Shown here: positions 1 through 35,161 of the stretch, piece by piece
Numbering within the stretch: position 1 is the first letter of the stretch
How the letters are laid out: each line of letters begins with the position of its first letter
Source: a virus
IMG/VR virus record: IMGVR_UViG_3300025133_000350
Span: 1 to 35,161 of that record
Direction: 5' to 3' (one strand)
Length of the DNA: 35,161 bases
Translations under genes and position numbers: made by a program
Notes under the pieces: model-generated
The model's database searches: none
The model's input: only the letters and a program-made list of their open reading frames with translations
Told to the model about the DNA's origin: nothing

Positions 1-100
1 GGGACACTGGGACACTGGGACACTGGGACACTGGGAGAGCCGACTGGGACACTGGGACACTGGGAGAGCCGACTGGGACACTGGGACACTGGGAGATGTG
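1..100. repeat. G-rich tandem repeat with nested 8-bp and 29-bp periods
   Basis: The unit GGGACACT occurs four times (1-32), then GGGAGAGCCGACT (33-45), two GGGACACT (46-61), GGGAGAGCCGACT (62-74), two GGGACACT (75-90) and a diverged end (91-100). The higher-order unit is therefore 29 bp (two 8-mers plus one 13-mer), with units at 17-45 and 46-74 and a partial one from 75. GGG runs recur every 8 bp with 5-bp spacers, which fits the G3-N1-7 pattern for G-quadruplex formation on the plus strand. The array reaches the window edge, so its full length is unknown and may be collapsed in assembly. Confidence 0.95.
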
Positions 101-138
101 ATCAGGCAAAGTTTCTCCATATTGGTGCATAATACTAC

Positions 139-167
139 TTGCGTACTCGACAATTATCTGTCATACT
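139..167 (+). promoter_or_regulatory. weak candidate promoter for the early operon
   Basis: TTGCGT (139-144) and CATACT (162-167) are 17 bp apart and each partly resembles the sigma-70 boxes (3/6 and 4/6 matches). The pair lies upstream of the first early gene and downstream of the G-rich repeat. The match is weak. It is listed only because a plus-strand promoter is expected in 101-196 and nothing better is visible. Confidence 0.2.
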
Positions 168-210
168 ATGGGGGTAACACAATGCAACTCTAATATAAAG
201 GATAGAGACA

Positions 211-1284
211 ATGAACGAACAAGACAAACAGCCCAAGCCTGAAATCAAGTACCACACAACTAACTCCTCACTGCGTGAAGACTTGACTCGCCAAGCAAAT
301 TCCATGAAGGCACGAATTAGAAAAGAATCTGACCAGTGTGAGTACACAGAAGTTAGTGGTGCATTCACAGACGACTTGATCCACTTCGGTGCAACCTGCA
401 AGGCACACGGTTGGTGTTGCAGTGTTGACGAAGATATCAATTTCTTCCACGCAGTAGACCGTGCAACAAGTGAAGAAGTCGTCACTGCAATGCTTGATTT
501 CGCATTCCGTAACTGTCGCCCAACTTACGAGGAAGGCAACTTCGACCAGACTACTGGTCATTCTAATCAAAGGGGTTGGGGAGACATAAAGAAGTCACAA
601 CGAATCCCTGCAACTTGGGAAGATCATTCATATATAAATGATATATGTCCATCCTTCTACCACAATGGTTGCAAGGTTTACATTGAATCAATCAATGTAG
701 ATGAAAGAGAGTTGGGAAATAAACGATACAGTGTCTACACAGTTGATCAAGACTATGACTTGCAAGAAAAAGATTTTGGTTTTGAAACTGATGACTTCGC
801 CGATGTTGTTGCATTCGTAAATAGTCACAATGACCCTTGGTGCTGTCAGCGTATCCTCGCATACTTGGGCATTTTCACACTGAAGAATTGCGACCAAGCG
901 AAGCAGTCTGATGGGAAACTCAAGGCAAAAGACTTCATCGACAATGACAATGTCCGCAAGGCAATCAAGTCACTCAACTTTATGTATGACGAGAATTGGT
1001 TACCAAGTGTTGTGCAAGAAGCACTAGACAAGTGTCCTGCATTTCATGTAGAGGAACGGTACTGTACTTACATGGATGTCACTGAGCCTGTGCTTGTATT
1101 CTCGTTTCCAACTGACGAACCATTAGGAGAAATTGATCTAGTCCAAGGTCACTGCAACCCATACATCGATGATGACTTCACACAGGACTCACTAGAGACT
1201 GTTGCAGACGATTTGAACGGAGCATTAGAAACCTACTGGGACGAACTACGCATTGCCAACTACAACAAATCCAACAAGTCTTAA
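211..1284 (+). CDS. hypothetical early protein, 357 aa
   Basis: This is the first and largest gene of the rightward early operon. I do not recognise a family. The protein is hydrophilic and acidic, with no signal peptide or membrane segment and scattered cysteines (for example C-C near residue 69). Start choice is firm: AAAGGATAG at 197-205 places an AAGGA Shine-Dalgarno core 8 nt before ATG 211, and the same 9-mer precedes three other genes in the window. The gene is followed by a hairpin at 1300-1323 and then the next early gene. Its position beside the terminal repeat suggests early expression and host takeover or defence-related roles, but that is inference from location only. Confidence 0.8.
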   Translation: MNEQDKQPKPEIKYHTTNSSLREDLTRQANSMKARIRKESDQCEYTEVSGAFTDDLIHFGATCKAHGWCCSVDEDINFFHAVDRATSEEVVTAMLDFAFRNCRPTYEEGNFDQTTGHSNQRGWGDIKKSQRIPATWEDHSYINDICPSFYHNGCKVYIESINVDERELGNKRYSVYTVDQDYDLQEKDFGFETDDFADVVAFVNSHNDPWCCQRILAYLGIFTLKNCDQAKQSDGKLKAKDFIDNDNVRKAIKSLNFMYDENWLPSVVQEALDKCPAFHVEERYCTYMDVTEPVLVFSFPTDEPLGEIDLVQGHCNPYIDDDFTQDSLETVADDLNGALETYWDELRIANYNKSNKS

Positions 1285-1299
1285 CTCGGTTGCGAGGTG

Positions 1300-1323
1300 G
1301 GGTGCTACCATTTGGTAGCATCC
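1300..1323 (+). terminator. hairpin after the first early gene
   Basis: GGGTGCTACC (1300-1309), loop ATTT, GGTAGCATCC (1314-1323) pair over 10 bp with one G-U. No T-run follows, so it is not a canonical intrinsic terminator. It may stabilise the mRNA 3' end, attenuate, or act on leader structure of the next gene. A second small stem (CACAC 1327-1331 with GTGTG 1338-1342) lies just downstream. Sixteen bases separate the hairpin from the upstream stop codon. Confidence 0.5.
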
Positions 1324-1381
1324 TTCCACACAACTTCGTGTGCATAATGAAACGCTGAGAGGCATAGCAAAGGATAGGAAA

Positions 1382-1873
1382 ATGAATAACGAATACGAAA
1401 GCCCAATCAAAGCATTATTGGAATCACTGGAAGAAGGGTTTGCAAACACAGTCAACCCAAAAGGTTCATTAGAAATTGAACAGTTAGTAGTGGAAGGTTA
1501 TATTAAGAATGCAGCCATTGGCAGATTTTTTGAATTGAGTTTACATTCGCAAAAATTAGTACGAGAACTTGTAAACCACTTGGCATCGGTTGCGCCAGTA
1601 AACTTCAAACAGTTTCAAGCAACACGCAAGAAAGTAACTGCGCCATACGGTTACATGGATGACATCACGGATGACATTGAAACCGCATTCACTTACATGG
1701 GAACTTTTGAGAGATTTATAGAAGAGTCATACCACATTAGTATCTGGACTAATGAGGAACTTATTAAAAAGCATGGAGGAAAATACTGTCTGATCTTAAT
1801 GAACTGCGAGTACAACTCAAACGATCTTGAACAACTAGAAAAGATGCTGTTTGAATTTATTCAAGAAAACTGA
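1382..1873 (+). CDS. hypothetical early protein, 163 aa
   Basis: No family is recognised. The protein is mainly helical in appearance (N-terminal segment rich in E, L and K) with no membrane segment. An upstream in-frame ATG exists at 1340, but ATG 1382 is preferred because AAAGGATAG (1369-1377) sits 4 nt before it, matching the leaders of genes 211 and 1893. The C-terminus overlaps nothing; the next start lies 19 bp on. Second gene of the early operon. Confidence 0.75.
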   Translation: MNNEYESPIKALLESLEEGFANTVNPKGSLEIEQLVVEGYIKNAAIGRFFELSLHSQKLVRELVNHLASVAPVNFKQFQATRKKVTAPYGYMDDITDDIETAFTYMGTFERFIEESYHISIWTNEELIKKHGGKYCLILMNCEYNSNDLEQLEKMLFEFIQEN

Positions 1874-1892
1874 AAAACAAAGGATAGAAAAA

Positions 1893-2219
1893 ATGAAAGA
1901 ACTATTACAAACAGCAACACCAACTAAGGGTTGGTTCTTTGAAGTTACATTTGTAACTGAACCATTGGTAGATACGCCTTGCGAGTTTCAGGGTTTCACC
2001 GACGGTTCAACTTGGAATGGGATGGGCAACATTTGGGTTACGCCCACTGTCTTTGAAAAGATAGTTGAAGATTGCCATGAACATCTAAGTGATGACATGG
2101 TAGACACACTTCAAGATCAAGGCTTCTTTGACTTGGACAGGCATGTTGAAGAAGATACAGGATTCATATCACTCGCAAATGGTTGGGCTACACACTTTCT
2201 AAATGGAGAATCACAATGA
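1893..2219 (+). CDS. hypothetical acidic early protein, 108 aa
   Basis: Unrecognised acidic protein (many D and E in the central part, residues about 50-95). ATG 1893 is chosen over the in-frame ATG at 1851, which lies inside the upstream gene, because AAAGGATAG (1879-1887) ends 5 nt before 1893. Its stop overlaps the next start as ATGA (2216-2219), so translation of the two genes is probably coupled. Confidence 0.75.
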   Translation: MKELLQTATPTKGWFFEVTFVTEPLVDTPCEFQGFTDGSTWNGMGNIWVTPTVFEKIVEDCHEHLSDDMVDTLQDQGFFDLDRHVEEDTGFISLANGWATHFLNGESQ

Positions 2220-2893
2220 ACGCAAAAGAATTAATAAATCACGAAAAAACACAGACCGACTTACCGTACTCGTACCACCAACTCGCAATAGCGGTCTACC
2301 TTGGCTTGGATACTTTGTCACACAGTGGACGGCATGAATTCCACAACGAAGGTAGTCTGGGTCACCCACAAGAAGGTGACATCCGCGAAGCAAGAGAAGG
2401 ATACATTCCTGACGGCGATGCTTGGGAAGGTAGGGGTGAATCTGCTCTCTACGAAGTCAATGACAAATTGTACGCGGTGTACAACGATGACTTCGATGGG
2501 GACACAGTTGACCTCAGTGAACTTCATGTGATTGATCCGAACTGGGACACACTGAAATTCAGAATACAAGAGATTGATTACAGTGACTACGCTGACCTTG
2601 AAGATGAATTATCTGCGTTACGATTTCACATTGGAGAGATTGCTATTGACGATGGCTTTGTAGACAGTGGGCGAGTCCTTAAACTACGCGCAGTTGAAAG
2701 AGCCATAATCGCACGAGCAAAAGCAAAAGAATTAACGAACCAAGAACTAGCCGTACTCATTGCCGAGAAGGCTGCTAATGATGAGATCATAATCTTCACT
2801 GGCATGGACGGCAACCACTGTGTCACACCCGACATAGTGAGTGTCAATATGAACGGCAATGCCATACAGATCAGCACCAAGGAGGAACTATGA
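2216..2893 (+). CDS. hypothetical acidic early protein, 225 aa
   Basis: Unrecognised. Acidic residues outnumber basic ones by about two to one, with dense D/E in residues about 75-145, including a DD-FDGD stretch. The C-terminal part (about 150-190) looks helical and rich in A, R, E and K. ATG 2216 is chosen over 2183 because GGAG lies 7 nt upstream and it forms an ATGA overlap with the preceding stop. Its own stop overlaps ATG 2890 in the same way. Strongly acidic early phage proteins sometimes mimic DNA to block host nucleases, but nothing here demonstrates that. Confidence 0.75.
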   Translation: MNAKELINHEKTQTDLPYSYHQLAIAVYLGLDTLSHSGRHEFHNEGSLGHPQEGDIREAREGYIPDGDAWEGRGESALYEVNDKLYAVYNDDFDGDTVDLSELHVIDPNWDTLKFRIQEIDYSDYADLEDELSALRFHIGEIAIDDGFVDSGRVLKLRAVERAIIARAKAKELTNQELAVLIAEKAANDEIIIFTGMDGNHCVTPDIVSVNMNGNAIQISTKEEL

Positions 2894-3078
2894 TACAAAT
2901 CAACCTAACAATAAAATCTGGCACGGAAGTTGTCAAACAACAGAAACTGCTTCTTGAAACCGAACAAGATGTTGAGAATAAACGACACATGGAAAGTCTC
3001 AGTAAAGAGGAACGCAAGATGTACGACTCACTACCTGTGGGTCTTCCAGAAGTCTACGACATCGGGGTGACACTATGA
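2890..3078 (+). CDS. hypothetical early protein, 62 aa
   Basis: Short protein with no recognised domain; charged helix-like middle (residues 20-45). A strong GGAGG Shine-Dalgarno lies just before ATG 2890, and the start overlaps the upstream stop as ATGA. The next gene begins 9 bp after its stop. Real by operon context, unknown in function. Confidence 0.65.
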   Translation: MIQINLTIKSGTEVVKQQKLLLETEQDVENKRHMESLSKEERKMYDSLPVGLPEVYDIGVTL

Positions 3079-3087
3079 AGGAACACA

Positions 3088-3180
3088 ATGAAAAAAATTA
3101 ACTCACAAAGACTACTCGTACTCGCGGCATGGACTTACACTTGCGCCTACATATTTGAACTTTACATGAGGTACTCATGA
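3088..3180 (+). CDS. tiny membrane peptide, 30 aa
   Basis: ATG 3088 is preceded by AAGGA at 3079-3083, and the reading frame ends in TGA at 3178-3180, overlapping ATG 3177 of the next gene as ATGA. The peptide begins MKKINSQRLLVLAAWTYTCA and continues as a hydrophobic stretch ending YMRYS, giving one membrane segment (about residues 9-25) with a positively charged N-terminus. It fills the otherwise unexplained space between the genes at 2890 and 3177. Function unknown; a small early membrane peptide could alter the host envelope. Short length keeps confidence moderate. Confidence 0.6.
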   Translation: MKKINSQRLLVLAAWTYTCAYIFELYMRYS

Positions 3181-3449
3181 ACAGATCAACAAATAAATTT
3201 CACACCAACCTCAGACATCCAGAAAAAAAGGAATTAGATATTATGAAGTTAATCGACAAGATCAAAGATGAAATGTACCGACAGAAGTACACGGTGTACA
3301 TGCTCCACAAGGCGTTGGGAGAGGCGGGGCATACGATCTCCCGCGACTCCCTGTATCGTTGGTACAAAGGCGAGACGCGCCTCAACTCGGACACTATGGA
3401 AGCGGTATGCTTGCTACTAGACCTACAACTAGAGAGGAGAGGCTCATGA
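3177..3449 (+). CDS. small helix-turn-helix DNA-binding protein (Cro/C1-like)
   Basis: The C-terminal 68 residues resemble a Cro/C1-type or MerR-like HTH: a helix around RQKYTVYMLHKAL, a turn, and a recognition-helix-like segment with ISRDSLYRWYKGETR. It likely binds DNA as a transcriptional regulator of the early or late promoters. Two starts are plausible: ATG 3177 (GAGG 6 nt upstream, ATGA overlap with the previous stop; 90 aa) and ATG 3243 (AAAAAGGAA upstream; 68 aa, covering exactly the HTH). The next gene starts at 3446 with another ATGA overlap. With no integrase seen, this need not be a lysogeny repressor. Confidence 0.7.
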   Translation: MNRSTNKFHTNLRHPEKKELDIMKLIDKIKDEMYRQKYTVYMLHKALGEAGHTISRDSLYRWYKGETRLNSDTMEAVCLLLDLQLERRGS

Positions 3450-3715
3450 GTTTTAGACAACAAATTTACGACCAACTACCCAACCCATCAGAGATCGAAG
3501 ACATGATTGGCGAACTTGAACACTTTGTGAATCCTGTTCACGGAGTCTTCGCTGACTTCAAGGACAAGGGATTGTTCAGTGGAGGAATGGAAGACTATAA
3601 AGGATTGATTGACAAAGCAGACGAAGCAGGGTCAATGCTCAATAATCACTTGGATAAATTCCATGCCATCATGCAACTGGCAGATACCATCAGTCAAAAA
3701 GAACAAAAGAGGTAG
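3446..3715 (+). CDS. hypothetical early protein, 89 aa
   Basis: No family recognised. Helical, charged protein without membrane segments. ATG 3446 is chosen because AGAGGAGAGG lies just upstream and the start overlaps the HTH gene stop as ATGA; longer in-frame extensions run inside the HTH gene. About 70 bp follow before the next gene and contain a small perfect stem, GGGCT-AGTC-AGCCC (3723-3736). Confidence 0.65.
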   Translation: MSFRQQIYDQLPNPSEIEDMIGELEHFVNPVHGVFADFKDKGLFSGGMEDYKGLIDKADEAGSMLNNHLDKFHAIMQLADTISQKEQKR

Positions 3716-3786
3716 GGTATTCGGGCTAGTCAGCCCAAACATGACACCTTACAAACCCACACAGACCCTTATAGGAGGATTGACCA

Positions 3787-3984
3787 ATGACCACAGGCAT
3801 AACTTGCGAACATTGCAACAAGACACAAGAGACAGTCATCAAAGAAGTAGACGGTGTGCAAACAATAGCACACGAGCCTCTAATCACCCTATCAAATGGA
3901 AACAAATACTGTCTCCAACACTACAACGAAGATGGAATATATCTGGCTGTTAAACTGAAACGAGAACAGGAAGGTAACAAATGA
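3787..3984 (+). CDS. small CxxC protein, 65 aa, possible zinc finger half
   Basis: A CEHC motif at residues 7-10 and a third cysteine with a nearby histidine (KYCLQHY, about residues 41-47) suggest a single small zinc-binding site, although the spacing matches no family I can name. Strong AGGAGG (3775-3780) upstream of ATG 3787. The stop overlaps ATG 3981 of the next gene as ATGA. Possibly a small regulator or anti-host factor; unproven. Confidence 0.65.
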   Translation: MTTGITCEHCNKTQETVIKEVDGVQTIAHEPLITLSNGNKYCLQHYNEDGIYLAVKLKREQEGNK

Positions 3985-4127
3985 AAAACCCGCCACGAGC
4001 TGAAGATCGAACATTTCCTTTGCGAACCGCCACGTTGGGGTTCATATCAATGACAACACCCAAGCCTCGGCTTGCATCACGACCGAAAAAAGATTTTACT
4101 AAGTACAAGAAACGGAGAAAAAAATGA
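3981..4127 (+). CDS. very basic 48-aa peptide
   Basis: ATG 3981 overlaps the previous stop (ATGA), is preceded by AGGAAGG (3969-3975), and the frame ends with TGA 4125-4127 overlapping ATG 4124 of the next gene. Overlaps at both ends make this short frame credible. The peptide is strongly basic, especially the last 12 residues, which end KYKKRRKK, as expected for a nucleic-acid-binding tail. No family recognised. Confidence 0.6.
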   Translation: MKNPPRAEDRTFPLRTATLGFISMTTPKPRLASRPKKDFTKYKKRRKK

Positions 4128-4351
4128 ATCCATACACGAAACACATCGCCCTCAGTTTAATTCTGGTACTCATCTTTGTAGCGTTGGGAGAATGGATACC
4201 CGCAGGGATCATGTTCACGCTAGCAGTGTTCATCACATGGAGGGAGCATCGCTACCAAAGAATGTTGTTCAACCATTGGGAAAGAGAGCAGCATCGTCAG
4301 GATGCGATAGATGCCATGTCAGACCCCGACAACAAATTCCCATACAAGTAA
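4124..4351 (+). CDS. small membrane protein with two hydrophobic segments, 75 aa
   Basis: Residues about 7-24 and 27-40 are hydrophobic and separated by a short EWIP turn, followed by a charged C-terminal tail of about 35 residues rich in R, H, E and D. This resembles small phage inner-membrane proteins or holin-like proteins, but the early operon position argues against a simple lysis role. GGAG lies 6 nt before ATG 4124, which overlaps the preceding stop. Last gene before the bidirectional terminator. Confidence 0.65.
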   Translation: MNPYTKHIALSLILVLIFVALGEWIPAGIMFTLAVFITWREHRYQRMLFNHWEREQHRQDAIDAMSDPDNKFPYK

Positions 4352-4354
4352 AAG

Positions 4355-4390
4355 AAAACAACCCGCAAGTAAAACTGCGGGTTGTTTTTT
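4355..4390. terminator. bidirectional intrinsic terminator between converging operons
   Basis: AAAACAACCCGCA (4355-4367) pairs perfectly with TGCGGGTTGTTTT (4376-4388) around an 8-nt loop, and TT follows directly. Read on the minus strand the same 13-bp stem ends in a TTTT-C-TTTT tract. It lies between the last plus-strand gene (ends 4351) and the last minus-strand gene (ends 4409), exactly where the two long operons converge. Confidence 0.92.
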
Positions 4391-4408
4391 ATTTATAGTA
4401 TTTAAGTG

Positions 4409-4615
4409 TCATCCTTCTTTTTCTAGCCCTTCTAGTAAACGACAGACATTCTCTACAAGAACGAGTGAGGCTCTCTGTTGCCTCAAGATTGCCATGACTA
4501 TTTGATAGACTCTTAATGACACATCTTCTTCTGCCAACATACGCTTAACCATTCGCTCCTTGTCCGGGAATTCTTCAACGAGTTTTCTCAAATCTTCTGC
4601 ATTACTGTTCGTCAT
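4409..4615 (-). CDS. hypothetical protein, 68 aa
   Basis: Last gene of the long leftward operon. Helical, charged protein with no recognised domain. The start at 4615 is preferred over 4630 because GGAG lies 5 nt before it; this makes a 14-bp overlap with the upstream gene (ends 4602). Possibly a small accessory protein of the replication module, by position only. Confidence 0.6.
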   Translation of the reverse strand: MTNSNAEDLRKLVEEFPDKERMVKRMLAEEDVSLRVYQIVMAILRQQRASLVLVENVCRLLEGLEKEG

Positions 4616-4811
4616 TGATGCTCCAATCATAATAATTCATAATGATTAACCGATTAAACAAAGGCCAATACCACCAATTACCTTCGTGTTCAACATACTT
4701 TTGTTCTGTATGCACCCCATCCTTGGCGTGAAACAATATCATTTCTGCTTCTGGATAACCATCAAACCGTCTGCCGTCCGCGAAGCCGCCGATACATTCA
4801 ATCATTTCCAT
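4602..4811 (-). CDS. hypothetical protein, 69 aa
   Basis: Unrecognised. The N-terminus has the pattern IGGFADGRRF, and the middle is aromatic (NWWYWPLF). This resembles small phage proteins of unknown function that sit next to replication nucleases, but I cannot name a family. AAGGAG lies 7 nt before ATG 4811, and the gene overlaps its upstream neighbour by 14 bp. Confidence 0.65.
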   Translation of the reverse strand: MEMIECIGGFADGRRFDGYPEAEMILFHAKDGVHTEQKYVEHEGNWWYWPLFNRLIIMNYYDWSINDEQ

Positions 4812-5163
4812 TACTAATCTCCTTAACTTTTTTTGCCAGTTGTATTTTATCCATGAAGAGAATCAAATCTTCAGCTCGAATTGTTATCAGCCAAGGCTTT
4901 CTGTTTCTGCGGTGCGCAACATAGGGAACAGTGTTGTCGGCGCAGTCTCTGACAGCCTGATCGATTGCGTTATGGATGTTGAGGCGTTCGACACGTTTGA
5001 TCTCTGGGTGTGTTCCGGCAATCCCATCCACCACATCTGCGTTTCCAGATAGCCCAGAAAACTGTTGTCCACGCCTAGCGTTCAATCCAAACGTATCATT
5101 CAACCACTTTGCAAACTCGCGTTCGCCAGCCGCGCCCTTTTGTCTCGAATTAATTGCCAACAC
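4798..5163 (-). CDS. PDDEXK-type nuclease, putative Holliday junction resolvase-like
   Basis: The 121-aa protein has the layout of the small phage PDDEXK endonucleases often annotated as Holliday junction resolvase-like: an N-terminal glycine-containing helix with E (KGAAGEREFAKWL, about 9-21), the metal-binding D in GNADVV (about 40-45), and the E-x-K pair in PEIKRVERL (about 53-61). A basic patch HRRNRKPWLI follows. It probably resolves branched replication or recombination intermediates before packaging. It lies at the distal end of the replication operon, overlapping neighbours by 14 bp on both sides. Confidence 0.75.
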   Translation of the reverse strand: MLAINSRQKGAAGEREFAKWLNDTFGLNARRGQQFSGLSGNADVVDGIAGTHPEIKRVERLNIHNAIDQAVRDCADNTVPYVAHRRNRKPWLITIRAEDLILFMDKIQLAKKVKEISNGND

Positions 5164-5539
5164 TTACCCCCGCCGCCATTAGTGCGCGCTCTGCTGTTCT
5201 TTCTATATCTCGGTTACCACAATGTGCAGCAAGAACACGAACCCGGTTCATCTGTTCGATTAACATTTCTTCGTTTCTTTTGTGCGAACGCACTTCATTA
5301 ATCTCTGGAAACTGAACACGATCATCGACCACTGGTACTGTGCAGTGGACAAGTTTGTAGTGTGTTACTTTCCCTCTGCGAAAAGTTTCTATCACATACC
5401 CCTGTTTACGCATATCACTCATCCGTTTGTGGGGGTTGTCAACAGAAGCTTCCTTCCTAAGTTGCACCAAAGTGTGCCAAGTTCCATCTTTCATGACCTC
5501 ATATAGTTTTTTACAATCTTCGTTGTATAAAAATGTCAT
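5150..5539 (-). CDS. winged-helix DNA-binding protein, 129 aa
   Basis: Residues about 8-65 read as a winged helix: a first helix (KKLYEVMKDG), then HTLVQLRKEA, a recognition helix in a segment with PHKRMSDMRKQGY, and a beta-wing (FRRGKVTHYKLV). Phages often carry this type beside replication genes, where it may act as an initiation or regulatory factor. The C-terminal 50 residues are charged helix. ATG 5539 is chosen (GGAAAG upstream, matches the domain boundary); a longer in-frame extension to 5617 lies in the neighbouring gene. Overlaps by 4 bp the gene ending at 5536. Confidence 0.7.
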   Translation of the reverse strand: MTFLYNEDCKKLYEVMKDGTWHTLVQLRKEASVDNPHKRMSDMRKQGYVIETFRRGKVTHYKLVHCTVPVVDDRVQFPEINEVRSHKRNEEMLIEQMNRVRVLAAHCGNRDIERTAERALMAAGVSVGN

Positions 5540-5883
5540 TTTACTTTCCGTTTTATTTGTTTTCTTCGTGCATCCATGAGCCGCCGTTTTGAACACTGAC
5601 CATTCCACTGTTCCCACTCTGGGAATAACAAGTCTCCACCACTACGCTTCATCCACCCCGCTCTTAACATAGCCTGACCAAGCCCCGCAACGCCAACAAC
5701 CTCGTCAAACTCTTCTGGCGTTATGTCGGAAATAATTCCATCAGGCGTGTGGTCACCCACCCATGACCACACCCTGACCATCATGCCAACAACGGTAAAT
5801 TTATCTACTTCGAGAATTCTTGCAACTTGTACCGTCCGTGGTGATTCGTGCAAGTTGTGTCTAACAGGTATCCACGTTGCCAT
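5536..5883 (-). CDS. DnaD/DnaT-like replication protein, 115 aa
   Basis: The pattern WIPVRHNLHESPRTVQVARI, then VVGMMVRVWSWVGDHTPDG, then VVGVAGLGQAMLRAGWM matches the N-terminal winged-helix domain found in many short phage replication-initiation or helicase-loading proteins. The basic tail (KRRLMDARRKQIKRKVK) may bind DNA. ATG 5883 is chosen because GGAGAGG lies 5 nt upstream; a longer frame reaches 5919 inside the primase gene. It sits directly after the primase gene, consistent with a role in replisome loading. Confidence 0.65.
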   Translation of the reverse strand: MATWIPVRHNLHESPRTVQVARILEVDKFTVVGMMVRVWSWVGDHTPDGIISDITPEEFDEVVGVAGLGQAMLRAGWMKRSGGDLLFPEWEQWNGQCSKRRLMDARRKQIKRKVK

Positions 5884-5884
5884 A

Positions 5885-6751
5885 TTAACCTCTCCAATAC
5901 TTTGTTTTATCCATGACACACATCACGGCTTCTTTCGTTGCGCCTTGGGACACCCACTCTCTCACATCCTTGTGTCGTGGAGGCTTGATAACCCTTACAC
6001 TTGGCGCAACTAACAGTAATCCTGTTGCCAATCTCCTTGCGCCATCTAATCCTGCCCCATCCCGATCAGCGCAGATGACTATATCTGGTGCAGGGTTAAA
6101 CTTTAATAACAATTGCCTAATCATTGACACATGACCCAAGCAAGATGGTCTACCGATTGCATCAAATCCCAATGATAAAACAGCAGCCGTATCAGTTGGA
6201 CCTTCACAAATCATCAAGGCATCCTGTTTGCCAATACCTGTTGGGACAAACAGCCCTGAGCGACTACTCTTAACAGTAGATTTACTATCGTTGTCATGTC
6301 GCAATCTTATTCCCACTACATCGCCAGTTGCATTAACCATTGGGAAACCATACGCTCTTCTGTGTTGGTTTGCCCTTACGCAGCCAAGACGCTCCAATGA
6401 GGCGGGAGTCACTCCTAATTGGTTGGCGTACTCAGCCACTTGTGCATCAGTAGTAAATTGCTTCCACCGATTCATTATTGCACTTGGGTTAATTGTCCTC
6501 CTTTGCTGTTGGGGCTTTACAACCAAGCCCCCCCCAACAGAAGTTCCGGCATGCAGATAGCCGCCATTACCCAAAACAATTGAGCTGGGCATGCGCATGC
6601 AACAGTTAACAGATTCGTCCGCAGCCCTTGTACACCAATCATGCTTCTTGCAGATGTGACACGGTCTACTTTTTGAAACCCTGACCCACACTATGGGTTC
6701 TTTGTTTTGAAAAGATGGGTTTGCTGCTTCTTTCCAATCAAACATCGCCAT
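5885..6751 (-). CDS. TOPRIM-domain primase
   Basis: Residues about 31-51 contain C31-x2-C34-x5-C40 and C50-C51, a zinc-ribbon-like N-terminus. A TOPRIM fold follows: LMICEGPTDTAAVLSLG holds the catalytic Glu (about 183), and VICADRDGAGLDGARR the DxD pair (about 229 and 231). This is the layout of compact phage DnaG-type primases, which synthesise RNA primers at the fork. It lacks a fused helicase domain; the helicase is the separate SF2 gene upstream, or is recruited from the host. ATG 6751 is chosen (GGA 6 nt upstream); it overlaps the preceding small gene by 14 bp. Confidence 0.8.
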   Translation of the reverse strand: MAMFDWKEAANPSFQNKEPIVWVRVSKSRPCHICKKHDWCTRAADESVNCCMRMPSSIVLGNGGYLHAGTSVGGGLVVKPQQQRRTINPSAIMNRWKQFTTDAQVAEYANQLGVTPASLERLGCVRANQHRRAYGFPMVNATGDVVGIRLRHDNDSKSTVKSSRSGLFVPTGIGKQDALMICEGPTDTAAVLSLGFDAIGRPSCLGHVSMIRQLLLKFNPAPDIVICADRDGAGLDGARRLATGLLLVAPSVRVIKPPRHKDVREWVSQGATKEAVMCVMDKTKYWRG

Positions 6752-6929
6752 CAATATCCAGTAGTGCCAAGAGTGCCTTTGCTTCTGCACCAGTTTTGGC
6801 GGGGGGCAAATCATTCATGATTAATAAAAAGATCTGCGGGTCTGTTGGCGGACACATATCTAGCCATTGTCGCAGTAACTCTTGCTTTCTTTTCATTCGT
6901 TCTTGTTTAATTGCGTCGCTTTTTTTCAT
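6738..6929 (-). CDS. hypothetical protein, 63 aa
   Basis: Short charged protein starting MKKSDAIKQERMKRKQELL, followed by a hydrophobic-helical C-terminal half. It lies between helicase and primase with AGAGAGG 7 nt before ATG 6929, and its 3' end overlaps the primase gene. No family recognised; a small primase or helicase accessory factor is possible by position. Confidence 0.6.
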   Translation of the reverse strand: MKKSDAIKQERMKRKQELLRQWLDMCPPTDPQIFLLIMNDLPPAKTGAEAKALLALLDIDGDV

Positions 6930-6930
6930 A

Positions 6931-8631
6931 TTAAAACCTCTCTATATTTTGTTTACTATCAACACGCTTCCAACCATTGGCAGCGACAGCATCAATGAGT
7001 TTACTCGCTTCGTCTCTACTTATGTCGGGGGAGTAGCCAAATCTTCGTAACAATTTGGCCTGTTTGTAAGTTGCTTTCCCAGACTTAGCCCTTTCTATTA
7101 ATCTACCTATCAAAGCCGACCCTTCTGAGGATGTCATACTTACAGCATCGGCACTATCGACCCCAAATCTTTTCAATCCGGCGACAAGTCGATCAGAACA
7201 TGGTCTGTTCGATGCCCCAAAACCCTGCCGTTCTACTGGCTTCATTCCGATTGCGCCAAATGGATCGGTGGTTCTTGAACTCCAATCAACCCTTGCCCTT
7301 AATTTCTTCCGCCTAACCTGTTCATCTAACTCACGTTGCTTTGCCGCTTTGATTTTTTCTTCTAATTCTTCACGAGCTTGTTTTAGGGCTTCATCAACAT
7401 CTTTGGGCTGGGTAGTGTCCGACAATATCTCTCTTGCAACAGTTATCTCTTCATCACTATATGTACCGCCCAAAAGGTTTGCAGTGTGCATAAGTTTGTG
7501 CCGTCCAGCGTTGCCAACAAAATCGACAACCTCAAGTGTAGGCTTACCTGAATCCGCTATTGCAGTGCGCCTATCTTCCGACGTTTCTAATCCATCAACC
7601 ACATGGGGCAATGTTCTTGTGCCACGCCCTACCATTTGGGCAAACAAAGCCCTTGACTTGGTTGGTCTTGCTAGCACAATTACTTCGAGAGTAGGCTCGT
7701 CAAAGCCCTCTGTGAAGCAGCCAACATTTACAAGTATCCTAGTTTTACCCTCCGCAAACCTTCGCAAAGTTTCTCTGCGACTATCTTTGGGTGTCTTGCC
7801 ACACACCCACTCAGCAGAACCAAATTTGTGCCGATTGAATATCTCGCACAATCTTTCCGCATGTGCAACACTTGCTGCGAACACCAAGGTCTTGCGATCA
7901 CCAATAATTTCGAGGGTTGGTGTTGCGATGCCGTGCAGATTCTTTTCGTACTCCATCACTGCTGCGAGTTGCTTGCCATTAAGATCCCCGGCTGTTGTTT
8001 TAATGCCAGAATAATCTAGGCTGTTAACTACAACCGACCTCTGCACTATTGGGACAAGCCAGCCGTCAGCGATAGCATCATGAATCTTATATTCGTAGGC
8101 TACCGAATCGAATATCATGCCCAACGCCTTCTCGTCTGCACGATCAGGCGTTGCTGTCACGCCTAATATCTTTACGTTTGGGTTATTCTGTTTGTAGTAG
8201 TCTATGATTCGTCTATAACTCTTGGCAGGAGCGTGATGAGCCTCATCTATTATTACTAATGAGAATTGCTTAGGGTCAAATTTCAAAAGCCTGTTACTAG
8301 CATTCTGTGTCTGCACACTTGATACAACCACCTTTGATCTATTAAAAAACCCCTCGTCTGCACGATAGTCAGCCATCTCGATTGATGGTTTTGTTCCTGT
8401 AATTACCTCTACCTTTGCAGCAGCTTGCCAGATCAATTCTTCTCGATGTGCAAGGATCAGTATCCGACCAGATATTTCTCTATCAACCAAGTGAACAAAC
8501 ACAACAGTCTTGCCTGTACCTGTTGGGAGAACAAGTAGTTGCGCGTCATTATCATTCCATCCATCATTGATGTGGGTAATCGCCTTTTCTTGATACGGTC
8601 TAAGGTTCAACGTAATTCTTCCATCAAGCAT
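6931..8631 (-). CDS. superfamily 2 DNA/RNA helicase (type III restriction ResIII/UvsW-like)
   Basis: The 566-aa protein has the SF2 motifs in order: Q-like RPYQEKAI (11-18), Walker A PTGTGKT (36-42), DEAH (129-132), TATP (159-162), a motif V region VGCFTEGFDEP (303-313) and motif VI QMVGRGTR (332-339). Residues about 415-450 form a charged coiled coil, and a C-terminal module with KATYKQAKLLRRFGYSPDIS resembles the small domain seen at the ends of other phage and bacterial DNA-processing proteins. It probably unwinds or remodels replication and recombination intermediates. The start overlaps the methyltransferase 3' end by 25 bp. Confidence 0.9.
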   Translation of the reverse strand: MLDGRITLNLRPYQEKAITHINDGWNDNDAQLLVLPTGTGKTVVFVHLVDREISGRILILAHREELIWQAAAKVEVITGTKPSIEMADYRADEGFFNRSKVVVSSVQTQNASNRLLKFDPKQFSLVIIDEAHHAPAKSYRRIIDYYKQNNPNVKILGVTATPDRADEKALGMIFDSVAYEYKIHDAIADGWLVPIVQRSVVVNSLDYSGIKTTAGDLNGKQLAAVMEYEKNLHGIATPTLEIIGDRKTLVFAASVAHAERLCEIFNRHKFGSAEWVCGKTPKDSRRETLRRFAEGKTRILVNVGCFTEGFDEPTLEVIVLARPTKSRALFAQMVGRGTRTLPHVVDGLETSEDRRTAIADSGKPTLEVVDFVGNAGRHKLMHTANLLGGTYSDEEITVAREILSDTTQPKDVDEALKQAREELEEKIKAAKQRELDEQVRRKKLRARVDWSSRTTDPFGAIGMKPVERQGFGASNRPCSDRLVAGLKRFGVDSADAVSMTSSEGSALIGRLIERAKSGKATYKQAKLLRRFGYSPDISRDEASKLIDAVAANGWKRVDSKQNIERF

Positions 8632-10067
8632 ACGAATGCTTTCGCCGCAACAATAGGTACTACTCCGTTTCCGAGTAGTCGCAGAGAATCCAATCGACAG
8701 GAACGCACCACGTTGCCGTCGGCAGTGCCATGAGTTGCGCCACCCAAAGCGGTGATAATCTCTTCACTTCCAATTGTTCTTGGGGCTTCCCAGATGTGTT
8801 GGGATTGTTCGGGGTGTGCTGGGAAGCCGCCACTGAACACGCTAATCGCTTCTTGTGTGCAAAGCGAATCAAATCCTCTGGGTTCTTCGCTGTGTCCTTG
8901 TGATCTCTCGTGGTAGGAGTCGGCCAGTTCTCTACCGCAGTCTTTAGTGGGTTGCCCGAGTTCTTCCCCCTTGGGTTTCCCTTGTCCGTGCTGCCTCCCC
9001 CCGTACTCGCTGTCGGAGTCGGCCAGTTTACAACATCCTCCTGAAGATTCCTGCAACCGCCCCCCTTTGCAGCATCCGTCAACTCGTTTGGCTTTCTTAT
9101 CTGATCTCCCCTTGTCGAATCCGTCACTTGTGGTGTTGCCCAAGTCTTTGTTTGTCGAACAGCGACACCCAGACTCTTTCCCGGTTTTCCCTTCGCTCTC
9201 CCATCTTCGTAATCCTTCACCCTCTTGTTGTAATTCTCTAGTGGTTCGTCGTGATTCCCGCGATCCGCATGAATCCCCGTTGGGGTTGGCCAGTTCACCG
9301 CCACATTTATGTGAAACTGTTTGTTGATTCCCTGCTTCGCCTTCTCCGCCTGTTGGCGTTTCCAATTCTCTGGATCGATTTCCACTCCTGCTCGGTGTGC
9401 TTGCATCACATCTGGCGTTGGCCAATTCGTCTGAACAACATCTGTCAACGTGTCCCCCACAACACTCTTCCAATGTGGCTTGGCTGCTGTCGATCTTCGA
9501 CTGCCCTTCGCATCGCTTGCTGTCGGTGTCGGACACCGCGAGGATGAACACTCGCTTCCTTTGATGAGGCGCGCCGCATTCCTCCGCACTGAATATGCTT
9601 GCCGTTGCTCTGTAACCCAACGCCTCCAATCTTCCCAAGACATACTTGAGAACACTTGTACCTTCTTCTCCTCCATACTTAGAGGAAATAATCCCTTCGA
9701 CATTTTCGAGGAAGATGATTCTTGGTTTACACTCCATGATAATTCGTTCGATGTCTGGGAACAAATGTCTTGGATCATCTGTACTTTTTTGCTGCCCTGC
9801 ATGGCTGAATGGTTGACATGGGAATCCGCCAGTGAGGATGTCCACGAGTCCACAAAATGGTCGTGCATCGAAGGTTTTAAGGTTCGTCCACAAAGGTGCT
9901 TCATCCAGTTGTTTGCTTTCCATCTTCTCAACCAAGTTCCCCGCAGCGAAGGCTTCGATCTCCACATAAGCGATTGTTCGCACTGTTGGGAGAACGCTTC
10001 TGAGTCCAAGGTCGATGCCTCCGTAGCCGGAACATAAACTGAGGTGATTGATTTTGGTAGTATCCAC
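8607..10067 (-). CDS. DNA (cytosine-5) methyltransferase, GTG start
   Basis: C5-methyltransferase motifs are in order: motif I LCSGYGGIDLGL (11-22), motif IV GGFPCQPFSHAG with catalytic C84, motif VI FLENVEG (119-125), motif VIII GAPHQRKRVFIL (165-176), and C-terminal RLDSLRLLGNGVVP (458-471). It should methylate cytosine in phage DNA, protecting against host restriction. Residues about 180-430, where the target recognition domain belongs, are low-complexity (G, S, C, R and E) with repeated LAN/LAD units. That same DNA is open in a second frame. The start is GTG 10067, with AAAGGATAG ending 4 nt before it. The segment looks richer in GC than its neighbours by eye, suggesting separate acquisition. 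Confidence 0.9.
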   Translation of the reverse strand: MDTTKINHLSLCSGYGGIDLGLRSVLPTVRTIAYVEIEAFAAGNLVEKMESKQLDEAPLWTNLKTFDARPFCGLVDILTGGFPCQPFSHAGQQKSTDDPRHLFPDIERIIMECKPRIIFLENVEGIISSKYGGEEGTSVLKYVLGRLEALGYRATASIFSAEECGAPHQRKRVFILAVSDTDSKRCEGQSKIDSSQATLEECCGGHVDRCCSDELANARCDASTPSRSGNRSRELETPTGGEGEAGNQQTVSHKCGGELANPNGDSCGSRESRRTTRELQQEGEGLRRWESEGKTGKESGCRCSTNKDLGNTTSDGFDKGRSDKKAKRVDGCCKGGRLQESSGGCCKLADSDSEYGGRQHGQGKPKGEELGQPTKDCGRELADSYHERSQGHSEEPRGFDSLCTQEAISVFSGGFPAHPEQSQHIWEAPRTIGSEEIITALGGATHGTADGNVVRSCRLDSLRLLGNGVVPIVAAKAFVCLMEELR

Positions 10068-10069
10068 AT
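8660..10069 (-). CDS. overlapping +1-frame ORF with six WPTP-like repeats
   Basis: An uninterrupted frame, +1 relative to the methyltransferase, spans nearly the whole gene (469 codons from ATG 10069; open further upstream to 10171). It carries six units: CPTPTASD, WPTPDVMQ, WPTPTGIH, WATPQVTD, WPTPTAST and WPTPTTRD, then RLSPLWVAQLMALP. From memory, many phage proteins annotated near cytosine methyltransferases have WPTPTxxD repeats followed by an NPxWVExLMGxP-like segment, so this frame resembles a known family and is not random. ATG 10069 and the methyltransferase GTG 10067 share two bases (ATGTG) behind one AAAGGATAG. Whether it is translated, or the resemblance reflects a common overprinted module, cannot be decided here. 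Confidence 0.45.
   Translation of the reverse strand: MWILPKSITSVYVPATEASTLDSEAFSQQCEQSLMWRSKPSLRGTWLRRWKANNWMKHLCGRTLKPSMHDHFVDSWTSSLADSHVNHSAMQGSKKVQMIQDICSQTSNELSWSVNQESSSSKMSKGLFPLSMEEKKVQVFSSMSWEDWRRWVTEQRQAYSVRRNAARLIKGSECSSSRCPTPTASDAKGSRRSTAAKPHWKSVVGDTLTDVVQTNWPTPDVMQAHRAGVEIDPENWKRQQAEKAKQGINKQFHINVAVNWPTPTGIHADRGNHDEPLENYNKRVKDYEDGRAKGKPGKSLGVAVRQTKTWATPQVTDSTRGDQIRKPNELTDAAKGGGCRNLQEDVVNWPTPTASTGGGSTDKGNPRGKNSGNPLKTAVENWPTPTTRDHKDTAKNPEDLIRFAHKKRLACSVAASQHTPNNPNTSGKPQEQLEVKRLSPLWVAQLMALPTATWCVPVDWILCDYSETE
8914..9535. repeat. six dispersed degenerate repeats inside the methyltransferase gene
   Basis: On the plus strand short variants of GTTGGCGTTGGCCA recur at about 8914-8926, 9013-9025, 9131-9142, 9280-9292, 9412-9424 and, more diverged, 9523-9535, spaced 99-149 bp apart. 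Read on the minus strand they encode LAN/LAD-type units in the methyltransferase frame and WPTP-type units in the +1 frame. The repeat may have spread by internal duplication and may help exchange of target-recognition segments. Confidence 0.7.
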
Positions 10070-10071
10070 TT

Positions 10072-10080
10072 CTATCCTTT
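10072..10080 (-). promoter_or_regulatory. ribosome binding site shared by two nested start codons
   Basis: AAAGGATAG on the minus strand contains the stop codon of the ParB-like gene (TAG) and an AAGGA Shine-Dalgarno core. It is followed by AA and then ATGTG, in which ATG 10069 opens the +1-frame ORF and GTG 10067 opens the methyltransferase. Core-to-start spacing is 5 nt for ATG and 7 nt for GTG. At the other three AAAGGATAG leaders it is 7-8 nt, so GTG has the more typical spacing. Confidence 0.75.
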
Positions 10081-10944
10081 CATTTCTTCTGGCAAGCACT
10101 TCCATAGTTGTTGGGAGAGCCACCCACGATGAGAACATTCTGAACAACCATCGCCGTCGCAGTAGACACACACCGCGTAAGGCATAGCCGTTTTCTTTAA
10201 CGCATTAATAATGTTTAAGCAGTCGGCAACAAAAGCACCAGTGGCTACATCGGCAGCAACGGCATCCATTCTTGATTCTGATTTTTCGCCCCAGCTTTTC
10301 AGAGCATGGGCATGGGTCATAAGATCTGTAATCTCATCTGTAATGCTTTCCCATTTTCTACAAAGGTGTTCAGGGATTACATTTCCAACCGCATCCTTCT
10401 GAACAGGAGGCATCGGAGGATTCTTAATAAGTACCTCCTTGGGGCTTCCTATGTTACTTGTTTCTACTTCTCGACCACTCTTGGTCACTCTTAATGTAGG
10501 TTGACTTGCAGACTCTGCAAGTGAGTTTCTATTTGTTCGTACTAATTCGTGAGATACGCCAACGTGACTTGCGATCATGGAGTCGCTCCACTCTGGGTGA
10601 ATTTTTAATCCCATCACAACAGCCCTACGTTTGTCTGCATTTGTCCTTCTAATGCCATGTGTTTGGTTCGCTGCAATAGCATGCCACTGAGCGTCCTCAC
10701 GAGTCCCCTCACGGACATCTGCGTTGATCTTGGACATCAACGCCTTGCGACTAGCATGCCATCTGTGGAAGCCGTCAGCAAGCCACATGTCAACGCCATC
10801 ATTGAACACAACAATAGGCGGCAACTCTTTTGCCGACTCGTATGCAGCAGCATAATCTGATACTGCGGTGACATCTATTGACACTCTTGACTGAGTGTCA
10901 CCATTAATTTTAATATCTTCTATAAATATATCTTTAATAGTCAT
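10072..10944 (-). CDS. ParB/Spo0J-like domain protein with C-terminal cysteine cluster
   Basis: Residues about 10-70 form a ParB/sulfiredoxin-type domain: LPPIVVFNDGVDMWLADGFH, with R61 completing the DGFHR motif (57-61). An HTH-like segment follows (WSDSMIASHVGVSHELVRTN, about 125-145), and the C-terminus carries a CVYCDGDGCSEC cluster typical of a DnaJ-type or zinc-ribbon site. Phage homologues of this layout act as DNA-binding or nuclease-like regulators rather than plasmid partition proteins. ATG 10944 is chosen (GGAG 7 nt upstream). Its stop codon lies inside the ribosome binding site of the methyltransferase, implying coupled translation. Confidence 0.75.
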   Translation of the reverse strand: MTIKDIFIEDIKINGDTQSRVSIDVTAVSDYAAAYESAKELPPIVVFNDGVDMWLADGFHRWHASRKALMSKINADVREGTREDAQWHAIAANQTHGIRRTNADKRRAVVMGLKIHPEWSDSMIASHVGVSHELVRTNRNSLAESASQPTLRVTKSGREVETSNIGSPKEVLIKNPPMPPVQKDAVGNVIPEHLCRKWESITDEITDLMTHAHALKSWGEKSESRMDAVAADVATGAFVADCLNIINALKKTAMPYAVCVYCDGDGCSECSHRGWLSQQLWKCLPEEMKG

Positions 10945-11001
10945 AATTAACTCCATGAAAAAAGTCGATGACAACCAACGAGGGCTGCCACCGACCAGAG
11001 G

Positions 11002-11514
11002 TTACTTGATACTTAGGCGGTTGCCCCTGTCTTGCAGAATAGCAAAGTCAAGTTCTTCACCACCCTCTAATGTCTCTCTAATCATGTCCTTGTTTACTGT
11101 GGATACAACTTTATCTACCATAAACTTATCGGGTACTACGCCATAAATATCTAACGGTTGTTTCCCGCCATTTCCGGCTACTGAAACCCTATATCGGTCT
11201 GTCTCTAGTTTTTTGATGCCCAGTTCTGACAACGCAAACTTCAACTTGTCGGCTAAAAAAACCGCCGTGCCAGCATCCGTTCTGGCACGAGCGGCTAACC
11301 TGTCTGCTTCTTGCTTCCGTGTTGCAGACCTTGCTTTTAACTCTGTGATAAACGCCGCGTAGTTATCCACCTTGTTGTCAAGATCGTGTTGCATCTCAGA
11401 CAACCAAGTGCTAACAGCGTCCTCAACTTGTGGATCTTCCATATTGCCACCGCATTCATGGATTAGGTTGTCCAACGCCACCATATCATCTGTAATTTCT
11501 AATAGGGTACTCAA
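11002..11514 (-). CDS. Siphovirus Gp157-like protein, TTG start
   Basis: The 170-aa protein matches the Gp157 family layout: an N-terminal LLEITDDMVALDNLI helix, a long charged coiled coil (about 40-95) containing LDNKVDNYAAFITELKARS, then a beta-rich C-terminus with VSVAGNGGKQPLDI and GVVPDKFM, and a final LEGGEELDFAILQ. Gp157 proteins are found in Sak4/SSB-type recombination-replication modules; a resistance phenotype was described for the founding member in Streptococcus phage. The start is TTG 11514, with AGAGG 7 nt upstream and overlap with the previous stop (TTGA). Confidence 0.75.
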   Translation of the reverse strand: MSTLLEITDDMVALDNLIHECGGNMEDPQVEDAVSTWLSEMQHDLDNKVDNYAAFITELKARSATRKQEADRLAARARTDAGTAVFLADKLKFALSELGIKKLETDRYRVSVAGNGGKQPLDIYGVVPDKFMVDKVVSTVNKDMIRETLEGGEELDFAILQDRGNRLSIK

Positions 11515-12005
11515 AACGGAACCTCTGAATCTGGGGGTACGGTTTCTTGTTTCGCAGCAGAGACAGCAGCATCAAGATCTCCTGTATTCACTGGCATTAT
11601 GTCAGAATAATCCTTGCCGTTCTGTGATTTTTTCCACTCAACATTGATAGCCAACTTTCGACCAACAAGATTTGTTTCTGCAAACTCTGGGTCAGCGAAC
11701 GATGCAGGAGTAATTCCAGCCTCGGTCATCTTCGACATATTAGCAGGAGGGTCACATTCTTTTAGTATCCTTGCGAGAACCCAACCCGCCTTGTCAGAGA
11801 GTGTCACAAATTGCGCAGCCTCTCTTGCTTCTTGGTCAGCAAAGATAATCAATATTTGTGGATCACCCTTACTACTTTCAAACGTACCATTCTTGCCGCC
11901 ATGTACAACCTTTACGATGTGTACTTGGTGCATACCAGTAGGTAGGCGTTCAGCGAAATCGCCGCCGCCGTCCTCTGTTGCTTTTTCATTCCAATCGAAA
12001 CTCAT
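11511..12005 (-). CDS. SSB-like protein (DUF669-type) with acidic tip
   Basis: The 164-aa protein begins MSFDWNEKA and has a beta-rich core (HQVHIVKVVHGGKNGTFESS, ILIIFADQEA, GRKLAINVEWKKSQNGK) typical of OB-fold single-strand-binding proteins of the DUF669 group. The C-terminus ends PPDSEVPF, resembling the acidic tip that SSBs use to recruit partners. It sits between the Sak4-like ATPase and Gp157, as in several phage recombination modules. AGGAG lies 7 nt before ATG 12005. Confidence 0.75.
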   Translation of the reverse strand: MSFDWNEKATEDGGGDFAERLPTGMHQVHIVKVVHGGKNGTFESSKGDPQILIIFADQEAREAAQFVTLSDKAGWVLARILKECDPPANMSKMTEAGITPASFADPEFAETNLVGRKLAINVEWKKSQNGKDYSDIMPVNTGDLDAAVSAAKQETVPPDSEVPF

Positions 12006-12019
12006 AATTAACTCCTAAG

Positions 12020-12781
12020 TTAAAACTTTTCTACCTTGGCTGTTTCGACAACCGAAACAACCTCTTCGCCATCGAACGCTTCTTTGGCATATTCTACTAA
12101 ATCAACTTCTGCATCCTCAAGCCATGCTTTCATCTGCTTTCCAAATTTCGCATCTGGTTTATCAATCAACAAATCTTGAAACTTGCCAGTACGGTCTTTA
12201 ATGACATGACCAATATGTTCCGTACTAATCTCCATCAAGAGGTCGAATTCGTATTCGATTCCCTTGCCCTGTTCAGGTGCTAAACCAACCCTGTCGATAG
12301 TGGTTTTGCCGCGAGAGTTCTCGCCAACCTTCCACTCGGTTTTGGTTCGCATGGTTGCGATGATATGACATGGAGAACGTAGCATGGCATCCACAAGTGA
12401 TCGTTGCCGGGGCGTTCCTTCGCTCCAAGCAGACCAAGTGTTTCCGCGATACTTTGTTTTGGCAAGGCTGTCTATCTCTGTCAACAACTCCTGCCACGCA
12501 TGGGTCAAACTGTCAATGATTAGAACATCATAATTCGATCCAGCGTCATTGATTGCCGAAACATAGTGGTCGATACTTCGACCCTCTAGTTCACAAACAT
12601 CGAATCCAAAACGATCTGCATACTTACTAGCACTGCCACGTTCCGTGTCTATGACCGCAACCTTTTTACCAAGTCCTCCTGCAACAGCAAGAGCCGTGAA
12701 TGTTTTTCCTGCACCCGCAGGGCCAAAAATTGCAGCACGAAGTTTCGACTGCTTCTTAGTGGCTTTCTTAAATTGTCCCAT
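12020..12781 (-). CDS. RecA-core ATPase, Sak4-like single-strand annealing/recombination protein
   Basis: Walker A GPAGAGKT (20-27) and Walker B YDVLIIDSLTHAW (about 84-96, D90) lie within a short RecA-core of 253 aa (AAA_24-type). The length and lack of RecA C-terminal domains fit Sak4-like phage recombinases, which promote annealing with the phage SSB; an SSB-like gene is immediately downstream. AGGAGG lies 7 nt before ATG 12781. First gene after the 12782-13047 leader, so probably the first gene of the replication transcript. Confidence 0.85.
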   Translation of the reverse strand: MGQFKKATKKQSKLRAAIFGPAGAGKTFTALAVAGGLGKKVAVIDTERGSASKYADRFGFDVCELEGRSIDHYVSAINDAGSNYDVLIIDSLTHAWQELLTEIDSLAKTKYRGNTWSAWSEGTPRQRSLVDAMLRSPCHIIATMRTKTEWKVGENSRGKTTIDRVGLAPEQGKGIEYEFDLLMEISTEHIGHVIKDRTGKFQDLLIDKPDAKFGKQMKAWLEDAEVDLVEYAKEAFDGEEVVSVVETAKVEKF

Positions 12782-13047
12782 GTAAAAACCTCCTAGGTTT
12801 TGGGAAAATCACCCCGCCAACCCCCGAAGGGGTCAACGAAGTGAAAGGATAGAACGACACGACCGTCTAATCCTAAGAAAAGAAAAGTATGCCTAGAACA
12901 ACTAGGCTAGTGACTACAAAATAACAGGCGAAGTAGGATAAATAAAATCCTATCCCAACTTTTATCTTGTTGTGTTTTGTTGGGGTCGTGTCTAGCATGC
13001 CTAATAGAGTACCACAAAGCCTATGGGTCTGTCTACACCTCTCTGAA
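12782..13047 (-). promoter_or_regulatory. structured leader/control region of the replication operon
   Basis: No gene is seen. Minus-strand features in order: GGTCGTGTC complement arms (GACACGACC 12856-12864 with GGTCGTGTC 12984-12992, 9 bp, 119 apart); TAGGAT-7 nt-ATCCTA (12934-12952); GCCTAG-5 nt-CTAGGC (12891-12907); and ACCCC-TTCG-GGGGT (12820-12833), a UUCG-tetraloop hairpin about 40 bases before the Sak4 start. No convincing -35/-10 pair is visible. The region is a natural site for a promoter, operator or riboregulator of the replication genes. Confidence 0.5.
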
Positions 13048-13914
13048 CTATTTTGCCGGAATTACTTCGAGATGAATATCTTTATTCTCTGCATAGAACC
13101 TTAACCACATGGCTCCAATGGGTTTAGGTGGTCCACCACGCTCGATGTGCCAGCCACCAAAACCGTCCATATATTCATCTTTATATGTACCTATCCGTAT
13201 ATGTACTTGCTCGTCTATCGCTATCGCGTTGTTCTGAAGTATTCTTTCCCTTGCGATTGGGACAACCCACTGATCGTGAGTATGCCCACTGCAAACTATA
13301 TCAGCGTCTGGTAGATATACCGCCAAACGATTTGTCTGAATCACGCCGCGAGTTACAGGTCCACCACCACCAGACCCATGATAATACTTCATATTAAACT
13401 GCTTGCCTGTCTTACCCTTTGTAAATTTGAATCTCACCCAGCCGCCATATCCGCCAGCTTGTACATGATGTCCAGACATAGCAGACATTCTCTCGCACGT
13501 TCGTTCGGTCAAATCTGTTTCATGGCACTTTAATATAGATGTCTCATGGTTGCCACGACCAATAACCACGAAGTTCTTAGCGTAGGGTGCATAAAATTCT
13601 GCTGCACACTTTACCAGAGAGTCGAGGTATTGTCCCTCCTGCTGCTCAGGTCTGCAAGCCGATAGGTCTGATCTACGATCCCATTTGCCCTGCATAGCAC
13701 AGTGCATGTCGCCAACATCTATTATGCCAGCGTTGCGTTTCACCGCTTGTTTCAAATGTTTAATTTCTAACGCTTGGTCAGTGTGTCCATTATCGTGGTG
13801 ACGATCTGATGACAACAAGAACCATTGTTCCCACCCACCATAACGCTTAATCTGAGTCCTTACAACATGGACATTTCGAGATGGATGCGATACAGTAAAT
13901 GGAAGTTTTGTCAT
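13048..13914 (-). CDS. calcineurin-like metallophosphoesterase
   Basis: The 288-aa protein has the metallophosphoesterase signature set: SDRHHD (36-41), DVGDMH (66-71), RGNHE (120-124), a histidine in YYHG (H179) and SGHTH (209-213). The fold cleaves phosphoesters of nucleotides, DNA ends or proteins. The first motif deviates from the canonical DxH in spacing (DRHHD). It lies between the tail genes and the replication leader and overlaps the upstream adhesin gene by ATGA, so it is co-transcribed with late genes. Substrate unknown; Mre11/SbcD-like DNA processing is one possibility. Confidence 0.85.
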   Translation of the reverse strand: MTKLPFTVSHPSRNVHVVRTQIKRYGGWEQWFLLSSDRHHDNGHTDQALEIKHLKQAVKRNAGIIDVGDMHCAMQGKWDRRSDLSACRPEQQEGQYLDSLVKCAAEFYAPYAKNFVVIGRGNHETSILKCHETDLTERTCERMSAMSGHHVQAGGYGGWVRFKFTKGKTGKQFNMKYYHGSGGGGPVTRGVIQTNRLAVYLPDADIVCSGHTHDQWVVPIARERILQNNAIAIDEQVHIRIGTYKDEYMDGFGGWHIERGGPPKPIGAMWLRFYAENKDIHLEVIPAK

Positions 13915-15308
13915 GCAATAGATACCTTTGTTGAAGCATCAAACAGTACAGCCCCGCCATAAACAGTTATGTCGTCGCCCGAATCATTGGTAAATGTTGA
14001 TGCGCCAGTTCTTGCGTCGAGTACACCGTTGGGATACACAAGGGTGTCACCAACCTCTATCGGTGAACCAGTGTTGCCACGGAATGATGCTCTTCCAGAA
14101 TAAATAGTTAATTCATCAATCTCGTCGGTATAAATTGTAGCGGAAGTGCCACCAGCAATTACCAAATCGCCTACCGTCGCAGAAGATTGATTAAAATATA
14201 ATGAAGAACGGTCGGCAAACGTCCCAGCCGCAACGCCACCATCCAAGGTTATATATGATCTAGTTGAACGAACTGTATACCTATCAGACAGTTTGACTCT
14301 TGCTCCGCTATGAACATCTACTGTGTTCGTATTGGCTCCGTCAATCTCCACTGTCGTTCTTGCTTTTTGCACAATAACTAAAGCACTATTGCCAGTGATG
14401 TAGAAGGATTGAGATTCGCTAGAGGTGTTGCCCACCCTAACAACATTTCCAACCGCGCCTGTTTGAATATACATTTTAGAATATCTACTGCTGCAAGCAA
14501 GTTTGTTGGTCATCACCAGTATTGTTGATGCCGATGTACCAATATCTCCTTTATAGTTTCTGCCGACAAAAACTTTATCACCTAGTATATACCCACTTGT
14601 AACGCTAACATTCCCAGTATTAAAAATCGCAATATCGAGGACTGTGGGTGCTGTATCACCAACCCAATTACTATCGGTGTTAGCGTTACCGTCACCCGCG
14701 CTGCCGTCCCAAACAATTCTATCTGCCGTTATACATTCTAATCTTGGACGGTCACCCGCACTGGTCGCTTCCAGTGAGTGATATTGACCGCTTGCTCTTG
14801 ACGTTGCTGTGTCGCTTAATGGAATACCTACCCATAAATAAAGTGTTCCGCTCCTGCGGTTGATAGCATCAACAACCAATTCTGTTATATCAACTGAAAC
14901 ATCATCGTCTGTTCTAAAACCAACATCAAAAGTCGCATAAGGTTCGGTTGTTGCACTGTCACTTGCACCACCATCGGCTGCCGTCCAATCTGTTCCAGTT
15001 GCAGAAACAAGCCAAGTTGCTTGATTTTCAACAAAATCCCGTGCTAAACGGTATACATAACACTGCCTTGCACCCGCACCCTTCCCCGCGCCTTTGTAAT
15101 TAAGTTTGAAGTTCACCTGTGTCAATAAACTTGGTGTTAAAGCGGAAACGTCAAAAGCAAAGATGCCATTAGCCCTTTCGCCTTCTGTGCTAAAACCAAT
15201 TGTTTGCTGTCCTAATGTAATAAAGGCATCACCTGAATTATTTGCGCCTGTATTATCGCCATCAAGCCAAGTGTCTTTTGAAGCATAAATTGTTGAAGTT
15301 GTAGACAT
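13911..15308 (-). CDS. DNRLRE-domain beta-solenoid tail/adhesin protein
   Basis: Residues about 1-192 look like a DNRLRE domain: ASKDTWLDGDNTGANNSGDA near the start, ANGIFAFDVSAL, and DFVENQATWLVSATGTDW. From W200 on the sequence is a repetitive beta-rich array that resembles the whole of the neighbouring 287-aa protein (shared VGxxYxGxIG, LTxYSG and final V-x-GG units). Such proteins are usually cell-surface or virion-exposed and bind glycans or other host surface structures. No signal peptide. It overlaps the upstream gene by one base (TAATG), and the next gene by ATGA. Likely a receptor-binding or tail-fibre protein. Confidence 0.7.
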   Translation of the reverse strand: MSTTSTIYASKDTWLDGDNTGANNSGDAFITLGQQTIGFSTEGERANGIFAFDVSALTPSLLTQVNFKLNYKGAGKGAGARQCYVYRLARDFVENQATWLVSATGTDWTAADGGASDSATTEPYATFDVGFRTDDDVSVDITELVVDAINRRSGTLYLWVGIPLSDTATSRASGQYHSLEATSAGDRPRLECITADRIVWDGSAGDGNANTDSNWVGDTAPTVLDIAIFNTGNVSVTSGYILGDKVFVGRNYKGDIGTSASTILVMTNKLACSSRYSKMYIQTGAVGNVVRVGNTSSESQSFYITGNSALVIVQKARTTVEIDGANTNTVDVHSGARVKLSDRYTVRSTRSYITLDGGVAAGTFADRSSLYFNQSSATVGDLVIAGGTSATIYTDEIDELTIYSGRASFRGNTGSPIEVGDTLVYPNGVLDARTGASTFTNDSGDDITVYGGAVLFDASTKVSIA

Positions 15309-16171
15309 TATGTGATTGTCACCACTCTGCCTATGTCATATTCGATTTTACCACCCTCTACTTGGATTGCGTTGGTAAAGACAGCGTTTTGTAAACCACT
15401 TCTTTCGTTCAATTTTGCCCCCTCATGCAAAATACAATCCGTGATAGTAAAAGTAGGTGCTAACGAATCTGAAGTGCTAAAATCCCCACTATACAATGTG
15501 AGCTGGTCAATGGTACAAGCACCTGTTGGATTAAATCTGACGCGACCCCCATAAGTTTCTAGTAGGTCAATTGTGTCGGTAGATGAAATCGCGGATTCTA
15601 ATTCTCCGCCAAATACTGTTACTGTTGGGATAGCCTCATTCATATTAAAGGTTCCACTGTCCATAGTTAATGCACAAGATGCGTTAACAGTAGTACCATC
15701 TGCCAATGTCGTAGTTACTCCGTCCGCCCCTATCTGCTCTATAGTTGTAAGCATATTACAACTAGCGTCTATATTAATTGAGCCGCGGCCACCAACAATT
15801 CGCAAAGTTGTGATCGTGTCGGCACTTCCATAGAAATTAAGGGCTGTTGTACCTGTCCCTGTATCCTGCACCGTCACTGTTGTATATGTTCCTAAAAAAT
15901 ATGCCCCTGCGCCTCGTCCTCCATAATCCAAATCTGTTGCATCTATTGTCAACTTTGTATCAGAAGATCCTATTGAGCCAGTGTATTTTGGTCCAACTAC
16001 TATTCTGGTAACAGTCGTCTCTGTACCCCCCGCTATATCTACACTACCACTTACTACGAACGCTGTGTCATCCGCATCTGGAACACCACTAGGTGACCAA
16101 TTTGCAGCAGTACCCCAATCATTCTCAAAGTCAGTAGTTCCACCTACCCAAGTTCTATCAACTGCTGTCAT
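15308..16171 (-). CDS. beta-solenoid tail-associated protein, paralogue of its neighbour
   Basis: The 287-aa protein is almost entirely short beta repeats (T, V, I, G, D) with an N-terminal module TWVGGTTDFENDWGTAANWS, the W-x-GG...NWS pattern seen at the start of many bacterial beta-helix adhesins. Its C-terminal third aligns with that of the 465-aa neighbour (LTLYSG, LxxRSG, V-x-GG, VVTIT), showing duplication. No signal peptide or membrane segment. It is placed after the tail-tip genes, so a tail-fibre or decoration role is likely. The ribosome binding site is weak (GGTGA), six bases before ATG 16171. Confidence 0.65.
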   Translation of the reverse strand: MTAVDRTWVGGTTDFENDWGTAANWSPSGVPDADDTAFVVSGSVDIAGGTETTVTRIVVGPKYTGSIGSSDTKLTIDATDLDYGGRGAGAYFLGTYTTVTVQDTGTGTTALNFYGSADTITTLRIVGGRGSINIDASCNMLTTIEQIGADGVTTTLADGTTVNASCALTMDSGTFNMNEAIPTVTVFGGELESAISSTDTIDLLETYGGRVRFNPTGACTIDQLTLYSGDFSTSDSLAPTFTITDCILHEGAKLNERSGLQNAVFTNAIQVEGGKIEYDIGRVVTIT

Positions 16172-16176
16172 TTAAT

Positions 16177-16749
16177 TCACCATTTCCCTTTTGGGCATTC
16201 TTCATGCTTCAATTTAACTTTGGCTGCGCAAAAACATCCGCAGCCACCCAGTTCTTTACCCTCCGCGTCGATCTCTCTACACACTCCAAAATCGTAGATG
16301 GGACACTTAACACAAATCTCTTTTCTCTTTTGTATCATCTCTTTATCAGCAGCGTCAATACCTAACTCAGATTTAAGAAGTTTTGCACCACCCTGTATTA
16401 ATCTTTTAAGTCCTTTTGCGGCACAAGTTTTACAGCCCTTTTTATCTGTTGGAGCGGGCTTGCCCTTTCTTGCCCCTCTGTCCTTGGGCTTGTCTTTATT
16501 GTATTTGTCGCGTTGCCTTTTCCACGGAGGATCGGCTTGTTCTAACAATTCATTAAGGCGAGCCTTTTCTTCATTGTGTTTGTGAAGAATCTGGTCTGCT
16601 CGTATCTTTCTTTTTTTATCTGCCTCTTTCACTGTTTGCTCCATTGCCTCGAGTTCTTGTTGAGTAAATCCTGCATAGCCCTCTGGAACCATTATATGGA
16701 CATGATCCTCAATTTCATTCGCAATTTCATATAATTTCGTTGGTTTCAT
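16177..16749 (-). CDS. small cysteine-motif phage protein with CP.GKW-type C-terminus, 190 aa
   Basis: The N-terminal 100 residues are charged coiled coil, followed by a basic linker rich in K, G and P (about 100-115). CKTC (about 116-119) starts a C-terminal half ending in a cluster ICVKCP, GVC, GGCGCFCAAKVKL and EECPKGKW. I recall short phage proteins with the GCGCxxxAKxxxxxxxCPxGKW ending, usually of unknown function and probably zinc-binding. ATG 16749 overlaps the stop of the cysteine-rich gene as ATGA; longer frames extend into that gene. A structural or assembly role is possible. Confidence 0.7.
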   Translation of the reverse strand: MKPTKLYEIANEIEDHVHIMVPEGYAGFTQQELEAMEQTVKEADKKRKIRADQILHKHNEEKARLNELLEQADPPWKRQRDKYNKDKPKDRGARKGKPAPTDKKGCKTCAAKGLKRLIQGGAKLLKSELGIDAADKEMIQKRKEICVKCPIYDFGVCREIDAEGKELGGCGCFCAAKVKLKHEECPKGKW

Positions 16750-18422
16750 GCTAAAGCCCATGTAGGTAAAGGGTTGTTGTTTGGGATCATAGATATGGAT
16801 ACATCTGCACACATGTGCGCTTGCAACCCACCTCCCGGACAGGGCTGACAATCCGCATGGTTCAAATCTGGCTCACTTAAACAATGTTGACACGGATACA
16901 AGGGATTGGGTATACCGTTTGTATCCAAATGCTCATTTGGTCCACAACAATTGCAAGGATCGCAATCATCGCAATCAACGCATCCTGTATCCCAATCCGT
17001 ATTACAACAATCGTCGCAGTAATTGCATCTACACCACCAAATCGCCGGAGGGCCATAATACTCGCCGTCAACCTCTGGCGTGTTTGGGTGTTCAAAAAGC
17101 CACTCTGTACTTCCGCAATATGAACTTGGAACCATACAAGTATGCACTGTCCCCTCGCCGGGAGTGTGTCCCGGAAGTGTTGGTCCACCAAATATGGCTG
17201 TCGGGTGCAACGATACCAACGCCCCATCAGTTCTAACCGTCGAATCAAATGATGTAAGTGGGGGACAAGAACATCCATGAGCCGAAAGTTCAGGCTGACC
17301 GTCTTGAGTATCATTATCGCAATTCGAGTTACAAATACTTGTAGCACCCCACCACACGCCGCGATATGCTAGTGCCGCCGCAGAGCCGCCACCAGCAGCC
17401 AGATAACAATCATCGTCGTCAAATGGCTGAATACAGTCAAAACCGTCACCTTGATGCCCCATCACAGACCTTGCTTGTTCTGTAAGACCGCGTATCTCTA
17501 ATTGCCACGCACTATCACAACTTCCGGGATCTGTCTTAATTGTCATATATGCTTCAATATGATGAGGCTTAAAACTGCCACATGACCAACATGCGTAAGA
17601 AACATCATCAAACGAATCACAAGCACTACTGACCATGCCGGGGCAGGGTGGGGATGCTGGCACTTGATCTACACAAAAAGCTTGTCCGTCACTACCGCCA
17701 TGTTCCATCGGAGAATGAAGTCCCCAAACATCTAGCGATGATGCAAATCCATCATTCATCGGAACGCACGGATTTTCAGGATCACAGGCTGCGGTCGGCC
17801 CGCCGCAAACAACCGCCTCTGTTGGGTCGCCCACATGCTCACAATCGCAATCTGGATATGTATCACTTTCCTCATGGCAGCAACAGTTGGAACAGTCGCA
17901 AGAACTTGTCCAATACCCACCCCAAAAACAACGACAAATTGTTTTTGATGTCCCTTCTCCAGAATCCCCCCCACCACTGCAATAGGGTTTATCTGATCCC
18001 GCCCTCGTAAGCCTTACATGGTGTGTAGTTTCTGCATAAGAAACTGGATCTTGAACACCGCCAGTGATGTTTGTCCATCCAGATGGAGCGCCAATTACTG
18101 GTGTCTCATTATTTTGCATCGCTCCGTCGCACGGCTGTGTTAATGGTGGGTCGCCACTACAACAGGTTTGTCCCTGTATTACGAATTCTTTTAGTGTGAA
18201 TGTTATATCAATATATTTCTTACAATTGTGTCCATCCCCACACGCTGGTGCGCCCTGACAGTCACAATCCTGCCATTCTCCACAGTTGTCCCCATCCCCA
18301 TCGCAGGGCTGGCATTCTCCGCGACATCCACCACACTTCCCGCGATAAGCGTTTTCGGCTAAATCGCCGGGGAAACAGTTTTCTTTGTGCTTACAATATC
18401 TATCGTGTGTAAAACCGGGCAT
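16746..18422 (-). CDS. extremely cysteine-rich tail-region protein, 558 aa
   Basis: About 57 of 558 residues are cysteine (roughly 10 percent), in dense groups such as KCGGCRGECQPCDGDGDNC, SSCDCSNCCCH, CRCNYCDDCC and CVDCDDCDPCNCCG. The protein is also rich in G, D and P and contains a less cysteine-dense central part (about 230-420). No signal peptide, membrane segment or known family. Gene order (after the tape measure and two tail proteins, before fibres) suggests an external virion component, perhaps disulfide-bonded after release or metal-binding. ATG 18422 follows the upstream stop by two bases without a clear Shine-Dalgarno, so coupled translation is likely. Confidence 0.7.
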   Translation of the reverse strand: MPGFTHDRYCKHKENCFPGDLAENAYRGKCGGCRGECQPCDGDGDNCGEWQDCDCQGAPACGDGHNCKKYIDITFTLKEFVIQGQTCCSGDPPLTQPCDGAMQNNETPVIGAPSGWTNITGGVQDPVSYAETTHHVRLTRAGSDKPYCSGGGDSGEGTSKTICRCFWGGYWTSSCDCSNCCCHEESDTYPDCDCEHVGDPTEAVVCGGPTAACDPENPCVPMNDGFASSLDVWGLHSPMEHGGSDGQAFCVDQVPASPPCPGMVSSACDSFDDVSYACWSCGSFKPHHIEAYMTIKTDPGSCDSAWQLEIRGLTEQARSVMGHQGDGFDCIQPFDDDDCYLAAGGGSAAALAYRGVWWGATSICNSNCDNDTQDGQPELSAHGCSCPPLTSFDSTVRTDGALVSLHPTAIFGGPTLPGHTPGEGTVHTCMVPSSYCGSTEWLFEHPNTPEVDGEYYGPPAIWWCRCNYCDDCCNTDWDTGCVDCDDCDPCNCCGPNEHLDTNGIPNPLYPCQHCLSEPDLNHADCQPCPGGGLQAHMCADVSISMIPNNNPLPTWALA

Positions 18423-18424
18423 AA

Positions 18425-19252
18425 TTAAGGTGTACAATCCGCACAAGTGCCATCATAGGCATTTTCTGCTTGAAACAAATATCTTTCAGTTCCGTCCGAC
18501 TCTCTTGCAGCCCACATAATCACGATTGGAGTTGTCCATAAAGGAAACTCGTATTGCGTACACGGCTCAAAAGGTTCACCCTCTTCTCCACAAACACCGT
18601 CAATAAGATACTCTAAAACAGTGTCGCCACCCCCAACTGCTTGCATCATAAAATCTCCTATACCCTTGGTTTCGTCTGTTCCGGGAGCAGCATTATGACT
18701 TGTGTTAAACGCTTCCATAATGTTGAGTGCGGGGGCGGTATAAGGTTCGGTGTGACATATTGCATTGCCACAGCCACATTCAGGTACACATGGCTGACTT
18801 AATGGGTTGTCTGAATCATAGTCATCAGTAGTCCACGCTTCGGGAACATTTGTACCCCATGAAGTTTTTGTTAAATCTTCTTCCCATTGAAAGAAGCCTT
18901 GCAGAGCAACCGTTTCATCCCACGCGTTGCAACAGACGACAGGTCCATATCCTCTAGTGGCAAGGCACTCGGCAGAACACTCTGGCTCACCTGTGCTAGG
19001 AAAGACCCTAACCCAAGCATATTCATAAACATTGGGATTCTGAAGATCCTCATCTAATACATGTGCGCGAAGCAGTTTTGCAAAAAACCACTCACGGCGG
19101 TTCTCAAGAAAAAGTAATCGTTTGTGTAGTGATTGAAGATCGTGTCCATCAACATTGTTGTCCTCAAACCACTGAAGCATTTTCATTTGCCTCGCCCAAA
19201 TGTCGGGAGTGTATACACCTAGCCCTGTAGTTATATTTGGGTATTTACTCAT
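18425..19252 (-). CDS. tail-associated protein with cysteine-rich centre, 275 aa
   Basis: No family recognised. Twelve cysteines cluster in residues about 90-165 (ECSAEC, VVCCNAW, CVPECGCGNAIC) and near the C-terminus (GTCADC). The N-terminal 80 residues are helical and free of cysteine. ATG 19252 overlaps the preceding stop as ATGA; a longer frame to 19303 lies within that gene. Its place between the 271-aa tail protein and the very cysteine-rich gene suggests a tail-tip assembly made of cysteine-containing partners. Confidence 0.65.
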   Translation of the reverse strand: MSKYPNITTGLGVYTPDIWARQMKMLQWFEDNNVDGHDLQSLHKRLLFLENRREWFFAKLLRAHVLDEDLQNPNVYEYAWVRVFPSTGEPECSAECLATRGYGPVVCCNAWDETVALQGFFQWEEDLTKTSWGTNVPEAWTTDDYDSDNPLSQPCVPECGCGNAICHTEPYTAPALNIMEAFNTSHNAAPGTDETKGIGDFMMQAVGGGDTVLEYLIDGVCGEEGEPFEPCTQYEFPLWTTPIVIMWAARESDGTERYLFQAENAYDGTCADCTP

Positions 19253-20064
19253 ACGCTTGGTTGGAATCCAAACTCTATCGTTTCTTTGAACGGTTGCCGC
19301 CATGATACAGGCTGGGTGGGAGGGCTAACAGAATTGTCGTAATCAACTTTCCCATTTGCGTCATAGCGGGGAATTTGACGAAGATGATACCAAGCATCGT
19401 ACACAAATTTATAGGACACTTTATATTTATTTACGCCAGACCTTGACACTGAAATACCAGCAAACACGACCGAGCCAGCAGGAAGCCCAAGCCACGAGTT
19501 AAGATTCCTTTTACCAGCGTTCTGGTGATGTACCATCTGGAAACTATTTGTTTCTATTTCTTCGGTAATGTTAATTGTGGTTTGTGGCACAGCTTTTGAA
19601 ATCGGATTGCCCATAAGGGCCTCTAGCGTCCCTGTTATATATAAGGGATTCTCAGGGTCCGGGTCTGGGTCGTCTATGTTAATTGCGCTCAATGAGAAGC
19701 CACTCTTATATAGATCGACAATTGCAAAGGCTGAATCAATACTTAGTCCCACGCTGGCAACCTCGTCTGGCTGCAATGGATTGTCGCCGCCTGACCCTGT
19801 GCTATATGGATTATATTCCCACGTTACTTCCCACACACCTATTCCTTCGTCGGAAGGAGTCATGGTATAAGTATCCGCCAACAGGTTCTCAGCGTCTGGG
19901 TGCGACTGTCCTTTTGTCGGCATTTGTGGATCAAGAAGTATGTCTACTGCTTCTGCAACCATATCAACCTCATCGTCATAACAAACAAAAATTCTTGAAG
20001 CGGTGTGACCGCCGGATGATGAGAATGTTCTACTGCCAAGTTTTTCAATAATCTGGATGGTCAT
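19249..20064 (-). CDS. tail-tip/distal tail-region protein, 271 aa
   Basis: Unrecognised, mostly beta protein without membrane segment. It follows the tape measure gene directly with an ATGA overlap (20061-20064), the usual location of a distal tail or tail-tip component that closes the tube. A C-terminal stretch (KYKVSYKFVYDAWYHLRQIP) resembles segments in baseplate-hub-like proteins in general character only. Function assigned by position. Confidence 0.55.
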   Translation of the reverse strand: MTIQIIEKLGSRTFSSSGGHTASRIFVCYDDEVDMVAEAVDILLDPQMPTKGQSHPDAENLLADTYTMTPSDEGIGVWEVTWEYNPYSTGSGGDNPLQPDEVASVGLSIDSAFAIVDLYKSGFSLSAINIDDPDPDPENPLYITGTLEALMGNPISKAVPQTTINITEEIETNSFQMVHHQNAGKRNLNSWLGLPAGSVVFAGISVSRSGVNKYKVSYKFVYDAWYHLRQIPRYDANGKVDYDNSVSPPTQPVSWRQPFKETIEFGFQPSV

Positions 20065-23000
20065 TGTGTGAACGCTCCCCTTTTGCCCGCAAGCGACTGA
20101 GCTATACTATGTAGATGATTTTTAGATTGCTTTTGGATTTGCAATGACTGTTGTGCGGTTTTTAGTTGTTGATCTTGTGAGCCTCGCACCTTAAAAGTAC
20201 CCAATGCTGTCTGAATACCAGTAACGGCGTGGCTTGTGTCCACCTGCAACTTCTCCCCCAATATTTCTTTGGCCCTTTCTGCGCCTAGTGCAAACTCAGT
20301 TCCATCAAGCATCCCTCGGTCGCGCATATTTTTAAGGTCTGCCATCCGTTTATCAAATTCACCACGAGGCCCCCAACCCCATTTCAAATTCTCTTTGAGT
20401 TTATCTGATTCGTCTTTTAACCTTTTTGTTGTTGCTACATCTTTTTCTTTCTGTGTCAACAACTTATCTAACGCTTTCGCTTCATCTAAGATCGCTTGTG
20501 AGACACCCTGAGTCTTTGCAATAAAAATCTCTTGCTCTCGACTCGTCATGCCAATTGTTTGTGCAAGTAATTCGTTATCTGCAATTATCTCTTCTAAGTC
20601 TCCAGTTGCTGTGGCGATTTTTTCCGTATCAAACCACTCTCCACGAACCTTGACCAACCGTTGATGTTGCATCTCCGCGCCCACAAGAACAGCAAAATAC
20701 TGATCCATTTCCTGATTTAGCGAAGCAACTTCTGCTTCCATATCGCCCATAAGATTTCCCTTACTCATAAGTGAATCAAAGAAAGATAATTGGGGCTGCA
20801 CCCCACCTAAATCTAATTGTGGTGCAAGAGGGGTCTGCGACATTGTCTGGAGTGAATCGGTCAATTCTTTTGATCTCTGTTCCATTTTTTCAAAAGGATT
20901 CAACTCGGCCATTTCTTTAATTGTATTATTAAGATCCTTTTGCTTCTGCTCTAAATTCTCCTGTTCCGCAAGCAATTCACCCATTTGATGTGTAATCTCT
21001 TGAAAATTTGCGTTTGGGAACGCGGCTTTTTTATCTAGTTTTTCCAGACTTTGTTCCACCCTCAACAACTCTTGTTCTACATCGTATAGTTCCGATACTG
21101 CTTCATCTTGTGGACCAATCACTTTTGTGTTTTTTATATTCTCTAACTGACCCATCCCGTCAAGGTAAACTTGTAATTCTTTAGCCTCGTACAATTTTTG
21201 TTCCATGCCACCCTCGTCATATTTCGAGAAATCTTCGGCTGCTTTTTCTAGTTGCCATTTTGCATTTTGAACCTCTACTGCCGAGTTCATCAACTTAGAT
21301 GTAATCGAGTCTTTGAATTTGTCTATGTTTTCTTCAATAGGTTGTGCCACCGCTTCCCCTGTGGACATAGCTCCCACTATTCTTTTTGAGCCAACCTTTG
21401 CCATATTGAGAATTGCTGGCTCAAGATTTTTAGCCATATCTTTAATAATACTATCCCCACCCTTATTTAACGCTTGGTTTACGACCCGCTTTCTACCCAT
21501 AAGCTGTTTTGCTGCACTTGTCAATAGTGGCGTACCCTTAGCGACAGCACCAGCACCACCGGGGCCTACCATTGGGGTACCGTATATAAGTTTTTTCTTT
21601 CTCGGTTTCTTGCCAGCGTCAAACCCCGCCATATAGTCTTGCGAACCACCAATGTTTATGAGAGGAGTCGATTCTTCTAATTTGTTGTGTTTCTTGAGCG
21701 TGTTTTCATACCGCACCCTCATTTCAACTTTTTCTTTCGCCGCTTTCTCATAAGCGCGGGTTTCTTGATTGAGACTCGCCAATCTTGCTTCCGCTTGTTT
21801 GCGCGCCTCTCCTTTGTCTGTTCCAGAAAATAGATTACTCTCTATTCTCTCAGCCGCCTTTATTTGATTTTCAACCTGTTTTTCTACTTTTGCCAAATCT
21901 TCTTGTATGGGGACGGTTTTAACCCTTGGGTCAATCGTTATGAAAATTGGGGTGCTACCCACCTTTTTAATATCTCTTATTAGATCATCTATAAAATCAG
22001 TGGCTTTTTCAGAAGTCTCTTTAAACACTGAAGCTATATTATCTTTTGCAGCAATCGCCGCCGCTTTCATTGTCCTCGCCGCTCCGACCACCGCGTTAGT
22101 CATTGACCGAGAAAGCAGTATGTATGTTTCTTCTGAAATCGTCCCAAGGGCTTTTAATATCAGCAGGGCGGGCTGCCACACGAGATTCATGAGGCCTAGA
22201 ATATGCATTATTGCGAGGGACAAAACACCTTTTATGGTATTTATTACAGCCATGATCGCAGAGCCAAATCTTTTCAAGTAATCCCACGCTTCTTCGCCCC
22301 ACTTCAATATTTTATAGAGCCACTCTAAAAGGCTTTTAACTGAAAACTTTGACAAATCAATTCTATCTATAACCACTTTGAACGCCGAGGTGAAACCAAC
22401 AACAAACCTTCTTAACACTTCTTGTATATTGCGAATAGAACCCCTCAACCTCTCACCGATCATGATGTTCAGTTCTTGGACAACTGATGCTAACAATTTG
22501 AATGCACCATGAACACTATCCATACGGATGTCTGCCATCTTCCTAGCGACACCCTCAACATCTTGTAACTCGTCTACAAGTTTATCAGTAATGTCGCTCA
22601 TCTTCGCTAACGCAAGAATTGCTGGTCCGCCACGCTTTTGGAATATATCAAAAGCTTTCTCTACGCCGATGCCACCCTCTGTGAATTTCTTTAATGCTGC
22701 AATGCCGTTTCTATCTATCTCGCCCGCAATTTCAGCGAATATGTTTTTCAAGCCTGTACCAGCACGGTCTGCTTGCATACCCGCGTTAGATAGTACACCT
22801 AACATCGCGGCTGTTTCTTCCAGAGTAATGCCCAGAGCAGAAGCAACTGGCGCGACATACCCAAACGCATGACCAAGTTGTTGCACTGTTGTGTTTGTCC
22901 TTGCTGATGCAAATGCAAGAACGTCAACAACACGACCCGCTTCTTGAGCCTCTAGTCCCATGCCACGAACCACCTGTGATGTGATGTCTGCGGCTTCTGC

Positions 23001-23441
23001 AAGATTCATGTTTGCTGCGGCTGCCAAATCTAGGAGCGCGGGTGTCGCAGCCATTACTTCATTGACATTAAAGCCAGCGCGCGCAAGGAATGACATTGCT
23101 TCAGCCGCTTCTGACGCGGTAAACACTGTCGTAGACCCCAACTGTCTCGCTTGCGCCTCTAATCGGGCAAACGTATTATCCCCAATATCAAGAAGAATAG
23201 ACCTAACTTCCTGCATTTTGAATTCAAAATCAGAAAACACAGCGATCATCTTTTTAACTGCAAGGGTTAGTGTTGCAGCCCCGGCAGCAGCCGCCACAAA
23301 GCCAATTTTTGCTAGGCCCCCGAATGTTTTATTTAGAGATTTGCGAAATTTCTTTACAGCCGTCCGTGCTTTACGCAAACCTGTCATCATACCCGTGGTA
23401 TTTGTGTGAATGTTAATTTTAAGGTTGGCTATTGTTGACAT
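20061..23441 (-). CDS. tail tape measure protein (TP901 family), 1126 aa
   Basis: The N-terminal region contains the TP901 core: DIGDNTFARLEAQARQLGST, then ASEAAEAMSFLARAGF, AADITSQVVRGMGLEAQEAG and AMLGVLSNAGMQADRAGTG. Hydrophobic segments near residues 40-65 and 395-440 could insert in the membrane during DNA injection. The rest is long charged coiled coil, as expected for a ruler that sets tail length; 1126 residues would specify a tail of roughly 170 nm at 0.15 nm per residue, using a rule of thumb for siphoviruses. It starts by one-base overlap (TAATG) with the T-frame chaperone, as usual. Confidence 0.92.
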   Translation of the reverse strand: MSTIANLKINIHTNTTGMMTGLRKARTAVKKFRKSLNKTFGGLAKIGFVAAAAGAATLTLAVKKMIAVFSDFEFKMQEVRSILLDIGDNTFARLEAQARQLGSTTVFTASEAAEAMSFLARAGFNVNEVMAATPALLDLAAAANMNLAEAADITSQVVRGMGLEAQEAGRVVDVLAFASARTNTTVQQLGHAFGYVAPVASALGITLEETAAMLGVLSNAGMQADRAGTGLKNIFAEIAGEIDRNGIAALKKFTEGGIGVEKAFDIFQKRGGPAILALAKMSDITDKLVDELQDVEGVARKMADIRMDSVHGAFKLLASVVQELNIMIGERLRGSIRNIQEVLRRFVVGFTSAFKVVIDRIDLSKFSVKSLLEWLYKILKWGEEAWDYLKRFGSAIMAVINTIKGVLSLAIMHILGLMNLVWQPALLILKALGTISEETYILLSRSMTNAVVGAARTMKAAAIAAKDNIASVFKETSEKATDFIDDLIRDIKKVGSTPIFITIDPRVKTVPIQEDLAKVEKQVENQIKAAERIESNLFSGTDKGEARKQAEARLASLNQETRAYEKAAKEKVEMRVRYENTLKKHNKLEESTPLINIGGSQDYMAGFDAGKKPRKKKLIYGTPMVGPGGAGAVAKGTPLLTSAAKQLMGRKRVVNQALNKGGDSIIKDMAKNLEPAILNMAKVGSKRIVGAMSTGEAVAQPIEENIDKFKDSITSKLMNSAVEVQNAKWQLEKAAEDFSKYDEGGMEQKLYEAKELQVYLDGMGQLENIKNTKVIGPQDEAVSELYDVEQELLRVEQSLEKLDKKAAFPNANFQEITHQMGELLAEQENLEQKQKDLNNTIKEMAELNPFEKMEQRSKELTDSLQTMSQTPLAPQLDLGGVQPQLSFFDSLMSKGNLMGDMEAEVASLNQEMDQYFAVLVGAEMQHQRLVKVRGEWFDTEKIATATGDLEEIIADNELLAQTIGMTSREQEIFIAKTQGVSQAILDEAKALDKLLTQKEKDVATTKRLKDESDKLKENLKWGWGPRGEFDKRMADLKNMRDRGMLDGTEFALGAERAKEILGEKLQVDTSHAVTGIQTALGTFKVRGSQDQQLKTAQQSLQIQKQSKNHLHSIAQSLAGKRGAFTQ

Positions 23442-23719
23442 TATTCTGCGCCCTTATTTTTATTTACTAGAGTCATCATAATTGCCTTCATATCTTCTTC
23501 GGTCTGCTCTTCCTTCTCGTTTACAATTGGCATAAAATCAATTGGAGAAAAGGCTTTACTACTCTTACCGCGATTCACATTAGCGATTGTGCTTGAGATG
23601 ATTCCTGCTTGAAGATCGCCTCGTGTGCCGCCAATCGGGTCTAATGAATGGTAAGCAGCCCATTCAGAAAGTTCCCGCGAAGAGAATCTTTCTAAAAGTT
23701 CTTTGACACTGCATCCCAT
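23441..23719 (-). CDS. tail assembly chaperone, T frame (made by -1 frameshift fusion)
   Basis: This 92-aa frame resembles gpT/DUF4035-type tail assembly proteins: KELLERFSSRELSEWAAYHS and IGGTRGDLQAGIISSTIANV. It probably has no independent start. Reading in this frame is open back through position 23767, so after a -1 slip in the upstream gene the ribosome continues as LKRRPERRFYFTLALA into this region, giving a fusion of about 225 aa (23441-24117). The family usually begins with such a RRFYF-LALA segment, which supports the fusion rather than ATG 23719. The fusion chaperones tail tube polymerisation on the tape measure. Confidence 0.85.
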   Translation of the reverse strand: MGCSVKELLERFSSRELSEWAAYHSLDPIGGTRGDLQAGIISSTIANVNRGKSSKAFSPIDFMPIVNEKEEQTEEDMKAIMMTLVNKNKGAE

Positions 23720-23744
23720 CGCAAGGGCTAGGGTAAAATAAAAT

Positions 23745-23773
23745 CGCCGCTCTGGGCGGCGTTTTAGTTTCCC
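23745..23773 (-). promoter_or_regulatory. programmed -1 ribosomal frameshift signal
   Basis: On the minus strand GGGAAAC (23773-23767) is an exact X XXY YYZ slippery heptamer in the reading frame of the upstream gene (codons GGA AAC), directly followed by the zero-frame stop TAA (23766-23764). After a 5-nt spacer comes CGCCGC-CCAGA-GCGGCG (23761-23745), a 6-bp GC stem with 5-nt loop. The -1 frame has no stop from the slip to 23441. Lambda uses GGGAAAG at the same place. The stem is followed by ATTTTATTTT, so it could also act as a weak terminator. Confidence 0.92.
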
Positions 23774-24117
23774 GCTAGTTCCTCGACATCCTCGCCACTA
23801 AGACCATTCAGTTTTTGCGAAACACTGAATATACGATCAAGTGCAGCCGCAGATTTTTTGCCCAGTGCATCAACATCTTTGGCTTCAAACAAGCGAGTGC
23901 CATCTTCTGTGCAAATAGTTAACACAGCGAGTCTGGCACGAATGTTTTTGAGGTTCATATCACGATTCTTGCCCTTGCCCTCCATCATGGATTGCTCGAA
24001 CATGTCTCGCTCAGTTCCTGAAAGCGTCCTCACGAACACATCTCCGCCCCATTCGGGGACGGAGACGAGTTCTTTTGGGAGGTCATCACATTGTAAAATG
24101 GATTTCTTATCTAACAT
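23764..24117 (-). CDS. tail assembly chaperone, G frame
   Basis: The 117-aa protein fits the gpG-like tail chaperone: small, helical, with ELVSVPEWGGDVFVRTLSG and CTEDGTRLFEAKDVDALGKK in the middle, and placed between the tail tube and tape measure genes. It terminates at TAA 23764-23766 right after the GGGAAAC slippery site. Most ribosomes should stop here and a minority shift into the T frame, giving the G:GT ratio needed for tail assembly. ATG 24117 lies 1 bp after the tail tube stop, with no strong Shine-Dalgarno, so coupling is likely. Confidence 0.88.
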   Translation of the reverse strand: MLDKKSILQCDDLPKELVSVPEWGGDVFVRTLSGTERDMFEQSMMEGKGKNRDMNLKNIRARLAVLTICTEDGTRLFEAKDVDALGKKSAAALDRIFSVSQKLNGLSGEDVEELAGN

Positions 24118-24118
24118 A

Positions 24119-24517
24119 TTATTCTGGCCCCGCGAATGTCAACGCACCAGATACTTTGATTGAAAAACTTGCGGTCACTTTGTCATCAATAGAAGCGGAT
24201 GTTGAAAATGAGGTAATAATACCACTAGCAGTGATTGAGGAGGTGTCTGAAAAAGTGATAAGCCAATCTTGTGCGGTTCCAGCATTAAAATCTGTTGTCA
24301 TATCATCGTGATTCTCATCAGCATCTCCATCATAAGATACTTCTAAACTAACTTCGCCACCGTCTATCATGCCCGCGATAAATGTTTTCGCAGACCCACT
24401 AATATCCGTTGTGTCTATTGTTGCAACAGACGCACTTGGGCCTGACACGGATTGCACCAACCCTATGTCCGCACTGTTCCATGAAAATACCGTTCCGTTC
24501 CCTGTAATTGCTGGCAT
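24119..24517 (-). CDS. major tail tube protein
   Basis: The 132-aa beta-rich, T/S/D-rich protein (SGPSASVATIDTTDISGSAK, then a GEVSLEVSYDGDAD segment, then ITFSDTSSITASGIITSFS) is typical of short siphovirus tail tube subunits, and its position between the tail terminator and tail chaperones is diagnostic. It forms the hexameric rings of the tail. AGGAG lies 7 nt before ATG 24517. Confidence 0.85.
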   Translation of the reverse strand: MPAITGNGTVFSWNSADIGLVQSVSGPSASVATIDTTDISGSAKTFIAGMIDGGEVSLEVSYDGDADENHDDMTTDFNAGTAQDWLITFSDTSSITASGIITSFSTSASIDDKVTASFSIKVSGALTFAGPE

Positions 24518-24537
24518 AACTAAAATCTCCTAATTTC

Positions 24538-24945
24538 TTAACTCTCGTACCAAATTATGTAGTCACTAATGATTCGGGAAACGCCCCGATCTTCTGCTAC
24601 TTGTGAATCTTCAATTAAAACATTGTCACCATCATGATGACAACTCTTTACTACTACCCCTTCGCTTGTCCCAGAATAATCCATGAGTGCCTGTCGCACT
24701 TTTTCCGCCAACGTCTTTGCAGCACCATAAGAAGTATCTATGCTTTCAAACGATATAGATGCTCGTGTTATATTAGTGTGTCCTGTTGCACTGTTTTGTG
24801 GTTGTGTTCCCAACAACTGATAGGTTATTGCAGGAAAACTGTTTCCTTGCTGTCTGTGTTCAGGATAAATACGGCTACCAACCAATGCGGTTACATCGGC
24901 ATCATTAACCAGTACACTTCGCAATGCTATTTCAATTGCAGCCAT
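24538..24945 (-). CDS. tail terminator / completion protein (DUF3168-like)
   Basis: Pattern ALRSVLVNDADVTALVGSRI, then FPAITYQLLG, and a long helix YGAAKTLAEKVRQAL match the DUF3168 tail terminator family, which caps the growing tail tube and joins it to the head. Length 135 aa is usual. Overlaps the upstream gp10-like gene by one base. Confidence 0.85.
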   Translation of the reverse strand: MAAIEIALRSVLVNDADVTALVGSRIYPEHRQQGNSFPAITYQLLGTQPQNSATGHTNITRASISFESIDTSYGAAKTLAEKVRQALMDYSGTSEGVVVKSCHHDGDNVLIEDSQVAEDRGVSRIISDYIIWYES

Positions 24946-25466
24946 TAAAGTGTCCCCCTAAATGATGCTATTACAGTTCTGCGAACTTCTCTTGTAATTT
25001 GTCGTATAGCTTCATCTTGGTTACTTTCAAAAGTTTTTTTCATAAACCTTGTTGCAGGAAAACTCTTTAACGAAGTGGGCGGTCTATCTTTGAATACGTC
25101 TGTTCGCCACCATTGCGGCAGATTCCTTGGATGAAAAATCTTCTTTGTTGAAACTCTTGTCTTTGTTCCATATTCTACAAAATTTGCGTACCACGCATCG
25201 TTCTTAGATCCTCTTCCGGCATCTACCCCTGTTGTACCCTTAATAGCACCAAACTTCTTTGACACCTTACTTTTAATAGATTTTCTCAATCGTTTGCTAT
25301 GACCAACTGGCGCATTTGCTTTTCCTGCCACGCGAAAAACCTTGTTACCCTTACGGACAGCGCGACGAAGCATGTTCGCCTGTGTTCTTTCATCAAACTT
25401 CTTTATTCTTTTATCAAACTTTTTGAAGCCTGTCCAAGACATTGTTATGCTTACATCTTTTGCCAT
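24945..25466 (-). CDS. HK97 gp10-like head-tail connector/tail protein
   Basis: The 173-aa basic protein begins with GFKKFDKRIKKFDERTQANM and continues RRAVRKGNKVFRVAGKANAP, characteristic of the HK97 gp10-like family involved in neck or tail-completion structure. It lies between the head closure and tail terminator genes, one-base overlaps on both sides. Confidence 0.88.
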   Translation of the reverse strand: MAKDVSITMSWTGFKKFDKRIKKFDERTQANMLRRAVRKGNKVFRVAGKANAPVGHSKRLRKSIKSKVSKKFGAIKGTTGVDAGRGSKNDAWYANFVEYGTKTRVSTKKIFHPRNLPQWWRTDVFKDRPPTSLKSFPATRFMKKTFESNQDEAIRQITREVRRTVIASFRGTL

Positions 25467-25795
25467 TACTCAGACACCTCCTCAACGCAAAAAAGCGACA
25501 TTCTTTCATCCCGCTCGTTTACATTTAACACTGAGTCAATGTTCAACACACGACTGCCAAATAGCAGTCTGCATTTTGGAGAAACACTACCGTTGTATCT
25601 CATCACAACACGGTGCGAAACAATCCCGGCTTTCCCCTCGCCTATATCTCGCTCTGACCCGCTCACTGGCTCAACAGCAGCCCAAACAGTGTCGCCTGTT
25701 GACCAACTGCCTGTTGCCTCACCATAGTCATCTAAAGTCGTGCTTTGACTTTGAATCGCTACGCGGTGTCGTAATCTTCCGGCTCGAACACTCAT
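25466..25795 (-). CDS. head-tail adaptor / head closure protein (SPP1 gp16-like)
   Basis: The 109-aa protein starts with GRLRHRVAIQSQSTTLDDYG, then WAAVEPVSG, and HRVVMRYNGSVSPKCRLLF, the standard pattern of phage head-tail adaptor proteins that close the portal channel after packaging. Overlaps the upstream connector gene by 4 bp. Confidence 0.9.
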   Translation of the reverse strand: MSVRAGRLRHRVAIQSQSTTLDDYGEATGSWSTGDTVWAAVEPVSGSERDIGEGKAGIVSHRVVMRYNGSVSPKCRLLFGSRVLNIDSVLNVNERDERMSLFCVEEVSE

Positions 25796-26367
25796 CCTAA
25801 ATCTGGTATCCGATATTGTGTCAACAGTGCATCTATTGCAAGTGGCACAAGATGTACCTTCATGTCAACGGTTGAACCTTCTCTGTTTTCATACCAATGT
25901 GCAACCAAGTGTTTGATTGCTAACTTGATTCCTTCTGGCACATCACCAGCCGCTCCATAACCAGCAACAAAAGTTACGATTACTGCGTCCATTTGACTGC
26001 GAACGCTTGGCCAATCCTCGTCAACGTCTGGCCGCACTCTCGCTGGCTTACTATTCGCGTCTACGACATACTCGCCTGATGACCATGTTTGGGTTGCGCC
26101 GTCCGTGTCAACATATTGAATACTGGTAACACTCTGTGAAGGCGATTTCGGAAGGCGTATCTCTGTTGCCGGAAATTCATCTAATCTAAGTTCAAGTGTT
26201 TGTGTAACAAACGCCCTGCCAGTATATGTCTGAGCATACAGCGTAGCACCAGTGATAAGACCACCGATTAAGGTGTCGTCGTCCGATGTGTCTACACGCA
26301 TGTGCGACTTTGCTTCTGTAACGGTTACAGGGTTTGTTGCCGGATCACTTGATACTACAAGGCTCAT
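25792..26367 (-). CDS. head-tail connector protein (HK97 gp6-like)
   Basis: VTVTEAKSHMRVDTSDDDTL and the helix LIGGLITGATLYAQTYTG are typical of gp6/gp15-like connectors that form the ring below the portal. The C-terminal half (IKLAIKHLVAHWYENREGS, then a VPLAIDALLTQYR segment) also matches the family. 191 aa is within its usual range. ATGA overlap with the upstream small gene. Confidence 0.88.
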   Translation of the reverse strand: MSLVVSSDPATNPVTVTEAKSHMRVDTSDDDTLIGGLITGATLYAQTYTGRAFVTQTLELRLDEFPATEIRLPKSPSQSVTSIQYVDTDGATQTWSSGEYVVDANSKPARVRPDVDEDWPSVRSQMDAVIVTFVAGYGAAGDVPEGIKLAIKHLVAHWYENREGSTVDMKVHLVPLAIDALLTQYRIPDLG

Positions 26368-26585
26368 TCTTCAGGTGTTTCCACAGTAGATGCCTTGACA
26401 TCTGCGGTTTCTTTTTTAGAAACTTTAGTTTTTCTAACAACCTTGCTTGAACCAGAGGCTGGCTTTAAGATCCCGCGAACGACTAGGTGTTTTGCGTAAC
26501 CCTCGTCTAGTTCTACAACTTTGCCAACAGGAAGAAACGATCTGCCATCTTTACCTTGTCCACATTTAATTACTTCATATTCCAT
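26364..26585 (-). CDS. small head-region protein, 73 aa
   Basis: Short protein with a beta-like N-terminal half (VGKVVELDEGYAKHLVVRGI) and a K/S/T/E-rich flexible C-terminus. Similar small proteins often lie between capsid and connector genes, sometimes as decoration or assembly factors. ATG 26585 is chosen because GGAG lies 7 nt upstream; an in-frame TTG at 26597 is an alternative. Function unknown. Confidence 0.6.
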   Translation of the reverse strand: MEYEVIKCGQGKDGRSFLPVGKVVELDEGYAKHLVVRGILKPASGSSKVVRKTKVSKKETADVKASTVETPEE

Positions 26586-26607
26586 ATTTTTCTCCAAACT
26601 GGCGTGA

Positions 26608-26641
26608 AGGGTAGCCTAAAACTATTGTCTCAGGCTACCCT
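26608..26641. other. 10-bp perfect inverted repeat after the capsid gene
   Basis: AGGGTAGCCT (26608-26617) and AGGCTACCCT (26632-26641) form a perfect stem with a 14-nt loop. It lies just downstream of the capsid stop (26656) on the minus strand. No T-run follows in either direction, so it looks like an mRNA-stabilising or processing hairpin rather than a full terminator, perhaps helping keep capsid mRNA abundant relative to downstream genes. Confidence 0.8.
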
Positions 26642-26655
26642 AAATAGCCAATGGT

Positions 26656-27849
26656 TTACGCCATTAAAAGGTGCTTAACTGCGGCGGATGAAGTCAAAAC
26701 TCCATCAGTACGACGAGTAGCTTTAAAGCCTACTTGGTCGGTTGCAGCATAAAGTTCGTTCAAGCGTTGTAAAACAACTGAGCCACGATCAGCGATCCAG
26801 TAATAACTAAAATCGCCAAAGAGAATTGGCTTGAGTCCCGTTGTCATTGCTTCGCAATCTTCAGCGATCACAACTGGTCTGCCGAGAATTGTATCTGGCG
26901 CACCCATCGCTAAAGATGGTTGCCATACATATCGGTTGTCGCCATCTTTAAGTTTTCGAATTGCTCCTGCGGCTGTTGAATTAAACATCCACGTTGCGTT
27001 TTTACGATAACCTTGTCCAAGCGAGTAGTAGTGTTCAATAATTTCATCAGCAGTTACGGCTGTTTCAGATGCAGCAGTTGTACCCACAGATGAACCATCA
27101 GTTACGCCTGTTGGTTTCGCAGAACCATCACCATTAACGAATGATGTTTCTTCGAGATTTGCAAGACCGCGACCGATGTTACGTCCAAGATAGGATGACA
27201 TATCAAATACTGAGTCAAAGAGTAGTTCATTTGAAATTTGAACAATTACAGCAGCCTTGTATGCACTAAGCGACGCTTGAGCCATTACTGGGTCTGTGCC
27301 ACCTATTGAGACTTCTTCTGCTACCCAAACAGCAACCGTTGCAGATGATTCAACTGGGATGTTGCGATCTGATTCTGTTGCAATTACAGTAGCAAGTTTA
27401 CGCATTTGACTTTCATCGTCAAGTGTTTCAACAATCATACGCTGAACAGTTGTTTCAGTAGCGTAACCGCCCTCTGAATTTACTCCTGCTTCCATAGCAC
27501 GGAGTTCTGCGGAGGTTAAACCGTTTTGACCACGGCGAAGGTATGATGTAAACGCATCACGATATTCGCGTGTTGCAAGTGGATTGGTTTCCCGATCCTC
27601 ATCATCACCCTTATCAATCGCCAATTCGGTTTTACGTTCTTCAACCTGAGCGAGTTTTTCAGTGTACTGATCTAATCGCTGTCGTTGTGCGATTTCTGCT
27701 TCCATGACATCTGAGTCATTTAGCATGGTGTCCACTTTTTCACGCTGTTCTGCGTTCAGTTCACGACCCTCTGCGTCCGCAGCGTCGATGATGGAGCGAG
27801 CATCTGTAATCAGTGCCGCTCTTTTTTCAACCATTTCTTGAGTGTTCAT
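26656..27849 (-). CDS. HK97-fold major capsid protein with N-terminal scaffolding delta domain
   Basis: About 397 aa. Residues 1-85 are a charged coiled coil resembling the HK97 delta domain that is removed by the prohead protease; the body contains YREAF-like segments, EGGYATETTVQRMIVETLDD, QISNELLFDSVFDMSSYLGR, GDGSAKPTG and LGRPVVIAEDCEAM, all usual for HK97-type capsids. The protease gene directly upstream supports cleavage. AGGA is 9 nt before ATG 27849; ATG 27858 is an alternative start but lies directly against the AGGA. Confidence 0.93.
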   Translation of the reverse strand: MNTQEMVEKRAALITDARSIIDAADAEGRELNAEQREKVDTMLNDSDVMEAEIAQRQRLDQYTEKLAQVEERKTELAIDKGDDEDRETNPLATREYRDAFTSYLRRGQNGLTSAELRAMEAGVNSEGGYATETTVQRMIVETLDDESQMRKLATVIATESDRNIPVESSATVAVWVAEEVSIGGTDPVMAQASLSAYKAAVIVQISNELLFDSVFDMSSYLGRNIGRGLANLEETSFVNGDGSAKPTGVTDGSSVGTTAASETAVTADEIIEHYYSLGQGYRKNATWMFNSTAAGAIRKLKDGDNRYVWQPSLAMGAPDTILGRPVVIAEDCEAMTTGLKPILFGDFSYYWIADRGSVVLQRLNELYAATDQVGFKATRRTDGVLTSSAAVKHLLMA

Positions 27850-27858
27850 ATTACTCAT

Positions 27859-28060
27859 TCCTAAAATACGCCGTAAGCATACACAATGCAGCCACGACTA
27901 TGTTTTGTTTACAAAAAACCAGTAGATCGTACTGCATCGGCAGAAAGGAATCTAATATGTCAGAACACGCGATGGACAGGCAACGGCCTCCGAGCCATAA
28001 GGCTCACATAATTCCTCACCTCTTTATACAGAGTGTGTCTAGTATTTCAGCATATTTTTG
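27859..28060. other. intergenic region between protease and capsid genes
   Basis: About 200 bp with no convincing minus-strand gene. It contains a small perfect stem GAGCC-ATAA-GGCTC (27992-28005) and an A/T-rich part near 28040. A strong capsid promoter could be expected here, but I find no clear -35/-10 pair. A plus-strand frame (27957-28184) has AAAGGAA upstream but runs antisense into the protease gene. Confidence 0.4.
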
Positions 28061-28645
28061 TTATTTTTTTGCTTCATACGCTCTTAGCCGCAATCGTAGA
28101 TCAGAATCATCAACCTTCTCTGGCTCAACGACAACTTCCTTTTTAGACAGTTCCATAGACCGAACCGCTACCTCAGTATCTTGATACGCTGGCCACGCAA
28201 CTACTGAAACCTCAAGGAGTTCCACATCCTCAAGGGTGCGAACCTCTTGACCATCTTCTGTGTTCCAAGAATCAGTCTCAACAATAAACCCAAAAGACAT
28301 TGAATCAATGTCCCCTCGGCGTACTGACTCAACAATATCTCGTCCGACGGTTGTGTCGGGTGGATCAATCTCGACTCTTAGCCCATGTTCATCTTCAAAC
28401 ACATCTAGCGTTCCAGCCTTATTCCGCCCAATGACTTGATTTGAATCATGTCCAACCAAAGCACGAACATCGGCTCCGTCTGTCAACGTCCTTGAAAACG
28501 CACCGGGTTTGATGACTTCAACGAATCCACCCAAATCTTCGCTTCGAGAATTAAAAACGGCTGCATAGCCACTAATTTTAGGCTTACCACTTGCACTACC
28601 CTCAACACGAATCTCTTTTACTGTTCTAATTTCTTTATTATTCAT
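28061..28645 (-). CDS. HK97-type prohead serine protease
   Basis: The 194-aa protein has the U35 prohead protease pattern: GKPKISGYAAVFNSRSEDLG, IKPGAFSRTL, ALVGHD with the likely catalytic histidine (H66), and GDIDSMSFGF with the nucleophilic serine region (S115-S117). It cleaves the capsid delta domain during maturation. ATGA overlap with the portal gene. Confidence 0.92.
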   Translation of the reverse strand: MNNKEIRTVKEIRVEGSASGKPKISGYAAVFNSRSEDLGGFVEVIKPGAFSRTLTDGADVRALVGHDSNQVIGRNKAGTLDVFEDEHGLRVEIDPPDTTVGRDIVESVRRGDIDSMSFGFIVETDSWNTEDGQEVRTLEDVELLEVSVVAWPAYQDTEVAVRSMELSKKEVVVEPEKVDDSDLRLRLRAYEAKK

Positions 28646-30267
28646 TTCTTACTCCACGAGCCATAAATCGACTCTGCTAATAATTTGGCAGCATCTGCCG
28701 TTGTTTCGTCGTACCAATTCTTCAATTCTGCTGATGCCACCAAAGCATCGCTATCATTTTCCCTTAAAATCCTTGCCAACCCCTTGAGTGATTCTTCCGC
28801 AACCTCGGCGGCTTCCACCCTGATGGCGGATCGCAATAATTCAGCATTCATACCAGTTGCCTCTACAATTGGTTCAGTTATTTCGATCAACCTATCTGGC
28901 AGCCGTTTTGAGGCAACAGTCATCTCATCAACAAGTTTTTGTGGATTTACCCGCTTCTCAAGATGCTTAGTTGCCAGCCTACGACCCGCATTCGCTTCTA
29001 TTGCCAATGCCCTATTACAAGATTCTTTCAGCCACTCTAATATAGATGGTTGAATACTTCGATCTTCATCACTCTCCTGCTCTGGTTCACTAGGCTGTTC
29101 GTTTGTTATATCTGTCATGTTTAATGGTTGTAGATATATGTCGCCGCCCTCGACAGGGTTAAGGTTTTCTTTATGACGGATCTCATTAACACTCAAGATG
29201 CCAGAATCCCTAGCAATCTTATATGCACTAAACCTAGCCTCAGTGTCGCCTCGCAACAGCCCATCAACATTGTGTTCAGCGAACACAGAATCAGCCATTA
29301 CAAGCTTGCGCTTGATTTCTTGTTCCCAACGTGCTAGCCAAGGCAATAGGGTATCACGATAGAAACTTAATTGTTGTGCCTCAATATTGCTGAATGTGGC
29401 ATACTGAAGATCTCCAAGAGTATGGGGTGGCACACGATACAAACGAGCAATTTCAGCCACTTGGAACCGCCTTGTTTCGAGCCATTGGGCATCATCAGAA
29501 GGTATTGAGATGTTATGAAACTTCATCCCCTCCTCCAGAATCGCCACTCGGCTAGAGTTGCCAGCACCACGATGTAATTTCTCCCAACTTTCACGAAGGT
29601 TCTTCACACCATCTTCAGACAATTTGCCGGGATGTTCAAGAACGCCTCCGGGATGTGCGGCATTTGAGAATCTGTCTCCGCCCATCTTTTCTGCGGCAAC
29701 AGTTAGCCCTAGTGCTTCACGAGCAAGGCGAATGGGTGACTTGCCAATTATGCCATCTGATGAGTAACTCTTAATATGTAAGATTTGCGATGGCTTCAAG
29801 ACAACCCTTTGGTCGTAAACATAAAACAACTCCCCGCCGTCAATACGAATTTCCACATTGTCTGGTAATAGCGGCCAAAGTTCTGCGGGTCTACCAGCAC
29901 CATCTCTAACGATTTCGGCATATCCGTTACCGTGCGTCAACGCATTGCCTGTCATAACCTCGCGGAAGGTATATGATGACATCTCTGAATTAGGCTCGTC
30001 GTGCAGCAACCGCCAAAGGGTGTTTTCTCTAAATTCCTGCCGCGTGCCATCATTATTGTCTTTATACACCTTCAAAGGTAACGCGGCAAGAGTTTCTGCA
30101 ATAACTCTTACAGCAGCATAAACCGCAGTAATTGATAACGCAGACTCTGGGGTTACGGTTACGCCAGAGGATGTTGGTGGTCCAATCAGTGCCTCGTTTA
30201 GCCATTGAGGAGGATTCCCCAATCCCGCCCTCTCTTCTACTTCATTTGTTTTTTCTATTTCACTCAT
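28642..30267 (-). CDS. portal protein (HK97 family) with long C-terminal extension
   Basis: The first about 390 residues match HK97-type portals: SALSITAVYAAVRVIAETLA, YKDNNDGTRQEF, NALTHGNGYAEIVRDGAGRP, IARLYRVPPHTLGDLQYATF and VNEIRHKENLNPVEGGD. Residues about 400-541 are an extra helical, charged region (EWLKESCNRALAIEANAGRR and onward), longer than in the classical 420-aa portals. It may contact the capsid interior or be a remnant of a fused morphogenesis domain. Overlaps terminase and protease by ATGA. Confidence 0.93.
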   Translation of the reverse strand: MSEIEKTNEVEERAGLGNPPQWLNEALIGPPTSSGVTVTPESALSITAVYAAVRVIAETLAALPLKVYKDNNDGTRQEFRENTLWRLLHDEPNSEMSSYTFREVMTGNALTHGNGYAEIVRDGAGRPAELWPLLPDNVEIRIDGGELFYVYDQRVVLKPSQILHIKSYSSDGIIGKSPIRLAREALGLTVAAEKMGGDRFSNAAHPGGVLEHPGKLSEDGVKNLRESWEKLHRGAGNSSRVAILEEGMKFHNISIPSDDAQWLETRRFQVAEIARLYRVPPHTLGDLQYATFSNIEAQQLSFYRDTLLPWLARWEQEIKRKLVMADSVFAEHNVDGLLRGDTEARFSAYKIARDSGILSVNEIRHKENLNPVEGGDIYLQPLNMTDITNEQPSEPEQESDEDRSIQPSILEWLKESCNRALAIEANAGRRLATKHLEKRVNPQKLVDEMTVASKRLPDRLIEITEPIVEATGMNAELLRSAIRVEAAEVAEESLKGLARILRENDSDALVASAELKNWYDETTADAAKLLAESIYGSWSKK

Positions 30268-31898
30268 AAGATTGTCAATCCACGATCCTCGTCGTTGTAA
30301 ATACTTCGTTCATCACCCATACGCCCATCATCGTCAAGCATCGCTCTACCCAGAGCCATCACTAATGCAACTATCGGGTCGATACGTTGCAGGGAGTGTT
30401 TCTTGCTTGGTCGAATGTTTTGATTATTATCTGTTTCTATTGCCACGTTTGATGCACACCACCTCAGTACAGGGTGGTCGAAGTGGCACAACCTTCCCTC
30501 TGTAACTAACGCTTCTAGGTAGTGGCTAGGCTCTGTCATCGTCCTGAACGCCTGAGGAACCGCCGCCACAGGTACGCCTTCGTCCTCAAGTCTCTTCGCC
30601 ACGAGTTTTGCGTTCCAAGGGTCAATCGCAACTTGTTGAACCGAAAATCTGGTACACGCATCCAAAACAGTTTGGACGATGGTTTCATGGTCAATTGTCT
30701 CTCCTGTCGTTGTTCTCATATCTCCGTCGTCGTACCAAACATCGTAAGGAACCCGATCTTCCCTTGCTCGCAGGAATAACCTTTCGTGAGGCAGGAAAGT
30801 ATTGGTAACAACCGCATAACGATCATCTTCCATTCGCACCACCATTACAACTGCGGTAAGGTCGTGCCTTTCTGAAAGGTCAATACCAATCCAACACGGC
30901 AAACCTTCTTCGAGTTCTATATCTAAATCGCCATCTCTTGTACAAGAATCCCACCTCTCCATAGAAATCCATCGGTCGGCTTGCTCGGTCCACCTGTTCA
31001 AATATAGTCTTAGAAACGAGTTTCTAAAGCCCGGAACATCTTTTGCTCTTTTACATTCTCTTTCCAGAAAATCTGTGCTGACGCTGATGTCAAGATTTGG
31101 ATTTGCTTTTTTCCATGTTTCAGGATCTTCCCAATCATCGTCTGCTCCTGCGGCGAAGATTACTGGCAAGAATGCCGGATCTTCAATAATCCCATCCCGC
31201 ACCTGTTCAGCGTACTTATGCACCTCATAACAGATTGTTGTTTGATCGTACCCCGCCGTAGTAATACCGATTACCAGTGGCTGGCGGCGCGCTCCTGTTG
31301 ATGTGACCAAAGTGTCCCAAAGATCTCTCGATTTCTGAGTGTGCAATTCATCGAAGATAATTCCATGAGCATTGAAGCCGTGTGCTGAGTGTGCGTCTGC
31401 GGCTATACAGCGATATGTACTCTTTGTAGAGTCAACCATAATTGAGTTACGATACAGGGTGCATCTCTTGTTAAGTATGTCATCGCTCTGGACAAAGCCC
31501 TTTGCAACTTGGAACACAATACCAGCTTGATCTCGATCAGAGGCAGCACCATACACTTCAGCCCCCGCCTCACCATCTGCGGTCAACAAATACAAAGCCA
31601 AGCCAGCAGCAAGGTGTGACTTCCCATTCTTTCGAGGAATCTCCATGTAGGAAGTTCTGTACCGCCTAGATCCATCACGCCTCTTCCACCCAAACAAGTT
31701 CCCGATAATTGCCCGTTGCCAACCAGATAACTCAAACGGCTTACCATTAAACTTACCCTTACCATGTCGCAAAAACTTGGGGAAAAACTCAATTGCACGA
31801 GTGGCTTCATCTTCGTCAAACCAATGGTCATCGGTTGCCGTCGTAGCGGGGTCATACCCTCCCGGCAAAGATTCTAGTTTTAGGCTTGCTTCAGCCAA
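30264..31898 (-). CDS. terminase large subunit (Terminase_1-like)
   Basis: The 544-aa protein has ATPase motifs EIPRKNGKSH (86-95, Walker A-like) and GIIFDELH (179-186, Walker B with DE), and a nuclease domain starting WIGIDLSERHDLTAV with catalytic D340, then VAIDPWNAK near 437. It drives DNA packaging and cuts concatemers. Pairs with the P27-type small subunit immediately upstream. This family is usual for HK97-like cos or pac phages; the window does not show which. Confidence 0.95.
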   Translation of the reverse strand: MAEASLKLESLPGGYDPATTATDDHWFDEDEATRAIEFFPKFLRHGKGKFNGKPFELSGWQRAIIGNLFGWKRRDGSRRYRTSYMEIPRKNGKSHLAAGLALYLLTADGEAGAEVYGAASDRDQAGIVFQVAKGFVQSDDILNKRCTLYRNSIMVDSTKSTYRCIAADAHSAHGFNAHGIIFDELHTQKSRDLWDTLVTSTGARRQPLVIGITTAGYDQTTICYEVHKYAEQVRDGIIEDPAFLPVIFAAGADDDWEDPETWKKANPNLDISVSTDFLERECKRAKDVPGFRNSFLRLYLNRWTEQADRWISMERWDSCTRDGDLDIELEEGLPCWIGIDLSERHDLTAVVMVVRMEDDRYAVVTNTFLPHERLFLRAREDRVPYDVWYDDGDMRTTTGETIDHETIVQTVLDACTRFSVQQVAIDPWNAKLVAKRLEDEGVPVAAVPQAFRTMTEPSHYLEALVTEGRLCHFDHPVLRWCASNVAIETDNNQNIRPSKKHSLQRIDPIVALVMALGRAMLDDDGRMGDERSIYNDEDRGLTIL

Positions 31899-32373
31899 AA
31901 TAAGATTCCTTCGACGCTCTGTCTACATCCTTCTTCTTTCGATCAGTGGCGGGAACCCTTACTCTTGAAGATGGAGTTAATCCAAATTCTGTTTCGAGTT
32001 TCACTAAGTCTTTATTTAATGCTTCAACAACACGAGAATAGGGTGATCTAACAGGGTCGCCTTTTGCGTTGATAAATACATCGCCCTCTTTTGCCAACAC
32101 TTCCAACGCATCTACATATCGAACATACGTCATACAGAGCCGAGCAAGTGCGTGTCCATCAAGAGTTGTGATAATACCTATCTCCATTAACTCTGCAACC
32201 AATTTCTTCCATTGATATATTGCCTTACGCCCCTTTAACCATGAGGGCATCCTAGGCTCTCCCGGCTCGACTTCGACTTCATCAGCTCGACCCGACCGTG
32301 TTTCGCTTACCCATTTTGATCCTGAGAGTTTCAACATTGCGGTGGGTTTTGGTTTAGGCCCTCGTTTACCCAT
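31891..32373 (-). CDS. terminase small subunit (P27 family)
   Basis: The N-terminus MGKRGPKPKPTAMLKLSG, followed by PEPPSWL-like PRMPSWLKG, and WKKLVAELMEIGIITTLDGH is the classical P27 small terminase pattern. It recognises the packaging site and activates the large subunit. Length 160 aa is normal. It overlaps the large subunit gene by 8 bp and the upstream HNH gene by 8 bp. Confidence 0.93.
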   Translation of the reverse strand: MGKRGPKPKPTAMLKLSGSKWVSETRSGRADEVEVEPGEPRMPSWLKGRKAIYQWKKLVAELMEIGIITTLDGHALARLCMTYVRYVDALEVLAKEGDVFINAKGDPVRSPYSRVVEALNKDLVKLETEFGLTPSSRVRVPATDRKKKDVDRASKESYFG

Positions 32374-33148
32374 AGATTATCTCTCCAATGTCTATTTGCT
32401 CTTTCTTTTTGCCATACCTCTTAATGTAGGCGGCTTTGCTTGCGTACCAAGCATTTATTACTGTTTCCAATTTTCTGTTCTCATCCTTTTTCGCAGCAGC
32501 AAGAGCCGCGTCCTGCCCATTATCAATAACGATAAGTTTCCCGCCAGTTTCTTCCGCAAGGTCATTTGCACCAGAATAATCAGTGAGAATAATAAAAGCC
32601 TTCCTGCTTTCATTTATTCGCTTTGAGTGCTTTACAACAGTCTCTCTAATCGCCATACCAAGAGAAATGTCGTTTGGATCAACTGGAATCACAGCAGCCA
32701 TAACCTTGTCCCAATCAAAAACAATATCGTTACGCCTAATCTGAGAGTACACATACGTTCTTTTTCCTGCATAGGGTGGTCCATTCACAATACGAATGTT
32801 GTCGTGCGATCTCTCGGCATTACCAGCATCTTGGATTGTTTTCTTTTTGTGGCACTCTACACAAATACCCTGAAGGTTCTCTCTATCGTTTCCACCACCA
32901 TCACATTTTGGGGTGATATGGTCAACTTCTTCGGATGGACTATTCTTGCAAACCATACAAAATGGTTCTTCGGCAAGCACCATCTTCCTGAGTCGCCTCC
33001 ACGCGACACCATACCCACGCTTATGCGCGGATAGGTGTCTACGCGGCACTTCTCCATCTACCTTCTTCTTCGCTCCATGTGCTTCACATTTTTTACTACC
33101 CGCCACCGCAAGGTGGTTGCAGCCAGCGTGTGTGCAGAAGGTTCTCAT
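32366..33148 (-). CDS. HNH endonuclease fused to a degenerate P-loop domain
   Basis: Residues 1-105: an N-terminal zinc cluster (C5, C10, C21, H24), then an HNH domain with C64-x2-C67, VDHITPKCDGGGNDRENLQG and C96-x2-C99. HNH nucleases next to terminase genes commonly help packaging. Residues 118-260 resemble an AAA/kinase-like P-loop: RIVNGPPYAGKRTYVYSQ, with D145/D147 as a possible second acidic motif. The Walker A is GPPYAGKRT, with R in place of the S/T that normally follows GK, so ATP hydrolysis may be lost. The fusion itself, from memory, occurs in other phages. Confidence 0.85.
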   Translation of the reverse strand: MRTFCTHAGCNHLAVAGSKKCEAHGAKKKVDGEVPRRHLSAHKRGYGVAWRRLRKMVLAEEPFCMVCKNSPSEEVDHITPKCDGGGNDRENLQGICVECHKKKTIQDAGNAERSHDNIRIVNGPPYAGKRTYVYSQIRRNDIVFDWDKVMAAVIPVDPNDISLGMAIRETVVKHSKRINESRKAFIILTDYSGANDLAEETGGKLIVIDNGQDAALAAAKKDENRKLETVINAWYASKAAYIKRYGKKKEQIDIGEIIYG

Positions 33149-33438
33149 TGATTATCGTTCTCATCTAATTTGCGTTTCATGTTCTCGTCATCTAGTTTTT
33201 TAATACTAGCACCACCGTGCATAGCAATAACGCCGAACATGTGTTTAGCCGCCTCGACCCATGCTTCCTGAAGCCAAGAGTGAAGTTCGTCCCATTCCGC
33301 AGATTCGGTGTCCGTGTGTATCTCAACACGCTCTTTCATGGTTTTGAAAGCCACCAAAGCACAGGATTCTATAAGGTCATTAGTAGGGTGTGGCATCTTC
33401 GCCATGCGATAATCTATCTGTATAGCGTTCGTTACCAT
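33145..33438 (-). CDS. hypothetical protein, 97 aa
   Basis: Helical protein with no recognised family. Acidic and tryptophan-containing middle (ESAEWDELHSWLQEAWVEAA), charged C-terminus. Start overlaps the preceding tiny gene's stop by one base (TAATG). It lies between the membrane cluster and the HNH gene in the late operon. Confidence 0.65.
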   Translation of the reverse strand: MVTNAIQIDYRMAKMPHPTNDLIESCALVAFKTMKERVEIHTDTESAEWDELHSWLQEAWVEAAKHMFGVIAMHGGASIKKLDDENMKRKLDENDNQ

Positions 33439-33548
33439 TAATTATCGAAAAACCGATCAAGCCATGTCCGGCAAGACCACACACCAAAAGCAAAGCCAGC
33501 AGCCCCGCACAAAACCGACCACCACACTGTTCCTAAAAAATCAGCCAT
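33438..33548 (-). CDS. tiny membrane protein, 36 aa
   Basis: ATG 33548 has GGAG 8 nt upstream, and the frame ends at TAA 33438-33440, overlapping the next ATG by one base. The peptide MADFLGTVWWSVLCGAAGFA continues to a hydrophobic segment and a charged end (RTWLDRFFDN), giving one membrane segment (about 7-25). Its neighbours upstream also encode membrane proteins, so it may belong to a lysis or envelope cassette. Short, but the signals at both ends support it. Confidence 0.6.
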   Translation of the reverse strand: MADFLGTVWWSVLCGAAGFAFGVWSCRTWLDRFFDN

Positions 33549-33560
33549 TTTAATTGTCTC

Positions 33561-33626
33561 CTAACAATTTCTCGTAAACCATTCGGCACATTCAACGATT
33601 ATCAATAGTCTCGCCCAAATCAACAT
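33561..33626 (-). CDS. candidate tiny membrane peptide, 21 aa
   Basis: ATG 33626 overlaps the lipoprotein gene stop (TGATG), with AGGA about 8 nt upstream. The frame encodes MLIWARLLIIVECAEWFTRN plus C and ends in TAG 33561-33563, which is inside the TAGGAG ribosome binding site of the next gene. The peptide is hydrophobic over residues 2-12. Its arrangement fits the tight spacing of neighbouring genes, but 21 codons is too short for certainty. Confidence 0.35.
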   Translation of the reverse strand: MLIWARLLIIVECAEWFTRNC

Positions 33627-34153
33627 CAGGATTTCCTCCAAGCCGCGTCATACGCGGGATCACTCGCTCGCCTTGCAGCAACCGCTTCTCTTGGGGTCGT
33701 ATTCCGTTTAGGGTCAATTGCCTCTCTATCAAGCTCGACATCCCTTTTAACGCTTCTAGGAATAAATAGACCTAAAGCCCAAAAAAACCGTTTTATCAGG
33801 GAACCAATCCCTGTATACCAAAGTAAAACTAACACACCTAGAACTATACCCGCATACGCAAGGTTGTTCATCATCTTCCCCCACCAAGGAACACTATCCT
33901 CGATGCCAGTGATATTCGCGTGTACGGTATCCGCAGCATCAATGATATTGTCTTGGTGTTCATCTATTGAAGCGGCTAACTCAGCGACTTCTACTTGATC
34001 TGTCTTAGTGATAATCTCATTAGCATCTATCTTACTAGCCGATGCCTCATGAATGACGTTTGTGGCAGCAGCCGAAATAGCCTGAGATGCCGAACAACTA
34101 CTTAGTCCAAAGCCAAGACAGGAGAATAGGAACACAGCCAGCCATTGCCCCAA
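33626..34153 (-). CDS. candidate unimolecular spanin / lipoprotein with C-terminal membrane segment
   Basis: From TTG 34153 the protein is about 175 aa. It has a lipoprotein signal with lipobox GLSSC (Cys about residue 20), a periplasmic stretch of about 75 residues, a membrane segment AYAGIVLGVLVLLWYTGIG (about 99-117), and a positively charged cytoplasmic tail (KRFF, RSVKR, RRASD). An outer-membrane lipoprotein with an inner-membrane C-terminal anchor is the u-spanin layout (as in phage T1 gp11), which fuses the membranes at lysis. The start is uncertain: the frame is open upstream to 34387, overlapping the XhlA-like gene, and no ATG fits the signal peptide. Confidence 0.5.
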   Translation of the reverse strand: MGQWLAVFLFSCLGFGLSSCSASQAISAAATNVIHEASASKIDANEIITKTDQVEVAELAASIDEHQDNIIDAADTVHANITGIEDSVPWWGKMMNNLAYAGIVLGVLVLLWYTGIGSLIKRFFWALGLFIPRSVKRDVELDREAIDPKRNTTPREAVAARRASDPAYDAAWRKS

Positions 34154-34310
34154 AGATAGCCCCCATAGTTTTCGCTTTCCACCGTAGCCCAGTAATGTGT
34201 GAATCCATCCTAGAAAGCCTGTCCTCAATTTTAGACACCCGGCTGTCCAAAGAGTCCAAGCGGTGGAGTACCAGTTTTTGATACTCGCTCCAACCATTCT
34301 TGTTCGACAT
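34098..34310 (-). CDS. XhlA-like coiled-coil membrane protein, possible holin partner
   Basis: The 70-aa protein has a coiled coil (SEYQKLVLHRLDSLDSRVSK, with further heptads to about 40) and one C-terminal membrane helix (GAIFGAMAGCVPILLSWLW). This is the layout of XhlA/hemolysin-type proteins often paired with holins and lysis genes. AGAG precedes ATG 34310 weakly. Its 3' end overlaps the 5' part of the lipoprotein gene in another frame, recalling nested lysis genes such as Rz/Rz1, although the topology differs. Confidence 0.65.
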   Translation of the reverse strand: MSNKNGWSEYQKLVLHRLDSLDSRVSKIEDRLSRMDSHITGLRWKAKTMGAIFGAMAGCVPILLSWLWTK

Positions 34311-34346
34311 AAATTATTCTCTTTCATAAAGTTTGCATCCCTATCT

Positions 34347-34748
34347 TTATTCTGCCTGAGTCCCCTCATCTTCCATATTCTCATCAAAAAATGTATCTAA
34401 TGGAATAGGGTCGATATATGGGGTTGTTGGTCTGCTGGCTCTGCCAATCGAATCTGTCCCTTCACCAGCTCTCCAGATTCTCATTTTAGTCTGTTTTGTG
34501 TAAATAGCCGGAAGCCTGTACGTCAATACCCGATCTAGCCAAGTGTATAGACCCGAACGGCTAGGATCATATTTTCCTGAATTCTCATTTATCAGAATCC
34601 ACCCTTCCGCAACTATTTCGTCGTAATCCCATTTAGGGAAACGCTTGCACTTGACAGACCAAGAAGCCCATCGGTTTAGGCAATCCAGAAGTTCAGCCTG
34701 ATCTAACACGGTATATCCACCACATCTCCATCGGCAGAAGCGTACCAA
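34347..34748 (-). CDS. sigma-70 region 2-like protein, putative late regulator
   Basis: Residues about 40-85 (WDYDEIVAEGWILINENSGK, then YDPSRSGLYTWLDRVLTYRL) follow the sigma-70 region 2 pattern (DYDDLVQEGWIAL...YDPSRG-F-TYL...R-IRNRL). No region 4 is present, and the protein is only 133 aa, so it may be a minimal sigma-like or accessory factor binding host RNA polymerase. It is the first gene of the late operon, beside the iteron-like control region. Start TTG 34748 has AAGGA 5 nt upstream; GTG 34709 (120 aa) is an alternative. Confidence 0.6.
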   Translation of the reverse strand: MVRFCRWRCGGYTVLDQAELLDCLNRWASWSVKCKRFPKWDYDEIVAEGWILINENSGKYDPSRSGLYTWLDRVLTYRLPAIYTKQTKMRIWRAGEGTDSIGRASRPTTPYIDPIPLDTFFDENMEDEGTQAE

Positions 34749-34750
34749 AT

Positions 34751-34858
34751 TCTTCCTTTTTTGGTTTTGCTTATTTAGTTATTAGTTATTTATTATCTAT
34801 TACTTATTCTTTATGGATTATTAATAATTACTATTATCTACTGTTATGTTATGTTATG
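34751..34858. other. AT-rich stretch with TTATG tandem repeats
   Basis: Almost entirely A/T, with short repeats such as TTAGTTATTAGTTATTTATT and three tandem TTATG (34844-34858). It lies between the first late gene and 42-bp module A. An easily melted region next to repeated protein sites is typical of replication origins; it could equally contain the late promoter. A GATAAT hexamer on the minus strand within it resembles a -10 box but lacks a matching -35. Confidence 0.6.
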
Positions 34859-34859
34859 T

Positions 34860-34901
34860 AGTCCGCAAAATGTCCGAACGAATGCGGACAAAATGCGGAC
34901 A
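34860..34901. repeat. four-site operator/iteron module A (F-F-R-R)
   Basis: Octamers related to TGTCCGCA lie at 34860-34867 (first base A) and 34871-34878 (TGTCCGAA), and its complement TGCGGACA at 34883-34890 and 34894-34901. Start-to-start spacings are 11, 12 and 11 bp, so all sites face the same side of the helix with dyad symmetry. The same arrangement recurs at 35034-35075. Confidence 0.9.
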
Positions 34902-34903
34902 TT

Positions 34904-34928
34904 TTGACTTGCAGAGTTTGCAAGTCAA
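34904..34928. other. perfect 9-bp inverted repeat
   Basis: TTGACTTGC (34904-34912), 7-nt loop AGAGTTT, GCAAGTCAA (34920-34928). It begins 2 bp after module A. It could be an operator for a dimeric regulator or a hairpin of an origin. No T-run follows, so it is not an intrinsic terminator. Confidence 0.85.
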
Positions 34929-35161
34929 CCGCACTGGCGTTACCAAGAATAGCCATTTCTAACAAAACGCCCAAAACCCAAACCACCCCATAAGATTTCT
35001 GGCGAATACGCTTTTAGTAGTAAACACAAAGTGTGTCCGCAACCTGTCCGCAACGATGCGGACAAAAAGCGGACAAAAGTAAACTTTTGATTAGCCAAAA
35101 AATTTGATCTGGCAAGCCCACCGATCTAGCAAAAATCAATCAACGTATTCGAAAATGTGGC
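34929..35161. repeat. non-coding right edge with module B (35034-35075) and 16-bp palindrome
   Basis: Module B repeats the layout of module A: TGTCCGCA at 35034-35041 and 35045-35052, TGCGGACA at 35057-35064 and AGCGGACA at 35068-35075, spacings 11, 12, 11. CAAAAGT-AA-ACTTTTG (35074-35089) is a 16-bp perfect palindrome touching its end. The rest (34929-35030 and 35090-35161) shows no gene or strong promoter. The molecule continues beyond or joins position 1; the two edges share no identical terminal sequence. Confidence 0.85.

Follow-up and report, generated by a model that had tools for sequence, protein, structure and literature searches.

Fe-S clusters are carried by the tail-tip protein gpL of phage lambda (PMC10721106) and by the tail-tip hub (gp13) of RcGTA (PMC7296036), and disulfides crosslink the contractile tail of Agrobacterium phage Milano, the structural proteins of which contain 2.1% cysteine (PMC10811340). 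Here we analysed an IMG/VR record of 35,161 bases (henceforth referred to as the window) that displays siphophage gene order on the minus strand and contains a gene (henceforth the Cys-rich gene) for a protein of 558 residues in the tail region. So many cysteines are rare in virion proteins. As with lambda gpL and the RcGTA hub, the genes for the set of proteins to which it belongs follow the tape measure gene, where tail-tip proteins are encoded, and specify cysteine-bearing products made in the cytoplasm; however, gpL and the hub have four cysteines holding one cluster in a conserved hub, whereas members of the Cys-rich set have 11–57 cysteines, are the least conserved proteins of their neighbourhood and have no sequence match. 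With Milano the set shares an abundance of cysteines in tail proteins made inside the bacterium, the disulfides in the particle being Milano's; the cysteines of Milano are spread over its structural proteins, whereas those of the window phage are concentrated in one or two.

The Cys-rich gene and its place in the tail operon

The window contains, in order, genes for HNH/terminase functions, portal, protease, major head protein, connectors, tail terminator, major tail protein (tail tube) and tape measure protein, followed 3' of the latter by a 271-aa gene, the N12 gene, the Cys-rich gene, a small gene with a cysteine motif, and genes of 287 and 465 aa, after which DNA-metabolism genes begin (Table 1). 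The tail genes overlap or are tightly spaced and would therefore form a single operon. In the morphogenesis operon of siphophages the tail-tip genes come after the one for the tape measure protein, and this is where the Cys-rich gene is found in the window and in those relatives whose contigs reach far enough. Genes similar to the 287-aa repetitive gene are also present in loci L035 and L063. Elsewhere in the window, two long frames (486 and 503 aa) overlap on the minus strand at 8607–10171; the 486-aa frame matches DNA methyltransferase families and the 503-aa frame is probably spurious.

Table 1. Positions of tail-cluster genes and cysteine-bearing segments in the window.
Feature	Position	Strand	Details
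Tape measure protein	20061..23441	(-)	1126 aa, 0 Cys; PhageMin_Tail 2e-41, PHROG tape measure 9e-61
271-aa tail gene	19249..20064	(-)	1 Cys; conserved in relatives
N12 gene	18425..19252	(-)	275 aa, 12 Cys; conserved tail-cluster family
Cys-bearing insertion of N12 (approximate)	18737..18985	(-)	common only to window, L003 and L052
Cys-rich gene	16746..18422	(-)	558 aa, 57 Cys; ATG at 18422
N-terminal Cys cluster, residues 10-67	18222..18395	(-)	11 Cys, 9 retained in L052
Densest Cys stretch, residues 464-493, CRCNYCDDCCNTDWDTGCVDCDDCDPCNCC	16944..17033	(-)	outside L052 fragment
Small gene after Cys-rich gene	16177..16749	(-)	190 aa, 9 Cys; CPxGKW-type C-terminal domain
287-aa repetitive gene, probably beta-helical	15308..16171	(-)	conserved after small gene in relatives
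465-aa gene, last of putative tail cluster	13911..15308	(-)	synteny in L034, L032 and L039

The first-pass annotation, made from the sequence alone, described a 558-aa protein with about 57 cysteines, which is exact: the open frame spans 16746–18446 (minus strand) and its internal ATG at 18422 yields 558 residues, of which 10.2% are cysteine. That this frame is a real coding sequence is indicated by a partial orthologue in L052, reached through N12, in which 140 aligned residues show 48% identity and 12 of 15 cysteines are retained (P 0.008). The cysteines are not a general property of the phage, since the tape measure and major tail proteins have none and the major head protein and portal have one each. 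Across 14 related loci, the 178 non-overlapping tail-strand ORFs of at least 100 aa had a median cysteine content of 0.9%; 23 ORFs contained at least 4.8% cysteine, 21 of them being the Cys-rich gene or the small gene after it and the other two both coming from the G+C-rich locus L047. No signal peptide was evident at the N-termini of the Cys-rich proteins, which points to synthesis in the cytoplasm, so that the cysteines would be reduced, or hold metal, when the protein is assembled, and oxidation may follow lysis.

The same annotation took the protein for a tail-tip virion component. Its place in the tail operon behind the tape measure, 271-aa and N12 genes agrees with this, but its membership of the virion is read from gene order. 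The statement that no family could be recognised held up in searches of Pfam, NCBIfam, PHROG and PDB sequences, none of which gave a credible match for the window protein. More widely, Pfam gave no match for the members from the window, L004, L034, L039, L047, L057 and L061, nor NCBIfam for those from the window, L039, L057 and L061, and these profile searches included the curated zinc-finger, metallothionein, Fe-S and other cysteine-rich families. Neither the Cys-rich protein nor N12 matched the lambda gpL-type Fe-S tail-tip family in sequence. An AlphaFold model of the Cys-rich protein of a relative, L004 (alignment of nine rows), had a mean pLDDT of 68 and a pTM of 0.71 and consisted almost entirely of strands, with the N-terminal cysteine cluster below pLDDT 50. 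Foldseek searches of PDB and BFVD with this model found no match at E 0.001 or better, and its best VIA Z of 4.7, for a model of mean pLDDT 68, indicates no more than a common beta arrangement. We found no description of Cys-rich tail proteins of Planctomycetes phages in the open-access literature. Judged by sequence, the set appears to belong to no curated family, and its role would resemble that of a tail-tip or receptor-binding protein.

Relatives and variation of the Cys-rich gene

Used directly as a query, the 558-aa protein found no match in IMG/VR, cultured phages or PDB. Since the Cys-rich protein retrieves almost nothing, relatives were collected with N12 and other neighbours as bait. 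Neighbours led to loci L002, L003, L004, L005, L012 and L032–L034, and a profile of N12 matched 22 IMG/VR loci, one contig of a Phycisphaerales MAG (L035) and further genomes of the class of that MAG (G113, G220, G109 and G120); a phylum-wide sample of Planctomycetota gave three matches, all in genomes of this class. Queries with N12, the 271-aa protein and the L004/L039-type proteins had no match in cultured phages.

Counting the window, the Cys-rich gene is present in 21 loci (20 further ones), which are IMG/VR phage contigs and Planctomycetota genomes, and its products contain 4.8–10.8% cysteine. Complete members range from 133 to 558 aa and from 11 to 57 cysteines; the genes of L049 and L052 are partial, cut by the contig end, and the contigs of L045, L048 and L050, which end before the relevant position, are outside the 21. 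The gene directly follows N12 in 18 of the 21 loci, with intervening ORFs in L035, L049 and L060. The order tape measure, 270-aa gene, N12, Cys-rich gene, small Cys gene, beta-helix gene and 460-aa gene is common to the window and its relatives (L004, L012, L032, L034, L037, L039, L040, L041 and L044, as far as the contigs reach), and genomes from the class of the Phycisphaerales MAG contain part of it. Rather than being an isolated oddity, the Cys-rich gene is one of a hypervariable set that is widespread and keeps a fixed place.

One copy of the module in G120 lies within a 126-kb contig. In G220 a lone close copy of the L057/L058 Cys-rich gene (L075, 10230–10646, minus strand; ~134 aa, 11 cysteines) occurs on a 95-kb contig with cellular genes, including an adenylosuccinate-synthetase-like one, and with no adjoining N12; it is perhaps a prophage remnant. 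These placements support Planctomycetota as hosts of the set, and we infer a host in this phylum for the window phage. In two genomes from the class of the Phycisphaerales MAG, the ORF at the expected place of the tape measure gene has only ~350–380 aa (L063, 319–1380; L064, 9800–10945) and N12 forms the C-terminal part of a ~780-aa protein; these are possibly short-tailed or degenerate elements.

In 45 of 45 phage pairs, the Cys-rich protein was the least conserved of the four genes compared. In one close pair, L043 and L044, to which the dN/dS estimates are confined, the value for the Cys-rich gene was 0.84, which does not exceed 1, against 0.12 for N12, 0.23 for the 270-aa gene and 0.36 for the small gene. 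The cysteines behaved differently from the remainder of the protein: 21 of 21 were kept at 79% identity between L043 and L044, 17 of 18 at 45% identity between L004 and L037 (P 6e-6) and 18 of 19 at 42% identity between L004 and L039 (P 9e-7). That the least conserved gene should yet keep its cysteines argues for a scaffold, covalent or metal-based, beneath a surface that diversifies. All 21 members have 4–7 cysteines within the first 35 residues, and the nine L004-type proteins share seven invariant cysteines, four of them within the first 30 residues. Variable cysteine columns tended to be gained or lost two at a time, as with 37/195, 152/193 (L004 numbering) and two other pairs (P 0.015 in a test on few sequences that ignores their relatedness). 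Profile comparison gave no significant alignment of the window and L052 proteins with the L004-type and L057-type proteins, and the subtypes are treated as one family because of shared position, composition and termini; a short VSIS-like strand closes many of the phage members, and ADVSIS stands near the end of the window protein. In the L043/L044 pair the tape measure proteins (1078–3474 and 2655–5048, respectively) are 59% identical and the products of the next two genes 94–97%, which suggests recombination inside the tail cluster.

N12 and the small downstream gene

The frame of N12 extends from 18425 to 19303 (minus strand), and alignment with the start of its relatives places the true start at the ATG at 19252, which overlaps the stop of the 271-aa gene. 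All 12 cysteines ascribed to this upstream neighbour in the first-pass annotation fall within the resulting 275-aa form. The description of the two proteins as a cysteine-dense pair applies to the Cys-rich gene but not to N12, which is Cys-poor in most relatives, so that the pair is unmatched: a high count is limited to the window, L003 and L052, whose additional cysteines lie mostly in insertions, and the other homologues have 1–3, in most cases 2–3. A core A-x-N-x2-E-x2-N is kept, and DGxC stands at the C-terminus in every complete alignment row. The N12 sequence had no match in Pfam or NCBIfam, no credible match in PHROG and none to PDB sequences. A model of the window N12 (19 rows; pLDDT 63) has helices at its N-terminus as well as beta strands, and a fold search with it gave no match at E 0.001 or better.

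The small gene, whose ATG at 16749 overlaps the stop of the Cys-rich gene, matches phrog_13558 (E 1e-8). Two types of small gene occupy this position, a CPxGKW type in the window and L034 and a type with the motif CxHWxDCG..CGGCKKRxxxLNK in most other relatives. The latter motif is also found in cultured phages: in P12024L it lies immediately upstream of terminase, with a sigma-70-like gene next to it, and in Mel-JY01 it adjoins glycosyltransferases. The idea that the small gene is a tail-specific part is weakened by these occurrences away from tail genes.

Proposed role and alternative explanations

The fixed place in the tail-tip part of the operon, the fixed cysteines and the fast-changing remainder together point to a host-facing tip with a cysteine scaffold. 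We consider it very probable that the 558-aa protein is a siphophage tail-tip component and lean slightly towards its facing the host; a scaffold made of both disulfides and metal is an evenly balanced proposition. The N-terminal cysteine cluster fits metal binding, and the pairwise changes among body cysteines would suit disulfides. The protein would be made in the reducing cytoplasm, together with its neighbours, from a tight operon. Its N-terminal cluster may bind metal (Zn or Fe-S), a site that we conjecture in a region below pLDDT 50 in the L004 model, and may dock on N12, the C-terminal end of which always has a cysteine. The remaining cysteines would lie in the all-beta body as staples, mostly disulfides closing after lysis, and a body stapled in this way could let the loops between cysteines change quickly with the fold retained. 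The small Cys-motif protein may assist assembly or metal loading. Taken as a whole, this reading of a host-facing tail-tip protein with a metal-binding N-terminal cluster and a body stapled by disulfides after lysis has, in our estimate, an even chance of being correct.

It is also conceivable, if unlikely, that most cysteines hold several Zn or Fe-S centres rather than disulfides, in which case the protein would resemble, on a larger scale, the Fe-S tip of lambda (gpL) or RcGTA. The precedent of Fe-S clusters in phage tail tips, the cytoplasmic synthesis and the N-terminal cysteine clusters of all members are in keeping with this, as are the Asp/Cys-rich stretch at residues 464–493 of the window protein and its excess of CxxC motifs (12 seen against 5.7 expected for 57 cysteines, p=0.004). 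However, the CxxC excess was significant in none of the other members, body cysteines vary in pairs and the zinc and Fe-S families gave no match. The Cys-rich and small Cys proteins could also be cytoplasmic metal-binding helpers, or chaperones, of tail-tip assembly that stay outside the particle; the motif of the small gene, at least, is not tail-specific, as P12024L and Mel-JY01 illustrate. We think this rather improbable, because a chaperone that serves the conserved N12 and 270-aa proteins would not be expected to change rapidly around fixed cysteines and because members range so widely in length, from 133 to 558 aa.

Fast evolution, and the lone copy beside cellular genes in L075, would also suit a factor encoded in the tail operon and directed at the host, for instance one acting against host defence or competing phages and diversifying under conflict. 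Accessory factors are typically gained and lost, whereas the Cys-rich gene keeps a constant place beside N12 across very divergent phages, and we regard such a factor as very improbable. The preferred reading remains that of a host-facing tail tip with a metal-binding N-terminal cluster and a disulfide-stapled body.

A further idea was an exchange of thiols with the Cys-rich wall of a planctomycetal host. The YTV wall proteins are Cys-rich and come from the same phylum as the likely hosts, but reports of these bacterial wall proteins are confined to Planctomycetales (PMC8567305), whereas the genomes carrying the module belong to the class of the Phycisphaerales MAG, which weakens this idea.

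A more far-reaching interpretation, which we hold to be doubtful, is that the set represents a hypervariable receptor-binding class in which the fold is held by a fixed cysteine framework and not by a conserved core, with oxidation or metal exchange following exit from the cytoplasm; the fixed cysteine frameworks of knottins and conotoxins serve as a model for it. If the protein does form a receptor-binding tip, it would represent a different route by which a recognition protein can diversify and yet stay folded, infectivity would be tied to extracellular redox conditions or metal state, and N12 together with the Cys-rich gene would provide a sequence handle for phages of Planctomycetota.

Follow-up and report, generated by a model that had tools for sequence, protein, structure and literature searches.

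The window, the 35,161-nucleotide stretch of viral DNA analysed here, carries two compact arrays of octamers close to one end and a cluster of replication genes towards the other. The features discussed below are as follows.

34860–34901: proximal module, octamers in the order forward-forward-reverse-reverse (F-F-R-R; AGTCCGCA, TGTCCGAA, TGCGGACA, TGCGGACA), predicted initiator-binding sites
35034–35075: distal module, F-F-R-R octamers (TGTCCGCA, TGTCCGCA, TGCGGACA, AGCGGACA)
34836–34860, minus strand: pentamer track TACAT AACAT AACAT AACAG TAGAT, directly after the last half-site GGAC
34771–34860: AT-rich stretch (GC 15.6%), predicted DNA unwinding element
34904–34928: perfect 10-bp inverted repeat, TTGACTTGCA-GAGTT-TGCAAGTCAA, beside the proximal module
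5539–5883, minus strand: predicted cognate initiator, a phrog_2509 homologue of 115 aa (the DnaD/T-like ORF at 5536)
5885–6814, minus strand: TOPRIM primase, directly upstream of the initiator gene
6931–8631, minus strand: DNA helicase (phrog_16), in the initiator gene cluster

Modules and adjoining DNA

Each module has two forward sites followed by two reverse ones, starting at 34860, 34871, 34883 and 34894 in the proximal copy and at 35034, 35045, 35057 and 35068 in the distal copy. Our coordinates reproduce the two F-F-R-R clusters of a preliminary description, eight sites with 11/12/11 start-to-start spacing in both and an offset of 174 bp between them. The modules are 83% identical over 41 nt, and TGTCCGCA is exact at five of the eight sites, with one mismatch at the other three. 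That such regularity goes beyond chance, as had been proposed, holds for the arrangement, though the octamer alone shows no significant enrichment (36 matches in the window with at most one mismatch, versus 27 ± 5 expected). With any 5-mer allowed in the pattern w-N6-w-N8..10-w'-N6-w', only two places in the window fit, and these are the modules; the pattern arose in 0 of 300 dinucleotide-preserving shuffles of the window. Apart from the two modules, the window holds no clusters of GTCCG/CGGAC.

The pentamer track, which follows GGAC immediately, is the counterpart of the (AAGAG)n found in origins embedded in rep genes. It is the sole case in the record, on both strands, of an in-register run of at least four NA[GC]A[GT] pentamers; as the consensus was composed after viewing these sequences, shuffle counts for the track are descriptive. 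In no other 90 bp of the record does GC content fall as low as in the AT-rich stretch; the runner-up among separate sites has 24.4%. In two relatives, L288 and L291, the hairpin arms are changed in a compensatory way and still pair (GACTAGCA...TGCTAGTC). All six reading frames of the region are interrupted by stop codons, and a search near the modules found no further rep-like stretch. The preliminary description had included neither the track, the AT-rich stretch and the hairpin nor the module's usual place inside the initiator gene. GC skew, which it had suggested as a check, follows the direction of the genes and does not point cleanly to an origin.

Only part of the origin region is visible, since the record, a linear contig, stops 86 bp after the distal module. 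The window and its near-identical relative L003 stop at the identical base (35161 in the window), and all five contigs that reach this region (the window, L003, L283, L288 and L291) break off 17 to 260 bp after the proximal module; these ends reflect either an assembly break or a real end. Tandem repeats occur at the start of the record (1–96; GGGACACT and 29-bp repeats) and at 17800–18300 of a further relative, L298 (CTCCCAG-type and ACGCCACGGT).

The modules in other viruses and genomes

Scanning viral contigs with the DNA pattern returned L003 (99.9%), L004, L006, L007 and L005, and a stricter pattern added nothing. The match in L005 is an array of TGTCCGGA repeats. L004, L006 and L007 share little or no other DNA similarity with the window, and in each the module lies inside a phrog_2509 gene, that is, one for a replication initiation protein. 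Protein searches reached the phages epsilon15, BUCT711, phiPSA1 and Carin1, which likewise carry TGTCCGCA octamer modules inside rep; in epsilon15 these stand at +54 and +333 of the gene, and no origin is annotated at them in its record.

Relatives were fetched by protein, and 179 rep copies were grouped into 33 clusters. The sites lie inside the rep gene in all 25 clusters of the TGTCCG clade, mostly as two modules at about +54 and +333 to +396, with the four sites not intact in every module. Thirteen of these 25 clusters were found by protein search alone, blind to the module; some of the others were fetched via the module and are not independent. The distal module of the window is the counterpart of the module at about +54 in most of these relatives. 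Six further clusters (Rac, TL-2011b, PAN70, VW-6S, CBW and Olaya) carry GTAACG/CGTTAC arrays at the matching place in rep. On the protein tree, the two site types are separated by a single change with support of 99/95, and the window protein falls on the TGTCCG side. As the sister clade has GTAACG arrays instead, site and initiator clade change together; comparison thus shows, at the level of sequence, that the modules belong to phrog_2509 initiators and that the site sequence changes with the initiator clade.

A scan of 84,980 genomes, made with the DNA pattern alone, gave a more mixed picture. Of the matches listed, 17 of 117 adjoin a rep match, and L207, where the locus edge cuts the gene, is one more, since its ORF reads like the Rep linker. 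Most proteobacterial and planctomycete TGTCCGC-type matches listed are in or beside a rep gene; the other matches listed are mostly multi-copy Bacteroidota repeats or GC-rich and chance-like. Two TGTCCG F-F-R-R modules, L144 2834 (Ralstonia) and L176 4251 (Rugamonas), have no recognisable Rep nearby. Separately, in L108, L109, L114, L115 and many more Bacteroidota genomes (for example RUG13410) another dyad, GTCCGCTTGTTGTCCGCTTTTAAAGCGGACAACAAGCGGACATC, with an 11-bp period, recurs dozens of times and has no connection with Rep.

Far from being absent from related phages, the outcome that the preliminary description had named as counting against it, the octamer and its spacing recur both in distant phages and in L283, L288 and L291. 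In these last three, which have about 65–70% DNA identity to the window, the proximal module, the pentamers and the AT-rich stretch occupy the matching intergenic place; the modules of L288 and L291 keep three of the four sites, the fourth arm being missing.

The track, too, recurs. In rep-embedded origins, the last GGAC of the proximal module is typically followed by CAGAG AAGAG AAGAG AAGAG AAGA, and AGA accounts for 70 of 75 arginine codons within the track but for 58 of 653 elsewhere in the rep genes. This bias argues that the DNA sequence is kept and not the protein alone, so that by comparison the track is under selection at the DNA level. L288 and L291 read TACAT AACAG TACAG TACAT. The fit is weaker in L154 and L283 (two of five pentamers), bare in L007, and the period is six in Rac and TL-2011b.

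The shortened initiator and its neighbours

The preliminary description had put forward four candidate binders for the octamers. The DnaD/T-like protein stands, as its homologues carry the modules inside their own genes. The other three, a Cro-like HTH protein (3177), a second winged-helix protein (5150) and a ParB-like protein (10072), show no link to the modules. The second winged-helix protein is small (5150–5539, weak HTH_39) and starts at the initiator stop codon.

The initiator is about 36% identical to epsilon15 Rep and consists of the winged-helix DNA-binding domain only. It lacks the C-terminal domain and has no module in its gene, stopping where the module would begin in other rep genes; nothing similar to the missing C-terminal DnaT domain was found anywhere in the record. 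As a protein query in viral contigs, the initiator gave no close relative, and the helicase query then yielded L298, which has a winged-helix-only initiator of 118 aa, also without a module in the gene. A short initiator of matching kind makes a sequencing error in the window unlikely. Because the octamers are kept, the protein has presumably retained its octamer specificity. It is encoded about 29 kb from the modules on the contig, and the modules are intergenic.

An AlphaFold2 model of the initiator (mean pLDDT 84.4, pTM 0.69) consists of a winged helix and, at its C-terminal end, a long helix. Compared with the PDB, it matches many winged helices and a few unrelated folds at a Z of about 4 to 5.6, which is background level; among the weak matches over much of the domain are the plasmid initiators 5kbj, 4pql, 4pt7 and 4pta and the DnaD N-domain 2vn2 (Z 4.2 to 5.1). 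Foldseek with the model gave no match at E up to 0.001, and the modelled likeness to plasmid initiators and the DnaD N-domain is suggestive only.

Among the neighbours, the TOPRIM primase and the DNA helicase are possible partners at the origin. The gene beside the modules (34347–34703) is conserved in L283, L288 and L291, and its small product resembles an isolated sigma-70 region 2 (Pfam match in L291, E 4.8e-5); a viral scan with this gene gave no new origin.

A probable origin and its alternatives

Module homology, the match of site to initiator clade, the pentamer track and the AT-rich stretch together make a replication origin very probable. We therefore favour an iteron-type origin of the phage in which the modules serve as initiator-binding sites, with the phrog_2509 homologue encoded at 5539–5883 as the protein that very probably binds them. 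Comparison further shows that in this virus group the predicted origin lies outside the shortened initiator gene; the short initiator of L298 and the intergenic location in L283, L288 and L291 agree with an origin that has apparently moved out of the gene. Iteron-type phage origins are themselves of a known kind. What appears new here is the unlinked position with a minimal initiator, together with the five-base track.

The preliminary description had offered two functions, an origin or an operator of divergent promoters; the former is strongly supported and the latter is not our primary reading. As an operator, the modules would let the shortened winged-helix protein repress or activate the promoter of the leftward late operon (34347–34703 onward) and would have no origin function. 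The modules are indeed intergenic and upstream of that operon, the protein has lost the remainder of the initiator, and one weak -35/-10 match overlaps the hairpin. However, promoter matches are at chance (1 versus 1.3 expected), as are those of a terminator scan, and the proximal module in relatives sits inside the gene, about 330–400 bp past its start and not at a promoter. The pentamer track and the AT-rich stretch, which adjoin the module here as they do in rep-embedded origins, would be needless for an operator. We regard this alternative as unlikely.

Still less probable, and by our reckoning very much so, is that the nested dyads act as an RNA or single-stranded DNA hairpin, such as a terminator, riboregulator or single-strand initiation site. 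The sequence of each module does allow such folding, with nested stems of -12.8 and -15.2 kcal/mol as DNA (z -5.8 and -7.1), yet the GTCCG core itself is conserved at each site from cluster to cluster, mismatches are often not mirrored at the partner site, L288 and L291 do without the fourth arm, the direct-repeat spacing is fixed at 11 bp, and no T-run terminator was called at the modules. A centromere-like partition site is likewise very unlikely: a ParB-like protein is encoded (10072–10974; phrog_1033, E 2e-13), but its ParB_N Pfam match is weak (E 0.004), the proteins scanned included no identifiable ParA, the modules track phrog_2509 initiators, and parS palindromes are built differently.

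If the modules are an origin, as we favour, the winged-helix initiator would bind the octamers as a cooperative assembly. The 11-bp spacing would place the sites on one face of the helix, and the F-F-R-R order suggests two dimers or a tetramer across the dyad. Binding at the proximal module may strain the neighbouring DNA and thereby open the pentamer track and AT-rich stretch (34771–34860), with the opened strand held on the pentamers by the initiator or by partner molecules. The primase (5885–6814) and helicase (6931–8631) would then be recruited and forks would begin at the origin, with lambda O, pSK41 Rep and DnaA as models for this scheme. The distal module could assist through looping or by controlling the availability of the initiator.

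The closest parallel is the epsilon15-type origin, which shares the TGTCCGCA octamer, the F-F-R-R order, 11/12–13/11 spacing, two modules, a period-5 track after GGAC beside the proximal module and a homologous winged-helix initiator of the TGTCCG clade. It differs in that epsilon15 and all other clusters have their modules as coding sequence inside rep, whereas those of the window are intergenic, and in that the usual initiator has a C-terminal domain after a linker, whereas that of the window is the N-terminal domain only. The sister clade of Rac ydaU (CP2, PAN70, VW-6S, Olaya and TL-2011b) has a homologous initiator and, at the matching place in the gene, an array of short sites, direct and inverted, with a purine track after it, but there the site is the hexamer GTAACG/CGTTAC and not TGTCCGCA. 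An active origin, oriJ, is known in Rac (PMC3945230). Neither a description of this type of origin nor an assay of replication from it was found in the literature searched, which omits most subscription journals.

More distant systems offer partial parallels. We know of no pentamer track at the lambda origin, and lambda iterons are inverted repeats of about 19 bp that each bind an O dimer, whereas the sites of the window are single octamers in F-F-R-R order. The initiator sites of lambda do lie inside the O gene, and the A+T-rich stretch next to them opens when the initiator binds (PMC5043065). In the RepA_N plasmid initiator pSK41 Rep, an N-terminal winged helix of ~120 aa binds four Rep boxes inside rep, and the linker encoded by the origin is dispensable for the protein (PMC5703833). 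The fold match of the window initiator to this group is weak (Z 4.5 to 5.1, among other winged helices), and no Pfam or PDB-sequence match to a RepA_N domain was obtained. Unlike pSK41 Rep, the window initiator has no C-terminal domain and its origin is outside the gene; as that domain is the primase recruiter in pSK41 Rep, recruitment must differ here.

The track also invites comparison with the DnaA boxes and DnaA-trios of bacterial oriC and with the DnaD recognition element, where a short-period repeat likewise adjoins initiator boxes in the unwinding region (PMC10201434). The period is five bases here versus three there, and the window has a different initiator without an AAA+ domain. More tentatively than for the origin itself, and with considerable doubt, we suggest that the track might play in phages the part of the DnaA-trio. 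The repeat ([ACT]A[GC]A[GT])n would then be a single-strand code of five-base period, anchored where the last initiator half-site ends, on which a non-AAA+ winged-helix initiator or a partner would hold the opened strand. Were this so, the code would be common to a large group of phages and prophages of the epsilon15 and Rac ydaU type, and the group represented by the window would show it working outside coding DNA.

Many temperate phages have their origin inside the initiator gene, which makes it hard to separate DNA signal from protein sequence. The group described here separates them: the octamers, the track and the AT-rich DNA persist as non-coding sequence, and the protein shrinks to its DNA-binding domain. 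This separation would reveal which parts are DNA signals and provides a testable minimal origin for epsilon15- and Rac-like phages, and it suggests that a short single-strand repeat code resembling the DnaA-trio may exist outside DnaA systems.
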